The notes: generated by a model from the sequence alone, not told the origin. DNA of 64,000 nt from Longimicrobiales bacterium (GCA_028823235.1 JAPKBW010000001.1:1-64000), one strand, 5' to 3'. Shown: positions 1 through 64,000, counted from the stretch's first letter. A program made the numbers and translations.

Positions 1-5
1 GTGGA

Positions 6-50
6 AAAGAAAGTGGCGCCGCTCCCTCGGGGGCGGCGCCACTCTTCTTT
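6..50. terminator. Bidirectional intrinsic terminator
   Basis: A perfect 10-base-pair GC-rich stem pairs positions 13-22 with 33-42 around a 10-nt loop. It is followed by TCTTCTTT on the plus strand and by TTTCTTTT on the minus strand. It begins 13 nt beyond the stop of the minus-strand gene at 56-214 and would end that transcript. It could also end whatever gene lies left of the window. Confidence 0.8.
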
Positions 51-55
51 GGAGC

Positions 56-214
56 TCAGACCGATCGCGACCTCAGGTCGCAGTCTGCAAGGATCTCACC
101 GGGACGCATTGGCCACACAGTCGTGAAAGGGTCAATCGTAGCCGGCATCATGAGTGAGAGGCCAAAGAGGTAAAGACCGCAACCCAGCCACGGTGAGATG
201 TCGTCAGGGTTCAT
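56..214 (-). CDS. Very short membrane protein (complete or truncated)
   Basis: This is a 52-residue reading frame with an ATG start preceded by an AGG a few bases upstream, and a stop immediately before a strong terminator. Residues about 9-27 (WLGCGLYLFGLSLMMPATI) form one hydrophobic helix, followed by DPFTTVWPMRPGEI. The N-terminus resembles, from memory, small multi-helix membrane proteins of unknown function that carry a TTxWP motif. The last dozen residues look unlike that family, so the gene may be a 3'-truncated copy. High third-position GC and the directly following terminator argue that it is expressed. No function is assigned. Confidence 0.45.
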   Translation of the reverse strand: MNPDDISPWLGCGLYLFGLSLMMPATIDPFTTVWPMRPGEILADCDLRSRSV

Positions 215-655
215 CGACCTGCTCAGCAGCAGAAGGTCTGCGGTTGGCTAGACGCTCCCTAGATATGGAGCGAACAACCGGAGCAAGAGCCTTTCGACCC
301 GCGCCGCGTGTGTTGCATGTAGATACTAAAGCTCCCCGGCCGGATGTCGGTCCCGGTCCTGGAACCTGCGAACTGAGTCAGGCTGAACAACCCGCTCGAG
401 CTGCTCGCGTCGTGCGCATAGTCGACTCAGCGCAAAGAGAATACCGGCGTGATCGAGTCACGGAACGGGCCGGCGTCGATGACCCTGCTGCGGGACAGCC
501 CAATTTGGACGCCGTACGCACTACTCTGCCCGGAGCAGCTTGGAAATTGTTGATGCTCCGTCCCAAACGGCACGCCATTGAACAACTGGGCCTCCGCTCG
601 CCGGCACTTGTGGCGACACCGCAACACGGATGTGGCGCATCGCGCCCACACGATG
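215..655. other. Gap with no recognisable gene
   Basis: No family is recognised here on either strand. One minus-strand frame (about 245-600) has GC-rich third positions but is broken by an in-frame TGA near 425, so an old decayed gene is possible. The long plus-strand frame across the gap shows no protein-like features. Confidence 0.5.
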
Positions 656-1222
656 CTAGTGGTCGGGTTCCGGAAGAGGAAATGTAAAAACAGGCCGGAT
701 ACCGTGCTTATCCATCAGGAGCTCCTCGACCGCAACGACCAAGGGGAGCCTTGATCCGAGACGTACAACCAGCTCTCCCGGCTCGTACATCGAGTGGGTC
801 GCCGGTCCCTCATCAATCGTCGCGCGCATCAGGAGGACCGTTGCGGCCCTGAGACAGACACTCCGATCGCTCCCTTCATCTTCGAGATAGCTCAGGGCCG
901 ACTCAATTGCCGCACTGGCTGCGTTTCGACCTCCGCTTCCCCCGGACATGCCCCAGACGATGCTGCCGATTACCGTGAGCAGGGCGCCCAGAATGACGAA
1001 CGGCGCGATGAACACGAAGCCAGGGACATTGTTCGCCAGCCTAAGGGTTATGGCTGCGGCCACCACGGCAAGCATGGCGGCGAGACAGCCGACCTGACCA
1101 GTCGGCGCCGGCAAGTGCGTATCACGGAGATCATCCCTGGCCTCCCTGACCTGCGCCCGATCCTCTTCGTTCAGGTACTCGGAGGGGGTGGCCGATGCGA
1201 TCGCCTCAGAGAGGTCGCTCAT
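656..1222 (-). CDS. Hypothetical two-helix membrane protein
   Basis: This 188-residue protein is not recognised. The N-terminal 40 residues are charged and probably cytoplasmic. Two hydrophobic segments follow at about 44-64 and 67-91, separated by a short polar turn, then a Gly/Ser-rich linker (GMSGGSGG) and a soluble C-terminal domain of about 95 residues. The start MSDL is chosen because its ATG overlaps the TGA of the upstream amidohydrolase gene in an ATGA, which implies translational coupling. The nine-residue extension upstream would overlap that gene further. Its role is unknown; coupling suggests it works with or near the amidohydrolase. Confidence 0.6.
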   Translation of the reverse strand: MSDLSEAIASATPSEYLNEEDRAQVREARDDLRDTHLPAPTGQVGCLAAMLAVVAAAITLRLANNVPGFVFIAPFVILGALLTVIGSIVWGMSGGSGGRNAASAAIESALSYLEDEGSDRSVCLRAATVLLMRATIDEGPATHSMYEPGELVVRLGSRLPLVVAVEELLMDKHGIRPVFTFPLPEPDH

Positions 1223-2715
1223 CGGCCAAGCCGAATATTGCCCTTCCACCAGTTCGCTTCCGCCGGGCTGGCCGGTCCCATTCTCCCGACGACCGACGAG
1301 AAGAGGGCAGCCGGGTCATAGACCGTCCCGGACCTGATGACCACATGCGCGTTTCGAGTGTCCGTGATCGTCTCGAGCGGATTGCCACGAACGACAAGAA
1401 GGTCTGCATACTTCCCGGCCTCGATCGTCCCCAGCCTCTCATCCACTCCCATGGCTCTCGCCGCATTCGCGGTCCCAGCCCGAAGTGCGACGGCATTCGG
1501 GATTCCGGCGAGCACCATCGCGTGAAGCTCCCGGTGGGATCCGAACCCACTGAAGAACTCTCCCCAGCTTGGGTGGTCGGTGCCGAGCGTGAGTTGATCT
1601 CCACCGACGGTGTCATAGAAAGCTTTTACGGTTTTTCGCTTCACATAGTAAATACGCTCGAACTGATCGAGCGGCTCTCGGGGCAAACGCTCTTCGACCA
1701 CCTGGCGAGCGAAGGGTGACAGAAAACCCATCTCATCTGCCCAGTAATCGTAGACGACCGGATCACGGTCTGCGAAGTAGCCGTAGGCAGTAAGAGTTGC
1801 ATCGAAGAACGCACCCTGGCCCACGAAGAGTCGCGACTGCTGAGCGATTTGACCGGCCGTCGCTGGATCCGTGAGGTCCAAGGATTCCAGAGACGCATAA
1901 GCGGACTGGCTCCCCGGTAGCGCATCACCACCGAGGAAGTGCTCGATGCGATCAATACCCATGAGGATGGCATCGCGAGGGTTCACGCTGTTCCGAAACC
2001 CGGAGTCGAGATGTCCAGTGACAGTGAGGCCATGCTCATGAGCAACGTCAATCACGACGCGGAGCTGCTCGGGCCGGATGCCCTTAGCTTTAAAGCCGCG
2101 AGCCCCACTCAGGGCCCATTGCGCCGCTTCCGCGCGAATCGAGTCCGGAGTCATGGCCTCATGGCTCCACCCGGGTCGCGCCGTGCCCCAATACGGCCCA
2201 GAACTATAAATCCTAGGGCCAGGAATTTCTCCGGATGCGATCCGTTCTCTTCCGCGGCGCGCCTCCACCGGGTCGATCTCCCCCGCCGGAAAGGTAGATG
2301 TCACCCCGTTGGCTAGGAAAAGGACTGGATTCACCGTGTACTCATCGACTCTCCCTTCTCCGAACAGGTCGATGGCGTAGTGGGCGTGGAGGTCGAAGAG
2401 CCCGGGCATGATGAAATGGTCATCATCGAGGAGAACTGCCTCTGCACCACTCCCGAGCGGGTCGGTCGGGGCGATCTGCAGAATCGTGCCGTTCCGAACC
2501 AGGATACCTGGGTTCGGCCTTGCCCCGTCGCTCGTACCGTCCCAGAGTTGCCCCCCCAGAACCACGAGATCGTCAGCCTCCGGAGTAATCTGGGCCACAG
2601 CAATCGACGACGACCAGAAGAGCAGGACAGTCGGACCCATCGCGATCATCGCGAAACGCCCTGTTGCGAGTCGGCACCATGCGCTCAACCTTTTTTCCGA
2701 CAGTCTTTCATTCAT
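1219..2715 (-). CDS. Secreted metal-dependent amidohydrolase
   Basis: The product is a 498-residue amidohydrolase-superfamily enzyme of the imidazolonepropionase-like group, predicted to be exported by a signal peptide ending around SSSIAVAQ (about residue 41). Metal-site motifs are visible: the HxH pair in FDLHAHY (H110, H112), a lysine in GFKAKG (K208), His in TGHLDSG (H234) and RIEHFLGG (H258), and Asp in LGTDHPSW (D379). The C-terminus returns to the small beta domain (GTIEAGKYADLLVVRGNPL), as is typical of the family. The start at MNERL is preferred because it puts a normal signal peptide at the N-terminus; an upstream in-frame start would add 12 residues. The substrate is unknown; cyclic amides and dipeptides are typical of relatives. 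Confidence 0.85.
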   Translation of the reverse strand: MNERLSEKRLSAWCRLATGRFAMIAMGPTVLLFWSSSIAVAQITPEADDLVVLGGQLWDGTSDGARPNPGILVRNGTILQIAPTDPLGSGAEAVLLDDDHFIMPGLFDLHAHYAIDLFGEGRVDEYTVNPVLFLANGVTSTFPAGEIDPVEARRGRERIASGEIPGPRIYSSGPYWGTARPGWSHEAMTPDSIRAEAAQWALSGARGFKAKGIRPEQLRVVIDVAHEHGLTVTGHLDSGFRNSVNPRDAILMGIDRIEHFLGGDALPGSQSAYASLESLDLTDPATAGQIAQQSRLFVGQGAFFDATLTAYGYFADRDPVVYDYWADEMGFLSPFARQVVEERLPREPLDQFERIYYVKRKTVKAFYDTVGGDQLTLGTDHPSWGEFFSGFGSHRELHAMVLAGIPNAVALRAGTANAARAMGVDERLGTIEAGKYADLLVVRGNPLETITDTRNAHVVIRSGTVYDPAALFSSVVGRMGPASPAEANWWKGNIRLGR

Positions 2716-2755
2716 GGGATCCAACTTCCGGGCACCCGATCGTCGGAGCAAGCTG

Positions 2756-2998
2756 ATGCCTTACTACGATTACCACTGTGACGCGAACGACAAGACGATT
2801 GAGGTCCGGCACGGAATGAACGAGCAGTTAGAGACTTGGGGCGAAGTCGTGGCTCGTGCCGGAGAAGACGCTGCAGACACTCCGGTTAGCGCTTCGGTGG
2901 AGCGCCTCATGAGCGCTCCTGTGCCGCTGACCGGAAGCGGCCGCAAGGTCGGGTTCGGGGGATGCGGATCGAGCTGTGTCTGCGTTCCGCAGAACTAA
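2756..2998 (+). CDS. FmdB-like small Cys-containing protein
   Basis: An 80-residue protein starting MPYYDYHCDAN resembles the FmdB zinc-ribbon family, whose members begin MPxYxYxCxxC. The second N-terminal cysteine is replaced (CDAN), and the C-terminus instead carries a GGCGSSCVCV cluster, so any metal site would be assembled differently. It is divergently transcribed from the amidohydrolase and lies 24 nt before the qhpG-like flavoprotein gene, making it the likely first gene of the amine dehydrogenase operon. FmdB itself was named in a formamidase cluster. A regulatory or metal-delivery role here is only inference. Confidence 0.65.
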   Translation: MPYYDYHCDANDKTIEVRHGMNEQLETWGEVVARAGEDAADTPVSASVERLMSAPVPLTGSGRKVGFGGCGSSCVCVPQN

Positions 2999-3022
2999 AT
3001 TGCGTCTGAGCCGGAGCCAACT

Positions 3023-4534
3023 CTGAGCCGGACCCACTTCGAGGCCATTGTGCTTGGCGGCGGCCCTGCGGGTTGCGCCGCGGCCGCGCTCCTCGCGAAA
3101 CGAAGCCACAAAGTGGCGCTGGTTCGTCCACACGCCCCCCCCGCGGCCGCCCTCGTCGAGTCGATTCCTCCGTCGGCGAAGCGCATTCTCGATGAGCTCG
3201 GCTTTCTTGATCCGGTCGAGCAGGCTGGATTTCAGCCGAACCGAGGAAACTCTGTATGGTGGGCCGGTGAGCCAGTCCGCCGAGAGCAGTTCGGTGATGG
3301 TGAGACCGGCTGGCACATCGACCGAGCAGGCCTTGAGACGGTGCTGGCCGGCTGCGCGGCAGCCGCAGGCGTTCAGGTATTCGACGGGTATGCCGCGCGT
3401 AGCGCAATCCAGTCAGACAGCTTGTGGACGATCCAGTGTGACACGCACGCAGGCGGAGCGATGGAGCTGACCACAGACTGGCTAATAGACGCCACCGGCC
3501 GAAAAGGTGTGATCGCCCGTTCGGAGGAACGCATACCGGATCGAAGCACCACCACGCTCGCTCTCGTTCGCCGCTTCCATCGCTCTGAGGGATGGCCCGA
3601 GTCTGACGATGGGCATACGTACGTTGAGAGCTACGATGAGGGGTGGGCTTGGTCGCTTCCGGTCTCCGACACGGTCCGCTGCTTCACCGCGATGATCGAC
3701 CAGCGTGAGGTGTCACTGGAGGGTAGGGATGTCGGAGAGATGCTCGACGCAGAGCTGCGTAAGACACAGTTCGTCGGGCCCGTACGGGACTCCGCTGAGG
3801 CCGTGGGCGATGCCTGGGCCTGCCCTGCGTCCCTGTACTCGGCCACTACGTTCGGCCGACCAGGGCTGCTCCTGACAGGAGATGCCGGATCGTTCATCGA
3901 TCCGCTGTCTTCCTTCGGCGTGAAAAAAGCACTCTCGTCCGGCTGGCTCGCTGGGATCACAGCCCACTCTGCTCTTGTCGATCCAGCGATCGTGGACGAC
4001 GCCATCGACTTCTTTGATCGCCGTGAACGAACGGTGTACCGAAGCTTTCGAAAGGTGTCCGCACCATTCTTTAGCGCGGCCGCGGCAAAGTACGGAACGG
4101 CTTATTGGGAAAAGCGGGCCCAGGCGGCCATCGAAGCCGCCGGGGGAGAGACGCGCTCCGCTGCTGAGGTGCACGATCGACTCACCGAGGAAGTGCCCGA
4201 ACATGAGGTGCGCGCGGCCTTCGAAATCCTGCGGGCGCAGGATCGCCTAGCCCCGGCAGAGGGCCCGACGGTTCGGTATTTCGAACGAGCAGGAATCGAG
4301 GGCTACCGCATCGTCCGTTTGCGCCATGTGGGGAGCGACCGGATTCCCGAAGGACTCCGATTCGTACGCGGCGTTGACTTCATCACCCTGATCCCGATCG
4401 CCCAGCGCCATCCGGACGTCCCTGACGGATGGGCTGCGTATAACAGCGCCGCCCCACCGGTCACGCTGCCCGACTACCTCACGGCACTCTCGACTGCGTT
4501 CGCGGCCGGCTTTCTCGTGCACTCCGAGGACTGA
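3023..4534 (+). CDS. qhpG: Flavin monooxygenase QhpG (CTQ Trp hydroxylase)
   Basis: This FAD-dependent monooxygenase has the fold of flavin halogenases and geranylgeranyl reductases. It carries the dinucleotide motif VLGGGPAG at the N-terminus, the DATG motif (WLIDATGRKG) and the second FAD motif GDAGSFIDPLSSFG (near residue 286). In QHNDH systems QhpG dihydroxylates the Trp of the gamma subunit that becomes cysteine tryptophylquinone; the surrounding qhp genes make this the best identity. The first canonical start (GTG 3050) would remove beta-strand 1 of the FAD fold. A CTG at 3023, six bases after a GGAG, restores it, so I place the start there with moderate certainty. Confidence 0.8.
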   Translation: MSRTHFEAIVLGGGPAGCAAAALLAKRSHKVALVRPHAPPAAALVESIPPSAKRILDELGFLDPVEQAGFQPNRGNSVWWAGEPVRREQFGDGETGWHIDRAGLETVLAGCAAAAGVQVFDGYAARSAIQSDSLWTIQCDTHAGGAMELTTDWLIDATGRKGVIARSEERIPDRSTTTLALVRRFHRSEGWPESDDGHTYVESYDEGWAWSLPVSDTVRCFTAMIDQREVSLEGRDVGEMLDAELRKTQFVGPVRDSAEAVGDAWACPASLYSATTFGRPGLLLTGDAGSFIDPLSSFGVKKALSSGWLAGITAHSALVDPAIVDDAIDFFDRRERTVYRSFRKVSAPFFSAAAAKYGTAYWEKRAQAAIEAAGGETRSAAEVHDRLTEEVPEHEVRAAFEILRAQDRLAPAEGPTVRYFERAGIEGYRIVRLRHVGSDRIPEGLRFVRGVDFITLIPIAQRHPDVPDGWAAYNSAAPPVTLPDYLTALSTAFAAGFLVHSED

Positions 4535-4628
4535 CCTTTAGGCGTAAGGTCTCCCTTCAACACTGGCGAAGCGGCGCCCACATCGGCAGGATGTCACGAT
4601 CTGGTCTTCTCGAACCCGCTTGGAGCCG

Positions 4629-6350
4629 ATGGTGTCTTCCACGCGTTTCTCACTCTCGATCGCAGGGACAGCAGCACTGGGTGTTCTACTCGCCTGGAGC
4701 CCATCCCCAAAAAACACCGTCTCTCATCCATCGATGCTGGCCGAAGATGGGTTTGCCATCGAGAACCAGAAGGTTATCGACCGTTGTTCTCGATGCCATG
4801 AAGTGGATGACGAAGGCAGGATGTCCCGGATCTCCTACCTGAGAAAAAGTCCGGAGGGCTGGCAGACCTCGATCCGCCGGATGGTCGCTCTGCATGGGGC
4901 CCGACTCAATCAGGAAGATGCCCGCGACATCGCCCGGTATCTCGCGAACGAGCAGGGCCTCGCGCCAGAGGAAATGAACCCGGGTCGCTTCGAGGTTGAG
5001 CGCCGGTCGGGAGACTATGACTGGGATGGAGACTCGGACGTCGAGTACACCTGTATCCAGTGCCATTCGATGGGTCGGGTGATAACGCAACGGCGTGCCG
5101 CCGACGAATGGGGATACCTGCTCGATACGCACCGTTCGCTCTATCCGCTCGTTGATTTCCAAGCGTTTCGCTACAGCGGGCCCGCTTCCGAGCAGGACGA
5201 TCCACGACATCCAATGGACCGGGCGATCTCCCACCTGTCCGAGAGCTTCCCATTGGAAACGGCAGAGTGGTCAGCCTGGTCGGCAACGAAGCGATCCCCA
5301 CGGCTCGCTGGGACTTGGGCATTATCCGGGTACGAAGTTGGAAAAGGCCCAATTCACGGCACAGTCACGATCACGGCTGACCCGAACGACTCCGACGCCT
5401 TCACGACATCTACTAACTACTTGTATCCGGAGAGCGGACAGAGTGTCGAACGGACGGGGCAATCGCTCGTTTACACCGGGTATCAGTGGCGCGGTCGTTC
5501 GAATCCTGGAGCCGACAATGAGCTCAGGGAGGTCATGTTCGTCGAGCGCGACCAGCAAGAAATATCAGGGCGCTGGTTCTCGGGCAATTATGACGAGATG
5601 GGCCCCGACGTCACACTGCGCCGGGCTGGGACAGCGGCAATAGTTACAGGCGTCTATCCCATGGCGCTCCGGCAGGGTGGATCCGTGGAAGTGCGCGTCT
5701 ACGGCGCCAGCCTCATGGCGGGCACCCCATCCGACCTCGACTTTGGCGCCGGGATCTCCGTCGCCTCCGTCAGCGGTCCGAGCAACGGCACCCTCCGGGT
5801 TCAGCTCTCCGTCGCTCAGGACGCTGCGATCGGCCGCCGTGATCTCTTCGCATTCGGTGGCCTCGTCGAAAGTGCCGTGATCGTCCACGATGGGGTCGAT
5901 CGGATTGCTGTCACCCCGGAGACTGGCATGGCCCGGACAGGTGGCGCAGCCTTCCCGAAGGGATATCAGACATTTGAAGCGGTCGGCTTCGACAACGGCC
6001 CAGACGGAGAACCGGACACGGACGACGACCTGAACCTTGGGCGCGTTGAAGTCTCTTGGATCGTTGAGGAGTACGCTACCACGTTCGGCGACGATGACAT
6101 TCAGTTCATCGGGACGATGGGCCAGAACGGAGTCTTCTACCCCGCACTGGACGGGCCCAACCCTGATCGTGTCGGGAACCGCAACAACATCGGTGACGTC
6201 TGGGTCGTGGCAACCCATCGCAACGAGAGTGGGGAAGAACGCTCCGCGCGGAGCCACCTCATTGTGACAGTGCCGCTGTATATGCGTTTCGAACCGTGGC
6301 GTGAAATCGACACGGAACGTCCACCCGTAGGAGAAGGAGCGGGGCGATGA
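4629..6350 (+). CDS. qhpA: Quinohemoprotein amine dehydrogenase alpha subunit
   Basis: This is the diheme cytochrome c subunit of periplasmic quinohemoprotein amine dehydrogenase. It takes electrons from the CTQ cofactor of the gamma subunit and passes them to soluble cytochrome or cupredoxin acceptors. An N-terminal signal segment (residues about 10-24) precedes two c-type heme motifs, CSRCH (53-57) and CIQCH (142-146). The long beta-rich C-terminal region, from about residue 200, matches the multi-domain organisation of the family. The start ATG 4629 lies 3 nt after a GGAG; GTG 4632 is an equally good alternative. The stop overlaps the next start in an ATGA, so it is coupled to the radical SAM gene. 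Confidence 0.92.
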   Translation: MVSSTRFSLSIAGTAALGVLLAWSPSPKNTVSHPSMLAEDGFAIENQKVIDRCSRCHEVDDEGRMSRISYLRKSPEGWQTSIRRMVALHGARLNQEDARDIARYLANEQGLAPEEMNPGRFEVERRSGDYDWDGDSDVEYTCIQCHSMGRVITQRRAADEWGYLLDTHRSLYPLVDFQAFRYSGPASEQDDPRHPMDRAISHLSESFPLETAEWSAWSATKRSPRLAGTWALSGYEVGKGPIHGTVTITADPNDSDAFTTSTNYLYPESGQSVERTGQSLVYTGYQWRGRSNPGADNELREVMFVERDQQEISGRWFSGNYDEMGPDVTLRRAGTAAIVTGVYPMALRQGGSVEVRVYGASLMAGTPSDLDFGAGISVASVSGPSNGTLRVQLSVAQDAAIGRRDLFAFGGLVESAVIVHDGVDRIAVTPETGMARTGGAAFPKGYQTFEAVGFDNGPDGEPDTDDDLNLGRVEVSWIVEEYATTFGDDDIQFIGTMGQNGVFYPALDGPNPDRVGNRNNIGDVWVVATHRNESGEERSARSHLIVTVPLYMRFEPWREIDTERPPVGEGAGR

Positions 6351-7819
6351 ATCCTCCAGTTGCAACCGGAGCCTCAGATACCACGGGCTCGAGCCCTGTC
6401 CTCGCACTTCGCGATTTCCATCCGTTCGAGGCCCACGGTGCTCGATTCCTCTACATGGTGCCCTCCGCAGGCATCTTCCGGATGGACGAGGCCGGATCCG
6501 CCATCCTTGATGAGTTGGCAGCCGGGCCCATCGATGTGGATACGCTCGTCGACCGGATGTCTGGGCGCTTCGACGTTGATCGAGTTTTGGGGACGATCGA
6601 TGAACTCACTGAGATCCGAGCTGTCGGAAATCCCTCCGCCCCTAAGGAGCAGGTGCCTAACGACCTGCCCCCGGCGGATTTCCCACTCAACACGATGGTC
6701 CTCAACGTCACCAACAAGTGCAACTTGGCATGCACCTACTGCTACGAGTACGGCGACGACAAGATCGTCGACACGCAGTACGGCAGTCAGCCAAAGTTCA
6801 TGAGTGAAGACACTGCAGAGGAAAGTGTCGAATTCCTGCTCGCCGAGTCTCAAGGGCAGCCGATAGCGCATCTGACGTTTTTCGGAGGCGAGACGCTTCT
6901 GAACTTCCCTCTTCTGCAGAAGACTGTCGCATACGCGCGCCGTCGCGCTGCCGAGGAAAGCAAACGCATCGAGTTCAGTCTCACGACCAACGCGACACTG
7001 CTCCGTCCCGAAATCATTCAATGGCTGGCTGACAACCAGATCGGCGTCACAATCTCGATCGATGGCCCGAAGCCGGTGCAGGACGGGCTCCGTGTCTTCC
7101 ATAACGGAAAGGGCACCTACGACGTCGTCCTGCCCAAGATCAAGGACCTGATCGACAAACATCGGTCTCGCCCGATCGGGGCACGCGTCACGCTCACACA
7201 GAAGAACATGAATGTGATTGAAATCTTCCGTCACCTTACAGAAGAAATCGGTTTCTGGGATGTCGGGCTGGCCCCGGTCACGACTCAGGACCAGCGGGAC
7301 TATGCCATCACGCCCGAGTCGAAAGACGACATGCTCCGCCAATTTGAAGAGCTGGCGAACGAATGGCTCGAGTGTGCGCTCAAGGATGAGCATCATGGTT
7401 TCTCGAACGTGAAGGACACGATCGAAGAGATCCACAAAGGTGTTAGCAAGGCGTACGGCTGCGGTGCCGGCCTGGGCCTCATGGGCGTGGCGACGGACGG
7501 TGACGTCTCGTTGTGCCATCGCTTCGCCGGATCCCCGGAGCACACCATCGGGACCGTGAAGGACGGGGTCGATCGGAAAAAGCAGGAGAAATTCCTCGTC
7601 GATCATCACATCGCATCGAAGACCGATTGCCACACCTGCTGGGCGCGGCCGATCTGTTCAGGGGGCTGCTACCACGAGGCTCACGTTCACTACGGTGAGT
7701 CGTCACACGCCAACCTGCACTACTGCACTTGGGTCCGAAGTTGGACTCACACTTGCTTGGAGATCTACGGAGCCCTGGCAGAGAAAAATCCAAAGTTCCT
7801 GGAGCGATTTGACGCATGA
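6347..7819 (+). CDS. qhpD: Radical SAM/SPASM thioether-forming enzyme QhpD
   Basis: This 490-residue radical SAM enzyme forms the intra-peptide Cys-to-Asp/Glu thioether cross-links in the QHNDH gamma subunit (family knowledge for QhpD/PeaB). The SAM-cluster motif CNLACTYC sits at residues 125-132. It is preceded by a domain of about 100 residues that resembles a peptide-recognition element. The C-terminal SPASM region has the cysteine pattern CGAG...SLCHRF...DCHTCWARPICSGGC...HYC for auxiliary iron-sulfur clusters. It is translationally coupled on both sides (ATGA with qhpA, ATGA with qhpC), so enzyme and substrate are made next to each other. Confidence 0.93.
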   Translation: MNPPVATGASDTTGSSPVLALRDFHPFEAHGARFLYMVPSAGIFRMDEAGSAILDELAAGPIDVDTLVDRMSGRFDVDRVLGTIDELTEIRAVGNPSAPKEQVPNDLPPADFPLNTMVLNVTNKCNLACTYCYEYGDDKIVDTQYGSQPKFMSEDTAEESVEFLLAESQGQPIAHLTFFGGETLLNFPLLQKTVAYARRRAAEESKRIEFSLTTNATLLRPEIIQWLADNQIGVTISIDGPKPVQDGLRVFHNGKGTYDVVLPKIKDLIDKHRSRPIGARVTLTQKNMNVIEIFRHLTEEIGFWDVGLAPVTTQDQRDYAITPESKDDMLRQFEELANEWLECALKDEHHGFSNVKDTIEEIHKGVSKAYGCGAGLGLMGVATDGDVSLCHRFAGSPEHTIGTVKDGVDRKKQEKFLVDHHIASKTDCHTCWARPICSGGCYHEAHVHYGESSHANLHYCTWVRSWTHTCLEIYGALAEKNPKFLERFDA

Positions 7820-8178
7820 AACACCTAAAACCGATAAACCAGAAGGCCAATCGAATCGAAGCCTGGGTCGCGCACGAGGTCGCGGTGGCCAAGGGCGACG
7901 AGATGGACGTCGTAGGACTGCGAACCCCGCCGCACGAAGAGGGCGGACCGCACTTTCCACTGGGGTGCTCCCTGGTTTTCTCACCCGGATGGGAAGTCGA
8001 CAGTCAGGGGGGTACGGCCGGACTCTGTCAGCCCGTCGAACGCGACATCTTCGACTGTCACATCTCGTGCTTCTGGCCAGCACACGTGCCGGATCAGCTG
8101 AACCACGCCCCCGACTGGACCGGGCAGTGTGCATCGGCGCAGAAGGACTGGCGCAAGCTTGACCTCATCTTCCCCTAG
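7816..8178 (+). CDS. qhpC: QHNDH gamma subunit, CTQ-carrying peptide
   Basis: This 120-residue precursor of the catalytic gamma subunit has every residue known from the Paracoccus/Pseudomonas enzyme to be cross-linked, at the same spacing: C51-E60 and C71-D77 and C85-D93 for the three thioether bridges, and C81 with W87 for cysteine tryptophylquinone. The motif blocks are GCSLVFSPGWE, LCQPVERD and CHISCFWPAHVPD. About 45 residues precede the first bridge cysteine, consistent with a leader peptide that is cleaved after modification, presumably by the subtilisin-like protease encoded downstream. The start overlaps the qhpD stop. The mature protein acts in the periplasm within the alpha-beta-gamma trimer. 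Confidence 0.95.
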   Translation: MKHLKPINQKANRIEAWVAHEVAVAKGDEMDVVGLRTPPHEEGGPHFPLGCSLVFSPGWEVDSQGGTAGLCQPVERDIFDCHISCFWPAHVPDQLNHAPDWTGQCASAQKDWRKLDLIFP

Positions 8179-8259
8179 GGACGAATTGACCGGTGTTTCG
8201 GCGCCGGACTGGAATCCAACATCCCGATCGGATTAGGCATCACCTGAGTCGAAATCGAC

Positions 8260-9342
8260 ATGCGAACGACCCTCATCTTTGCAGCCTTCACGGCCCTCTC
8301 TTTCGGAGTCGCGGCGCCTCAGGCGTCGGCTCAGACCGCGACTTGGTATATCTCGACCTATACCGACCAGATGCTGGTATGGGATGAGGAGTCCGAGGAG
8401 ATCATCGATCGGGTCCAGATGAATCGCATCATCCCGAACGGTGTCCAGCTCAACGAGACCAGCACTCGACTGTACGTCGGCGAGGCGTCCGGTCAGTACA
8501 TGCAGATCGTCGACATCGCGTCTCGCGAGGTAATCGACGAATTCACCCTTTCGCATGACAACGTCGTTGTCCGAATCGATGAATTCGCTCCGCACCCTTC
8601 GGATGAACGCGCGGTACTCTTCGTGAAGAAGTACACGAAGCACAGCGACCGCTATGAGGTCGAGGGACCGTTCATCCTCGAATACGATCTCATCACCCAT
8701 CAAGTCACCGATACGATTCCGTGGCCGGATGGAGAGGAGAGAGACAACGTCGGATTCCGCTATTCACCGGACGGCGCCACACTCTACTTCTACACGAACG
8801 ACATCATCGCGGTCGACACCGAATCTTACGAAGAGGTCGATCGCTGGAAGATTTCCCAGCCGCTCGAGCCTGGCCTTGGTCGCCCGAGCTTCGGTACGGA
8901 ATCCGACACCTATGACGAGCCGGGCGTGGCCACGAGTCTCTTCCGCATGCGGGACCCGGTCCAGAACCGCACCCTCATGGGTATCGCTCAGGTGAGACTG
9001 TCCGAGAAGGAGATCGATTTCTTCACGCTCGGGCCGGCGGAGCCGGTAGGTCGCTTCGCACTCGCGCCTGGTGGCGAAAAAGGGTACGCCCTCTATTCGA
9101 CCGTCGGCCAATACGAATTCTGGGAATTCGACCTTGTGAACCAGCGTGTTTCGCGGCGAGTGCCCTTTGAAGGGAGACCTCGCATGGGCCTCGACGTAAG
9201 TGCGGACGGGACGAAGGTCTATGTGCATGTCGCCGGGAACACCATCGACGTGTACGACACTGCGACACTCCAGTTCATGCGGTCGGTCGAGTTCGATGAA
9301 GACATGACCCTCGGCAACGTGGCTATCATCCCGGGGCGCTAG
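8260..9342 (+). CDS. qhpB: QHNDH beta subunit, beta-propeller
   Basis: This 360-residue secreted protein has a classic signal peptide ending at QASAQ (about residue 25) followed by repeated WD40/YVTN-like blades, for example TRLYVGEAS, GATLYFYTND and TKVYVHVAGN. The beta subunit of quinohemoprotein amine dehydrogenase is a seven-bladed propeller that packs on the gamma subunit and helps shape the active-site cavity. The position directly after qhpC and before the exporter gene supports this identity over a generic YVTN-propeller protein. The intergenic gap to qhpC is 81 nt. Confidence 0.9.
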   Translation: MRTTLIFAAFTALSFGVAAPQASAQTATWYISTYTDQMLVWDEESEEIIDRVQMNRIIPNGVQLNETSTRLYVGEASGQYMQIVDIASREVIDEFTLSHDNVVVRIDEFAPHPSDERAVLFVKKYTKHSDRYEVEGPFILEYDLITHQVTDTIPWPDGEERDNVGFRYSPDGATLYFYTNDIIAVDTESYEEVDRWKISQPLEPGLGRPSFGTESDTYDEPGVATSLFRMRDPVQNRTLMGIAQVRLSEKEIDFFTLGPAEPVGRFALAPGGEKGYALYSTVGQYEFWEFDLVNQRVSRRVPFEGRPRMGLDVSADGTKVYVHVAGNTIDVYDTATLQFMRSVEFDEDMTLGNVAIIPGR

Positions 9343-9359
9343 CAGCACCCCGCTCCCCT

Positions 9360-11093
9360 GTGACATTCGTTGACCCACACTTCCGGCGAGCGCTGACCTA
9401 CGTACGTCCGTACCTGGGTGCTCTCGTGCCGGTCGTTGTGCTGGCGCTGGCGTCGACACTCCTCACGCTGGCCCTTCCCTATTTGTCGAAGGTCCTGATC
9501 GACGATGCGATCGGAGGGCAGGACTTTCCGCTTCTCCTGCGCATCTCAGTCCTGTTCTTCGCAATTACACTGCTCTCTTTCGGATTCAACGTCTTTTCAG
9601 GCATGCGTTACACGAGGGTCTCGGCCGCCATCCTGTTCGATATGCGGCTCGACCTTTACCGGCACCTTCAAAAGCTCTCTCCCCGTTTCTACGCTCGGAC
9701 GCCTCTCGGCGACATCGTCTCCCGGATCAACGGAGATATCGGGGAGATCCAGCGCGTCATCACCGAAGCCGCACTGTCCTGGTTCGGACAGGTCGTCGCC
9801 TTCGTCGGAACGGTCGCCATGCTCGTGTACCTCGATTGGCAACTTTTCCTAGTAGGCCTGCTCGTCATGCCACCCTCGCTCTTGGCTCTGGTCCGATATC
9901 GACGCGGGTTGGAGGATCGTGTTCGTGTCCTGCGGGAACGAAGCGCCAACATCGGGTCGTTCCTCATCGAAACACTTCAGGGAATGCGAACCGTCGTCGG
10001 ATCGAATGCTCAGCCAAGGGAAATCAATCGCTTCCGGGGACGGAACGACTCGTTCGTGGAAGCCCTCCTCTCCATGCGCCTCTTCACCTACATCTGGGGC
10101 GGGCTCCCCGGGCTGATGCTGACCGCGGGGACGAGCGCAGTCTTCGTGTACGGCGGCTATCGCGTCATTAACGGGGCCACCACGCTGGGGACGTTCGTGG
10201 CCTTCATGGCCTACCAGTCCCGACTGATGACGCCCGTGCAGGGTCTCATGGGTATCTACACAAACCTCGCCACGGCCCGAGCGTCACTTGTCCGCGTCCA
10301 CGAGCTGCTAGAGGCCACGCCCGATGTTGCCGAAACGGAAGCATCGACCAGGCTCACCGAGTGTCGGGGATCCCTGACCCTCGAGGAGGTGAGCTATGGT
10401 TTCGGCCGCGGGACAGAGGGGCTGGTTGGCGTCAATCTCGAGATCCCTGCTGGACAGATCGTGGCAATCGTCGGTTCCAGCGGCAGCGGGAAGTCGACCC
10501 TGGCTGATCTCTTCTCGCGGCAACTCGATCCGAACCAGGGACGGGTGCTCCTCGATGAGGAGGACCTTACGACGCTGGCGCTCGCAGATGTTCGTCGTCA
10601 CGTCGCCGTGGTCGAGCAAGATCCATTCCTATTCCATGTCTCGGTTGCAGATAACGTCGGGTACGCCCGACCCGACGCGACCCGTGCTGAGGTGACCGAG
10701 GCGATCGACGCCGCTGGGCTTGGAAATCTGGTCCGCACGATGCCAGAGGGAGCCGACACAGTGGTCGGAGAACGTGGCCGTCAGTTCTCTGCGGGAGAAC
10801 GACAGCGTCTCGCAATCGCGCGGGCCTTTCTGTCGAATCCGTCAGTGCTCGTGCTCGACGAAGCGACTGGCGCACTGGATCCGTCCTCCGAAGCCGCAGT
10901 GCTCGAGGGATATAGGAGGGTGATGCGTGGCCGGACGACCGTGATCATCACACATCGCCTCGACCTCGCGCGGCAATCCGAGCGAGTCATCGTGCTCAAG
11001 GACGGCCAGGTCGTAGAGGACGGACCGCCAGGAGTCCTCGAAGCTGAAGGTCAGGCGTTTCGAGACCTGTTCCTTGATGTGCTGGCGGGATGA
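9360..11093 (+). CDS. qhpF: ABC exporter QhpF (permease-ATPase fusion)
   Basis: A 577-residue half-size ABC exporter: six transmembrane helices in roughly the first 320 residues, then an ATPase domain with Walker A GSSGSGKST (372-380), signature FSAGERQ (a variant of LSGGQ) and Walker B VLVLDEATGALD. In QHNDH operons QhpF is needed for moving the modified gamma subunit to the periplasm. The GTG start lies 17 nt after qhpB, and the stop overlaps the protease start in an ATGA. No N-terminal peptidase C39 domain is present, consistent with leader removal by a separate protease. Confidence 0.88.
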   Translation: MTFVDPHFRRALTYVRPYLGALVPVVVLALASTLLTLALPYLSKVLIDDAIGGQDFPLLLRISVLFFAITLLSFGFNVFSGMRYTRVSAAILFDMRLDLYRHLQKLSPRFYARTPLGDIVSRINGDIGEIQRVITEAALSWFGQVVAFVGTVAMLVYLDWQLFLVGLLVMPPSLLALVRYRRGLEDRVRVLRERSANIGSFLIETLQGMRTVVGSNAQPREINRFRGRNDSFVEALLSMRLFTYIWGGLPGLMLTAGTSAVFVYGGYRVINGATTLGTFVAFMAYQSRLMTPVQGLMGIYTNLATARASLVRVHELLEATPDVAETEASTRLTECRGSLTLEEVSYGFGRGTEGLVGVNLEIPAGQIVAIVGSSGSGKSTLADLFSRQLDPNQGRVLLDEEDLTTLALADVRRHVAVVEQDPFLFHVSVADNVGYARPDATRAEVTEAIDAAGLGNLVRTMPEGADTVVGERGRQFSAGERQRLAIARAFLSNPSVLVLDEATGALDPSSEAAVLEGYRRVMRGRTTVIITHRLDLARQSERVIVLKDGQVVEDGPPGVLEAEGQAFRDLFLDVLAG

Positions 11094-11773
11094 CGGACGA
11101 CACCGGACCCGATCGTGCCGTGATTCATGTGGCCGTCATCGACAGCGGAGCTCACACGCCCCATCCACACCTCCCCGAGGTGGCAAACGGCGTCGCCTTC
11201 GACCTAGAGGGCCGCGAATCCGACGACTGGGTCGACCGACTTGGCCACGGCACGGCAGCGGCCGCCGCGATCCACGAGAAGGCGCCCACAGCGAGGCTCA
11301 ATATCGTCAAAGTCTTCGATCGTGAACTCGCGACGACGGTCTCCACGCTCGTGCGGGCAATCGACTGGGCGTCCCAGCGAGAGATCCACCTCATCAATCT
11401 GAGTCTAGGGACACCCAACGCCTTCCGTGAAGAGGAGCTCGCCCCTGCGGTGGAGCGGGCAATCGCTCGTGGTTCTATCATCGTTTCTGCGCAGGAGCAC
11501 GACGGCAGAATCTGGTATCCGGGGTCGATGAAGGGTGTTGTGGGTGTCGTCATGGACCCGGCACAACCCCGTGAGCAGATCGCAGTGACGGAGGTGGGTA
11601 GCGGCACCACTCTTCAAGCATCTCCGTTCGCGCGTCCCATCCCAGGCATACCTCCCGAGAGAAACCTCAACGGAATCAGCTTCGCCGTGGCCAACGTTTC
11701 GGGTGTACTGGCGGGAATTCTGGCAGAGCGTCCGGACGTGCGATCGGCGAGCGGGGCGATCGGGCTGATCTGA
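11090..11773 (+). CDS. qhpE: Subtilisin-like leader protease QhpE
   Basis: This 227-residue S8-family protease has the triad Asp18 (AVIDSG), His53 (GHGT) and Ser197 (NGISFA). It is short, lacks a signal peptide, and is therefore cytoplasmic, as expected for the QhpE protease that removes the gamma-subunit leader after QhpD modification. The usual oxyanion-hole Asn segment (AAGNxG) reads SAQEHDG here, so the canonical Asn is absent, fitting a dedicated processing protease with very narrow activity. It is coupled by an ATGA to the exporter gene and closes the recognisable qhp set. Confidence 0.87.
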   Translation: MTDDTGPDRAVIHVAVIDSGAHTPHPHLPEVANGVAFDLEGRESDDWVDRLGHGTAAAAAIHEKAPTARLNIVKVFDRELATTVSTLVRAIDWASQREIHLINLSLGTPNAFREEELAPAVERAIARGSIIVSAQEHDGRIWYPGSMKGVVGVVMDPAQPREQIAVTEVGSGTTLQASPFARPIPGIPPERNLNGISFAVANVSGVLAGILAERPDVRSASGAIGLI

Positions 11774-11850
11774 CCCGAGGTCAACGACCTCAGTTTGACT
11801 CCGAGCTCTCGCGGTCGCACCGTGGCCCGACCCCACACCACTGAGACCGT

Positions 11851-13098
11851 ATGCGACTCCTTGAGATCCGTAAAGACGTGCAGCGACGTGATTTCCTGCG
11901 TTGGCTCGCCGCCAGTCCACTACTCGCGTCCGCCGGGGGCCTGGCAGGCCTCGAGCCGATCATCGCGCAGGAGGCCCCGCGCAGAGTCTTCGACGACATC
12001 ATACAGAGCGCAGGCGAAGCACTTGACGTCTGGGATATGCAGCGGGCGGCCGAAGCCACCGTCCCACACGCCCACTACGGCTACATCATGACTGGTGTGG
12101 ACGGGGAAGAGACGTACGGGAACAACCGAGCGGCTCTCGAGCGGCTCTACCTCAGAGCCCGTCGACTCATCGACGTGTCGACCCTAGACACGAAGGTGAA
12201 TCTCTTCGGCCAAGAGTGGCCCACGCCGCTCATGATCGCACCATGCGGCAGTCAGCGAGCCTTCCACCCCGAGGGAGAGCTGGCCGTAGCACGCGCAGCG
12301 GCTGCCCGGACGCACCTGCAGACGCTCTCGACAGTGTCGTCTACAGCGGTCGAAGAAGTGAACGAGGCACGGGGCGAGCCCGTTTGGTATCAACTCTACG
12401 TGGGTGGGCCCGGGCCTACACACTGGGAGGGTGTCACTGCGCTCGTGAACAGGACCCGGGAAGCGGGCTGCCCCACGATCGTTCTCACCGTGGACCTGAT
12501 CGGCGGGAGTAACCGCGTCACGCTCGACCGATACAGACGCACCGATGATCGGGACTGCACGAACTGCCACAAGAGCGGAGGACGGGCAGACCCCGTGAAA
12601 CCGAATCTCCGAGGGCTACCGCAGGGTCCACGAGAGGCGGGGATCGGGCGAGACATGACCTGGGACTTCATTCACCGCCTGCGCGACATCACAGACCAGA
12701 AGATCATCGTGAAGGGGCTGGTGACGAGAGAGGACGCCGAAGAGTCCCTGCGCAACGGAATCGACGCGATATGGGTGTCCAACCACGGGGGTCGTGCCGA
12801 GGGTGACGGGCGCGCCACGATCGACGCTCTTCCTGAGGTTTCGGATGCCATCTCGGGCAGGATGCCGATCATCGTGGACAGCGGCTTCCGGCGTGGCTCT
12901 GACCTCGTGAAAGGCATCGCACGCGGAGCAACCGCAGTGGCTGTTGGGCGGCCCTACCTATGGGGTCTTGGAGCGTTCGGGCAGGAGGGCGTCGAGCGCG
13001 TCCTCGAGCTTCTCATGCGAGAAATGGAGATCACGATGCGCGCGATCGGGGCGCCGTCTCTCGAGTCGCTTGGACCTCACTCGATCGGAGTGGACTGA
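11851..13098 (+). CDS. Tat-exported FMN 2-hydroxyacid dehydrogenase, CxxCH insert
   Basis: This protein belongs to the FMN-dependent alpha-hydroxy-acid dehydrogenase family (lactate, glycolate and mandelate oxidising). The core catalytic residues are visible: Asp215 (LTVDL), Lys288 (VKGL), and His312 and Arg315 (SNHGGR). The N-terminus has a twin-arginine signal (QRRDFLRWLA, residues 11-20), so the folded flavoprotein should be exported. In the region corresponding to flexible loop 4, residues 236-240 read CTNCH, a c-type heme-binding pattern that family members normally lack. A periplasmic enzyme with its own heme, or a disulfide or metal site, are both possible. It lies 77 nt after qhpE and may be co-transcribed. 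Confidence 0.85.
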   Translation: MRLLEIRKDVQRRDFLRWLAASPLLASAGGLAGLEPIIAQEAPRRVFDDIIQSAGEALDVWDMQRAAEATVPHAHYGYIMTGVDGEETYGNNRAALERLYLRARRLIDVSTLDTKVNLFGQEWPTPLMIAPCGSQRAFHPEGELAVARAAAARTHLQTLSTVSSTAVEEVNEARGEPVWYQLYVGGPGPTHWEGVTALVNRTREAGCPTIVLTVDLIGGSNRVTLDRYRRTDDRDCTNCHKSGGRADPVKPNLRGLPQGPREAGIGRDMTWDFIHRLRDITDQKIIVKGLVTREDAEESLRNGIDAIWVSNHGGRAEGDGRATIDALPEVSDAISGRMPIIVDSGFRRGSDLVKGIARGATAVAVGRPYLWGLGAFGQEGVERVLELLMREMEITMRAIGAPSLESLGPHSIGVD

Positions 13099-13853
13099 TG
13101 AGCCTCAGGCTCATCCTCCGAGTCACCGCACGCGCGCCAGCCTTGTCGCTGTTCCTGGGAGGTCTGCTTCCTTCAACCGGAATGGCACAGGCGACGACGG
13201 CCGCCGACGGGCGGCTCCTCGAATCGATCGACTACTACACCGGCGTCGCGGGCACCGTAGACGACTCTCGGGCGCAGTTGCTGCTGCTCGAAGTCGCGGC
13301 CGATCCGGACGACGTGCTCGCTCAGATGTGGATGGCCCGGGTCTACTCGACCGGCAGGATGGGCTTCGAACGAGACGTCGAGCGAGCGCGAACAATCTCC
13401 AGTGAAGTGATCGACGAGATTCGTGACCTGGCCAACGCAGGCGATATCGAAGCCATCTTTCTCATGGGCACGGCGTACGACGAAGCTCTCGGCGTGGCCA
13501 GCGACTTCCCGGAGGCGCGGCTCTGGTATGGGCGCGCAGCTGAGCTCGGGCACGTCCTCGCTGCGCACAACGTGGGTAACATGTACAGCGATGGCCGTGG
13601 AGTTGAGGTGGACCACGAGGCCGCCGCTAGATGGTGGGTGCGAGCAGCCAGCGCGGGTGACGTGATCCCTGCGCTGCGTTTGGGAGAGGCCTTCGAGGCA
13701 GGACGAGGGGTGGAGCAGAGTCTCGACTCGGCCCGTGGCTGGTACGGGAAAGCTGCCGCCGCGGGGAACGCAGCGGCCGCCGAGGCCCTGGCACGTCTGA
13801 GGCGCCCTAGCTGGACCGCCTTGGGCATCATCTACATGCCGCCGGCACCCTGA
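13098..13853 (+). CDS. Secreted Sel1-repeat protein
   Basis: This 251-residue protein has a signal peptide ending at GMAQA. Sel1-like tetratricopeptide-type repeats are recognisable from phrases such as GTAYDEALGVASDFPEARLW, AHNVGNMYSDGRGVEV and ALRLGEAFEAGRGVEQ, each followed by an A-x-x-W(Y) helix. Sel1 proteins usually act as protein-protein scaffolds. The ATG overlaps the stop of the preceding dehydrogenase (TGATG), so the two are coupled. The 3' end overlaps the convergent M20 gene by 22 nt. Confidence 0.8.
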   Translation: MSLRLILRVTARAPALSLFLGGLLPSTGMAQATTAADGRLLESIDYYTGVAGTVDDSRAQLLLLEVAADPDDVLAQMWMARVYSTGRMGFERDVERARTISSEVIDEIRDLANAGDIEAIFLMGTAYDEALGVASDFPEARLWYGRAAELGHVLAAHNVGNMYSDGRGVEVDHEAAARWWVRAASAGDVIPALRLGEAFEAGRGVEQSLDSARGWYGKAAAAGNAAAAEALARLRRPSWTALGIIYMPPAP

Positions 13854-15517
13854 TCGCTGATGGATCCAATCCTGCACTGACCATCCGGCTGCCGTAGCGT
13901 CGGATAGGAAACACCGAGCTGCTCGAGGTAGGAGTTGTACCGTTCGGAATCGAAGTAGAAGGGCTGCATCTCTTCGCGAAACTCATCCATTATGTCCGCA
14001 TTCATTTCGATCGCGGGCTGATCGGTCGGACGAATGAAGGGAGAGTATTGCAGGTCTACGGTCTGCACATCGTTGAAGTAGCTCCAGGCAGACTGGACCA
14101 GTTCTGGGGTGACCATGAAGTCGAGCACCGTCATCGCCTGCGCCATCGCACCCTGCGTTGCACCCTTGTGAGCGATGGGCGTTGCCATTGCGATCGCGTT
14201 CGCCCAGTTGTGACCGGGCAGCCCCGGGATGTTTGATGGGAAGGACAGCGTGGCGGTGGGGACGTTCCAGGAAATGTCTCCGATGTCATCGGCATAGCCG
14301 GCGGTGCGCTGGGCCTCCGTCAGCCCGCCTCGGAGTGGTGAGAGCTCGGTCGCGAGTCCGGTCGTCGGACCATCGACCTCTTCCTGTGTGGCCCTCGCGA
14401 AGCGCTGATCCCCGTCGGTCCACTCGGGGAGCCCAACCCTTTCGATGTTCGAATACAGCGTCTCAGCGATGACCTTGTTGAAGTGACCGGGCCACGCGGA
14501 GCCAATGATCCGCGCGGGCCGCAACGTGGTCCCGGTCATCATGGCCGCGCCCTGAGCAACGGAGTCACCGATGGTGAAGAGGTCGCGGATCTGTGGGTAG
14601 TTCTTCTCGCGGAAGTAGAACCAGACCGATGCCTCGGACGGAACAACGTTCGGCTGATCTCCCCCGTCATAGATGACCGAGTGTGAGCGGTGCTGCGTGC
14701 GCAGGTGCTCCCTCCGGAAGTTCCAGCCGACCTCCATGAGATTGGCAGCATCGGCTGCGCTGCGCCCTCTCCAGGGAGAGCCACCCGCATGCGCCGCGAA
14801 CCCTTCGAAGGTGAACATCGCCGAGATGAGCCCGGTGCCCGGCGTCATACCCCAGTTCGTGGAAAGATTTGAGCCGACATGAGCATACAGGACGATGTCC
14901 ACGTCGGAGAAGATCCCTTCTCGTACGTAGTACGCCTTGGTCCCGACCAACTCTTCTGCGACCCCAGGCCATATCTGGATCGTCCCCGGCAGGTCCTCTC
15001 TCTCCATGAGGTCCTTCACGGCGAGCGCCGCCGTAATCTGGACCGCCATGCCGGAGTTGTGCCCCTCCCCGTGCCCAGGCGCCCCGTCGACGAGGGGAAG
15101 ATGACAAGCCACACCCGGGGTCTGTGATGCCTTCGGGATGTTATCGATGTCCGTGCCCAAGGAGATCTTTGGCTCACCCTCACCCCAGGTTGCGACCCAG
15201 GCAGTAGGGATACCCGCTATCCCCTCTTCGACACTGAAGCCATTGTCCTTCAGAAGCTGGACGAGATAGCGCGAGGTCTCGAACTCCTGGAACCCCAGTT
15301 CTCCGTAACTGAATATCTGGTCCACCATGTTGGCGGTGAACTGCTCCTGCCCCTGGATGTACGCGACCAACTGCGACTTCCAGTTATCGAGACGTGCGTC
15401 CTGAGCGGACGTTGGAGTAGCCGTCAGGCCGGCGCAAAAAAGTGTCAGCGCCCCGGTGAGAAGCCAGCCGCGAATAGCTGTTAGAGTGAGGTGATTGCGG
15501 CCGGGGTGAGCGGTCAT
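13832..15517 (-). CDS. Secreted M20-family amidohydrolase/peptidase
   Basis: This 561-residue M20/M28-clan zinc hydrolase is most like aminobenzoyl-glutamate utilisation (AbgB) and amidohydrolase proteins. Visible landmarks are FSYGELGFQEFETS near the N-terminus, the metal-region sequence SLGTDIDNIP, GHGEGHNSGM (His ligand region), GVAEELVGTK (catalytic Glu region) and the dimerisation-domain stretch GFAAHAGGSPWRGRSA. A signal peptide ends near TPTSAQD. The start at MTAHPG is chosen for its AGGAG ribosome-binding site seven bases upstream; a longer in-frame form lacks one. It probably releases amino acids from N-acyl or peptide substrates in the periplasm. Confidence 0.85.
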   Translation of the reverse strand: MTAHPGRNHLTLTAIRGWLLTGALTLFCAGLTATPTSAQDARLDNWKSQLVAYIQGQEQFTANMVDQIFSYGELGFQEFETSRYLVQLLKDNGFSVEEGIAGIPTAWVATWGEGEPKISLGTDIDNIPKASQTPGVACHLPLVDGAPGHGEGHNSGMAVQITAALAVKDLMEREDLPGTIQIWPGVAEELVGTKAYYVREGIFSDVDIVLYAHVGSNLSTNWGMTPGTGLISAMFTFEGFAAHAGGSPWRGRSAADAANLMEVGWNFRREHLRTQHRSHSVIYDGGDQPNVVPSEASVWFYFREKNYPQIRDLFTIGDSVAQGAAMMTGTTLRPARIIGSAWPGHFNKVIAETLYSNIERVGLPEWTDGDQRFARATQEEVDGPTTGLATELSPLRGGLTEAQRTAGYADDIGDISWNVPTATLSFPSNIPGLPGHNWANAIAMATPIAHKGATQGAMAQAMTVLDFMVTPELVQSAWSYFNDVQTVDLQYSPFIRPTDQPAIEMNADIMDEFREEMQPFYFDSERYNSYLEQLGVSYPTLRQPDGQCRIGSISDQGAGGM

Positions 15518-15712
15518 GGTGCTACTCCTGTAGAGATGGACTGCGGCCAACATGGCTCGTAAGGGCACGCCCGGCGAGACAGCTGACGCTGGATCCGATG
15601 ACGAGTTGGCCTAGCCCATCAGTGATCCGACCTCCAGATCTTCGACACGGTGCGGGGTATCGCCGTCGACCCCCGAGGCGCGGTTAGCGTCTCGCGGAAG
15701 GCAGGTGGGTGC

Positions 15713-16090
15713 CTAGCGGCCGACGTCGTCAGCAGGGATGGCATGCAGCACCGTGAGCGCGATCGATCTTGCCCGCGAGAGCAAGGCAGTCCGCCTCGTG
15801 CATGGCGCCCTCGGCGGAAGAAGGATTCGACTGCCAGCGAATATGGGGATCCGCGCCGATCGGATTGCAGAACGGTCCCATCGCCTGAAATGACTCTGCA
15901 CCCGTGACGGCACTCGACCGAACTGGGTTCCACCCGGACTGATTCCTCGACGACTGGATCGATCGCCGCGGGGTCGTGTGCGCCAAGGCCGATATCTTCG
16001 AGGATCAGGGCGATCACACCCTCACCCCAAATGTGGCCATGGCCGGGACTAGAGTCGTTTCTGGATTGACGCTCATCTTCCTTCTCTTGT
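15713..16090 (-). pseudogene. Possible decayed gene, family unknown
   Basis: No intact gene fills 15518-16264, but three minus-strand frames carry protein-like pieces in consecutive order. They are ALILEDIGLGAHDPAAIDPV (about 16020-15950), then ADPHIRW, GAMHEADCLALAGKID (about 15870-15750), then VLHAIPADDVGR followed by a stop at 15713. The frame changes twice. I do not recognise the family. The remaining gap sequence up to the YhbY gene shows nothing clear. Confidence 0.3.
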
Positions 16091-16264
16091 CCGAAATCCG
16101 GTCCTACTTCGTGTCCCCATCTGACGTGCGATTTCACGGAACCAACTCATCTGCAGCCCTGACTTTTTCAAGCGGCATACCGGACGGGTTTCGCACGGGT
16201 GGTCCCGTTGCCAGCTTCTTCACCCCTCCACGCCCTATCCACCGGAGCCCGACTCCGGAGAATT

Positions 16265-16576
16265 ATGACCCAGCTCACCTCGAAACAGCGCGCGTACCTC
16301 CGCAAACTCGCTCATCCTCTCAAGCCGGTCGTACTCGTTGGCGGTGACGGTGTCACGGACGCCCTCATCTCCTCAGTAAGCGACGCGTTCAACAGCCGTG
16401 AGCTACTAAAGGTCAAGTTGCAGGAATCGGCTTCGATCAAAGTTCGAGACGCTGCGAACCAGATCGCCGACGCTCTGGAGGACGTACATGCGGTCCAGAC
16501 CATCGGAAAGACGATGGTCCTGTATCGGCGCGATCCAGAGGATCCGGAAATCCGGCTGCCTTCTGCACGGAGCTGA
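16265..16576 (+). CDS. yhbY: YhbY/CRS1 family RNA-binding protein
   Basis: This 103-residue protein matches the CRM (YhbY) domain across its whole length: LTSKQRAYLRKLAHPLKPVV, the VGGDGVTD loop corresponding to the family's GxxG RNA-binding loop, ELLKVKLQES, and a C-terminal QTIGKTMVLYRR. Bacterial YhbY binds pre-50S ribosomal subunits and participates in ribosome assembly. The start MTQLTSK is chosen because the family begins here; the upstream in-frame extension is Pro/Ser-rich and unlike the family. The following gene begins 2 nt after its stop codon. Confidence 0.88.
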   Translation: MTQLTSKQRAYLRKLAHPLKPVVLVGGDGVTDALISSVSDAFNSRELLKVKLQESASIKVRDAANQIADALEDVHAVQTIGKTMVLYRRDPEDPEIRLPSARS

Positions 16577-16577
16577 C

Positions 16578-16856
16578 ATGTCTCGGGCCTTCGTCAAAGA
16601 AGACGACCACGAAAAGGAGCCAGAGTTTCGGCTCCCAGATCCAGGGACGGCCTACTACGACGAGGCAGCCTCGTGGGCGCTTATTCAGGGTGCCGATGAA
16701 GGGAATACGAAGGGAGCCGAAGTCGCCACAGGATATGTCTGGGGAGACCCGCTGCTGACAAAGCCCATGGCGATGATTCTGGAACAGGCGGAAGCCGATG
16801 GGCAGGATCGCGTGGCCCAACTCGCCCGCCGGTATCTGAAGGCGGCAGCCCGCTAA
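16578..16856 (+). CDS. Small conserved hypothetical protein (MSRAFVKE N-terminus)
   Basis: The product is 92 residues, acidic, with no signal or membrane segment. Its first eight residues (MSRAFVKE) are the same as those heading some GreA-related proteins I recall, but no GreA domain follows. The rest (VATGYVWGDPLLTKPMAMIL, then a helical LARRYLKAAAR tail) is not recognised. The ATG directly follows the yhbY stop, so the two are one operon and it may share a ribosome- or transcription-linked role. No function is assigned. Confidence 0.6.
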   Translation: MSRAFVKEDDHEKEPEFRLPDPGTAYYDEAASWALIQGADEGNTKGAEVATGYVWGDPLLTKPMAMILEQAEADGQDRVAQLARRYLKAAAR

Positions 16857-17282
16857 CTGCCTGGCTGGGCCAGGTTGATTTCGAAGCAGGTCGTATCGAC
16901 ACAGTAATCGTGACACGAGGCGATCGTCCCGAAGCCCATCGATGGGTACACGCTTCGGGCAACGTGTAGCTAAGGAGCCAGATCGAGTCGCAGGGTGACA
17001 TAACCCAGGTCAGAGGCGGCGGGGGTAACCGCCCGGGGGCTCACACTTAGAGGCGCTTCATCTCACAGATGTTCGGCGATTCGAGTCGCGACAGCACTAG
17101 AGATTCCATCGATGTGCCAGCGAGCGCAACATACGGCTCGGGAAGCCCTGTAAAACTCGCCTTCTGGGTCTTTCGAACGAACACCCACGGTTGTGCGAAA
17201 TCACTGCATACCCGGTAAAGAGTACACGGAACTGGTCGAACGCCGGGCCAGCATCGACCCGCTCGATGATCAACTCGGTCAT
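16853..17282 (-). pseudogene. Decayed GNAT acetyltransferase
   Basis: A GNAT-family gene is readable only by changing frames. It starts at an ATG that overlaps the stop of the aldo-keto reductase gene (ATGA) with FDQFRVLFTGYA, shifts frame to GLPEPYVALAG and ICEMKRL ending in TAA at 17047, then continues in a third frame as GYVTLRLDLAP, an in-frame TAG at 16970, and ARSVYPSMGF...CFEINLA to a final stop at 16853. ICEMKRLYV, MRLDTLP and YxSLGF are the matching landmarks of this GNAT subgroup. Two frameshifts and one internal stop within about 430 nt show loss of function. It was the last gene of the minus-strand operon. Confidence 0.75.
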
Positions 17283-18727
17283 TCCGGACCGACGACCGCC
17301 TCAGCCTCGATCTCGACCAGGTATCCTTCTCCGATCAGCTCGGCCCGGACCAGTGTATTGGCTGGCTGAACATGCCCGAGTCGAGCTCCGTGGGCTCTGG
17401 ACACGGCTTCTGCTACGCTCGCATCGGCGACGTAGATCCGTGTCCTGACCACGTCATCGATCGAGCCACCGAGCGACTGAATCGCCCCTTCGATCTTGTC
17501 GAGGCAAAACGTCGCCTGCGACTCGGCATCAGCCCCACCAATGAGCCGGTCACCATGGGTTGCAGTCGTGCCGGACACGAAGATTCGATCGCCCTTTCGG
17601 ACTGCACGGGCGAAGCCGGCGAGATCCTCCCATACGGTACCGCTCAACGCCCTCTGCCTGTCACCCGGGCCGTCCAGGATTGTATAAGGCGCGGGCATCG
17701 ATTCGAAGTGATCACTGAGGTCACCCGCGGCCGTCAAGAAGGGCGGCTTCCTGTACTCGTCACCGCAATCGCCTGGAATGGGCCGGAGGGCCGCCAGCGA
17801 GGTGCGAATGTCCTCGTTGCTCTCCTCATCCAGTTCAAAATCAAACAACCGCGCGGTGTCCGCGATGTGTTCACTTCGCCCAAGACGGGCGCCCACGATG
17901 ATGCCACCGACACCGGGTGATTCCAGCATATACCGGCACGCGACGTTAGCGACGGACACCTCGAGACGGTCTGCTGACCGGCGCATCGCGTCGAGCAGGG
18001 ACTGAAACGGGCCCCATCCCCCGGCCGTGTCGATGAAGCGCTTGTACTTCATCTGCGACCAGGTCTCGAGCGACTCCAACGCGGGCTCCACAGCCCCGAC
18101 CCAGCGGTCCGTCAAGAACCCGCCCGCCAGCGTCCCAAAAGCAAGAATGCGCACACCTCGCTCCTCGCACAGGTCAGCCATGTCTCCTGCAGCTCTCTGG
18201 TCGAGCAACGAATAACAGATCTGGTTGGATGCAATCTCGACCCCACTATCGAGCAGCATGCGCACATGCGCCGTGTCCGTATTCGTGAGGGCGAGGTGCC
18301 GGATCACACCTTCCTCCTTCAGCGTCTGCAACGCGAAGATGCAGTCCATCCAGCCCGGGTCGGCGTAGCTCCATGCGTGGAACTGCAGAACGTCGAGGAC
18401 CTCGACGTTCATTCTGCTTCGTGCGCGGTCGACCGCTTCCCGAACGTCCGCGGGGCTATGACGCCCCGGCTTGGGCACCCACTTGGTCATAAGTTCGCCC
18501 TCGCCCGGCCATCGTTGGGCAAAGCGCCCGGAAATGAGCTCCGACGATCCGTAGTGATCGGCCATGTCGAACGAAGTCATGCCCGCGTCGACGTAGCGCT
18601 TCATCTCTGAGGCACCTGCGTCGGCATCAAGGTCTTCGCCCTCCCGCTCGAGGTCCGCGACCTGCCACAATCCGGTCAGCACTCTGGAAATTTCGAATCC
18701 GGGTGCCAGCTCAATTCGCTCGATCAT
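17279..18727 (-). CDS. Aldo-keto reductase fused to Rid (YjgF) domain
   Basis: A 482-residue fusion. Residues 1 to about 330 form an aldo-keto reductase barrel with the catalytic tetrad Asp54, Tyr59 (SFDMADHYG), Lys82 (MTKWVP) and His117 (LQFHAW). From about residue 345 a complete Rid/YjgF/Endoribonuclease-L-PSP domain follows, ending VEIEAEAVV. The Rid active-site arginine expected in PARSxV is replaced in PANTLV, so this domain is not a standard 2-imino acid deaminase. The ATG overlaps the permease stop (ATGA), and its own stop overlaps the decayed GNAT start. An NAD(P)H reductase acting on imported or imine-derived carbonyls is plausible. Confidence 0.85.
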   Translation of the reverse strand: MIERIELAPGFEISRVLTGLWQVADLEREGEDLDADAGASEMKRYVDAGMTSFDMADHYGSSELISGRFAQRWPGEGELMTKWVPKPGRHSPADVREAVDRARSRMNVEVLDVLQFHAWSYADPGWMDCIFALQTLKEEGVIRHLALTNTDTAHVRMLLDSGVEIASNQICYSLLDQRAAGDMADLCEERGVRILAFGTLAGGFLTDRWVGAVEPALESLETWSQMKYKRFIDTAGGWGPFQSLLDAMRRSADRLEVSVANVACRYMLESPGVGGIIVGARLGRSEHIADTARLFDFELDEESNEDIRTSLAALRPIPGDCGDEYRKPPFLTAAGDLSDHFESMPAPYTILDGPGDRQRALSGTVWEDLAGFARAVRKGDRIFVSGTTATHGDRLIGGADAESQATFCLDKIEGAIQSLGGSIDDVVRTRIYVADASVAEAVSRAHGARLGHVQPANTLVRAELIGEGYLVEIEAEAVVGPE

Positions 18728-20235
18728 TCGGCGGGCACGCTCATGAACCGGGCGTCCATGTCCACACCGGCCCGGCGCATAGCTGAGACGCTACGGAAGT
18801 ACATGACGCTGGCGAAAGCCATCACCGCGATCCAGAGCGGAGTGGAGTGAAAGTACCAGGCTCCCACGTCGGCCGTGAGATCCTTCCAGACATGTACGCC
18901 TAGGAAGAGGGCAAGGAGCGCGACACCGGATATGCAAACTACGATCTGAACCGTGCGATTTCGCATGACGAGAATTCGCTCAGAGATCTTGGGATTTCGC
19001 TGCGGCATTCTGAGGACGGTGAGGCACATGACCCCGTAGTTGACCAGCATCGACGTCACGAGGATATCGACTCCGAGGAAGAAGTCGCCTGCGAAATGGC
19101 TCCCGAGAATCGACGCCGACGCCATGAGTCCGCTCAGCACGAGAGCAACGTGCGGCGTATGCCATACAGGGTGTACCGCGGCAACCTGCTTCGGAAAGAC
19201 ACCGTCTTCTGCCCAGGCAAACATGAGCCGTGACACCGCCAACAACATGGCGGGGAGGTCATTGATCAGGGCGATCGCGGCACCTGCGAGAATCAAAATC
19301 GTCCACTTCGGCTCCAGCACGTATCCGAGCAGTCCCGGCGCGGTCAGATCCTGCCCCTGAGCACGCTCAGCCACGAACTGCCACGGCACCGTGTGGTACA
19401 CCGCCGCAGTGAACAGGAAGTAGAACGCACCCACTGTGACGACAGCGATTCCGATCGCCCTGGGCAGCGTCTTACTTGGTGAGCGTGCTTCGCCCCCCGC
19501 CTGTGCGATCGAATCGAAGCCGATAAAGCTGGAAAAGAGCACTGCGGACCCGGCGAGCAGCTTGTTCCAGCTGAACTCTGCGACCATGTCCGGAACACGC
19601 ACTCCTTCACGCGCCATCAGAGACGTTGCGAAATCGTTCTGATCGAAGAGGAATCCCATGACGATGACGACGCCGCCCAGCACGAACATGACGAACATCA
19701 GGGGCACCAGAATCCGCTCAACCTTGTCGACGCCACGCATGTTGAGGAGCACTGACCCCCAAAGAAACGCGAGCGCCAGGCCCACGCGCACAGAGCCGGT
19801 CTCGAGCACCGCTGCGGCCCCGTCCCAGCCCACAGCCAGAACGACGTCACGAATGAACGGGATCATGACGTAGGAAACCACGCCGATCGCGACCGACAGC
19901 CCGAACCACTGCGAGAAGCTCGCGACAAATCCCAGATAAGGGCTCAAGCCGCGGCTCGCGAAGACATAGCTCCCCCCCGCTCGTGGCATCGCCGAGGAAA
20001 GACTGGCATAGGCGAGCGCAGCGAGAATCGCAGGGACAGCTGCAAGCAGATAGGCGGGGAGCACATACGGCCCGATGCCCGGCACGCTCCGGTGCAGCAT
20101 GAAGGGTACGATGTTGATCGCAGCCCCGAGCATGGAGCAGATGCCAGTGGCAGCCAGACCGAGCAGGCCGAGTCGGCGCTTGAGGCCAGTGGTGCGCGGT
20201 TTGGCACCGCCAGTGTCAGGCGGAAGTTCAGTCAT
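18724..20235 (-). CDS. APC-family amino acid permease
   Basis: This 503-residue integral membrane protein of the amino acid-polyamine-organocation superfamily has about 12 helices. The first carries the unwound substrate-site motif GLAATGICSMLGAAINIVPF, and FSSFIGFDSIAQAGGEARSP is the typical helix 6 region. It likely imports an amino acid or amine. The start MTELPPD is used: upstream in-frame residues are Arg/His-rich, not membrane-like, and would run into the neighbouring RND gene. It is coupled to the aldo-keto reductase gene by a 4-nt overlap. Confidence 0.87.
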   Translation of the reverse strand: MTELPPDTGGAKPRTTGLKRRLGLLGLAATGICSMLGAAINIVPFMLHRSVPGIGPYVLPAYLLAAVPAILAALAYASLSSAMPRAGGSYVFASRGLSPYLGFVASFSQWFGLSVAIGVVSYVMIPFIRDVVLAVGWDGAAAVLETGSVRVGLALAFLWGSVLLNMRGVDKVERILVPLMFVMFVLGGVVIVMGFLFDQNDFATSLMAREGVRVPDMVAEFSWNKLLAGSAVLFSSFIGFDSIAQAGGEARSPSKTLPRAIGIAVVTVGAFYFLFTAAVYHTVPWQFVAERAQGQDLTAPGLLGYVLEPKWTILILAGAAIALINDLPAMLLAVSRLMFAWAEDGVFPKQVAAVHPVWHTPHVALVLSGLMASASILGSHFAGDFFLGVDILVTSMLVNYGVMCLTVLRMPQRNPKISERILVMRNRTVQIVVCISGVALLALFLGVHVWKDLTADVGAWYFHSTPLWIAVMAFASVMYFRSVSAMRRAGVDMDARFMSVPAE

Positions 20236-20285
20236 GAACGTCTTGTGGGCAGAGGGACGACGATAGGAATGGGCGACCGTTGCCG

Positions 20286-22412
20286 TCAGGAAGCCGAGGC
20301 GGACAAGCTTTCGATGGGCGGGCGGCCCAAGCAAGCAAGATGCGGAAGAACCAGCAACGCCATGCAGGCTGCGGTGACGGTGCCTACGATCACTGCTATC
20401 CCGAATCGCTGCGTCGGCGGGAAGGACGACAGGACAAAGATCCCGAACCCGGCGATGATGATCGCAGAGGCACCCAGCACCGGTCGCCCGATTTGCGTGA
20501 CCGCCACCGGCCAAGGTGTATCAACGCCGGCCGCGGCGAGCGCCCTAACGCGCACGACGAGGTGAATCATGGAATCGGCCCCGATCGCCAGGGCGATGTT
20601 CGCCGCAGGCGACGTGATGATATCGATCGCAAGTCTGGCATGGCCGAAAGCTCCGAGGATCACGATCGGAATCGTAGCAAGACAGGTCCACATGAGTGCG
20701 GCAGTCCGAAGGGACCGACTCACAACGAAGGCCACACCCAGGAAGAGAATGAGGAGCCCTCCGATTCCAATCTTCAAACTGGACCCGATCAGGCGTCCGA
20801 GCTGCGCCTGCAGGTCGTACAACCCGGCAACCACGACCGGGCGAAGGCCAGCGGCCTCGACCTGACTCCGGAGGCGTGCGATGACATCCTCGCGCGGGGT
20901 AGCACCAGATTCCCGCATCCGCAGGGAGAAGCGCGCGACATCCCTGTCCCGGCTCACGTAGCCCAGGGCGACGTTGTCCAGAGCATCGCTCGACGCGAGG
21001 TCGAGAAGTAGGTCTACCGGCAGTAGCCCAGCGAGCGGGATCGTCCGGGCATGATCGATCAGGACCGTGGGCGACAGCACTACGCCGACCGCAGAGTCGG
21101 CTTCGAGCGTCGCCTGAAGCGCCTCGAGGCGCCGGTACACGGACCCGTCCGAGACCGAGGATCCACCGGGATCCGCAACGACCAGATCCAGCGTGCTGCT
21201 ACCGCCGTCCGCGTCGATCTGCGCCAGCCCTTCACGGATTGTCGACCCCTCTGCGAAATAGCTGAGCAGGCTCGGGTCCGTATCGACTCGGCTGACACCT
21301 GTGCCGAAGACTACCACAAGAAGCGCCGCGAGCGGGAGGATGTAGCGGGTTCCAGCCAGTAGCTTCACTGGGGCGAAAGAGGCGTGCCTGGCCGCCGGCC
21401 GCGCCCATCGTGCTAGGAACGCAGGAAAGATCGCGTAGGAAACCACGAGCGCAGTGGCCGCCCCCACCGACCCAGCGATCCCCAACTCGCGCAACGGTCG
21501 CGCCGTCGCCACGAGGAGGCTCGCGAAGCCCAACAGGGTCGTGGTCATGCTCCAGAACGAGCCCTCCCAGGTGTCTCGGACTGCCGTAGAGAGTGCCGCA
21601 ATTCGTCCTTCCGCCGCGGAATCGCCGCCAACCCATTCTCCACTGCGACGGCGCCAGTTGGCGGTGAGAAACACCACGTGCGACAGCGTGAGCACGAACA
21701 CAATCGTGACCAGGTTCGCGGTGAGCAGTCCGATGCCCACATTCATCGCTTGGACCAGAAGGAGCGTGCCGGCCACGGAGGTGAAGCACGTGGCAAGAGT
21801 TCCGATGACAATGGCCGGATCGCGGAAGACGATCGCAATCAGCAGAGCGAAGACAAGTACCGCCGCAATACTGAATACGATCAGATCGCGATACAGGCTC
21901 CTTCGAATCAACTCGACGATGACGGGCACGCCCGACACGACGACCGAGAAGTCCTGGATCTCGTGGCGGCTAACTATCTCCTCGATCCGAGGCAGGAGTG
22001 ACTCCGGATCAGAGCCGTCGACCAGCAGGACGATATTGGTCGCGGCCGAGTCTGGGGTCAGTAGGATCCGCCGGAAGAGCGGAGAACGCGACGGATCGTC
22101 CGTAGTCAAACTGAAGCCGCCGTCTACGCCAGGGACGACCAGCAGTTCGCTGGTAAGTGCGCCGACACGCTCGATATAGTCCTCCCGAGTCCCGCCCAAG
22201 GCGGTGACACGGAGAATGATCTGGGCTCCCACCGGGAACCGCTCCGCTACGGACTGCGACGCCTGCATTTGCGGGTCGTCGTCCGCGAAGAAAAAATCTC
22301 CTTCTACCTTGGGCGACAGATCCACGAAGCGGACCATCGCGGAGACGAGCAGGGCCGCGAAGACACACGCTCCGAGCGGCGCCGCAGGTGAAATCCAGTA
22401 CTTCAGAGGCAC
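20286..22412 (-). CDS. RND-superfamily transporter (MMPL/HAE3 type)
   Basis: A 708-residue protein with two halves of RND architecture: an N-terminal helix, a periplasmic loop (about 30-175), a five-to-six helix bundle, a second periplasmic loop and a second bundle. Phrases such as VFSIAAVLVFALLIAIVFRD and SPAANIALAIGADSMIHLVV are typical of MMPL/HAE3-type hydrophobe exporters. It lacks the length of tripartite efflux pumps (about 1000 residues), so it more likely moves lipids or hopanoid-type molecules across the inner membrane. A lipoprotein gene precedes it by 33 nt, a probable periplasmic partner. Confidence 0.82.
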   Translation of the reverse strand: MPLKYWISPAAPLGACVFAALLVSAMVRFVDLSPKVEGDFFFADDDPQMQASQSVAERFPVGAQIILRVTALGGTREDYIERVGALTSELLVVPGVDGGFSLTTDDPSRSPLFRRILLTPDSAATNIVLLVDGSDPESLLPRIEEIVSRHEIQDFSVVVSGVPVIVELIRRSLYRDLIVFSIAAVLVFALLIAIVFRDPAIVIGTLATCFTSVAGTLLLVQAMNVGIGLLTANLVTIVFVLTLSHVVFLTANWRRRSGEWVGGDSAAEGRIAALSTAVRDTWEGSFWSMTTTLLGFASLLVATARPLRELGIAGSVGAATALVVSYAIFPAFLARWARPAARHASFAPVKLLAGTRYILPLAALLVVVFGTGVSRVDTDPSLLSYFAEGSTIREGLAQIDADGGSSTLDLVVADPGGSSVSDGSVYRRLEALQATLEADSAVGVVLSPTVLIDHARTIPLAGLLPVDLLLDLASSDALDNVALGYVSRDRDVARFSLRMRESGATPREDVIARLRSQVEAAGLRPVVVAGLYDLQAQLGRLIGSSLKIGIGGLLILFLGVAFVVSRSLRTAALMWTCLATIPIVILGAFGHARLAIDIITSPAANIALAIGADSMIHLVVRVRALAAAGVDTPWPVAVTQIGRPVLGASAIIIAGFGIFVLSSFPPTQRFGIAVIVGTVTAACMALLVLPHLACLGRPPIESLSASAS

Positions 22413-22445
22413 ACGTACCCCGGCATCTGGTCTGGCTGGTTCCGG

Positions 22446-23792
22446 TCAGCGAATTCCTGCAATGACTTGATCGAACGTACCCACAGCAATCGCGACAGCG
22501 AGTTCCTCCTGCATCGCGTGCTCAATTGTCGCCATCTGTCCACCGATGACCGCCGGATCGAAGTAACGCGCCCGGTCACCCTCGAGAACGAGCACTCCTG
22601 GATCTCCGTCGAACTCACCTCTCTCGAACGGACCTGCCTGTGACGAAGACACCGTGAAACGGTTCACCTCACGCCCCCATACATCTACGAGGATGATGTC
22701 GGCGGCGATGTAGTAGGCCAGAGTCCCTCGCAGCGTAGTGTAGGTCACGGTATCCATGACTGTGGTGCGTCGCGCACCCTGACGAACGTTTCTCGGAACG
22801 ATCGCCTGGTGTTCACTGCGACTCACGTCCTCCTCTGTCACCTGGATGCTCCGGAGACGACTCATCACACCGAGATCTGCACCAACCAGCTCGACCGCCC
22901 TTCCGAGCAGCATGGGCGAGGCGATCCCCCGCCCTCGCAGGAGCCCGCGAAGCTCGTTCCGCAAGGTTACTGGGTCCGCCATCTCGACGAACATCGGAGG
23001 TCGCGTCCAGTGATCGAGCCCAAGGTCAGAGTCGAGCCCCATTTCGAATTCGCCACCAAGCCACTCCCGCACACCGGGATCTGCCACCACCGGAGCCACC
23101 GCGAGTACGATCGTTCCCTCAACCAAGGCCTGATCCTGGAGGTCTCGCACGGCCAGAGTTGTCGCACGGTCTGGTGAGGACCGAACCTCGAGCGCCATCT
23201 GCGCGATCTCGTACGCGGACCGCGGCCGCAGATCCTCAAGCTCGTTTGCGGCCCATTGAAGGGTCACGCGAGTCTCCGCATCGTACGACTCCTCCATCTG
23301 TTCACGAGACGGGAGAAAGCTGGTCCTCGAGCTGCTGTAAAACTGTTGGGCTTGGTCCCATCGTCCCGCCGTTGCAGCTTCGTCACCGCGAACCATTTGC
23401 CAATCGATGGCGGTGTCGAAGATGACACGCCGGATGGTCGAATAGTCGCCCGGCACATCGAGGCGCCGACCGACCTCGCGAATCCGAGCCAGCATCTGAT
23501 CAAGCGTCACATACAGGCCTGCTGCCTGGACGGGATCACCGCGACGCTCAAGCCCGTCGGCTTCGTCCATCGCAACCATGACTGCGGAGTCGCCCGAGGC
23601 GAGAAGTCGATCCTGGGCCTCCCCGAGTTCACGGTCCTTCTCGACAGCCTCGGCATAGCGATAGACCGCTTCGATGTATCGACCCTGCGATTGCAGCGTG
23701 ATACCGTCGTTCAAGCGGTCCTCCGCAGAGGCGCAGGCTGTCAGCAGCACTAGCAGGGAAAGCAGCGTCAGCCGAGATCGTGCAACGGACAT
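22446..23792 (-). CDS. TPR-like lipoprotein
   Basis: A 448-residue lipoprotein with lipobox LLTAC (Cys20). Residues about 24-60 look like a tetratricopeptide helix pair (GITLQSQGRYIEAVYRYAEA), and the middle region is helical. The C-terminal half is alpha/beta (TIVLAVAPVVADPGV, YIAADIILVDVWGREV), resembling domains of envelope-stress or lipoprotein-assembly proteins. I do not assign a family. It heads the minus-strand operon with the RND transporter and is divergent from the PHP-domain gene, sharing a 115-nt promoter region. Confidence 0.7.
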   Translation of the reverse strand: MSVARSRLTLLSLLVLLTACASAEDRLNDGITLQSQGRYIEAVYRYAEAVEKDRELGEAQDRLLASGDSAVMVAMDEADGLERRGDPVQAAGLYVTLDQMLARIREVGRRLDVPGDYSTIRRVIFDTAIDWQMVRGDEAATAGRWDQAQQFYSSSRTSFLPSREQMEESYDAETRVTLQWAANELEDLRPRSAYEIAQMALEVRSSPDRATTLAVRDLQDQALVEGTIVLAVAPVVADPGVREWLGGEFEMGLDSDLGLDHWTRPPMFVEMADPVTLRNELRGLLRGRGIASPMLLGRAVELVGADLGVMSRLRSIQVTEEDVSRSEHQAIVPRNVRQGARRTTVMDTVTYTTLRGTLAYYIAADIILVDVWGREVNRFTVSSSQAGPFERGEFDGDPGVLVLEGDRARYFDPAVIGGQMATIEHAMQEELAVAIAVGTFDQVIAGIR

Positions 23793-23907
23793 CTTCAGTC
23801 CTTCGTTCTAAGGATCGGGCTCAACGCCTCTCAAGATAGTCGGCGGCCGTCTGAGAGTCATGGTTCTTGTTGCGGCTCTCTCTGATGGGTCTAGCTTCGC
23901 TGCTCAC

Positions 23908-26472
23908 ATGCGTAACTCGGAGGACGGCTTGCACCAGATAAATTGGACGACACTCGCCACCGTAACAGTCACGATCGGAGTTCTCGCGGGGCCGCTGGTC
24001 GCCCAGGAGCGCTTCGGCGAGTATCCCGCTGCACGCATGGGTGCCAACTACATGCACAACTTTTATCTGCCGCCGGCCGTGAACTCAACACCGTGGGCGC
24101 CGTCATGGGCACCGGACGGAGAAAGTGTCGCAGTCTCAATGCACGGATCGATCTGGAGCGTCGACGTCGAAACCGGACGTGCCATCGAGCTGGTGTCCGG
24201 GCCGAAGTACTACTCATCCCCGGACTACTCCCCGGATGGCCGTTGGTTGATCTACACCGCTGACGACAACGGCCACTCCATCGGGCTCGAGGTACTCGAT
24301 CTCGGAACCGGCGAAACACACAGTCTGACCGGCGACGAGCAGGTGTACGCCGATCCGTCGTTCTCGCCTGACGGAAGTCGTGTGGTCTACGTCTCCACAC
24401 AGCCCACTGGATACTTCAACGTCTATCTGCGCGACGTCACGGACGGCAACTGGGCAGGTGAGGCCGTCGCCGTCACCACAGACAATAGCTTCGGCCGGGA
24501 CCGGCTCTACTTCGGCTCTGAAGATATCCATATCAACCCCGCCTGGTTCCCGAATGGCGATGAGATCCTTCTGGTCTCCAATCGGGACGTCGCGCTCGGA
24601 TCAGGGAACGTCTTTCGAGTGCCGGCACGGGAGGATGGGTTCGACGAACGCATCCCTGTCTTGGCTGAACAAACACTCTACCGCACGCAGCCCGATGTCT
24701 CGATCGATGGTCGTCGTTTCATTTTCTCGTCCACGCGAGGAACGGCTGACCAGTACAACAACCTTTACGTCCAGCCGACCGCAGGTGGCGAACCGTACAA
24801 GATGACCTTCTACGACTATGACGCGTTCCACCCACGCTGGTCCCCGGACGGCGAGTGGATCGCTTTCATCGCAAACGCCGGTGGCCTTCCACAGCTCAAG
24901 CTCCTCGAGACCTACGGCGGAAAACTCATCGATGTCGACATCACCGGTCAGGGTTGGCTGAACCCCGTCGGGCGCCTCAGCGTGACCACGCTCGGCCCCG
25001 AGGGAAGTCCAGTCGGAAGTCGTGTCCACATCACGGCGGCAGATGGGAAGTTCTATGCGCCTGCGAACGAGTACGCACGCATGCCCCAGCGCGCACGCAT
25101 GGGCGCGTTCCACCACGAGGGCTCGTTTACGATCGAGCTACCCGCCGGTGAGACGAGCTTCACCGTGGTGAAGGGCTTCGAGCACATACCGGTCGAGCAG
25201 ACCGTGACCATTCAGGAAGGACAAACCACGGAGCTCACGGTCCGGCTCAAGTACCTGGTCGATATGGAGGCTCGAGGTTGGTACAGCGGCTCGACCCACG
25301 TGCATGCCAATTACGGCGGCAACATGCACAACTCACTCGAGAATCTGATGATGATGTCGGAAGGTGAAGACCAGGACATCGTCCTCGAGCAGATTGCGAA
25401 CAAAGACAACCGAATTCTTGACTATCACTACTTCCGCCCGGGTGGCGGCGCACATCCTTTGTCGACCGAAGATCGCATCGTTGTCGTCGGGCAGGAGTAT
25501 CGGCCACCCTTTTACGGACACGTTTTCATGTTCGGGATGACCGAGCATCTCATCTCGCCCTTCACTACCGGTTACGAAGGGACTGGGATCGAGAGTCTGT
25601 ATCCGTCCAACACGGACATGTTTAGGAAGGCGAAACGCCAGGGTGCATGGACAGGCTATGTCCACTCGTTCTACGACGGGGACCCACTGGAGGGGAACCT
25701 GGGCGGGGCGAAGGGCTTCATCGTCGACGCGGCACTTGCCACCACGGACGCGATCGAGTGGTCTACCTCACAAACCGGGTGGCCACCTCTCTACGCCGTG
25801 TGGAACAACGGCATCCGGACGACCCTGGTTGGTGGAGAGGACTCGATCAGCAATCTGCACACGACACCGCTGCTAGGGTCGGTTCGTACCTACGTCCAGA
25901 TTCCGAATGGCGACTTCACCATGGAGAATTGGCTCAACGGCATGAAGGACGGGCACGCCTTTTTCTCGAACGGCGCCCTCGTCGAGTTCGAGCTGGACGG
26001 CCGCATACCGGGCGAGACCATCGAGCTCTCTTCGGGCGAAGAAATCGTCGCCTCTCTCGAGATCAACTCGGTAACCCCGCTCGAGCGTGCAGAGATCGTA
26101 TTCAATGGTGAAGTGATCGCATCCATCCCGTTCACCGGCGACCGTACCACTCTGTCTTTCGAACGCTCATTTCGTCCAGCTGAATCCGGCTGGTACCACG
26201 TACGGGTAAACGGAACCCCGGAAGACAGCTTTCCGATGGATATCAACTGGGTACAGGCAGCGACCAACCCGATCTGGGTGACCGTCGATGGCGCGCCGCC
26301 TCGGTCGGCCGAATCTGCCGATTACGCACTCGCATGGATCGACAAGCTGCAGGAGATGGCTGAGGCGTGGCCAGATTGGCGATCTGAGAATGAGAAGGAC
26401 CACGTCTACGGGCAGTTCGATGAGGCCCGTGCGATTTACCAGAGCTTCAAGGCCGAGGCTTCGAACAGGTAG
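23908..26472 (+). CDS. Secreted TolB-propeller/PHP metallohydrolase
   Basis: This 854-residue exported protein (signal peptide ending GPLVAQ) contains a TolB/WD40-like propeller in roughly its first 330 residues (repeats of SPDGRWLIYT and SPDGSRVVYV type). A beta-sandwich of carboxypeptidase-regulatory type follows (GSFTIELPAGETSFTVVKGF). Next comes a CehA/McbA-type PHP domain whose metal motif STHVHANYGG places His464 and His466. The tail is another beta-sandwich. CehA-like PHP enzymes hydrolyse esters and phosphodiesters; the substrate here is unknown. The ATG at 23908 is preferred to an upstream in-frame start because the signal peptide then begins normally. Confidence 0.82.
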   Translation: MRNSEDGLHQINWTTLATVTVTIGVLAGPLVAQERFGEYPAARMGANYMHNFYLPPAVNSTPWAPSWAPDGESVAVSMHGSIWSVDVETGRAIELVSGPKYYSSPDYSPDGRWLIYTADDNGHSIGLEVLDLGTGETHSLTGDEQVYADPSFSPDGSRVVYVSTQPTGYFNVYLRDVTDGNWAGEAVAVTTDNSFGRDRLYFGSEDIHINPAWFPNGDEILLVSNRDVALGSGNVFRVPAREDGFDERIPVLAEQTLYRTQPDVSIDGRRFIFSSTRGTADQYNNLYVQPTAGGEPYKMTFYDYDAFHPRWSPDGEWIAFIANAGGLPQLKLLETYGGKLIDVDITGQGWLNPVGRLSVTTLGPEGSPVGSRVHITAADGKFYAPANEYARMPQRARMGAFHHEGSFTIELPAGETSFTVVKGFEHIPVEQTVTIQEGQTTELTVRLKYLVDMEARGWYSGSTHVHANYGGNMHNSLENLMMMSEGEDQDIVLEQIANKDNRILDYHYFRPGGGAHPLSTEDRIVVVGQEYRPPFYGHVFMFGMTEHLISPFTTGYEGTGIESLYPSNTDMFRKAKRQGAWTGYVHSFYDGDPLEGNLGGAKGFIVDAALATTDAIEWSTSQTGWPPLYAVWNNGIRTTLVGGEDSISNLHTTPLLGSVRTYVQIPNGDFTMENWLNGMKDGHAFFSNGALVEFELDGRIPGETIELSSGEEIVASLEINSVTPLERAEIVFNGEVIASIPFTGDRTTLSFERSFRPAESGWYHVRVNGTPEDSFPMDINWVQAATNPIWVTVDGAPPRSAESADYALAWIDKLQEMAEAWPDWRSENEKDHVYGQFDEARAIYQSFKAEASNR

Positions 26473-26501
26473 AAGCCGACCGCGATGAACTCGGCGAACG
26501 A

Positions 26502-26535
26502 AACCGGCCCGGCCCATGTGTGGGCCGGGCCGGTT
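26502..26535. terminator. Convergent terminator hairpin
   Basis: A perfect 15-bp GC-rich stem (26502-26516 with 26521-26535) with a TGTG loop lies between convergent genes. In the minus direction it is followed by TTTCGTTC; in the plus direction the T-run is poor. It probably ends minus-strand transcripts from the FKBP gene and may also block plus-strand readthrough. Confidence 0.7.
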
Positions 26536-26601
26536 CTCATGGTATGGCTGCCAGAAGAGCATTCCGGACAGCAGATTCATGACGGCAAGCGCCACACTCG
26601 C

Positions 26602-26691
26602 CTAGGCTTCGAGCTTCACGAGCTGGGACTCTATGTCACCAGCAGGTCGCAAAGCGGGCTTCGCGCCAAAGAGACGAGAGAGAAATGACAT
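26602..26691 (-). CDS. Possible short ORF downstream of FKBP gene
   Basis: A 29-codon frame begins 17 nt after the FKBP stop and reads MSFLSRLFGAKPALRPAG followed by DIESQLVKLEA. Third positions are GC-rich and the amphipathic start resembles many small proteins. No strong ribosome-binding site is visible. It could be a genuine small protein or the head of a truncated gene, since a hydrophobic in-frame stretch (LAVMNLLSGMLFW) continues after its TAG. Confidence 0.3.
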   Translation of the reverse strand: MSFLSRLFGAKPALRPAGDIESQLVKLEA

Positions 26692-26708
26692 GAGTCTGAG
26701 CTACCGTC

Positions 26709-27410
26709 TTACTCAACGACCTCGAACAACTCAATCTCGAAAATCAGAGTCGAGTTCGGACCGATGACCGGACCCGACCCGTTCGGACCGTACGCGATCT
26801 CGGACGGAATCACGATCCGGAAGTGACTGCCGGCATTCATAAGCAGGAGCGCTTCCGTAAAGCCAGAAATCAGGCGCCCCGCATTGAAGACAACCGGGTC
26901 GCCTTCATACGAAGCGTCGAACTCGGTGCCGTCGATGAGGCTGCCACGGTAGTGGAGGCGCACATCGTCCTCAGCCGTGGGCATCGGACCGTCGCCGGCA
27001 CGCAAAACCTCGTATTGAAGTCCACTCGCCGTGGTCGTAACTCCATCACGTGCAGCGTTTTCCGTTTGATAGGCAGCACCCGCTTCGGCATTTTCAGTCC
27101 CCTGAGCCGCGGCGGACTGCGCCGCCGCTGCCTGAATCTGTTGCCCAAAGGCCTGCAGAACCGGCTGGAGAACCTCGTCGGACAGGGCCTGCTCGTTCTG
27201 GTCGAGTGCGTCACCGACGCCGCGCATGAAGGCGGCGCGATCGAGGCGCTCCTTGGTATCAATGATCTGGCGGCCGAGGTTGAGACCGATGCCGTAGCTG
27301 GCCTTCTGATCATCCGAGTCCAAGGCGGCGTTCTCGCATCCAGCCAAAGCCACCGAAGCCCCGAGGAGGGCAACACCAATCCGAGCAGTCATCATAATTT
27401 TTCTTCGCAT
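26709..27410 (-). CDS. FKBP-type peptidyl-prolyl isomerase lipoprotein
   Basis: This 233-residue protein follows the FklB/Mip plan. A lipobox ALAGC (Cys25) is followed by an N-terminal helical dimerisation domain (KASYGIGLNLGRQI...RGVGDALD), an Ala/Gln-rich linker helix, and a C-terminal FKBP domain. The FKBP domain includes VRLHYRGSLIDGTEFDAS, LISGFTEALLLMNAGS and IPSEIAYG, ending in LIFEIELFEVVE. It catalyses prolyl isomerisation of exported proteins in the envelope. It is divergent from the S9 peptidase gene at 27564. Confidence 0.92.
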   Translation of the reverse strand: MRRKIMMTARIGVALLGASVALAGCENAALDSDDQKASYGIGLNLGRQIIDTKERLDRAAFMRGVGDALDQNEQALSDEVLQPVLQAFGQQIQAAAAQSAAAQGTENAEAGAAYQTENAARDGVTTTASGLQYEVLRAGDGPMPTAEDDVRLHYRGSLIDGTEFDASYEGDPVVFNAGRLISGFTEALLLMNAGSHFRIVIPSEIAYGPNGSGPVIGPNSTLIFEIELFEVVE

Positions 27411-27563
27411 TTAAAATTGAGGACTCCTAACGTAACCCGCCGGTGCGCAGTGCCCAACGGGAGATCCGGTGACGGCGGGCCAAAGTGCTTCTGTCCAGAA
27501 AGACGACCGCACCTCACCTTGTCTCCCCTGTACGGTGCGTTCGACCCTATTGGAGACTCAAGA

Positions 27564-30146
27564 ATGAACAGGATGCTTCGGCCGTTCTCCGGCCTGCTTC
27601 TGGCCCTCCTTCTCGCGGCCCCACTCTCGGCACAAAGCCAGCGTGACCCCGAGGCGGTGCTCGCTGACAAGAGCTTCGTGGCCCCTGCTGGGGATATCGC
27701 GGAGATGGTGCTCGCTCCCCGCTACCTGAACGCCACGCTGACGAGTGTCAGTCCCGACAAGCGGTGGTTCATTCACGAGGTCGGCGATGGCCCAGTGACA
27801 ATGGATCGCTTCTCGAAGGATTTCGATGAGCTCGGGGGCGTATTTATCGACTACGCCGCGAACCGCCATCGGAACCTCACAATCCGCACGAACATCGGCG
27901 TCAATGTCATATCGGCGGCAGACGGTTCCACGACGAGCATGGACGTGCCTGACGGCGCCCGCGTGTCGAACGCGACCTGGTCGCCAGATGGATCTCAGAT
28001 CGCGTACTACGTGCATACCCCTGTGGAAACACACATTTACGTCGCTGACCCAGCAAGCGGCGATTCGCGGAAAGTCACCCGAACCCCGGTCCTGGCCACG
28101 ATGGTCACTGGGTTCGAGTGGACGGGATCGAGCGAAGAAATCGCAACAGTTCTGGTCCCGGACGATCGTTCTGCCCGCCCGCTCCCTTCGAGGATGCCCA
28201 CAGGGCCGCAGGTGAAGCAGACGAACGAAGGGGAGAACATGCTCCGTACATACGCGAGCCTCATGGCGACGCCATATGACGAGGAGTTGCTCGAATGGCA
28301 TGCGACCGGACAGCTCGTCGCAATCGACGTGGACAGTCGTGACGTCACCGAGCTCGGTTCGCCGGGCATGATCACGAGCTTCGATTTCTCACCAACTGGG
28401 GAGTACACCCGGGTAGAGACGATGCAGAAGCCATTCAGCTACGTCGTTCCAGTCCGGAGCTTCGGGCACGTCGAAGAAGTCTGGAATCGCGTGGGTACGG
28501 TGATGGTCGAGCTTGAAGTCGCGGAGACCCAGCTCGGTATCGACGGCAACCTGCCTTCGGCACCGGGTGTCGGCGGAGAAGGTGAGGAGCCGGACCGTCG
28601 TCAACTTGCCTGGCGGGAAGACGGCGCAGGCCTAACCTACCTCCAGCAGGAGGTCGCAGACGAAGATGAAGATGAGTCGAGCCGCGGCGGAGGCCGCGCC
28701 GATCGGGTCGTCCTGTGGGCAGCACCCTTCGACGAGTCCAGTACGATCATGCTGTTCGAAGCGGAGCGGCGTATGTCTTCGGTACGCTACTCGGCGGATC
28801 ACTCGATGCTCTTCATTTCAGAGCGGCCATCAGGCCGCGGTGCGACCGGCACAGTGAGGGAGTACGCAGTCGACCTGTCTGACACGGAGGCGATCTTCGA
28901 TCTGACTGAGTACGAGTCCGATGATTTCTACGAGAACCCGGGCACACTCCTCACCGAGGGCGGGCGAGTGCCTTCCGGCGGACGTGGCGGATTCAGTGGC
29001 GGCGCCACAGGCGGTATCGTCCAGACATCCGCCGACGGTCAGTACGCCTACCTCTACGGAAACACGTACAACAAAGACCCGATGGTAGAGAGCCCACGAA
29101 ACTTCATCGATCGGATCGAGATCCGGAGTGGAGAGAAGACTCGGGTATACGAAGCGAACAACACCGATCAGTACGAGCGGGTGATTTCGGTGCTGGACAT
29201 TGAAGCCGAGACCTTCGTGGTCTCCCGGGAATCTAGATTGGAGATCGCCCAGTCCCACCTTCTCTCGGACGGCCAGCGTACGCAGTTGACGAAGAACATC
29301 GACTACACGCCGCAGATGACCGCGGCACCGCGTCAGCGCTTCACCGTGGAGCGGCCGGACGGGTTCCGTTTTCTGGTCAACGTCACCCTGCCCCCGGGCT
29401 ATCAGGAAGGCACACGACTCCCGGCGATGTTCTGGTTCTATCCGCGAGAATTCACAGACCAGGAGAGCTACGACGAGCAGGGGCGGACATATAACAAGAA
29501 CGCATTCCCTAGCTACGGGACGCGCTCGATGCAGTACCTGGTACAGCAGGGCTACGCCGTCGTCGAGCCGGATGCACCAATCGTCGGAAACGCCGGTGCC
29601 ATGAACAACAACTACGAGCATGACCTGCGGAACAACCTCGCGGCTGTCATCGACGAACTGGACCGTCGGGAACTTGTCGATCGTCAAAAATTGGGCATTG
29701 GCGGACACTCGTACGGAGCATTCAGCACGGCGAACGCCATGGTCCACACGCCCTTCTTCAAAGCGGGTATCGCGGGAGACGGCAACTTCAACCGTACGCT
29801 GACACCTCTCATGTTTCAGAGCGAGCGTAGAGTCTTCTGGGACGCGAAGGACGTCTATACATCGATGTCGCCGTTCTTCAGCGCGAACAACCTGACGGGG
29901 GCGCTCCTGATCTACCACGGGATGAATGATCAGAACGTGGGGACGGCGCTCAACCATGCCCCTCGCATGTTCCACGCGCTGAACGGGCTCGGGAAAGACG
30001 CTTCGATGTACCTCTATCCCTATGAGGATCACGGTCCCGCAAGTCGAGACACGCTTCTGGACCTGTGGGGTCGATGGACCGCATTCCTTGACGTCCATCT
30101 GAAAGACGATACGACTCAGCCAATCACGCAGGAGCAGGGCATGTAG
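27564..30146 (+). CDS. Secreted S9 prolyl-oligopeptidase-family peptidase
   Basis: An 860-residue secreted serine peptidase: signal peptide ending SAQSQ, a long beta-propeller region and a C-terminal alpha/beta-hydrolase domain. The catalytic residues are visible as Ser716 (GGHSYGAF), Asp789 (HGMNDQN) and His823 (YEDHGP). Low-complexity inserts (DEDEDESS; GGRGGFSGGATGG) interrupt the propeller. Members of this group are often annotated as prolyl tripeptidyl or dipeptidyl peptidases. The ATG is fixed by GGAG eight bases upstream; a much longer in-frame extension runs back through the FKBP gene on the other strand and is rejected. Confidence 0.9.
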   Translation: MNRMLRPFSGLLLALLLAAPLSAQSQRDPEAVLADKSFVAPAGDIAEMVLAPRYLNATLTSVSPDKRWFIHEVGDGPVTMDRFSKDFDELGGVFIDYAANRHRNLTIRTNIGVNVISAADGSTTSMDVPDGARVSNATWSPDGSQIAYYVHTPVETHIYVADPASGDSRKVTRTPVLATMVTGFEWTGSSEEIATVLVPDDRSARPLPSRMPTGPQVKQTNEGENMLRTYASLMATPYDEELLEWHATGQLVAIDVDSRDVTELGSPGMITSFDFSPTGEYTRVETMQKPFSYVVPVRSFGHVEEVWNRVGTVMVELEVAETQLGIDGNLPSAPGVGGEGEEPDRRQLAWREDGAGLTYLQQEVADEDEDESSRGGGRADRVVLWAAPFDESSTIMLFEAERRMSSVRYSADHSMLFISERPSGRGATGTVREYAVDLSDTEAIFDLTEYESDDFYENPGTLLTEGGRVPSGGRGGFSGGATGGIVQTSADGQYAYLYGNTYNKDPMVESPRNFIDRIEIRSGEKTRVYEANNTDQYERVISVLDIEAETFVVSRESRLEIAQSHLLSDGQRTQLTKNIDYTPQMTAAPRQRFTVERPDGFRFLVNVTLPPGYQEGTRLPAMFWFYPREFTDQESYDEQGRTYNKNAFPSYGTRSMQYLVQQGYAVVEPDAPIVGNAGAMNNNYEHDLRNNLAAVIDELDRRELVDRQKLGIGGHSYGAFSTANAMVHTPFFKAGIAGDGNFNRTLTPLMFQSERRVFWDAKDVYTSMSPFFSANNLTGALLIYHGMNDQNVGTALNHAPRMFHALNGLGKDASMYLYPYEDHGPASRDTLLDLWGRWTAFLDVHLKDDTTQPITQEQGM

Positions 30147-30201
30147 ATCCAGTCACCTCGGGTCCGGCAGCTTTTACGCGATCCGAGGGCCAGTTGTGGC
30201 A

Positions 30202-30243
30202 GAATCGGGCGGAAGGGGTCGAGAGGCTTCTTCCGCCCGATTC
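30202..30243. repeat. Perfect inverted repeat (14-bp stem)
   Basis: Positions 30202-30215 pair perfectly with 30230-30243 around a 14-nt loop. No T-run follows on the plus strand, so it is not a typical intrinsic terminator. It is 56 nt after the S9 stop and may be an RNA-stabilising 3' hairpin, a Rho-assisted stop, a protein-binding palindrome or part of a small RNA that ends at the terminator at 30368-30400. The rest of 30147-30452 contains no recognisable gene. Confidence 0.6.
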
Positions 30244-30367
30244 GCGTAAGGGGATGGCGCGATTTTCAGGCACAATTCGCACTCAACGATTTTGCCTTTG
30301 GGCGCGTCCAGTCCAATACGAACGGGCTCACCTAGGCGCTGAGCACCAGCCGCGAAAGAATATGAGA

Positions 30368-30400
30368 CCTCGCCCGGTTCCGACCGGGCGGGGTTTTCGT
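30368..30400 (+). terminator. Strong intrinsic terminator
   Basis: An 11-bp stem (30368-30378 with 30383-30393, one G-T pair) with a TCCG loop is followed by TTTTCGTTT. It lies about 220 nt after the S9 peptidase stop and 50 nt before the next start, so it isolates the serine hydrolase gene from upstream transcription. The distance suggests either a long 3' UTR or a separate small transcript in between. Confidence 0.82.
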
Positions 30401-30452
30401 TTGCCCTCTCAAGTCGCAGAATGACAAAGCGCTCCCCTTAACCCCGTCGACC

Positions 30453-32108
30453 ATGTTCTCTCGAACTACGTCTCCACTCGGCATGGCCCTTGTTTTGGCC
30501 GTGCTCGCGACCCCATCCCAGGCCATAGCTCAGTCTGCCGAGCAGTCCGCTCGGCTCGACGAGATCTTCGCGGACTGGGACACAGAGATGTCCCCTGGCT
30601 GCACGGTGGGAGTTACCCGACACGGCGAGACGGTGGTTGAGCGAGCGTACGGTATGGCGGACCTCGAACACGCCGTAGCGAACACGCCGGAGACGATCCT
30701 GGAAGGTGGTTCTGTGTCCAAGCAGTTCACCGCCGCGGCCATCGTCCTCCTCGTTCTCGACGGGAAGCTTACTCTGGACGACGACATTCGGACGTACGTG
30801 CCGGAACTCCCGGACTACGGACAGACGATCACACTCCATCACCTCATGACGCATACGAGCGGGCTCAGGGACTGGGGCAGCGTGGCATCGATCTCCGGGT
30901 GGGGGCGAGAACAGAGGAGTCATGACCATGACGACGTGATCGACATACTCAGTCGACAGACGGCTCTGAATTTCGAACCCGGCCACGAGTACTCCTACAG
31001 CAACAGTGGTTACAACCTCCTGGCGGTTGTCGTCGATCGAGTGAGTGGAATGTCGTTCGCTGACTTCTCTACTACACGCATCTTCGAGCCTCTCGAAATG
31101 CACAGCACTCAGTGGCGGGATGACTATCGGCGCATCGTTCCCGGTCGCAGTTCTGCTTACAACAGGACGGACGACGGATGGGAGATCAATCGTCCAATCG
31201 AGTACGTACACGGGAACGGCGGGATTCTCACGACGGTGGGGGATCTCGGGATCTGGAACCAGGCGTTGACCGATGGACGACTCGGTGGCCAGGATTTCCT
31301 CCGCCTGATGCACCAGCAGGGTCGTCTCAACGACGGGACCCAGATCAGCTATGCCGGAGGACTGCAAGTCGGGACATTCGCCGGCGTGTCCTCGGTCACC
31401 CACACCGGCTCTACCGCCGGCTACCGAGCGTTCCTGGCGCGATATCCCGAACAGGGACTGTCTGTGGCAATGCTGTGCAACGCGTCCAACGTTTCAACGA
31501 GCGGAAACGGTACACGGATTTCTCGAGCGTTTCTGGGGCGAGCCGCGGCTGAAGTCGAGCCGCCAGCATACGAGGCGAACTCCAAAGCATTCGATCTGCC
31601 TCCCTATGAGGGCCTCTACCGCGAGCCCGTCACCGGCACGTTCGTCTGGCTGGCATTAGGAGAACGGGGTGTACTCCTATCGGGACAGACATCCCTGCTT
31701 CCTCTGTCGTCGACAGAATTCCAGGTCGGATCGTCGAGCCGGAGGTACATCTTCGAGCGCGAAGGAAGTCAGATCTCTGGCTTTCGGCTCGACGACGGCC
31801 AGTCATTCGCTCGCCGCTACGAACGAGTCGAGGCATGGAGTCCGACGGAGCGCGATCTGGATGACTTCATCGGCACCTATCGCAGCGACGATGCGGAAAC
31901 GACCATCTTAGTTCGACGCGAGTCGGAAACGTTGAGCCTCTGGCAACGGCCCAACGACAGCCATTCGGTCACACCAGTGTACTCCGATGCGTTTACGGGC
32001 CGAGGCACGATCGTCCGATTTCGGAGAGACGCGCGGGGTAGCGTGATCGGGCTGTCGTTGAGCATGGGTCGGGTCTATGACATGCGATTCGCCCGGGCAG
32101 ATAGCTGA
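30453..32108 (+). CDS. Secreted class C-type serine hydrolase
   Basis: This 551-residue protein is of the beta-lactamase/AmpC-like serine hydrolase family (Pfam Beta-lactamase). The nucleophile motif SVSK gives Ser87 and Lys90, YSN appears in YSYSNSGYN, and HTGSTAG replaces the KTG triad motif. A signal peptide ends at AIAQS. A C-terminal beta-rich domain (about 380-551, with repeated LPPYEGLYR and LDDFIGTYRSDD phrases) resembles lipocalin-like tails of esterase and D-aminopeptidase relatives. Antibiotic hydrolysis is unlikely to be its main role; esterase or D-amino-acid peptidase activity is more probable. Confidence 0.87.
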   Translation: MFSRTTSPLGMALVLAVLATPSQAIAQSAEQSARLDEIFADWDTEMSPGCTVGVTRHGETVVERAYGMADLEHAVANTPETILEGGSVSKQFTAAAIVLLVLDGKLTLDDDIRTYVPELPDYGQTITLHHLMTHTSGLRDWGSVASISGWGREQRSHDHDDVIDILSRQTALNFEPGHEYSYSNSGYNLLAVVVDRVSGMSFADFSTTRIFEPLEMHSTQWRDDYRRIVPGRSSAYNRTDDGWEINRPIEYVHGNGGILTTVGDLGIWNQALTDGRLGGQDFLRLMHQQGRLNDGTQISYAGGLQVGTFAGVSSVTHTGSTAGYRAFLARYPEQGLSVAMLCNASNVSTSGNGTRISRAFLGRAAAEVEPPAYEANSKAFDLPPYEGLYREPVTGTFVWLALGERGVLLSGQTSLLPLSSTEFQVGSSSRRYIFEREGSQISGFRLDDGQSFARRYERVEAWSPTERDLDDFIGTYRSDDAETTILVRRESETLSLWQRPNDSHSVTPVYSDAFTGRGTIVRFRRDARGSVIGLSLSMGRVYDMRFARADS

Positions 32109-32211
32109 CTAGCGCACCCCTGACCACATCCGTATCTAAGCTTCCCCATGAGTATCGGCCCGTCGAGTCATTGATGCGGCCTTCTACGCGCGAAAAACCA
32201 GGAGATGGACC

Positions 32212-34263
32212 ATGAATGTGTTTCGTCCTAACTCGCTCGTTTCCGCCCCCTTCGCTGCGGCCACTGGGCTGGCCCTTGCGGGCGGGATCGCAACGGCGTC
32301 TGCGCAGGAATCTCAACGGCTGACGCTCGACCATTACATGGACATGGAGTCGGTCTCAAGTCCCCAGATCTCCCCGGACGGGACAACGATCGTCTATACT
32401 CGAAGCTGGACGGACAAGGTGAACGATTCGCGCGAGAGCTCTCTATGGATTATGGACGCCGAGGGAGGACGAAACCGGCATCTTCTCGACGCGGGGTCCG
32501 CTCAATGGTCGCCGGACGGCACGCGAATCCTCTACACCGCGCCGGGCGATCCAGGAGGGGCTCAGCTTCATGTCCGATGGATGGATGCTGAGGGCGCGGT
32601 GTCTCAGATCACCCGACTCGAGAATGGCCCCGATAGCCCCCTGTGGTCGCCCGACGGGAACTGGATCGCGTTCACAAGCCGCGTCGACGACGCAGCAGAC
32701 TTCGCGGGGGTGCAGCTGCCAGACCGGCCCGATGGAGCGAAATGGACCCCCGACCCCAAAATCGTCGAGCGAGCTGGGTACAAGCGAGATCGCGCCGGCT
32801 ATGTCGACACCGGGTGGACGCAAGTCTTCGTGGTACCTGCGGAAGGTGGCACCGCCCGCCAGTTGACCTACGGGTACTGGAACCACTCGGGTATCTCTTG
32901 GAATCCCGACGGATCCGAACTGTACTTCACCTCTTATCGCCGAGAGGACTGGAACCGGCCTGAGAACTGGGGAGAGTCTGAGATCTATTCGGTTTCGGTA
33001 GCGAGCGGGGGAATCACACAGCTCACGGACAGGCGTGGCCCTGATGGAAACGCGGTGCCGTCCCCCGACGGTGAGCGCATCGCGTATATCGCCGGGGACG
33101 AGCACGATGATACCTACCGCAACTCCCGCATCTACCTCATGGATCGAGACGGCTCGAACTCGCAACTCATCTCGGATGATTACGATCGGCAGTCCGGCGG
33201 CATGGTATGGGCGACCGATGGAAGTGGCCTGTATTTCAACGTCAGCCGCGACGGCTACCGCGGCCTTCATTTCGTCTCGGCAGAAGGCGGCGTCCGACAG
33301 CTCACGGCAGGCCAGCAGGTGTTGTCGCTCTCTTCATTCAGTGACGATGGGACGGCAGTGGGCACAATCGCCTCTGCGTACGAACCCGGCGACCTATATC
33401 GCTTCGACTTGGCCGCCCCCAATACCACGACTCGTCTGACACAGGTGAACAGGGACGTCCTGCACGGCGTGAGCCTCGGCGAGGTCGAGGAGATCTGGTA
33501 CGAGTCTGAGCCCTACGATGTTCAGGGCTGGATCGTGAAGCCTCCGAATTTTGACCCAGGTCGCGAGTATCCACTCATGCTGGCCATCCACGGCGGACCG
33601 CATGGGATGTACAACGGCGGCTTCAATTTCGCGTTCCAGGAGCATGCTTCGAACGACTTTGTGGTTCTGTACACGAATCCGAGAGGTTCAACCGGATACG
33701 GAACAGACTTCGCAAACGCGATCAACCACGACTACCCTGGTGTTGACATGCAGGACCTCATGCGCGGCGTCGACGAGATGCTCGAAACGGGGTATGTCGA
33801 CGAAGAAAACCTCTTCGTATACGGATGCTCGGGCGGCGGGATCCTCACCACTTACATCGTCGGAAACACCGATCGTTTCACTGCGGCCTCAGCCAACTGC
33901 CCGATCGTGAACTGGATGTCGGCTATGGGTACGTCGGATGCGGTCGGCTATGCAGGCACGTTCGAGAGCCCCTTCTGGGAAGATGCCACCGAGTGGATCG
34001 ACCGGTCGTCGATCTTCTACGTCGGCGATGTCACGACCCCGACGATGCTCATGACGGGCGAGCTAGACTTGCGGACGCCGATGGGTCAGACCGAGGAGTA
34101 CTACCAGGCGCTTCAGTATGTCGGGGTACCGACCGTAATGGTGCGGTTCCAGAACGAATGGCACGGTACCACATCGAATCCGTCGAACTTCCTGAGGACA
34201 CAACTGTACTTGCGGAAGTGGTTCGCCCAGTGGGGTACGTACGAGGACCCGCTCGTCAGCTGA
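32212..34263 (+). CDS. Secreted S9 family peptidase
   Basis: This 683-residue S9C-type acylaminoacyl/oligopeptidase has a signal peptide (ending ASAQE), TolB-like propeller blades (ISPDGTTIVYT, WSPDGNWIAFT) and a hydrolase domain. The catalytic residues are Ser540 (YGCSGGG), Asp619 (TGELDLRTP) and His651 (NEWHGTTS), with the oxyanion phrase IHGGPHG. It degrades short peptides in the periplasm. An AGGAG lies 10 bases before the ATG. It is the second of three S9 peptidases in the window. Confidence 0.91.
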   Translation: MNVFRPNSLVSAPFAAATGLALAGGIATASAQESQRLTLDHYMDMESVSSPQISPDGTTIVYTRSWTDKVNDSRESSLWIMDAEGGRNRHLLDAGSAQWSPDGTRILYTAPGDPGGAQLHVRWMDAEGAVSQITRLENGPDSPLWSPDGNWIAFTSRVDDAADFAGVQLPDRPDGAKWTPDPKIVERAGYKRDRAGYVDTGWTQVFVVPAEGGTARQLTYGYWNHSGISWNPDGSELYFTSYRREDWNRPENWGESEIYSVSVASGGITQLTDRRGPDGNAVPSPDGERIAYIAGDEHDDTYRNSRIYLMDRDGSNSQLISDDYDRQSGGMVWATDGSGLYFNVSRDGYRGLHFVSAEGGVRQLTAGQQVLSLSSFSDDGTAVGTIASAYEPGDLYRFDLAAPNTTTRLTQVNRDVLHGVSLGEVEEIWYESEPYDVQGWIVKPPNFDPGREYPLMLAIHGGPHGMYNGGFNFAFQEHASNDFVVLYTNPRGSTGYGTDFANAINHDYPGVDMQDLMRGVDEMLETGYVDEENLFVYGCSGGGILTTYIVGNTDRFTAASANCPIVNWMSAMGTSDAVGYAGTFESPFWEDATEWIDRSSIFYVGDVTTPTMLMTGELDLRTPMGQTEEYYQALQYVGVPTVMVRFQNEWHGTTSNPSNFLRTQLYLRKWFAQWGTYEDPLVS

Positions 34264-34367
34264 GGGAAGTGTGAACGGAATTGACCTTCGGATTGCGTCG
34301 GGTGTATTGCACTCCTACGGGCCTTTGATAGAGTTGAAGCCCGTCTGATAACGAATTCGGATGCGCT

Positions 34368-35345
34368 GTGAGCAATACATCAACTAAAATCAGCCCTGCG
34401 GAGCGTCTGCGCGGCATTCTTCCCGACGTTGAGATCGCGGCCCTCGGGCCGCTGATCGAAGAGATCGAGGAGCTGAAGATCCGCCGCAAGGCGGCGATTC
34501 TCGCGCACAATTACATGACGCCTGACATCTTCCATGGAGTCTCCGACTTCAAGGGCGACTCGCTCGCGATCGCCCGTATGGCGATGGAAATCGACGCAGA
34601 GGTCATCGTGATGGCCGGCGTTCACTTCATGGCGGAGACCGCCAAGATGGTGAACGAAGAGAAAACAGTCCTCATCCCGGATCTCGAAGCAGGGTGCTCA
34701 CTGGCGGACGCGATTACCGGCGACGACGTGCGCCTGTTGAAGGAGCGGTACCCCGGGGTGCCCGTAGTCACCTATGTGAACACGTCCGCCGAAGTGAAGG
34801 CTGAGTCCGATATCTGCTGCACGTCTGGCAACGCGGTGCAGGTGGTCGAATCGCTCGGCGTTGATCGGGTGATCTTCCTGCCCGACCAGTACCTCGGACA
34901 GTGGGTCGCCCAGAACACCAGCGTCGACCTGATTCTTTGGGAAGGGTCGTGCATGGTGCACGAACGCTTCAATGCGGAAGAACTGCGTGGATATCGGGAT
35001 CTGAACCCCGGCATCCAGATCATCGCCCACCCGGAGTGCCCACCCGACGTCCTTGATGAAGCAGACTATGTAGGCTCGACCGCCGGCATGATCAACTGGG
35101 TCAAAGACAAAAGACCTGCTCAGGTCGTGATGGTGACCGAGTGCTCGATGAGTGACAACGTGGCCGCAGAGTCTCCGGAGACGGAATTCATGCGCCCGTG
35201 CAACCTCTGCCCGCACATGAAGAGGATCACTCTCGAGGGTATTCGCGACGCGCTTCGCGACATGAAGCATGAAGTGACGATCCCTCCTGAAATCGCGGCT
35301 CGCGCTCGTGTTGCCGTCGAGCGAATGCTCGCCATCCCGGCCTAG
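34368..35345 (+). CDS. nadA: Quinolinate synthase A
   Basis: NadA condenses iminoaspartate with dihydroxyacetone phosphate to quinolinate in de novo NAD synthesis. The 325-residue protein has the three conserved 4Fe-4S cysteines, Cys110 ([10 protein letters not shown]), Cys195 (WEGSCMVH) and Cys281 (CNLCPHMKR), plus NYMTPDIF and the HPECPPDV region. The GTG at 34368 starts the MSNTSTK reading. Upstream, TTGACC and TGTATT spaced by 16 nt (34281-34308) could be a promoter. No nadB is present, so iminoaspartate must come from an enzyme encoded elsewhere. Confidence 0.96.
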
Positions 35346-36189
35346 TCGAACCATCGATCTCGACGGCTTCTTGACGGCCGCCCTCGAGGAGGATCTCGGG
35401 GAGCATGGCGATGTCACCTCGGACGCGACGATTGCAGAAGACACGGACGTTGTCGCGCACATGGTCGTGCGGGCCGACGGCTGTGTCGCGGGCCTCGGTG
35501 TTGCGCTGCGGGTGTTCGAACTGGTCGATGATGAACTGGCGATTGGCGCCCTGGCGACCGACGGCCAGGTGGTCCCAGCCGGCACGCGACTCGCAACGGT
35601 CACAGGCTCAGCCCGATCCGTGCTTTCCGCGGAACGCCTGGCCCTGAACCTGCTCGGGCAACTCAGCGGCGTCGCAACGGCAACGCGAGCACTGGTCGAC
35701 CGTATCGACGGGACGAACGCCCAGATTATCGACACACGAAAAACGACACCGCTGCTTCGCTCTTTGCAGAAGATGGCCGTCGCGGCCGGTGGCGGTGGAA
35801 ATCACCGAATGGGGTTGTTCGATCAGGTCCTCATCAAGGACAACCACGTCGAGGCCGTAGGCTCCTCCGCAGAGGCCGTCCGGCGGGCTCGCGCCCACGT
35901 CGGCGACGAGATGGTGGTCGAAGTAGAGATCGAGAGCCTCGACGACCTCGAAGGTGTGATAGAGGCAGGGGCTGACGTTGTCATGCTCGACAACATGGAT
36001 CCTGAAACGATGGCCGAGGCCGTCCGGCGTACCGGTGGACGCGTGCAGTTGGAGGCGTCGGGAGGGATCACACTAGAGTCCGTACGGGCGGTGGCGGAGT
36101 CAGGGGTGGACCTCATTTCGGTCGGCTGGCTGACGCATTCCGCGCCTGCCCTCGATGTGGCCTTGGACTTCGAGACGAGCGCTGGCTGA
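35308..36189 (+). CDS. nadC: Nicotinate-nucleotide pyrophosphorylase
   Basis: NadC converts quinolinate and PRPP to nicotinate mononucleotide, the step after NadA. The sequence has [67 protein letters not shown] and the C-terminal [11 protein letters not shown], all hallmarks of the family. The GTG at 35308 overlaps the nadA 3' end by 38 nt. No ATG lies upstream of the conserved N-terminus, and TTG 35311 is an alternative start. The overlap implies co-translation with nadA. Confidence 0.95.
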
Positions 36190-36288
36190 CCCGGCTCAAC
36201 GGCATCGCGTTGTAGCCCCAGAGACAGCCTCGTAGGTTGCCCGTTTCCCCGCCTGTTCGCGGGCCGTCCAATCCGAATCGAGCGTGCC

Positions 36289-39200
36289 ATGAGGGGTCTC
36301 ACCCGATCTTTCGCGCCCTGCGCAATTTTTTTCGCCGGCATCCTGACCACGGTCACCCCGACAGCCGGGGCGGCCCAGGATGCAGCGACCGACCTGAGCA
36401 ACGTCTTCGACCTGGGTCGCCTAGTGGCGGACACAAACGGCGACAGCGTCCCCGACTTCGTGAACGGCTCGCTGGTACTCGGCGCGAACCCGTCCGTCGG
36501 CGAGCTCTCAGCAGCCGCTGAGGTATCGGCACGTCTCGGCTTCGAGACGATGGCGCTCGACCTTCCGATCGCTCGCGGTGCGGGTGGTCAGATTCCGATC
36601 GTTATCGGGCGTGGCGGCCTGGCCGAGTCAGGGATCTCGACGCCGGGCATCGATCCTTCCTCACTCGACTCAGGTGAGGGGGCGGTGGTGGCCCGGGAGA
36701 TCGACGGCAGGACATGGCTCTTTGTGGTCGGAGGAGACGACGACGGTCTCATCGCGGCAGCGCGCCTCTTTGCCGGGGTCCTCCCCCACACTCGAACGCT
36801 CTCGACCGCACGGCTGAACGAAGTCACGGATGACCTGTCTGAGGCGCTGCTCGCGTCGGGCATCGACGGTGCCACAATCCGCATCACGCAGGCACGCGCA
36901 CGCGCCGGATTGGACGGAATTTCACGACTCATCGTAGAGGTCGACGGAGTCGATGCCGTCGCCGCGGAAGGCGCGCTCAACTGGCTGACCACGGCAGACG
37001 GAGTCACCCCCGATCGAGAAGGCGACGACGATCCTGGGAACCCGACGCCGGAAACGGAAGCTGTCGAACCTTCGGAGAACGAGGGCACTGGTGACGATGC
37101 TGCCGACGACAGTGACGCTGCGAGCCCCCCCCTATCCTACCCGGGCCTGGCCTCCGTCGAGGTTCGTATCGCAGGGGGTGCCTCACTGCGCCTCCCCGGG
37201 CGCGCGGCGCCCGATACGCCTGGACCGATCGCCGGCCGACCGGGCAGTGGTGGGAAAGACGATCTGGATCTTTCCAACGTGTACACCGCCGACGGGCTCC
37301 TCGGCGGCAGTCCGATCCCGAACACAATCGACGCGATGATCGTCCCGGGCTCCTCAGGGACTGCCGGCCTGCCTGACCTGGGAGCACGACTCGGTCTGGA
37401 ATCCACGGGCCTCGTGGTGCCGCTCGTACAGCCCGCCGCGGACGTCACACGTCCGAGTAGCCAGCCCACCATGGTGCTCGTAGGGGTCGACAATGCGCTC
37501 ACGGACCAGCTGGCCGACACGGGTCGAGTCGATTTAGCCGCGCTTCAACCTGGTGAAGGTCTGATCGAGCTCGTGCCAAATGCGTTCGGATCGAAACCAG
37601 CTCTGGTCATCACTGGCGGAGATGTGGCCGGTGCGGAGCGAGCACTCGACCAAGTGGCCCTCACCTTCCCTCATCTTGCTGAGCGAGGGAAGGATCGACC
37701 AACCATCGATGATGTTGAGCAGGATCTCTGGCACGCTCTCTCGGGGCATTCGCCGGCCGGGCAGGCCGCGATCGGTCTGTACAAGCTCGACCGTATCCTA
37801 GAGCAGCTCTCAGGAGAGTCGATCGCTTCCGCGTCGGTCCTCATGTCCGTCGAGAAGGCCGACCCAAGGCTGGTCGACGCCATCCGCACGAGGGTGGCCG
37901 AAAGCCTCGGCGCGTCCGCGGTCGACGTTACCGTCGACGACCGGGACGTCATGAACGCGGCCACCATCTTCAATGAGTCAATCACGTTCCCTTCCGAGGT
38001 AGATCGCTTCTGGCAGGTGGTGCGTGAGCAGGTCGTCCCCTCAGCTTCCGGTGCCGTCGCCATCGAAGCCCGCGTGTCCGAGCCACCTGAGGTGCGCGCG
38101 CGACTCGCCACCGAAGCCCGGGATGAGCTGATTGCAGCCGGTGCGGACCCGGATCGTACGGAGGTCGTAGTGTTGTCGGCATTCAAGCAGGGATTCTCCT
38201 GGCTGAACGATGCGGTCCGCCCAGCAGTCGAGGACAGCGACATTGGCGAGATCCTCATCCGTTTCCGTCGAAACGACCCGCCAGAGGACTGGCCGCAGCA
38301 GGCGATCAATACACCGGTGCGCTGGCTGCACGAGATCTTTCCGATCGACGAGGTGCTCTCCCGTGATCTCGACCTGGATCTGACCCAGATCCGCTTTGAG
38401 GAGACGCTGGAGGGACCGATCTACCAGGTCGTGGTCTCCGACCCGTCGGGCCGCCGAATCCACTCGGACACCTTCGATCCGAAGTGGGTGCTGCGTCCCT
38501 ACTTCGATCGCTTCGAAGACTACGAACACGTACGCGTCACGACCGGCTGGATCACGGCGAGCGTCGGCGGCAGAACGGTGGCGGACGAGCGCATCGTGAC
38601 CGACCCCGAGGCGTTCTGGGATTACTACCAGGCGACGGTCCTTCCGGCGATGTATGACCACGTCATGGACCTGCACGAAGGACTTCCTCGCGGAGGGAGT
38701 TCAGACGCTCCGTTCTTCGGTGAGTTGATCGTCGAGCTGGAAATGAGCGAGCCTGACTTTCGGCTCGGCGTCGACAACGAGATCCATGCGCCCATGGATG
38801 CGCTGCACGAAGAGATCTACTTCGGCGCCATCGAGTTCTTCGATGTGCTCGGCCGTAACTCGAGGGGCCAAGGCATTCAGTTCGCCGGACGAATCCTTCC
38901 GGTCATGAAACCCAAGTCTGACGGGACTCCGGCCAAGGCCGAGGTCAGGGTCACGGGCTTCGCGACCTCACGACCCGCCGTCGTCGTCTCTTATGTGACA
39001 ACGGACGGAGACTCGGCCCAAATCCGACTCGACATCCCGAAGACCAGTCTCGAGCGACCATCGGCGCGGCTTGCCCGGGTGACGGCAGGTACGCCCGGGC
39101 TCTCTCACCTGGGGCTCCGGGTGCGCGTCGACACGGAACTCGACATGCGAGACAGTCTCATCACTGCTACAAACGAGCTCTCGGTGGACGAGCGAATGGT

Positions 39201-40584
39201 CTCGGCGCAGCAGGTGGTCTCCACCATGCGTGAGATAGAAACCATGCGTGCTTCCGGACTCTATCGGTCAGAGCTGGCATGGAGCGGACTCGGGTCGATG
39301 GAGGTATGGGCTGAGTGGACACACAAGCAGGATCCCGGGTCACGGAGCGTTGGTACTCTCGCAGCGAACGGCACCCCGGCTCCCCTCCCAGACTGGAGGG
39401 CGCTGCTCCCCGACGGATGGAGCTACGACGGTTCGCGTATCGTCCAGTGGGACACTCCAATCCCGCCCCCAGAAGGGCACGCCATGCTGGCGCAGATGGC
39501 CGAGGCCTTCCCCGAAGCCACAATGTACAAAGCGGGCGAGAGCTATCTCGGAAAGGACATCTGGGCCGTCGACCTCATGGCGCCGCTACAGGCCAGTCAC
39601 TGGTCCCACGTGAAGGCGTCTACCTACAAACCGACAGTGATCTATTCGGCCCGGCAGCACGCAAACGAGGTGTCGTCGACGAGTCACGTCCTGAGGCATG
39701 CCGAGCTACTCCTGACCGACCCCGATCAACGCGACAAGCTCACGGGCGTAAACGTGATCGTGCATCCGTTTACGAATCCGGACGGCGCGCAAACTGCCTA
39801 CGACCTATACCGGCTCACCCCCGACTACATCCTCCACGCCGGCTACCTCGGCTCGCTCGGCCAGGACGCAACCACGGGCGGTGGCGACGATCATCCGATC
39901 TACCCCGAGTCCACGGTTCGCGGTCGACTCTGGGAGACCTGGCTTCCGGACATCTTTCTCAACCCGCACGGATATCCTTCTCATCAGGTGGTCCAGCTGT
40001 TCTCAGAGTACACGGGCTTGGTTCGACGAGGTCGCGTAACCGAGAGGAACTGGGGGTTCAACAAAGGCTGGTTCATGCCGGGCTTCGGATACGTCGACAG
40101 CCCCGAGTACCCCCGTCACAAGGATGCCGCGTTCAAAATTCGTGACTACATCACCCGCGGAATCAACTCGAATCGTGACGTGCATGACCTGAACCAGAGG
40201 GCCTACGGACGCTACCAGCGCTACGGCGCCCAGTTCGACCCTGACGTATTCAACCTCCCGATGACCGACAGCGTCATGATCGAGATGCCTCTCAAGGGTT
40301 CCAGTGGGGCCGGTGGGGGCCGTGGGTACAACCCGCGTGTAACGATCTGGAGCGGAACGACCGAGGCCCCAGACGAGACCGCCTATGGTCCATGGATGGA
40401 ACTCATGGGCAAAGCGGGCCTCTCATGGGATCAAGCCATCACGGACTACCTGTTCGAGGGTGATCACGAGGTGAATCGATCAGGCACTCGGTTCTTCGAG
40501 GGCGTGTCACTCCGGATGAACCGACCTCGTCCGCCGGAAGAAAAACCGATGGGGGATCCACCCATCTCAGAGGGCAACCGATAA
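36289..40584 (+). CDS. Giant secreted M14 zinc carboxypeptidase
   Basis: A 1431-residue exported protein (signal peptide to GAAQD) whose C-terminal 350 residues form an M14 carboxypeptidase domain: ARQHANEVSS with zinc ligands His1124 and Glu1127, HPFTNPDGA, and a His in LNPHGYPSH (His1227). M14 domains are about 300 residues, so over 1000 residues are extra. The N-terminal part contains two related modules, each starting DLSNV (residues 35 and 327) and separated by an acidic Pro-rich linker (about 245-285). The middle is alpha/beta and not recognised. The protein probably degrades peptides at the cell surface. Confidence 0.82.
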   Translation: MRGLTRSFAPCAIFFAGILTTVTPTAGAAQDAATDLSNVFDLGRLVADTNGDSVPDFVNGSLVLGANPSVGELSAAAEVSARLGFETMALDLPIARGAGGQIPIVIGRGGLAESGISTPGIDPSSLDSGEGAVVAREIDGRTWLFVVGGDDDGLIAAARLFAGVLPHTRTLSTARLNEVTDDLSEALLASGIDGATIRITQARARAGLDGISRLIVEVDGVDAVAAEGALNWLTTADGVTPDREGDDDPGNPTPETEAVEPSENEGTGDDAADDSDAASPPLSYPGLASVEVRIAGGASLRLPGRAAPDTPGPIAGRPGSGGKDDLDLSNVYTADGLLGGSPIPNTIDAMIVPGSSGTAGLPDLGARLGLESTGLVVPLVQPAADVTRPSSQPTMVLVGVDNALTDQLADTGRVDLAALQPGEGLIELVPNAFGSKPALVITGGDVAGAERALDQVALTFPHLAERGKDRPTIDDVEQDLWHALSGHSPAGQAAIGLYKLDRILEQLSGESIASASVLMSVEKADPRLVDAIRTRVAESLGASAVDVTVDDRDVMNAATIFNESITFPSEVDRFWQVVREQVVPSASGAVAIEARVSEPPEVRARLATEARDELIAAGADPDRTEVVVLSAFKQGFSWLNDAVRPAVEDSDIGEILIRFRRNDPPEDWPQQAINTPVRWLHEIFPIDEVLSRDLDLDLTQIRFEETLEGPIYQVVVSDPSGRRIHSDTFDPKWVLRPYFDRFEDYEHVRVTTGWITASVGGRTVADERIVTDPEAFWDYYQATVLPAMYDHVMDLHEGLPRGGSSDAPFFGELIVELEMSEPDFRLGVDNEIHAPMDALHEEIYFGAIEFFDVLGRNSRGQGIQFAGRILPVMKPKSDGTPAKAEVRVTGFATSRPAVVVSYVTTDGDSAQIRLDIPKTSLERPSARLARVTAGTPGLSHLGLRVRVDTELDMRDSLITATNELSVDERMVSAQQVVSTMREIETMRASGLYRSELAWSGLGSMEVWAEWTHKQDPGSRSVGTLAANGTPAPLPDWRALLPDGWSYDGSRIVQWDTPIPPPEGHAMLAQMAEAFPEATMYKAGESYLGKDIWAVDLMAPLQASHWSHVKASTYKPTVIYSARQHANEVSSTSHVLRHAELLLTDPDQRDKLTGVNVIVHPFTNPDGAQTAYDLYRLTPDYILHAGYLGSLGQDATTGGGDDHPIYPESTVRGRLWETWLPDIFLNPHGYPSHQVVQLFSEYTGLVRRGRVTERNWGFNKGWFMPGFGYVDSPEYPRHKDAAFKIRDYITRGINSNRDVHDLNQRAYGRYQRYGAQFDPDVFNLPMTDSVMIEMPLKGSSGAGGGRGYNPRVTIWSGTTEAPDETAYGPWMELMGKAGLSWDQAITDYLFEGDHEVNRSGTRFFEGVSLRMNRPRPPEEKPMGDPPISEGNR

Positions 40585-40676
40585 TTGTGCCAACTCGGAC
40601 CGCGCACACAGGGGTCTGGGTCAGTACCTTTAGCGCTCACACCTTTCCGGTCGACTCCAAACCCTCCCCGATCGAT

Positions 40677-41120
40677 ATGAAGAATGCGCTCCTGACCCTG
40701 ATGGTCCCGTTCACTCTCGCGGCTTGTGGCGGAACGGACTCACAGGCTGACTCTGCTCCGGCTGCAGATCTTGATGCCGGCACGGTGACCATCATTACTC
40801 CGATGAACGGAGCCCTCATCAACGGCACCGACATCAGCGTAACGCTGGCATCAACCGTTTCGATTCTTCCTGCTGGCGACCTGACTGAGGGGAGTGGCCA
40901 CCACCACCTCTACCTCAACGCAGAGCTCGCACCCGCCGATCAGCCTGTGCCTTCGGTGCCGGGAAGCATCATCCACATGGGTGACGCCTCGACCGCCTAC
41001 GTGTTCGAAGACGTCCCAGCAGGTGAATACACCCTGATCGCGGTAGTCGCGGACGGTGTACACGTTCCGTTGCAGCCATGGGTGGTTGACACCGTCCGGT
41101 TTACGGTCGCGAACCAGTAG
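40677..41120 (+). CDS. DUF4399-type lipoprotein
   Basis: This 147-residue lipoprotein has the lipobox LAACG (Cys17). The mature domain has the DUF4399 pattern: ITPMNGALING, GHHHLYLNAE, and the closing PAGEYTLIAVVADGVHVPL. Its function is unknown; the HHH stretch suggests a metal site. The start MKNALL is chosen because the lipoprotein signal begins there, whereas the 30-residue upstream extension looks non-coding. It follows the M14 gene by about 90 nt. Confidence 0.82.
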   Translation: MKNALLTLMVPFTLAACGGTDSQADSAPAADLDAGTVTIITPMNGALINGTDISVTLASTVSILPAGDLTEGSGHHHLYLNAELAPADQPVPSVPGSIIHMGDASTAYVFEDVPAGEYTLIAVVADGVHVPLQPWVVDTVRFTVANQ

Positions 41121-41147
41121 GCCGAAGACCCTCGCCCCCAGGGGCGA

Positions 41148-41320
41148 CTACAGCCGCCTGAACGACCCCGTCGTTTCGATGACGACCCGAAAGCCATCAA
41201 CCTTGTCCGGGACCTTGGCAGCCACCGCTTTGTCGCTCGCATAAACCAGAAGGCGCGGCGAACCATTCCTCTGCCGATGGCGGCCCCCAAAATACCCGCT
41301 CGTCCAAGGACTTTCGCCTG
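41148..41320 (-). pseudogene. C-terminal remnant of a frameshifted gene
   Basis: In the gap between the DUF4399 and metalloprotease genes, the minus strand encodes AKVLGRAGILGAAIGR and then, one frame over, NGSPRLLVYASDK, AAKVPDKVDGFRVVIETTG and SFRRL up to a TAG at 41148. Together these look like the end of a compact alpha/beta protein of the VVGVGIG...VPxxVDGxPVxxxxTG kind, broken by a frameshift and lacking an intact 5' part. Third-position GC is high in both pieces. I infer a decayed gene; the family name is not certain. Confidence 0.45.
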
Positions 41321-41466
41321 GACGAAGCGGCGTTGAAAACGGGCGAAGCTCCGACCAACTCTGTGGAAGTCGCCAATCTGACCGTTACACGCCAAGTTGG
41401 CCTCTTCCCACCGATTCACCCGTCCGCCTCTTAGAGTCGGACCCCGCTTCGATCCAGGAGGCCTCC

Positions 41467-44037
41467 ATGGCCCGCACCGACCTCTGGCGCCTGTTCAATA
41501 CTTCACTGATTCTCGCCTTTACGACCGCCATCTTCACGGTGCCGGTTCTGGCGCAGCGTGCCGGAGGGGCCGGGCAGGCAGGCCCGCTCCCATCCATCGC
41601 CGAGAAGACTGAGGGCATGGAGCAGATGGAAGGGTTCCTCCCACTGTACTGGGACACATCCCTCGGTCAGCTCTGGATGGAGATCCCACAGCTCGATACC
41701 GAAATGGTCCACTTCATGGGCTACGGCGCTGGACTCGGATCGAACGACCTAGGGCTCGATCGAGGCGCCCTCAGGGGTTCGCGTATCGTGAAGTTCGAGC
41801 GCATCGGTCGAAAGGTCATGATGGTTCAGCCGAACTACCGTTTTAGGGCAACTTCGGACAATCCAGATGAGGTCCGGGCGGTCCAAGATGCCTTCGCCCG
41901 CTCGATTCTCTGGGGCTTCACCGCCGAGGCGGAAACCGACGGACGGGTCCTGGTCGACCTGACGGATTTCCTTCTCAGAGATGCGGTCAATTCCGCTGGC
42001 AGGATGAGCCCGGGAACGTACCGACTCGACACCAGTCGAAGCTCTGTCTATCTCGACTACACAAACGCCTTCCCCACCAACACCGAGATGGAAGTCGAGC
42101 TCACCTTCGTCCAACAGGGCGGCGGCGGTCGCGGTTTCGGCCGCGGCGGCGGCGGAATCCAGGGTGTTGGACAGGTCGCGGCCACGGGTGAGGCCGCAAG
42201 CATCCGCCTGCATCATTCTTTCCTTGAGCTGCCCGACGACAACTATGAGCCTCGGACGTTCGATCCGAGGGCGGGCTACGGCGCAAGCACCTTCCAAGAC
42301 TACGCCACCCCGCTCGGTGAGGACATGACACAGCGTTTCATCCGACGCCACCGGCTCGAGAAGCGTGATCCGAATGCGGCGGTGAGCGACCCGGTCGAGC
42401 CGATCATGTACTACCTCGACCCGGGGACACCGGAGCCGGTCCGTTCTGCGCTTCTCGACGGGGCCCGCTGGTGGAATCAGGCCTTCGAAGCAGCCGGCTT
42501 TCGTGACGCCTTCCGGGTCGTGATGCGCCCCGACTCCATCAGCTCGCTCGATGCACGCTACAACGTGATCAACTGGGTGCACCGCTCAACACGCGGTTGG
42601 AGCACGGGAGGCTCTGTGTCGGACCCGAGGACCGGAGAGATTCTCAAGGGTGTGGTGACCCTCGGGTCACTCCGAATCCGCCAAGACTACATGATCGCGG
42701 AAGGGCTACTCTCGCCCTACGCCACCGGAGACGAGGCTCCGCCGGAGCTTGAGGCGTGGGCTGTGGCGCGCATTCGTCAGCTTGCGGCGCATGAGGTCGG
42801 CCACACGATCGGGCTCGGTCACAACTACTACAACAGTACGGCCGGCCGTATCTCGGTCATGGACTACCCGCACCCGCTGGTCGAGCTGAACGGGAACGGG
42901 ACGCTCGACTACTCCGAGGTGTACGACACGGACATCGGCGAGTGGGATATCGCAGCCATCGCGTACGGATACCAGGACTATGCAGACGGGGCCGACGAGA
43001 ATGTGGAACTCCGAAGAATCATCGACGACGCCTGGGACGACGACGTGCGCTACATGTCGGGTCAGGATGTCGCGACTACGCCTCAGGCCGACCAATGGGC
43101 GAACGGCAACGACATGGCGGAGGAGCTCGAACGGATGATGGACGTCCGCGCCGCCGCGCTCGATCGCTTTGGTGAGGCAGCGATCCGGAACGGTCGTCCG
43201 ATGGCAACCATCGAGGAGGCCCTCGTTCCGCTGTACATGCATCACAGGTACCAGACAGAATCAACGGCTACGGCGATCGGCGGTGTCGCGTACACGTACG
43301 CAATGCGTGGCGATGGCCTGACACCGGTCTGGCGCGTGTCCGCGGATCAGCAGAACCGATCGCTTGACGCGTTGATCAGGACCATCTCGCCCTCTGAGCT
43401 CACGCTTCCAGAGTCGGTGGTCAACGCCATCCCGCCCCGCCCACCGGGATTCGGCCGCACACGAGAGTTGTTTCCCCGTTATACGGGGTCCGCATTTGAC
43501 GCAGTCACTCCTTCGGTCGTGGCGGCGAGCCTCACGGTGAACTCTCTCCTCACATCCGATCGCGCGGCACGAATGGTCGAGCAAAACATGTTCGACTCCG
43601 ACCTCCCGGGTCTCGATGACGTCCTCGAGCGGCTCGTCGCAGGTTCCTTTGGTGCCAGCGCGAACGGTGCCTATGAGCAGGAAGTGAAACGGGCGGTCGA
43701 GGGAGTAGTAGCCGACCGGATCGAGTGGCTCGCGGCGAATGCTTCGATGCCGGCAGTTCGAGCCATTTCAACCGCGACGCTTCAGTCCATCCAGGCGAAC
43801 CTGGTGGCGTCGCCCGATTCACCGCACGCCGCTCTGATCGCGATGGACATCCAGCGCTTCCTGGATCGGCCAGCAGAAGCTTCGACAATCCCGGGCGCGG
43901 TCGCTGCGCCTCCAGGCGCCCCGATCGGTCAGCCGGCCATGGACTGGATTGGGAACCTCGGTATCGGGCAGCCGGCCATGGAGTGGCTGAGTCTGTCCGA
44001 GGCATGGTGCAGTTCCGAGGATCACTGGCACGAGTAA
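41467..44037 (+). CDS. Secreted DUF5117/DUF4953 zinc metalloprotease
   Basis: An 856-residue secreted metzincin with zinc motif HEVGHTIGLGH at 442-452. The architecture is that of proteins annotated with DUF5117 (N-terminal, SLGQLWMEIPQLDTEMVHFM onward) and DUF4953 (catalytic and C-terminal). A Gly/Arg-rich loop (GGGGRGFGRGGGG) interrupts the N-terminal domain. The last 30 residues contain a small duplication (IGQPAMDW, IGQPAMEW). The start is supported by AGGAGG five bases upstream. Relatives are common in Bacteroidota and Gemmatimonadota, and their substrates are not known to me. Confidence 0.88.
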   Translation: MARTDLWRLFNTSLILAFTTAIFTVPVLAQRAGGAGQAGPLPSIAEKTEGMEQMEGFLPLYWDTSLGQLWMEIPQLDTEMVHFMGYGAGLGSNDLGLDRGALRGSRIVKFERIGRKVMMVQPNYRFRATSDNPDEVRAVQDAFARSILWGFTAEAETDGRVLVDLTDFLLRDAVNSAGRMSPGTYRLDTSRSSVYLDYTNAFPTNTEMEVELTFVQQGGGGRGFGRGGGGIQGVGQVAATGEAASIRLHHSFLELPDDNYEPRTFDPRAGYGASTFQDYATPLGEDMTQRFIRRHRLEKRDPNAAVSDPVEPIMYYLDPGTPEPVRSALLDGARWWNQAFEAAGFRDAFRVVMRPDSISSLDARYNVINWVHRSTRGWSTGGSVSDPRTGEILKGVVTLGSLRIRQDYMIAEGLLSPYATGDEAPPELEAWAVARIRQLAAHEVGHTIGLGHNYYNSTAGRISVMDYPHPLVELNGNGTLDYSEVYDTDIGEWDIAAIAYGYQDYADGADENVELRRIIDDAWDDDVRYMSGQDVATTPQADQWANGNDMAEELERMMDVRAAALDRFGEAAIRNGRPMATIEEALVPLYMHHRYQTESTATAIGGVAYTYAMRGDGLTPVWRVSADQQNRSLDALIRTISPSELTLPESVVNAIPPRPPGFGRTRELFPRYTGSAFDAVTPSVVAASLTVNSLLTSDRAARMVEQNMFDSDLPGLDDVLERLVAGSFGASANGAYEQEVKRAVEGVVADRIEWLAANASMPAVRAISTATLQSIQANLVASPDSPHAALIAMDIQRFLDRPAEASTIPGAVAAPPGAPIGQPAMDWIGNLGIGQPAMEWLSLSEAWCSSEDHWHE

Positions 44038-44339
44038 GTCAATCTTCCAAGTCATTGGCATTCCACACCTTATGGCTATCGCGGGGAACGACCTACATGC
44101 GCGCGCGTCGGACGCCGGGGTACTGAGCTGGCTCCGGCCAGACCTGCGAGGGCCCGAAGGGTTAGAAACACCGCATCTTCGCCCCGAATGATTGTGCTAT
44201 TCGGTATGGCACACAGCGAAATCGGTCCTTATTCTTTCAGTACGGTCTCGCGTGACCGCAGCGCTCAGCCTTTTTGTGGCTATGCGTGTCATGCTAGTAA
44301 CCGAAAAAATCTGACTCCAAGTAGTTGCCTGAGGCTGGA
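44038..44339. other. Gap with no gene seen
   Basis: These 302 bases read poorly in all frames and are less GC-rich than their neighbours. They probably hold the promoter of the DUF1592-DUF1552-ankyrin operon; no clear -35/-10 pair, operator or terminator is seen. Confidence 0.4.
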
Positions 44340-46787
44340 ATGAACGCATCAACGTCCGCAATGCTCATCGCAGGGTTGCTCCTCCTCGGGCTCACCGGAG
44401 ATACCGGCTCCCATCAGGCCGACCCCGTCTTCGCTTCGCACGGCGCAGCTCCTGTTGACCTGCTGGAGATGAACTCCAACGAGGTCATCGAAGAGTATTG
44501 CACCCGGTGCCACAGTGAGCAGAGACAGCGCGGCGGCCTCGTTCTCGAAGGCTTCGACGTCGACGCCGCCACGGACCACGCGGACATCGCCGAACGGATG
44601 ATCAAGAAGCTTCGCGCGGGAATGATGCCGCCCTCTGGTGCACGTCGCCCGGAGGAGAAAGTCCTCGCCGACCTCGCCTTAGAACTGGAGACGAAACTCG
44701 ACAAAGCTTGGGAGAAGAATCCCGAACCGGGTACACGCGTCTTCCAACGTCTGAATCAGGCCGAATATGGTGCCGCTGTTGAGCATTTACTCGGCATTAG
44801 AGTAGACGTCTCGAGCTTCCTCCCACTCGACACAAAGAGCGCCAACTTCGACAACATCGCCGACGTCCAGATGCCTTCGACCACCGTCGTCGAAGGCTAT
44901 CTCCGGGCAGCCGGCCAGATCAGTCGCCTCGCACTTGGGGACCCCGAGGCTGAGATCGGGAACACGATCTACCGCATGCCTCGGGTGGCTTCACAGAAAG
45001 AGCAGACTGAAGGTGCACCGTTTGGCACCCGAGGCGGCCTTTCCGTAGTGCACAACTTCCCGGCGGACGGGAAGTACGTGTTCCACATCATGCCGTACGA
45101 TGCGGTCGAGGGAGAAGTCTTCGGACGGACCTACGGAACCGAGCAGATCGAAGTCTCCGTTGATGGCGAGCGGGTCGCGATCATGGAGATTGATCGCTGG
45201 ATGCACTTTTCCGAGCCGTCCGGCCTCAACATGCGGACCGATTCAATCCAGGTGCCGGCAGGACCCCACCGGGTCACAGCAGCCTTCATTCGCCAGTTCG
45301 AAGGCGACGTCGACGACCTGATCCGCCCCATCGACCACACCTTGGCCGACGGCCAAATCGGCATCGGATATGGTGTAACGACCCAACAGCACCTGCAAAG
45401 GATGACGGTGCTGGGGCCGTTCGAGGTGACCGGCGTCTCCGACACCCCGACCCGCAGCCGCGTCTTCACCTGCCGCCCGACCTCACTCGATGAGGAGCGG
45501 CCCTGCGCCGAAAGCATCGTTCGCGCCCTCGCCGAACGAGCCTACCGCCGTGATGTGAATCAAGACGACCTCGTTGGCTTAATGCAGTTTTACGACCAAG
45601 GATCTGAGAAGCGCGGCTTCGAAGGCGGTATCCGTCTCGCCCTTCAGGCAGTCCTTGCAAGCCCGCACTTCATCTTCCGGATGGAAGAGGCTCCCAAGGG
45701 CGTCGAACCTGGTGAGATATACGAGATCGCGGATACGGACTTGGCCTCCCGTCTGTCGTTCTTCCTCTGGGGTTCGCCGCCGGACGAGAAGCTCGTGGAG
45801 CTAGCCGAGAAGGGCGATCTGTCAAAGGATCGCGTACTCGAGGAGCAGGTGCGCCGGATGCTCGCCGACCCGAAGGCTGCGGCACTCGCGACTCGCTTCG
45901 GTTCGCAGTGGCTGCGCCTGCAGGACCTCGACAAGATCCGACCAGATGCTCTGAGTTATCCCTATTTCGACCAGACGCTCGCGGACGCGATGCATCGCGA
46001 GACCGAACTTCTTTTCGACTTCATCCGGACCGATGACCGGCCGATCACCGACCTGCTTACTGCTGATTACACGTTCGTAAACGAGCGCCTCGCCCGGCAC
46101 TACGGGATTCCCGGAGTCCTCGGCACAGACTTCCAGAGAGTGCAGTATCCCGACGCGTCGCGTCGCGGACTGCTCGGGCACGGCAGCATTCTGACTCTCA
46201 CCTCACACGCGAACCGCACCTCTCCGGTGCTCCGTGGAAAGTGGGTGATGGAAGTTCTACTCGGGTCTCCCCCGCCCCCGCCGCCACCGAACGTACCCGC
46301 ACTTGAAGAGACAGAAGGAGCCGAGGACGGCCGTTTCCTCACGGTGCGTGAGCGTATGGAACAGCACAGGGCAAATCCTGCCTGCAGTTCCTGCCACAAC
46401 GTAATCGACCCCATCGGTCTCGCGTTCGAGAATTTCGACGTGACGGGTGCGTGGCGCGCACGTGACGGCGGCAACTTGGTAGACCCGAACAGTGAGCTCT
46501 ATGACGGATCGCCAATCAGCGGAGTCGCTGACCTTCGGGACGCCATCATGAGCCGCCCCGAGGTCTTCTATCGGATCTTTACCGAGAACCTGATGGCCTA
46601 CGGACTTGGTCGACGGGTTGAGTACTACGACATGCCGGCTATCCGTGCGATCACAGGAGACGCCAGAAAGAATGAATACCGGCTTTCATCTTTTGTGATC
46701 GGCATCGTCAATGCACCGGCATTCCGTAGCTCCCGAGCTGCACAGCCGATGGCCGTGCAGCCAGTCACAGATTCGGGCACCAACTGA
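44340..46787 (+). CDS. DUF1592-family cytochrome-domain protein
   Basis: An 815-residue exported protein of the planctomycete-type cytochrome group (DUF1587, DUF1592, DUF1588 and DUF1585 domains). An N-terminal heme c motif CTRCH (54-58) is followed by the DUF1587 phrase FQRLNQAEYGAAVEHLLG, a carbohydrate-binding-like beta domain, DUF1592 (YEIADTDLASRLSFFLWGSP) and a Pro-run near residue 645. A second heme motif CSSCH (682-686) lies in the C-terminal domain. The ATG at 44340 with GAGGCTGGA upstream is preferred to a TTG five codons earlier. It is always near DUF1552 partners in my experience; its substrate is unknown. Confidence 0.88.
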   Translation: MNASTSAMLIAGLLLLGLTGDTGSHQADPVFASHGAAPVDLLEMNSNEVIEEYCTRCHSEQRQRGGLVLEGFDVDAATDHADIAERMIKKLRAGMMPPSGARRPEEKVLADLALELETKLDKAWEKNPEPGTRVFQRLNQAEYGAAVEHLLGIRVDVSSFLPLDTKSANFDNIADVQMPSTTVVEGYLRAAGQISRLALGDPEAEIGNTIYRMPRVASQKEQTEGAPFGTRGGLSVVHNFPADGKYVFHIMPYDAVEGEVFGRTYGTEQIEVSVDGERVAIMEIDRWMHFSEPSGLNMRTDSIQVPAGPHRVTAAFIRQFEGDVDDLIRPIDHTLADGQIGIGYGVTTQQHLQRMTVLGPFEVTGVSDTPTRSRVFTCRPTSLDEERPCAESIVRALAERAYRRDVNQDDLVGLMQFYDQGSEKRGFEGGIRLALQAVLASPHFIFRMEEAPKGVEPGEIYEIADTDLASRLSFFLWGSPPDEKLVELAEKGDLSKDRVLEEQVRRMLADPKAAALATRFGSQWLRLQDLDKIRPDALSYPYFDQTLADAMHRETELLFDFIRTDDRPITDLLTADYTFVNERLARHYGIPGVLGTDFQRVQYPDASRRGLLGHGSILTLTSHANRTSPVLRGKWVMEVLLGSPPPPPPPNVPALEETEGAEDGRFLTVRERMEQHRANPACSSCHNVIDPIGLAFENFDVTGAWRARDGGNLVDPNSELYDGSPISGVADLRDAIMSRPEVFYRIFTENLMAYGLGRRVEYYDMPAIRAITGDARKNEYRLSSFVIGIVNAPAFRSSRAAQPMAVQPVTDSGTN

Positions 46788-46833
46788 GTATCAGACTTTA
46801 GAAACACACCAACCTCAAGCGAGGCTGTAACAG

Positions 46834-48222
46834 ATGGATTTCATCACCGGAAAGCACATTTCTAGACGGGCGCTGCTCAAAGGCATGAGCGCTTCAGTCG
46901 GACTGCCGCTTCTCGACGCCATGGTCCCCGCAGGGCGCCCTCTGGCGGCCACGGAAGCTGGGCGAGCCGCCGACGCGACCCGTCTCGTGTGTATTGAGAA
47001 CGTGCATGGCTCCGCGGGCAGCAACGACCTCGGCGCCTCGCTCGGCCTATGGGCTCCGAAGGAAGAGGGAAAGGACTTCGACCTGACCGACAGCTCGATG
47101 AATCCACTCGATCCGTATCGGAAGCACCTGACCATTGTCAGTGATACTGATTCCCGTATGGCGGATGCCTTTTCGCCCGGCGAGATCGGCGGTGATCACT
47201 TCCGCACGACAGCCGTATTTCTGACGCAGTCGCACCCGAAGCAGACACAGGGTTCGGATGTGTTCGCAGGGCCATCGTTCGACCAGATCTACGCACAGCA
47301 CCTAGGTGACGCGACGCCCATCCCCTCGATGCAGCTCACCATCGAGAACGTCGATCAGGCCGGTGGGTGTGCCTACGGCTACTCCTGCGTTTACACAGAC
47401 ACGATCAGCTGGGCGTCGGCTACGCAGCCACTTCCGATGATCCGTGACCCGCGGGCCGTCTTCGAGCAGCTCTTTGGTGCCGGAGGCACGGCCGAGCAGA
47501 GAGCCGAACGCCTCGCTACCGACCGCAGCATCCTCGACTGGGTCATGGGTGAGATGTCCGGCCTCCGTCGAGACCTTGGCCCGGCCGATCGTCACCGCCT
47601 TGACCTTTACACGACCAACATTCGCGAACTGGAACAGCGGATCCAGCGCATCGAGGTTCAGAACTCGAGTGGTGAGGAACGCAACATCCCAGAAGCACCG
47701 GTGGGCGTTCCAGACGACTTCGCCGAGCACATGAACCTGATGTTCGACCTCCAGGTGTTGGCGTTCATGGCCGACGCGACCCGTGTTTTCTCTCTTAAGA
47801 TGGCACGCGACGCTTCTCCGCGAGTCTATACGGAAAGCGGTACGGACGCGCCGTACCATGCAGCATCGCATCACGGTGGGCGTGAAGAGCGCGTTCGCGA
47901 TTTCGCGAAGATCAACACCTACCACGTCTCGATGATTCCCTACTTCCTCGACAAGCTCGCAGCAGTCACGGAAGGAGACGGGACGCTCCTCGACAAAACG
48001 ATGGTCATGTACGGCTCTGCCATGGCGGATTCGAACCTTCACAACCACATCCGCTGCCCGCTGTTCATGGTGGGTGGAGCCAACGGCATGCTGCAGGGCG
48101 AGAACCACGTTCGGGCCACCCCGGGCACTCCGATGGCGAACGTCATGCTGAGCATGCTGCACAAACTCGGTGTCGAACAGCAGGAATCGTTTGGAAACAG
48201 CACAGGCGAATTCTCGATCTAA
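46834..48222 (+). CDS. Tat-exported DUF1552 protein
   Basis: This 462-residue DUF1552-family protein has a twin-arginine signal (SRRALLKGMSASVGLPLL). The DUF1552 fold is related to alkaline phosphatase/sulfatase-like DUF1501 proteins. Landmarks are FTLIxD-like TIVSDTDSR, GGDHFRTTAVFLTQ, GPSFDQIYAQHLG and YHAASHHGG. Its activity is not established. It follows the DUF1592 gene by 46 nt and precedes the ankyrin gene by 33 nt, so the three are one operon and may form a periplasmic complex. Confidence 0.88.
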   Translation: MDFITGKHISRRALLKGMSASVGLPLLDAMVPAGRPLAATEAGRAADATRLVCIENVHGSAGSNDLGASLGLWAPKEEGKDFDLTDSSMNPLDPYRKHLTIVSDTDSRMADAFSPGEIGGDHFRTTAVFLTQSHPKQTQGSDVFAGPSFDQIYAQHLGDATPIPSMQLTIENVDQAGGCAYGYSCVYTDTISWASATQPLPMIRDPRAVFEQLFGAGGTAEQRAERLATDRSILDWVMGEMSGLRRDLGPADRHRLDLYTTNIRELEQRIQRIEVQNSSGEERNIPEAPVGVPDDFAEHMNLMFDLQVLAFMADATRVFSLKMARDASPRVYTESGTDAPYHAASHHGGREERVRDFAKINTYHVSMIPYFLDKLAAVTEGDGTLLDKTMVMYGSAMADSNLHNHIRCPLFMVGGANGMLQGENHVRATPGTPMANVMLSMLHKLGVEQQESFGNSTGEFSI

Positions 48223-48255
48223 GTCCAGCGGAGGCAGCGCCTCCGGGAGAAACAC

Positions 48256-50220
48256 ATGTCGATAAAAAACACGACCCATCGCTTGGCTGGAATCTTTGCT
48301 CTCAGCCTGCTCCTCGTGGCAGCGACTGCCCCGGCGGAGTCACCCGTGGCAGACGCCGCGCAGGACCGCGATGTCGCACAGGTCAGGATGCTTCTTCAGC
48401 AGGGCGCGGACGTCAACGCGGCCCAGTCCGACGGGCTTACCGCGCTTCACTGGGCCGCATTGAACGACGATGCTGAGATCGTGGGTCTTCTGCTCTACGC
48501 AGGTGCGACGGTTCGACCGCTGACACGTGTGGGTGCGTACACGCCACTCCATCTGGCGTCGAGGGCCGGGCACGATGCCGTCGCACGGGCACTTCTCGAC
48601 GGTGGGGCCGACGCCAACCAGTGGACATCGACAGGTGTGACCGCGTTGCACTTCGCGGCTCAGGCCAACTCAAGCGCGACGATTCGCGTCCTAGTGGAGC
48701 ATGGTGCTGACCTGAACGCGCCGGATGGATTCCAGAGCAGGACACCACTCGTCTTTGCGGCTTCTCGCAACGCGGTCGCCGCAGTTTCGACGTTGCTGGA
48801 CCTGGGTGCGGATCCATCTCTAGCGACGGACCTCAAGGACTACAAGTCGATGAGCGCGCTCGACGGCGACGACCGTGCGCACCGCTCTCGACTGCGTGCG
48901 GCTGAGGCCGGCAGGGATCCTGTCATGAACGACAATCAGGATCGTTTCCAGGCGGCGCAGGCTGCCATGCCGGACAGCGCTGCGGCCGAAGAAGACGAGG
49001 ACGAGGACGAGGTGCACGCCGACGATGAGGATATCGTGGCAGCAGAGGCGAAGGGCAAGCAAGAAGCGGTGATCTCCGGGACCGGTAAACTGAGTGAGAT
49101 TCCGTTGGCGCTGGCGGTCGATGAAGAACACATCGACGAAGAAGAAGTAGAGGACGAAAAGCCTGCGGCGCCCGCGATTCGAGCTCTTTCCTCGGCTGAG
49201 CAAATCGGCGTCCAGGGTGGAATGACTGCACTTCACTACGCGGCCCGTGAAGGTCACATCGCGACAGCGAAGCTTTTGGTCACCGGGGGGGCAGATATTG
49301 ATCAGCCGTCCAACGGCGATCTCACGACCCCGCTTCTCGCTTCAGTGATCAACGGCAATTATGATCTCGCGCTGGTCCTCTTGGAGCTCGGCGCCGACCC
49401 AAATGCTCTGAGCGATGACGCCGCAGGGCCGCTGTTCGCCACGCTCAACATCGAGTGGTCGCTTCGCACCTGGTACCCACAGCCACAAATGTTCAGGACG
49501 CAGGAAGCTTCCTACCTCGACTTGATGGAAGCCCTACTCAAGGCCGGCGCTGATCCCAATCAGCAAGTCAGTACCCACATCTGGTACGCGGCCTACAACG
49601 CGGGGCGAATGGGCGTCGACTTCACGGGTGCAACGCCTTTCTGGCGAGCTGCATACGCCACCGATGTGACTGCGATGCGACTGCTTCAGTCTTATGGAGC
49701 GGACCCAAACCTGTGGACTACGAAGCTCCCATCCCGTCGCCGCAACTTCGATCCGGGCAACCCAGTCAGCGGGGACGATGAAGACGATGATGAGCTCGAT
49801 CCGTCCGGGCTGCCTGAAGTGCCTGTCGGTGGGCCCGCAGTGCATCCGATGCATGCGGCCTCCGGTGTCGGCTTCGGCACATCTCGGGTCGCTCAACAGC
49901 ACCGCAGTGTGCCAGACGGATGGCTTCCGTCGATGAGATATTTCATCGAAGAGCTGGGCATGGACCCCAACGTGCGCGACATGGATGGGTTCTCTCCTCT
50001 TCACATGGCGGCAGCACGCGGTGACAACGAGACGATTCTCTACCTCGTCGAACAGGGCGCAGATGTCACACTCGTCAGCCGCCGCGGACAGACCACGGCG
50101 GATATGGCGAACAGCCCAGAGCAACGCGCCCAGCCCCACCCGGCGACAATCGCACTACTCGAGAAGCTTGGGTCAGAGAACAACCACAATTGCCAGTCCT
50201 GCGGAACCGGCGGCAACTGA
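48256..50220 (+). CDS. Secreted ankyrin-repeat protein
   Basis: A 654-residue protein with a signal peptide (ending APAESP) and two groups of ankyrin repeats, for example GLTALHWAALNDDAEIVGLL, YTPLHLASRAGHDAVARALL, GMTALHYAAREGHIATAKLL and FSPLHMAAARGDNETILYLV. Between the groups is a strongly acidic segment (about 235-305; EEDEDEDEV, EEEVEDEKP), and another acidic stretch lies before the last repeats. The C-terminus ends with CQSCG. Ankyrin arrays are binding scaffolds; it probably holds the DUF1592 and DUF1552 partners together or binds their substrate. Confidence 0.87.
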   Translation: MSIKNTTHRLAGIFALSLLLVAATAPAESPVADAAQDRDVAQVRMLLQQGADVNAAQSDGLTALHWAALNDDAEIVGLLLYAGATVRPLTRVGAYTPLHLASRAGHDAVARALLDGGADANQWTSTGVTALHFAAQANSSATIRVLVEHGADLNAPDGFQSRTPLVFAASRNAVAAVSTLLDLGADPSLATDLKDYKSMSALDGDDRAHRSRLRAAEAGRDPVMNDNQDRFQAAQAAMPDSAAAEEDEDEDEVHADDEDIVAAEAKGKQEAVISGTGKLSEIPLALAVDEEHIDEEEVEDEKPAAPAIRALSSAEQIGVQGGMTALHYAAREGHIATAKLLVTGGADIDQPSNGDLTTPLLASVINGNYDLALVLLELGADPNALSDDAAGPLFATLNIEWSLRTWYPQPQMFRTQEASYLDLMEALLKAGADPNQQVSTHIWYAAYNAGRMGVDFTGATPFWRAAYATDVTAMRLLQSYGADPNLWTTKLPSRRRNFDPGNPVSGDDEDDDELDPSGLPEVPVGGPAVHPMHAASGVGFGTSRVAQQHRSVPDGWLPSMRYFIEELGMDPNVRDMDGFSPLHMAAARGDNETILYLVEQGADVTLVSRRGQTTADMANSPEQRAQPHPATIALLEKLGSENNHNCQSCGTGGN

Positions 50221-50261
50221 GGAATTTCCTCAGTTGTCCATTTGATAATAAGGAAGCAGGA

Positions 50262-50798
50262 ATGAAGAAGTCAGTCTTTTGCGGTCTCGTATTGGCGACG
50301 CTCGGGGTCGCAACCTCAGTGTCTGCACAGGACACTGAATGGAACCGCTACACGCTCGAGGATCTCGGTGGTGTGTTTGTCCGGATTGAGGTCGGCGATG
50401 CCTGCGCCGCTGCCGGGATCACTGCCTCGTCTTACGAGGCGGACGTATCGCTCAAATTGATTGAGTCGGAAGTCGGGGTCCTGACCCAAATCGAGATGCT
50501 GGAGAACCCTGCGATGCCGGAGCTCCGCGCTTCTCTTGAATGCGCCTCTGGGGCAGGCGGTGTGGATGGATCCGTGGCTTGGTCTGTCGGCCTCCGAGTG
50601 CAGCAGGTCGCCCAGATGCTTCGCGACACCCAGATCACCCTGCCTGAGTCCGTGACATGGTACTCCACGGACCTTGGGATCTCGACGTCGGGTGCGGTCA
50701 CCGATGCGTTGGGAGCTTCGCTAATGGCTGAAATCGAGAAATTTGTCGAAGCCTGGACGTCTGCGAACACAGAGGATGCAGAGGTCGGCAACGACTGA
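50262..50798 (+). CDS. Small secreted protein of unknown function
   Basis: A 178-residue protein with a clear signal peptide (MKKSVFCGLVLATLGVATSV, then SAQD). The mature part begins EWNRYTLEDLGGVFVRIEVG and has two cysteines in the body (GDACAAAG, ASLECASG). It is not recognised. AGGAAGCAGG directly precedes the ATG. It lies 41 nt after the ankyrin gene and may be the fourth gene of that operon. Confidence 0.72.
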   Translation: MKKSVFCGLVLATLGVATSVSAQDTEWNRYTLEDLGGVFVRIEVGDACAAAGITASSYEADVSLKLIESEVGVLTQIEMLENPAMPELRASLECASGAGGVDGSVAWSVGLRVQQVAQMLRDTQITLPESVTWYSTDLGISTSGAVTDALGASLMAEIEKFVEAWTSANTEDAEVGND

Positions 50799-50849
50799 CC
50801 TCTACGGCCCTCTGACGGCCCAACCGTCGTTGAACATCTGAGGGCGTGA

Positions 50850-51056
50850 GTTTCTTGCCTTGGACATGCGGGCGAGGCATCCTTTTCCATCGCCGCGGAC
50901 CGCAACGATGCCGAGGGCCAGTCATTCAACGACGGCGGCTATGCGATGTTCATTGACGTTACGGACGAGAACATCCAGTCCGATGAGAACGGCAATCCGG
51001 TGATTACGCTCCGGATGCGATATGACGCATGGAAAGCACAGAACGGAGTGCACTGA
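50850..51056 (+). pseudogene. 5'-truncated gene fragment
   Basis: An open frame without a usable early start reads ASFSIAADRNDAEGQSF, NDGGYAMFIDVTDENIQSDE, NGNPVITLRMRYDAWKAQNG before its stop at 51056. Composition and third-position GC are those of a real protein. The only ATG (50946) would leave 36 residues. I read it as the 3' end of a lost gene, though a short protein from the ATG cannot be excluded. A weak 8-bp hairpin follows at 51058-51081. Confidence 0.4.
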
Positions 51057-51101
51057 CCTCAGGGCGGGGCACTGCCCTGAGAAGGTGCGCTGGACGGATC
51101 G

Positions 51102-51938
51102 CTACATGCCTTTTCGGGACTGAATGACTCGAACCGTCTGATCAATTCTCCACTTGAGAAGCTCTTCACCGACAGCGATCGTATTCCCGAGCGGTGTCAG
51201 CGACACCCCGTTGATCGAGGCGTTACCGGCCCGAACCCGCTGCTCGTAGCGCACGGTCTCCGGATCGACACTCGCCTGCATCGCGGTCAGCCAGTAGTTG
51301 TCGTGCCAGCCTTGGCTCTCCTCGACGATGCCGAAGGTGTCCTTCATGTGCTTCTGCACGCCGGCATTGTCGTAGAACTCCCCAATGAAGAGTGCCTTGT
51401 TTGAACCCCACTCGGCATTCAGTCGTGAGGCGACCGCCTCCATGCCGGTCTGGTTCCCACCGCTGTCTCCGATGTAGATGATCCAGTCGAAGCCATGTTG
51501 ATCGAGGCTTCTTCCGACATCCTCGAGCATCGCCTCGAATGTCTCCTGACGGACCGTAAGCGTCCCCGGATACCGCATGTGCCCGGTCGGAGGATTCAGG
51601 TCGCCCTCGGGGACCAATTTGATGATCGGGGCGCACAGCGCGTCGCCAAGTTTGCGAGCGATGCCCTCACAAGCCGCCTTGAGCACATAGTTGTGCTTCC
51701 CCATCGCGACGTAGGGTCCGTTTTGTTCGATCCCCCCTGTCGAGACGATCGCGGTGCGGGCTCCGTCTGCCATCGCATCCCTGATCTCGAGCCACGTCAT
51801 CTCTTCCAGCCAAATCGTATTCAGAGCGGACATTGGCCGCTCCATGACGATCTCGTCTTCAAATGCCACCTGACCAGCCAAGGGCATGGCGAACGCCGCC
51901 ACCACGAAGAGGGTGACAAAAGGGCGGATGTTGTTCAT
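51102..51938 (-). CDS. Secreted creatininase-family protein, altered metal ligands
   Basis: This 278-residue protein has a signal peptide (to LAGQV) and the creatininase fold: STGGIEQNGPY, GHMRYPGTLTV, IIYIGDSGGNQTG. In classical creatininases the first block reads GSTEQHGPHLP followed by LGTD. Here the His is Asn73 and the Asp position is His82 (MGKHNY), while Glu71 is kept. The metal site must therefore differ. Members cleave cyclic amides such as creatinine or mycofactocin precursor peptide. It is divergent from the metallo-beta-lactamase gene with 51 nt between the starts. Confidence 0.82.
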   Translation of the reverse strand: MNNIRPFVTLFVVAAFAMPLAGQVAFEDEIVMERPMSALNTIWLEEMTWLEIRDAMADGARTAIVSTGGIEQNGPYVAMGKHNYVLKAACEGIARKLGDALCAPIIKLVPEGDLNPPTGHMRYPGTLTVRQETFEAMLEDVGRSLDQHGFDWIIYIGDSGGNQTGMEAVASRLNAEWGSNKALFIGEFYDNAGVQKHMKDTFGIVEESQGWHDNYWLTAMQASVDPETVRYEQRVRAGNASINGVSLTPLGNTIAVGEELLKWRIDQTVRVIQSRKGM

Positions 51939-51989
51939 AGTGTGCCTCCGATTCAGGTCCGTACGGCATTCTACAGCAGGAAAAAACTC

Positions 51990-52988
51990 ATGGCGAACCG
52001 GCTCGCGCCACTCGGTCTAGCTCTCTCCGTCTCCATCGCAGCCTGCGGCGCTGACTTCGCCCCCTCGGCGGACGTTCCCGACAGTGTCGAACTGCCGGCC
52101 GATCAGATGGTACGCACCGCGGATCCCTATGCACGTGGCTACACAGACGACGACTTTCCTCGCATTCAGGAGCTCGCCGCAGGTGTGTACTCCTACGAGC
52201 AGCTTCGCTCGGCGGGAGACGAGAAGTTCACCACCGTGAGCCTGTTCGTGGTCTCAAGTGAGGGCGTGCTCGTCGCCGACGGCCAGGGGAGTGTCGAGGA
52301 GACGCAACGGATGATCGACGCGATCGCTGAGATCACCGACCAGCCAATTACAAAGGTGGTCGTGAACTCCGACCACGGTGACCACACTGCAGGCAACTCG
52401 GCCTTTCCTGTCGACGTGCAGTACTACGCCCATCCCTGGTCGATCGAAGTCGTAGGCAGCGCCGTCCGCGACGGTGCGGAAACGCCACTGTGGGTGCAGA
52501 CCGCCGAGCCCGTCGAAGACAGAACTGTCTTCGAGATGGGGCGCACCTCGGTGGAGATTCACTTCCTCGGCCGGGCACACACGGGCGGAGATCTGGTGCT
52601 ATACCTGCCGGAGGAGAAGATCATGTTCATGAGCGAGGCCTATCTGCACCGGGTCTTCCCTGCCATGCGGACGGCCTACCCGTCCGAATGGGTCGACATG
52701 ATCGAGACCGCTCAGGTAATGGACGTCGACATCTACGTCCCCGGACACGGATTCGTCGACCATCCGACGGTGCTTGCCGACGAACTCGAAGTGTTCCAAG
52801 GGGCGATTCGTCTGGTTATCCAGCAGGCAGAGATGCTCTACGAAGAGGGCTTTGGCCTCGCGGACGCACAGAATCAGGCTCAGTTCGGTGACCTTGAAGG
52901 CTGGTCTCTGCGCTCGAGCCAGGGGGACCGAGCTCTTCAGCAGGTATACGCAGAGCTTGATGGCGAGCTCCCGGGAGGCAACCGGTGA
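51990..52988 (+). CDS. Metallo-beta-lactamase-fold lipoprotein
   Basis: A 332-residue lipoprotein (lipobox IAACG, Cys19) with an MBL fold. The usual HxHxDH motif reads NSDHGDH here, keeping His129, Asp131 and His132 but with Ser127 in the first position. GRAHTGGD and PGHGFVDHP supply the later histidines. One zinc site is therefore likely weakened. The start is fixed by a lipoprotein signal at MANRLAPLG; long in-frame upstream sequence overlaps the creatininase gene. The stop overlaps the aminotransferase start (GTGA). Confidence 0.85.
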   Translation: MANRLAPLGLALSVSIAACGADFAPSADVPDSVELPADQMVRTADPYARGYTDDDFPRIQELAAGVYSYEQLRSAGDEKFTTVSLFVVSSEGVLVADGQGSVEETQRMIDAIAEITDQPITKVVVNSDHGDHTAGNSAFPVDVQYYAHPWSIEVVGSAVRDGAETPLWVQTAEPVEDRTVFEMGRTSVEIHFLGRAHTGGDLVLYLPEEKIMFMSEAYLHRVFPAMRTAYPSEWVDMIETAQVMDVDIYVPGHGFVDHPTVLADELEVFQGAIRLVIQQAEMLYEEGFGLADAQNQAQFGDLEGWSLRSSQGDRALQQVYAELDGELPGGNR

Positions 52989-54217
52989 GCACTGATCAGA
53001 GCACATTGATCGCCTCCTCTCGAGGCCGAGCCGGCAACGACCCGATCTTCATCTGGAACGGTGAAGCCCGGGCACGGGCCGTCGCTGGCGATGACATTCT
53101 GAACGCGACCATCGGCGCCCTCATGAACGACGATGGCACACTGTGCACCATGCCTACGGTCCTCGAGACGCTCGACCGCTTCCAGACGGCTCAGGTCGCC
53201 GGCTACGCCCCGATCTCCGGCCTCCCTGACTACCGCGAGGCGGTTGTCCAGGACCTGTTCGGGGACGGGCCGCTCGCATCTCAGGCAGTGGCGATCGCGT
53301 CACCCGGAGGAAGTGGGGCTGTCTTCGCGGCCGTAGTGAACTTCCTCGAAGATGGACAGCGGATGCTGGTGCCTCAGTACTATTGGGGGCCGTACAGGGA
53401 GATCACGACACACTCCAACCGTTCGCTCGACCCGTTCACGATGTTCACAGAGGATGGCTTGTTCGATGTCGCAGGAATGGAAGTGGCCATCGAACGGCAC
53501 CTCGCCACCCAGGGTCGCGCACTCGTCGTGCTCAACTTCCCTTGCCACAACCCCACTGGCTACACGCTCACGCCCGAAGAGTGGCGCGAGGTGACCGATG
53601 CCATCAACCGAGCAGCCGCACACGGGCCCGTGACCGTTCTCATTGATGTCGCCTACATGGAGTTCGCTGGCGACGCAACTCGCGGCTGGGTCGATGCAGT
53701 ACCGGCACTGATGAAGAACGCCACCGTCCTTGTGGCCTGGACGGCGTCGAAGAGCATGGCCCAGTACGGCGCTCGGATCGGCGCGATCGTTGCGCTCCAT
53801 GAAGACGACGACGAACGGGCCCAGATAGACAACGCGCTCGGCTACACCGCGCGGGCGACATGGTCGAACTGCCATCACCTTGGCCAGCGCGCGGTGACAG
53901 CACTACTCACGGATCCCGAACTCTCCGCACGTGTTACTGCGGAACGAGCGGAGATCGCGGATTTACTGCGGACACGCATCGACGTATTCAACGAGGTCGC
54001 GGGAGCCTCGGGTATTCCGACACCTCGCTACGACTCCGGCTTCTTCGTCACGATGTTCACACCCGACCAAGACGAGACGGCGGCGGCGATGCGAGAACTG
54101 GGCGTCTACACCGTCCCGATTCCCGGGGCCGTGCGTGTTGCCATCTGCTCCACCCCCGCTGAGACGATTCCGCGGCTGGTAGTGGCTCTGGAGAAGGGGC
54201 TAGCCGCCGTTACCTGA
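52985..54217 (+). CDS. PLP-dependent class I/II aminotransferase
   Basis: A 410-residue fold-type I aminotransferase without a signal peptide, hence cytoplasmic. The PLP lysine is in TASKSMAQYGARIG, the NPTG motif in NFPCHNPTGYTL, and the phosphate-binding region in ASPGGSGAVFAAV. The bulk resembles aspartate/aromatic aminotransferases of the tyrosine aminotransferase-like group. Donor specificity cannot be read from the sequence. The GTG start overlaps the stop of the MBL lipoprotein, an odd pairing of a membrane-anchored and a cytosolic protein. Its 3' end overlaps the convergent gene by 8 nt. Confidence 0.88.
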   Translation: MSTDQSTLIASSRGRAGNDPIFIWNGEARARAVAGDDILNATIGALMNDDGTLCTMPTVLETLDRFQTAQVAGYAPISGLPDYREAVVQDLFGDGPLASQAVAIASPGGSGAVFAAVVNFLEDGQRMLVPQYYWGPYREITTHSNRSLDPFTMFTEDGLFDVAGMEVAIERHLATQGRALVVLNFPCHNPTGYTLTPEEWREVTDAINRAAAHGPVTVLIDVAYMEFAGDATRGWVDAVPALMKNATVLVAWTASKSMAQYGARIGAIVALHEDDDERAQIDNALGYTARATWSNCHHLGQRAVTALLTDPELSARVTAERAEIADLLRTRIDVFNEVAGASGIPTPRYDSGFFVTMFTPDQDETAAAMRELGVYTVPIPGAVRVAICSTPAETIPRLVVALEKGLAAVT

Positions 54218-55103
54218 GCGACCCCGGCTCGACGCGGCCCATTCGGTCCGTCTGTCCCGTATCCATAGGAGGGGGAGCGTCAGGGCACGCTTCGTCCGCC
54301 CGTGGGCCGGACGTGAAGAAGTCGAGGTACGTCGCGGTCGCGTAGGACGTGAATCCTGGAATCCCGGCCTCGATCTGGCTGTCGACGACGTGGGGGAACT
54401 CGACGAACGCCGAGTAAGGTTGGCCAGGCTGGAGCACGCCCGTGCCAATCTCCATTTCTGTCGTCCGGTAGGTCGTATACTCGCCCTTAAACGGAAGCCC
54501 GGTGTGGAAGATCCGCTCGCCCTGGCAGTCCGCGACGACAAGGAAGATCATGTCGTCAACGATTCCGCGAGGATCAGACGCTCCATTCGAGTACGAACTC
54601 CATCGGACCGTCAGCGCTTGGAAAGGATCAATCGCCATTGGGTCGGAGCGTTCATCGCCTTGCCAAAACGAGACCTCGATCGGTGCCGGGATATCAGTCT
54701 CGCCCGTGGGACCTGCGAGCCGTAGTCGAACACCACTGACTTCTGCGCTCGGTGTCCGGATGTCAAAGGAGTATTCGCCGTTTGGATAGGCGGCATCGGC
54801 CTCCTCCACCGAATCGAAGTGTCCGCCCTCCATGTAGTAGTTGTCGCCCTGGAGTTCGTACCGCATCGGCTCCGAGCCCGCCTCCGCCCTGGTCAGGCTG
54901 GCTTCAAGCAGGCTGCCACCCGGCTGGAGAAAGATCTCGGAGAAGAAGTGGTAGTTGAGCAGCGCCAACTCGCCTTTGACGTCCTGCGAATAGTTCGAGG
55001 ACTTCACGAGCACGAAGAATGAGATATCCGACTGTTCGTCGGCGCACCCCGTCAGCGTCGTGACCATGGCGACTGCGCAAGCCACCGCGACCCGCCTCGG
55101 CAT
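54210..55103 (-). CDS. Lipoprotein of unknown function
   Basis: A 297-residue lipoprotein (lipobox TLTGC, Cys20) with a beta-rich mature domain: SFFVLVKSSNYSQD, YNLQ-like YELQGDNYYMEGGHF, SFDIRTPSAEVSGVRLRL. No family is recognised. The start MPRR is chosen since the lipoprotein signal begins there and the gene then follows the aldolase-like gene by 16 nt. It is the last gene of the four-gene minus-strand operon of exported proteins. Confidence 0.7.
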   Translation of the reverse strand: MPRRVAVACAVAMVTTLTGCADEQSDISFFVLVKSSNYSQDVKGELALLNYHFFSEIFLQPGGSLLEASLTRAEAGSEPMRYELQGDNYYMEGGHFDSVEEADAAYPNGEYSFDIRTPSAEVSGVRLRLAGPTGETDIPAPIEVSFWQGDERSDPMAIDPFQALTVRWSSYSNGASDPRGIVDDMIFLVVADCQGERIFHTGLPFKGEYTTYRTTEMEIGTGVLQPGQPYSAFVEFPHVVDSQIEAGIPGFTSYATATYLDFFTSGPRADEACPDAPPPMDTGQTDRMGRVEPGSLR

Positions 55104-55119
55104 CCGACTCACAGCAGAC

Positions 55120-56010
55120 CTACCGACCTGCAGCAGCCCTGCCGACCGCGATGTGCGCATCAGCTTCCGGACCGTTCATTAGCAGACCGAGGAATCCTTC
55201 TTCGATCCGCTGCGCGACATCTTCGGAGTTCGCCGTGATCATGTCCGGAAGGCCAACACGGATGGCGTGCCCCAGAACCACCATGTTACCGGCTTCACCA
55301 GCCACCCGATCACCGAGGGCTGCACTCAGGCTGCCGATTCCGCAGGCGAGGACGCTGTAACCCGGGACGTCCGCGATTTCCTGAGCGGCCTCAAGCGCGC
55401 CCGGATCCTCGATCATCAGCATGGCCAGTACCGTGCCCCCCGGGTTCATCGGGGACCAGACATCGTATTCTGAAAAAAAGCTCACGGCTTGGCGCGCTTC
55501 CTCCGGGCTACGCACGTGAGGCATCACAATACCGTCCGCGCCCGCCGCGATGGCTTCTGCAACCCGACTCCGGGCCGCATCGGCGCCGTCCGCAGAAATC
55601 GGTGGAATTCGCACGAGCAAAGTCAGAGGACTATCGACGCTCGCCATGCCCTCCGCGATCGCAGCGACGGCCTCGACGTTGTACGAGCCCTCCAGGTTCA
55701 GGAAGAGATAATCGAGGATCGGGTTCGCACCGTGCTGAGCTCCGCCCGCCGACGTGTGAATCGGTGGCAGCCGTTCGCCGTCCGGACCACGAGCACCCCG
55801 TTCACCCTCACTCGGCACGAAGATCCCGAACGCGGGCGTGCCTTGGCTCCATAGCTGGATGAGTGAAATCTGATCGACGGGCGACGCCATTTCACCCATC
55901 GAGTCTCCATCAGACTCTGAAGCGGCTCCACACGCGGCCATCGCTAGCGCACACACCAGGGAGACACCTCTTCCGTGCCACGGCTTCCACACGTTGTTCA
56001 TACGACTCAT
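55120..56010 (-). CDS. HpcH/HpaI aldolase-family lipoprotein
   Basis: A 296-residue protein with the HpcH/HpaI aldolase/citrate-lyase barrel: LFLNLEGSYN (Glu strand), LLVRIPPIS, AGADGIVMPHVRSPEEARQA, LMIEDPGALEAAQEIADVPG and ACGIGSLSAALG. It is preceded by a lipoprotein signal (ALAMAACG, Cys27), whereas normal members are cytoplasmic metal-dependent class II aldolases. The conserved SLSxxLG and E-x-P segments are kept, so the fold is intact. Its role outside the cytoplasm is unknown. It sits 16 nt from its neighbours on both sides. Confidence 0.82.
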   Translation of the reverse strand: MSRMNNVWKPWHGRGVSLVCALAMAACGAASESDGDSMGEMASPVDQISLIQLWSQGTPAFGIFVPSEGERGARGPDGERLPPIHTSAGGAQHGANPILDYLFLNLEGSYNVEAVAAIAEGMASVDSPLTLLVRIPPISADGADAARSRVAEAIAAGADGIVMPHVRSPEEARQAVSFFSEYDVWSPMNPGGTVLAMLMIEDPGALEAAQEIADVPGYSVLACGIGSLSAALGDRVAGEAGNMVVLGHAIRVGLPDMITANSEDVAQRIEEGFLGLLMNGPEADAHIAVGRAAAGR

Positions 56011-56026
56011 TTCGACTCGTTCCTTT

Positions 56027-56581
56027 CTACATCGACCAGGGTGGGACTACGCCATTCATCCGGGCATACGCGATCGACTGCCCGAGGTGTTCGTTCATGT
56101 GTGTTACGAGCTGGAGGAGGACCGCCCACTCACCCACATCGCGGCCATACAGCGTGACCTCGTGCTCGAGGTCGGGCGCACTCATCTCTTCGGTGACGCT
56201 TCGCACATACGCGGTCGAGGCCTGCAGGATCTCAAGCGCTTCGTCCTTGTCCGTCACCTCCTCTTCCCAACGGCGATACTCTGCGGGCGAAACCGGCGAC
56301 TCCTGGCCGAGGTTCTCATGGAGGTACATGTAGTTGTAGCGAGCGATATGCATGTAGACCGAGACGACGCTTGTGACACCCTCGCCCGGGCTCCACGAAT
56401 ACACTGACATCGGCATGGCCGCGGCGAGAGCCTCAATCTTCGACGCCGACGCCCCGAACTGGCCTTCGAACTCAGTAAGAAAGTTTGGCGGCGCGCTCTG
56501 GGCAGCGAGCGTGAGGGGAGTCACAAGTCCTATGGCTAGTCCGAGCGCCACTCCTGACACCGCTCTGCGAAAGCCTCTCAC
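56027..56581 (-). CDS. Exported DinB-family protein
   Basis: A 184-residue DinB/YfiT-type four-helix protein with a signal peptide (to TLAAQS). DinB landmarks are WSPGEGVTSVVSVYMHIARYNYMYL, and LLQLVTHMNEHLGQSIAYARMNGVVPPW, giving the His residues of a possible metal triad. Most DinB proteins are cytoplasmic thiol-dependent metalloenzymes; the exported version is annotated in several soil and marine phyla. The start is GTG 56581 because it overlaps the upstream stop (GTGA), and the longer frame would overlap by 60 nt. Confidence 0.83.
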   Translation of the reverse strand: MRGFRRAVSGVALGLAIGLVTPLTLAAQSAPPNFLTEFEGQFGASASKIEALAAAMPMSVYSWSPGEGVTSVVSVYMHIARYNYMYLHENLGQESPVSPAEYRRWEEEVTDKDEALEILQASTAYVRSVTEEMSAPDLEHEVTLYGRDVGEWAVLLQLVTHMNEHLGQSIAYARMNGVVPPWSM

Positions 56582-58821
56582 CGGTCTGACACCGGTCGCG
56601 TGTCCTCGGCTTCTTCCTGAAGAGTCGCGAGCACCTGCTCCCACTCAAACGTGTCACTCACACCGCGCACGTAGTGATCCATCCATGCCATCTCGCTCAC
56701 GGCCTTCACGAGTCGGTTCCTCGGGTCCGGAATACCGTGGCTCCTTCCGGGATACATGAAGAGCTCGGTCGGCACCTCAAGCTTCTTGAGCGCCATGTGG
56801 AGTTCGACCGACTGCGGACTTGGGACTCTCGGGTCCCCTTCGACGACATGGATCATGGTCGGGGTCGCAGCGTTCGTCATGTACTTAAGCGGCGACTGGT
56901 CGAAGTACGTGTCGAAGTCCTCGTACAGAAAGCCGTCTCCGACGTAGAACTGCCTGTTCCGCTGGACGTCGCTCTGAGCATACATGCTGATCCAGTTCAT
57001 GGTCCCGGCCCCCGAGCTGATCGCCTTGAAGCGATCGGTATGCGTCAGGATCCAGTTCGACCAGTGCCCGCCAGCGCTCCAGCCGAGCGCGCCCATTCGG
57101 TCTTCATCGACAATTCCTTCTGCGATCAGATGATCGACCCCGGTCATGATGTCGTCGAAACCGAGGGTGAAGTAGTCGCCCACAATGTCCGTGCGATGCG
57201 CATTGCCGTAGTTCCGTGAGCCCCGGTAGTTGGGCTTCAGGACGGCGTACCCTGCCCCGGCGTACACCTGCGCGCTGTAGCCTCCGTTGAAGCGGAGCAC
57301 ATCGGCCGAAGCCGGTCCACCGTGAATCGCGACGATGAGGGGATACCGGGTCCCTTCCTGATAGCCGACTGGGTACACGAGAATCCCGCCGACCGTGTTG
57401 CCGTCTGTCGAGGTCCAGTTGACCTCGACCTCACGGCCTAGGGCGATGTCGTCGATCTGAGGATTGAGATCTACGAGCTGTGTCCAGCGCGAGCGGTCAT
57501 CGACATCGTCGATCCGGCCCACCGTGAACACCGTCGGCGGCGTCGCCGGGTCCTGGTAGTTGAGGAGAAGAGTTCCAGTATCTTCATCCCGATTCACCGA
57601 AAGCGAAGCCCGCTCCTTTGTGACCTGGCGTACTTCGTCCTTCTCGATGTCGAGCGCGTGCAGCTGATTCGTGACAGTCACGCCGGTATTGAAATAGATC
57701 GTCTTGGAGTCCTCGGACCAGAATCCGATCGAGACACTCTGATCAAAGTCCGAACCGAGCTTGCGGAAATCGCCTCCGCGGTCAGCCACCGCACGGAGAT
57801 AGACGCGGTTCTCGGTCATCGTGTACCCGTCCATCTCGTCAGGCGCTGAGAAAGCGATCCACTGACCGTCGGGTGAGAATTGGGCCCCGCTCTCTCCTAC
57901 CTCGAAATTCTCGGTGAGACGCTCGACCTCCCCGGTCGCAAGCTCCATGAGGTACTGGTCTGCATAGAGGCGGGAGCCTGTGATGTTTCGCTCGTACCGC
58001 TCAGGCGAGCCCCCGGTGAAAGACAGCCAGCCACCGTCGAGAGAGATCTCGAACCCATCGACGCTGTAGTTCGCATCTTCCGTGAGTCGTCGCTCACTCC
58101 CGTTAGAGACCGCAACGGTCCAGAGACTCGAAAGCGGAGTCTCCTGGTTCTTCACGTCGACAGTGAAGCCCTCCTCACGCCGACGCTTGTCGGCTTCGTC
58201 GAACCAGTCATCCCGTACGAAATAGATCGAGCCGCCGTCCGGACTCCAGTCCCAGTTTTGGACTCCCGCGGCAGCTGCTGTGATCTGGACGGCCTCCGCG
58301 CCGGTCAGGTCATTCGCGGGAAGCCGGTAGAGTTGCTGCCGCGCCTCGTCCCCACTGCGATACACCAGCCAAGTCCCGTCTGGTGAAAACGAATGCCCGG
58401 AGATCCCGTGCTCAGTATCCGTGACCTTCTGCGCCTCACCCCCATCGTGCCTCATCATGTAAAGCTGATTGTCGCTGTTGTCCGAATCGCGGTTCGAAGC
58501 AAATACAAAGAAACGGCCGTCGGGCCCCCACTGGGGCTGCGACTCGTCCTTGTCTTCGGTATACGTCAGCTGGCGACTCGAAGAAACGCCCTCTGCCATC
58601 GACACCACGTGGATGTCGGACTGCCGTTCATCTTCCTGCCAGTCGGGGGTCGTGACGGTGTAGAGCATCCAGGATCCATCGGGGCTCGGCGTCCATGCTC
58701 CACCACTTTTCATGTACTGGACGTCCATGAAGTCGAGCGGACGCTGCTGAGCGGCGACCATTGGAGCTGAGCCGCCTAAAAGAACGAGTGCTAGGATCAG
58801 GTGACGAGTGAGAATGCGCAT
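56578..58821 (-). CDS. Secreted S9 family peptidase
   Basis: A 747-residue S9 peptidase: signal peptide (ending MVAAQ), a TolB-type propeller (TPSPDGSWMLYTV, WSPDGGSIYFVRD) and a hydrolase domain with nucleophile Ser582 (LGWSAGGH), Asp in VEGDPRVP and His in YPGRSHG. The oxyanion phrase IHGGPAS is conserved. It is the first gene of the S9-DinB-aldolase-lipoprotein operon and is coupled to DinB by a GTGA. The start MRILTRHLI is used since the signal peptide begins there; a 30-residue in-frame extension precedes it. Confidence 0.9.
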   Translation of the reverse strand: MRILTRHLILALVLLGGSAPMVAAQQRPLDFMDVQYMKSGGAWTPSPDGSWMLYTVTTPDWQEDERQSDIHVVSMAEGVSSSRQLTYTEDKDESQPQWGPDGRFFVFASNRDSDNSDNQLYMMRHDGGEAQKVTDTEHGISGHSFSPDGTWLVYRSGDEARQQLYRLPANDLTGAEAVQITAAAAGVQNWDWSPDGGSIYFVRDDWFDEADKRRREEGFTVDVKNQETPLSSLWTVAVSNGSERRLTEDANYSVDGFEISLDGGWLSFTGGSPERYERNITGSRLYADQYLMELATGEVERLTENFEVGESGAQFSPDGQWIAFSAPDEMDGYTMTENRVYLRAVADRGGDFRKLGSDFDQSVSIGFWSEDSKTIYFNTGVTVTNQLHALDIEKDEVRQVTKERASLSVNRDEDTGTLLLNYQDPATPPTVFTVGRIDDVDDRSRWTQLVDLNPQIDDIALGREVEVNWTSTDGNTVGGILVYPVGYQEGTRYPLIVAIHGGPASADVLRFNGGYSAQVYAGAGYAVLKPNYRGSRNYGNAHRTDIVGDYFTLGFDDIMTGVDHLIAEGIVDEDRMGALGWSAGGHWSNWILTHTDRFKAISSGAGTMNWISMYAQSDVQRNRQFYVGDGFLYEDFDTYFDQSPLKYMTNAATPTMIHVVEGDPRVPSPQSVELHMALKKLEVPTELFMYPGRSHGIPDPRNRLVKAVSEMAWMDHYVRGVSDTFEWEQVLATLQEEAEDTRPVSDR

Positions 58822-58843
58822 GGGTTGCCTGCAAAGAACGGGT

Positions 58844-58936
58844 TCACATCTGCCGAACGTGTTTCCGGCGAAACAGGCAGGGATAATGGGCCTCGTGGAC
58901 CGGTTCGGCACGGGGCCAGGCGAAAGTCATGCGCAT
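58844..58936 (-). CDS. Short upstream ORF with strong ribosome-binding site
   Basis: Upstream of the S9 gene lies AGGAG, five bases, then ATG and a 30-codon frame (MRMTFAWPRAEPVHEAHYPC, then LFRRKHVRQM) ending 22 nt before the S9 start. The ribosome-binding site is better than that of the peptidase. It may be a leader peptide that couples translation, or a small protein. It is not recognised and has no membrane helix. Confidence 0.3.
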   Translation of the reverse strand: MRMTFAWPRAEPVHEAHYPCLFRRKHVRQM

Positions 58937-59013
58937 GGCTTCTCCTGGGGGGTGGCCTTTTCAGGCTCTACTTCAGAGCTCTAAACACCTCCACATGGCG
59001 CAATTTTCATGCC

Positions 59014-60993
59014 TCAGAAAGTCGCAGACTCCGACTCAGCGGTGCCCTCGGCGGGACTCTCAGCGACCCCATCTGCCGCGCCCACATCGAGGCCCACAAT
59101 CTTGAGCAGCTTTAGTGCGTTCCGGCTCGTAGCCAGACCGGGCCGCAGCACATAGTCGAACGAAAGCACACGATCGCCTTTTTCTTCGACCGTTTCGCGG
59201 AAATGAACCTTCGTGGACGTCGGATCGAGTTGCGGATCGTCATGCAACGTAAGGTCATGTGTCGTGACCGCCCCGATCGCGTTCGACGCGAGCAGATGCG
59301 TCACGATCCGCCGCGCGGCAACCCTCCGCTCCTCGGAATTGGTGCCCTGGAGCACCTCGTCGATGAGGTACAGAAGAGCCGGCTCCCCCGGACCGGCAGC
59401 TGCGGCGTCGACGAGGGCCTTGAGGCGCAGCAACTCGGCCATGAAGAGCGACACACCTCCGGTCAGCGAGTCCCTGATTCTCATCGAGCTAAACGTGCGG
59501 AGCGGGGACAGCACCACGCTTGTGGCACAAACGACCGATCCGGTCTGTCCGAGCACCGCAGCAAGGCCGATCGACCGGAGCAGCGTACTCTTCCCCGACA
59601 TATTTGACCCCGTGACGAGCAGGTAACGTCCTGGAGCGTCGAGACTCACGTCACTCGTTCGGACCACGTCGTCCGACAGAAGTGGATGCCCAAGTCCCTC
59701 GGCCTTGAGCCCAACGGCCGATTCGTCAAATTCAGGAAAAACCCACGACGGCTGATCGTGGGCGAGCGTGGCAAACGCCGAGAGCGCCTCCAGTTCACCC
59801 AGGGTATCGAACCAGTCGCCAACATGGGAGCCGGCCCGCACACGCCACTGCTCAAGTCCCCGGGCGACGTGGACATCCCACAGAAGGATCGGGGAGATCA
59901 CATGGTGCAGCATCGACGCGCGACTGTCTGCGGCATCGAGGAGACGTTCCAGTTTCCGAATCTCCTCCGAAGCCGGATGGCCAGTCTCACCACCCAGCCG
60001 GTTCAGGCGCGTGGACAGTTCCGGTGTAGGACCAACGTATCCCTCCCAGGCTGCGAAGAGACGATGGTGCCCGCGGAGTCCTCGACTGAAGCGGCTCGCA
60101 CGGTCGAGGAACGGCGTCAGAGCCTTTCCCCACCGCCACGCCAAGGCAGTCTGCACGACCCAGAGTAGCGCCCATGCCGCGAACGGCACCGGCAGCCCGG
60201 CGACCCAAGCGACGAACAGCGGGACCGATACAGCGGGCAACACACGTGATGCTATGACAGCCCACGCGGGAAGGGCTCCACCCTGCGTCGGGTCGAAAAC
60301 CGGAGGCGTCGCGAGCCATTTCGAGAACCCTGCCCATTGAGCTGGATCCATCGGGTCGATCAAAAGTGCTTCTACCGTGAGCGATTCCCGTCCGACTACG
60401 TCGTCGGCCAACCCTCTCACGGCGGGCTGACGTCCACGTATTTCGGAGGGGGTCGCCGGTGCCGTGAGCCATTGAGCCACCGTGGCCGAGCCAACAGGTG
60501 TGGGCGTGGGTCCGAGGAGTCCTCGAATAGACGCAGGACCAAAGATGTCGAGATCCACGATGTACGGATGCGTGTCGTCCTGGCCGGAGGTGGTTTCGAG
60601 TAGGGGGTCGACCGCACCGAATCGCTCGTACGCCTCAGCCAGCCCCTCCCAGTTCCTGGACGTCCGGTGCATGCCGGCTTCGCTCAGCAGGAGGGCGGCT
60701 TCCTGTCGCCGCAGAGCCATCTTCAGCTGCCGGTGATGCACTACCATCCAGAAAAAGCCGACCAGGGCCACCAATGCGAAGCCCGTCGGAAGCGCAGTCG
60801 GTAGCGGAAGCTCGTTCCTGACCGACGCCGCAACGGCGCCGACCACAAAGATAAGAAGCCTAGCGATCTCTACCTGCCTGGCCCGATGGGACAGAGTGTG
60901 GACGTCCGCGGAACGCTGCTCGAACGCCGCTCGGTATTGGGCACCCGGGTGGCTCACCTCTCCGGGATCTGCCACACTACTCGACCGATTCAA
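59014..60993 (-). CDS. Membrane-anchored MutS-like ATPase
   Basis: A 659-residue MutS-family protein with the C-terminal ATPase domain, Walker A GSNMSGKST and Walker B LLYLIDEVLQGTN, but no mismatch-recognition domain. Two pairs of hydrophobic segments (LLIFVVGAVAASV/FALVALVGFFWMVV and VLPAVSVPLFVAWVAGLPVP/FAAWALLWVVQTAL) predict a membrane-bound protein, so a standard mismatch-repair role is unlikely. The TTG at 60993 has GGAGG nine bases upstream; GTG 60999 or 61017 are alternatives, but 61017 would overlap the divergent VOC gene. Confidence 0.82.
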   Translation of the reverse strand: MNRSSSVADPGEVSHPGAQYRAAFEQRSADVHTLSHRARQVEIARLLIFVVGAVAASVRNELPLPTALPTGFALVALVGFFWMVVHHRQLKMALRRQEAALLLSEAGMHRTSRNWEGLAEAYERFGAVDPLLETTSGQDDTHPYIVDLDIFGPASIRGLLGPTPTPVGSATVAQWLTAPATPSEIRGRQPAVRGLADDVVGRESLTVEALLIDPMDPAQWAGFSKWLATPPVFDPTQGGALPAWAVIASRVLPAVSVPLFVAWVAGLPVPFAAWALLWVVQTALAWRWGKALTPFLDRASRFSRGLRGHHRLFAAWEGYVGPTPELSTRLNRLGGETGHPASEEIRKLERLLDAADSRASMLHHVISPILLWDVHVARGLEQWRVRAGSHVGDWFDTLGELEALSAFATLAHDQPSWVFPEFDESAVGLKAEGLGHPLLSDDVVRTSDVSLDAPGRYLLVTGSNMSGKSTLLRSIGLAAVLGQTGSVVCATSVVLSPLRTFSSMRIRDSLTGGVSLFMAELLRLKALVDAAAAGPGEPALLYLIDEVLQGTNSEERRVAARRIVTHLLASNAIGAVTTHDLTLHDDPQLDPTSTKVHFRETVEEKGDRVLSFDYVLRPGLATSRNALKLLKIVGLDVGAADGVAESPAEGTAESESATF

Positions 60994-61007
60994 CGACACT
61001 GACCTCC

Positions 61008-62081
61008 ATGCATCCACGCAATCTCTCTATTAGCAGGCGCTGCAGTTCAGCAGTACTAAGCGCCCTGGCCTTCTCCGCCTGTTCCGGAACGGACACTGGC
61101 GACAACGCCCCCGTCCGCCCGGACGACGTGCCCGCGTTACACCACGTCGGGCTGAATTCGCTTGATCCGGAACGTGCGATTGAATGGTATCTCAGCGTCT
61201 GGCCTTCCGCAGAGCGGGCCGAGGTGGATGGGATCCCTTCAGTCGCTGGGGAAATGTACCTCCTCTTCGACCAGGTCGGAGCGCCACCGCCCGGTGATTT
61301 CGTTCCAGAACTCGGTCGTTCGGACACACAGAGCGCGTTCTGGCACATCGGGGCCTTCGCGAACACCACCGATATGGACGGAGAACTTGGAGCCGCAGGG
61401 ATAGAACACTTGCCGCTGTACACCGGGCCGGAAGACCGCTCCGGCGTCTGGCGCTCTGGTCTGACGCCGTACAACGGAATCGTCAGTGCAGCAGATGTGG
61501 CGACGGCTGAACGAGTCGAGAATCGCCCGGGCGGCTTCAGCTACGTCTTGGCTCCGGACGGTGTGCTCTTCGAGTTCACAGGAGGCGCAGGAACCACCCG
61601 TTCGCTCTCACACGTGCACTTGTTCCAGGAGGAGCCGCAGTGCGCGGCGAACTGGTACGTAGAGTTTCTGGGAATGTCGCTGCCGCCGATCCGGAACGAG
61701 GACGACACGACCTCGCCAAGACCCCCATACGAACCCTGCAGGGCACCCACGGGGGAAGCTGGCTGGCCATCGCTCGAGACGGTCGGGACGATCCGCCAAC
61801 CAAGAGGTACCGTCGTACACGGTAGCGGGACGATCTCCTGGTATCCGCGTCAGTGCGCAGGCGGCCGTTGTGGCAGTGCCGAACCGCTCGTGCCGTCGCG
61901 AGGACAGGCCCTCGACCACGTCTCCTTTGCAGTTGAAGACGTCGCTGCTTGGCGAGCATGGCTCGGAGCGAACGACATCGTGATCCTCGAGGACGTCCAC
62001 GACTTCGATGGCGGACAGGCTTTCATGTTTGAAGGCCCTGACCGGCTGTCGGTCGAGCTGGTGTCTGGCACACGTCACTGA
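61008..62081 (+). CDS. VOC-superfamily lipoprotein
   Basis: A 357-residue lipoprotein (lipobox AFSAC, Cys25) with two vicinal-oxygen-chelate modules, recognisable from ALHHVGLNSLDPERAIEWYL near the start, SYVLAPDGVLFEFTGG in the middle and ALDHVSFAVEDVAAWRAWL near the end. VOC proteins include glyoxalases and ring-cleaving dioxygenases; metal residues are present (His in LHHVG, Glu in LFEF). The substrate is unknown. It is divergent from the MutS-like gene and followed within 14 nt by rsmD. Confidence 0.8.
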   Translation: MHPRNLSISRRCSSAVLSALAFSACSGTDTGDNAPVRPDDVPALHHVGLNSLDPERAIEWYLSVWPSAERAEVDGIPSVAGEMYLLFDQVGAPPPGDFVPELGRSDTQSAFWHIGAFANTTDMDGELGAAGIEHLPLYTGPEDRSGVWRSGLTPYNGIVSAADVATAERVENRPGGFSYVLAPDGVLFEFTGGAGTTRSLSHVHLFQEEPQCAANWYVEFLGMSLPPIRNEDDTTSPRPPYEPCRAPTGEAGWPSLETVGTIRQPRGTVVHGSGTISWYPRQCAGGRCGSAEPLVPSRGQALDHVSFAVEDVAAWRAWLGANDIVILEDVHDFDGGQAFMFEGPDRLSVELVSGTRH

Positions 62082-62095
62082 CCGACGAATTAGTC

Positions 62096-62626
62096 ATGCG
62101 AATTTTGAAAGGAAAGTTGGCCGGACGATCGCTGGTGTCGCCTAGCAGAAACGTTCGCCCGACGGCGGAGAGCGTGCGGGATCGGGGGCTTGAAGCGATG
62201 GGCGCAGATCTGACCAAGGCCCGGTTCTTGGACCTGTTCGCAGGGGCAGGTGGTGTCGGGCTCGAGGCGATATCGAGAGGAGCTCGGTCCGCCGACTTCG
62301 TGGAAAATGGCGGACCGGCTCTCCATTCGCTGAAGGCGAACGTTGCGGCGATGCGTATCGGAAAAAAGGCGCGCGTGTTCAAGAAGGACGTTGTCCCGTG
62401 GATCGAACGGCTTGGCCCCGACAGCTACGACATCGCCTGGGTAGACCCTCCGTATGGCTCACGGAAGCTCGATCGCGTGATTCAAAAGTGGAAACGCGAC
62501 GCCTTCGCGAGGATTCTGATCCTCGAGCACGATCGAGAGCACGACCTGCCGATCACGGGGGAGCACATCGACTTCGAAGGTCCCACCCGGATCACCATAG
62601 TCCGAGCTGAGCCGAGCCCGGAATAG
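62096..62626 (+). CDS. rsmD: 16S rRNA (guanine966-N2) methyltransferase
   Basis: RsmD methylates G966 of 16S rRNA during 30S assembly. The 176-residue protein shows the family plan: MRILKGKLAGRSLVSP start, VRPTAESVRDRGLEAM, SAM motif FLDLFAGAGGVGLEAISRGA, and the catalytic DPPY in VDPPYGSRKL. The length is normal. It lies 14 nt after the VOC lipoprotein gene. Confidence 0.93.
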   Translation: MRILKGKLAGRSLVSPSRNVRPTAESVRDRGLEAMGADLTKARFLDLFAGAGGVGLEAISRGARSADFVENGGPALHSLKANVAAMRIGKKARVFKKDVVPWIERLGPDSYDIAWVDPPYGSRKLDRVIQKWKRDAFARILILEHDREHDLPITGEHIDFEGPTRITIVRAEPSPE

Positions 62627-62731
62627 ACGTGGAGTCGGAGAACGAGGCCTGCGCCTCATGAACGTCGGAATCGACATTCGGGTGACAACGATGTCGGCGT
62701 CCGATACATCGACAACGTGATCGTCCGCTAG

Positions 62732-63196
62732 CTACTTCGCCGTCCAGGCGATCCAGTAGTCGTCGATCGAGTCATCGTCGGTCGCGAGTTCGTCATCTCC
62801 AGCAGGCAGATCATTCAGCCGCAGGATGTAGGTCAGGACATCTGTTACCTGCTGCCGTGACAGACTCCACGGATCGTCGTAGGGCATACGGTCGTTGATG
62901 TAGTACCAGAGCTGGAAAACCGACTGCGCCTCCCAACGGCCCTGGAATCCGGTGTCGGTCCAGTCCACCGCGTCGTGGCACTCCGAGCAGGTGGTTCGGA
63001 AGAGGTCCTCCCCACGATCGGCCTGAGCCATCGTGAAGATTCCGTCCGCGGTGGTCGGCTCGGCGGCCTCCTCTAACTCGGGCCCCGGCTGCGCGGGGGC
63101 TGGCGTCGGCCCGGATCCTGTTCCGGACGAACATGCTGCGAGAAGAGCTACCGCAAAGGGCGCACAAAAAGTGCGAACGGTCCTGGCCATCGGCAT
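62732..63196 (-). CDS. Monoheme cytochrome c lipoprotein
   Basis: A 154-residue lipoprotein with lipobox LLAAC (Cys22) and a Pro/Ala/Glu-rich linker to a class I cytochrome c domain. CSECH (70-74) is the heme site, and a Met in YYINDRMPYDDPW is the probable sixth ligand. RQQVTDVLTYILRLNDLPAG is the typical C-terminal helix. It tethers to a membrane and could accept electrons from periplasmic dehydrogenases such as QHNDH, though no link is shown here. MARTV two codons later is an alternative start. Confidence 0.88.
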   Translation of the reverse strand: MPMARTVRTFCAPFAVALLAACSSGTGSGPTPAPAQPGPELEEAAEPTTADGIFTMAQADRGEDLFRTTCSECHDAVDWTDTGFQGRWEAQSVFQLWYYINDRMPYDDPWSLSRQQVTDVLTYILRLNDLPAGDDELATDDDSIDDYWIAWTAK

Positions 63197-63413
63197 GCGT
63201 GTTTGGGAGGGTCCGCCCGTGAGCGGAGTGGCGGCACCGTTCAGTGCCTCCGTGCTCTTTTCAATCTAGGGGAACCCGGCGGGAGGCCGAAATATTGAAG
63301 TTCCCGACTAAGACCTGAGCCAGTCTAGCGCCTGAGTTCGAATCGTCGGTAGCCACGAGTGCGCGAAGAGCACCACGGCGCAGATCATGATTCCGTTCCA
63401 ACCTCGTGGGCAC

Positions 63414-64000
63414 TCAGATGCCTTCCATCGCGTCGAGCGGCATCCAGCCGACCTTGCCATCGTCGAGCACTACCTCGGCCCATGACCCGGTTCTCTGGTC
63501 GATACGGAGGCGTGTGCCCTCGTGCACTTCAAACAACGTCAGGTCGTCGTCCTCGGCAGGGGCCGAGCGGACCGCGACCACCGCGGCCATTACAATCGCT
63601 CGGTCCGGAGTCCCGATGCCGAGTTCACGCACGACGAGGTTCAAACCCATGACGGCGACGACGATCACTCCGGCCCGTGAGGACCACCGGGCGAAGCCGG
63701 CAACAGCGTCTGTCCTCGCGAGCATGCCGAGCATGAAGCCCGCGGCAAGCGTGAGCCAGCCACTCGCGACGGACGCGATCAGAATTGGGCGAGGCAGCAG
63801 TCGCACCCACCAATCCGCCGCGGAGAAGGCCCAGAAGGTCGGCAGCGGCTCGACGGCATCGACGGTCAACGACCTCGCGAGTTCCAGATTGGCGCGGGTG
63901 TCTGCGTCACCCGGAGAGAGAGACAGTGCACGTTCCCAGTGCAAGATCGACCGGGCGAGGTCGCCCGTCTTGAAGTAGGCGTTCCCAAGGTTGAACTGGA
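63414..64000 (-). CDS. BatE-like TPR/SH3 protein, 5' end beyond window
   Basis: This is the C-terminal 195 residues of a protein that runs off the right edge. The visible part starts in a tetratricopeptide repeat (FNLGNAYFKTGDLARSILHW, then ERALSLSPGDADTRANLELA). It then has two transmembrane helices (ILIASVASGWLTLAAGFMLG; AGVIVVAVMGLNLVV) and ends with an SH3-like domain (RIDQRTGSWAEVVLDDGKVG). This order matches BatE of the Bacteroides aerotolerance (MoxR-VWA) operons. The start codon is outside the window. Confidence 0.8.
   Translation of the reverse strand, partial: QFNLGNAYFKTGDLARSILHWERALSLSPGDADTRANLELARSLTVDAVEPLPTFWAFSAADWWVRLLPRPILIASVASGWLTLAAGFMLGMLARTDAVAGFARWSSRAGVIVVAVMGLNLVVRELGIGTPDRAIVMAAVVAVRSAPAEDDDLTLFEVHEGTRLRIDQRTGSWAEVVLDDGKVGWMPLDAMEGI

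Follow-up and report, generated by a model that had tools for sequence, protein, structure and literature searches.

The closest described relatives of the locus reported here are the quinohemoprotein amine dehydrogenases (QHNDHs) of Pseudomonas putida (1JMX/1JMZ; QhpG, 7CTQ) and Paracoccus denitrificans (1JJU/1PBY). The P. putida system comprises alpha, beta, and gamma subunits, two c-type haem motifs, and a full maturation set, and its gamma subunit contains the CTQ pair and three Cys-Asp/Glu pairs; the P. denitrificans system shares this architecture and the eight gamma residues concerned. Two of the maturases have relatives outside these systems. CteB (5WGG) and the PapB-family ranthipeptide maturases are radical SAM/SPASM homologues of QhpD and likewise introduce Cys thioether bonds, but their substrates are short RiPP precursors and not an enzyme subunit. 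LodB/GoxB and the FAD halogenases (CmlS, 8zop) belong to the flavoenzyme superfamily of QhpG. When Arg47, Arg70, or Arg314 of P. putida QhpG is mutated, almost all activity is lost and/or QhpC is bound with lower affinity, and these residues have been proposed to dock the acidic surface of the gamma subunit (PMC7876137). The biochemical roles of the Qhp proteins used in this paper were taken from PMC7876137 and PMC8172795.

The window analyzed is a stretch of 64,000 nucleotides from a Longimicrobiales bacterium (GCA_028823235.1, JAPKBW010000001.1:1-64000). Families were assigned with Pfam and NCBIfam profiles, and the scores were compared with the curated cut-offs. Judged from its sequence, the region 3023-11773 is a complete QHNDH gene set: all seven ORFs, in the order QhpG-A-D-C-B-F-E, lie on the + strand and are tightly packed, with 4-base overlaps at the A/D, D/C, and F/E junctions (Table 1). 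This agrees with a preliminary description of the same DNA, in which the structural genes A, C, and B and the maturation genes G, D, F, and E were said to form one coupled run. The identity and completeness of the set, also claimed there, are supported by the Pfam/NCBIfam matches, the alignment with PDB sequences, and the fold match of QhpB. The range given in that description, 2756-11773, holds for 3023-11773 and not for 2756-2998, which is a small FmdB-like ORF and not a qhp gene. The alpha and gamma subunits and QhpD matched QHNDH-named models above the cut-off, and QhpB, QhpG, and QhpE fell below their NCBIfam cut-offs, yet were recognizable.

Table 1. Coordinates of the qhp genes, selected codons, and flanking genes in the window; enzyme roles are assigned by homology
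Feature	Coordinates	Strand	Description
FmdB-like ORF	2756..2998	+	Small ORF, 80 aa; TIGR02605 26.4 bits, under the cut-off of 31.3
qhpG	3023..4534	+	Putative peptidyl-Trp dihydroxylase, FAD-dependent; translation probably from CTG 3023, with GTG 3050 next in frame
qhpA	4620..6350	+	Diheme alpha subunit with signal peptide; TIGR03908 443 bits (cut-off 274)
qhpD	6347..7819	+	Radical SAM/SPASM protein, predicted to form Cys-Asp/Glu thioethers in QhpC; TIGR03906 545.6 bits (cut-off 453); Cys470
qhpC	7816..8178	+	Precursor of the gamma subunit, with a leader, the eight cross-link/CTQ residues, and the additional Cys105; NF037958 124.8 bits (cut-off 50)
Cys85-Phe86-Trp87 codons	8068..8076	+	Cys41 equivalent and CTQ tryptophan (Trp43 equivalent), from the 1jmx_G/1jju_C alignment; positions count from the qhpC start, 7816
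Cys105 to Asp111 codons (CX5D)	8128..8148	+	Lineage-specific fifth Cys and downstream Asp
qhpB	8260..9342	+	Beta subunit with a seven-bladed beta-propeller; sequence strongly diverged; fold and profile match
qhpF	9360..11093	+	ABC exporter half-transporter; PF00664 and PF00005
qhpE	11090..11773	+	Subtilisin-like leader peptidase; NF049966 157.8 bits, just under the cut-off of 165
FMN-dependent alpha-hydroxy-acid dehydrogenase	11851..13098	+	PF01070 333 bits; no qhp gene

The alpha subunit aligned with 1jmx_A at 281 bits and contained the four QHNDH domains I-IV (PF09098, PF14930, PF09099, and PF09100), each above its cut-off, together with two CXXCH haem motifs (CSRCH and CIQCH). The beta subunit was the most diverged: QhpB reached just 39 bits with the QH_beta model TIGR03907, against a cut-off of 223, and in the fold alignment it was about 16% identical to its P. 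putida counterpart. A PDB fold search with its AlphaFold2 model (pLDDT 89.6) put 1jju_B and 1jmx_B in the top two places (TM 0.75 and 0.74), a profile built from 48 QhpB relatives matched both structures over their full length, and TIGR03907 was matched by all 48 aligned relatives. On its modeled fold, the assignment of QhpB as a beta subunit of the QHNDH type is settled. QhpF has a Walker A motif (GSSGSGKS), the signature SAGERQR, and LVLDEA, and QhpE has the motifs VIDSG, GHGT, and GISFA of the triad Asp18/His53/Ser197.

Based on these families, the fold, the intact motifs, and their conservation, and with the enzyme roles carried over by homology from Paracoccus and Pseudomonas, we put the probability at nearly nine in ten that this is a complete, native, and presumably functional Gemmatimonadota qhp operon, belonging to a "five-Cys" lineage described below and encoding a periplasmic, amine-oxidizing QHNDH. 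The scores of QhpB, QhpG, and QhpE under their cut-offs, the arginine replacements in QhpG, and the lack of a qhpR beside the operon speak against it. If the homology holds, QhpD would cross-link cytoplasmic QhpC through Cys-Asp/Glu thioethers, QhpG would dihydroxylate Trp87 (Trp43 in mature numbering), QhpE would remove the leader, and QhpF would export the gamma subunit, which would then join alpha and beta subunits that each carry their own signal peptide. Oxidation would complete CTQ (Cys81-Trp87), and the enzyme would oxidatively deaminate primary amines, passing electrons from CTQ through the two c-hemes to an acceptor.

QhpC aligned without gaps to 1jmx_G and 1jju_C, and C51/E60, C71/D77, C85/D93, and C81/W87 of the window correspond to C7/E16, C27/D33, C41/D49, and C37/W43, respectively. 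The eight cross-linked residues therefore stand at the spacing known from both reference enzymes, as the preliminary description had stated. For a wider comparison, 93 distinct gap-free gamma cores were collected, of which 81 were five-Cys cores from Gemmatimonadota, Acidobacteriota, and one Novosphingobium plasmid, and 12 were classic cores. The eight cross-link/CTQ residues were kept in all 81 five-Cys cores. The two groups differed at other positions. Mature position 61 was occupied by a fifth cysteine (C61; C105 in the window) in 81/81 five-Cys cores and 0/12 classic cores, which have Ala or Val there (Ala in P. denitrificans), and Asp36 showed the same 81/81 versus 0/12 distribution; P. 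putida has Ala and Gly at these two sites, and the lineage-specific differences apply equally to P. denitrificans. Asp67 was found in 81/81 five-Cys versus 9/12 classic cores (Asn in the other 3), and Asp72 in 80/81 versus 5/12. In contrast, Asp12 and Asp39, each present in 12/12 classic cores, were mostly replaced in the five-Cys lineage, by Ser/Ala and mainly by Leu/Ile, respectively. Trp42, which adjoins the CTQ tryptophan in classic cores, was Phe/Tyr in the five-Cys lineage, and the mean net charge of the core was -4.1 in the five-Cys group and -8.4 in the classic group. The lowest identity within the lineage was 61%, so the invariance of C61 and the other positions does not stem from too little divergence; classic proteobacterial cores were 41-63% identical to the lineage. 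The precursor stretch ahead of C7 was also longer, by 16 residues relative to P. putida: the C7 equivalent is residue 51 in the window and residue 35 in two other loci (L022 and L023).

Two unusual gamma genes were seen in the sampled genomes. In one locus (L020, G025 contig 10), the gamma gene was partial, the C-terminal 37 residues matching and being fused in frame to an unrelated sequence; this is either a remnant or an assembly error. Contig 1 of G366 carried a pair of classic QhpC genes (L104 and L111), separated by about 29 kb and quite different in sequence, and class-level sampling around G366 gave no further genomes with QhpC.

The maturase that acts on the gamma cysteines in the known systems has changed as well. 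QhpD of the window kept all ten invariant shared cysteines, three in the radical SAM motif and seven of the SPASM type, and carried an additional one, Cys470, which was invariant in the five-Cys lineage (81/81) and absent from classic QhpD (0/12), including that of P. putida.

Two explanations of C61 have to be weighed. One is that it has a structural role as a free or buried thiol, packing on the diverged beta subunit or on the gamma core, QhpD still making three thioethers, and we give this reading close to an even chance. Beta is the subunit that has diverged most, C61 would, if helical, lie on one side together with the invariant W57, A64, and W68, and packing also accounts for its strict conservation. 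However, a lone invariant free cysteine is unusual in a periplasmic protein whose remaining cysteines are cross-linked, and this explanation leaves Asp36 and QhpD Cys470 unaccounted for. The other explanation, which we regard as possible and hold at distinctly less than even odds, is that QhpD joins C61 to an aspartate in a fourth thioether, giving four thioethers plus CTQ. The most likely partners would be Asp67, at the CX5D spacing that also separates C27 and D33, or Asp36, which was gained alongside C61. A fourth bond fits the joint distribution of C61, Asp36, and Asp67, the gain of the invariant Cys470 by QhpD on the same branch as C61, the lack of a conserved partner cysteine in the alpha or beta subunit, and the six Cys-Asp bonds made in freyrasin by the QhpD homologue PapB (PMC8172795). 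Against it, every gain falls on one branch and hence counts as one event, and by our own count about 40% of core positions would by chance meet the pattern of a cysteine 6-9 residues ahead of an invariant acid. Furthermore, a low-confidence QhpC model (AlphaFold2, 53-sequence alignment, mean pLDDT 50) places C105 in a helix that ends at residue 110, and residues i and i+6 are set apart on a helix face. On balance, the buried free thiol is about as likely as the fourth thioether, if not more so.

Two further ideas about this cysteine were rejected. The CX5D spacing was dropped as proof of a cross-link owing to the chance frequency given above. An intersubunit disulfide at C61 is unlikely because the alpha subunit conserves only its four haem cysteines and the beta subunit has no conserved cysteine.

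The second maturase that differs from its P. putida counterpart is QhpG. The QhpG model NF049967 was by far its best-scoring family (200.7 versus 101.7 bits), at a score under the cut-off of 240. A single-sequence search ranked the halogenase 8zop above 7CTQ (113 versus 52 bits), but the family model and the position of the gene within the qhp operon set it apart from LodB/GoxB and the FAD halogenases. The frame is open from 2999 and contains no ATG, GTG, or TTG before 3050. The GTG at 3050, chosen by the ORF finder, would truncate the Rossmann-type FAD-binding fold within its first strand (FEAIVLGGGPAG). The CTG at 3023 is preceded by GGAG, and a CTG right behind the fmdB stop was also found in three related loci (L028, L030, and L033); translation thus likely begins at CTG 3023. 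With residues of the window protein counted from base 2999, QhpG kept the 7CTQ residues E42 (E54 in the window), W74, W181, W183 (W218 in the window), D260, and P267, and the three docking arginines were changed (R47 to S59, R70 to N84, and R314 to S349). In the lineage, Arg47 was replaced by Ser in 45/47 sequences, Arg70 by Asn in 45/47, and Glu84 by Gly in 46/47, and Arg314 was variable. The window protein has Arg351 and Lys352 near the Arg314 position, and the positive charge there may have been shifted in part to these residues. Since two or three arginines essential in P. putida are replaced, QhpG activity cannot simply be transferred to this protein.

One interpretation of these replacements is that the genes encode a homologous complex without CTQ chemistry, or with another substrate class, in which QhpG no longer acts on tryptophan. 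The change of Arg47, Arg70, and Glu84 to Ser, Asn, and Gly and the replacement of Trp42 next to the CTQ tryptophan speak for it. However, the operon retains every residue of the CTQ and the cross-links, the haem motifs, the leader peptidase, and the exporter, QhpG has both Glu42 and Trp183, and Asp12 and Asp39 of the gamma subunit, the proposed partners of the arginines, were lost in parallel, so we consider this interpretation improbable. The parallel loss of arginines in QhpG and acidic residues in the gamma subunit looks instead like a re-fitted QhpC-QhpG interface; the pattern is consistent with this but does not prove it, because both changes sit on one branch. The combined picture of an unrecognized, large Gemmatimonadota/Acidobacteriota QHNDH lineage in which QhpD adds a fourth thioether (Cys61-Asp67/Asp36) through the extra cysteine and in which QhpC-QhpG docking has been re-fitted is put forward tentatively.

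The distribution of the operon identified the host as a member of the Gemmatimonadota, a phylum in which the operon is both native and ancient. Of 306 related loci from named genomes, the best 80 belonged to Gemmatimonadota and Acidobacteriota, two soil/marine phyla, save two doubtfully labeled records. QhpC was found in 10 of the 13 other searched genomes of the host genus and in 75 of 395 sampled Gemmatimonadota genomes, and given this retention the operon is considered to be under selection. It was also found in 21 of 297 genomes from the phylum of an Acidobacteriota locus, and classic QhpC occurred in six genomes among 397 others from the phylum of G059 (probably Pseudomonadota). A search of viral contigs for relatives returned none. 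In the QhpD tree, the window sequence was nested within Gemmatimonadota, and the classic and five-Cys sequences were split by one very long, fully supported branch. Sequence comparisons thus place the window operon in a deep, separate five-Cys lineage of QHNDHs. The non-proteobacterial host proposed in the preliminary description is borne out by these nearest neighbors; the deep lineage, the extra cysteine, and the accompanying changes in QhpC, QhpD, and QhpG were absent from it. A recent acquisition from Proteobacteria, to which a related operon on one Novosphingobium plasmid (QhpC 62% identical) might point, has next to no probability and is ruled out at the present sampling by the Gemmatimonadota nearest relatives and the QhpD tree, in which the Novosphingobium copy sits within an Acidobacteriota group, so that transfer probably ran in the opposite direction, and by the only 41-63% identity of classic proteobacterial cores.

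Several individual records deserve mention. The Novosphingobium operon (L021; Novosphingobium sp. RL4, an alphaproteobacterial 1.8-Mb plasmid, 8661-16927) is a five-Cys operon of the order A-D-C-B-F-E with only a weak QhpG-like ORF (26 bits) in its vicinity, and it looks like an inter-phylum transfer. A record labeled Rhodospirillaceae (L031, TaraRedSea RS361) was rejected as a proteobacterial copy: its QhpC and QhpD match their counterparts in a Gemmatimonadota locus (L032) exactly, and it is probably a misbinned contig. An Acidobacteriota-like five-Cys operon in a MAG labeled Bifidobacterium breve (L062) is probably a mislabeled record. In some Gemmatimonadota MAGs (L063, 5549-9626; L065; L095), ATPase-like and transposase-like ORFs spanning several kb separate qhpD from qhpC (or A from D), which suggests insertion.

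The gene order G-A-D-C-B-F-E was intact in 31 loci, and most incomplete loci were compatible with it; it is the commonest order in the five-Cys lineage of Gemmatimonadota and Acidobacteriota. The position of qhpG at the front, which distinguishes the window from P. putida, was correctly observed in the preliminary description, but the novelty implied there does not stand, as this is the usual order of the lineage and variability has been published (PMC7876137). The proteobacterial order A-D-C-B-F-E-G given there is not universal either, a Pseudomonas nitroreducens plasmid having F-G-A-D-C-B-E. Previous work described qhp genes as variable in arrangement, order, and strand and counted more than 1300 species with them (PMC7876137), and a review also mentions Gram-positive hosts (PMC8172795); therefore, neither the gene order nor the non-proteobacterial host is new in kind.

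The operon is adjoined by genes for an amidohydrolase, a 197-aa ORF without a Pfam match, the FMN dehydrogenase, and a Sel1-repeat protein, and no qhpR regulator was found among these adjoining genes. The FmdB-like protein resembles a zinc ribbon at its N-terminus, where the Cys pairs are incomplete, and its tail is rich in Cys (CGSSCVC). Its gene, which is coupled to qhpG in the host genus, is kept directly 5' of qhpG in that genus and in close relatives and has this position in L024, L027, L028, L030-L033, L036, and L038-L041. The FMN dehydrogenase gene follows qhpE in L024, L027-L029, and L032-L035 and is kept in the host genus; the N-terminus of its product is twin-arginine-like (RRDFLRW), and the enzyme might have a periplasmic role, with a related compound as its substrate. 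Elsewhere in the window (44325-48222), an adjoining gene pair of the DUF1587/1592/1588/1585/1595 and DUF1552 types was observed.

The QHNDH system itself is known, and what is new is the deep lineage, the fifth invariant cysteine of its gamma subunit, and the matching changes in two maturases. In the open-licence literature on QHNDH/Qhp, Gemmatimonadota, and Acidobacteria, we found no description of the five-Cys variant, and in the open-licence literature no biochemical study of any member of the lineage; the work that we found on QHNDH assembly rests on Paracoccus and Pseudomonas. The lineage offers natural variants in each of the proteins that contact the gamma subunit, namely, an extra cysteine in QhpC, an extra cysteine in QhpD, and the loss of the arginine cluster in QhpG, and with it one can test directly what determines how many thioethers QhpD makes, as well as the published QhpC-QhpG docking model. 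The beta subunit of these phyla, and here also QhpG and QhpE, falls under the usual annotation cut-offs. By analogy with the characterized enzymes, the operon predicts that periplasmic amine oxidation would take place in phyla known mainly from metagenomes.
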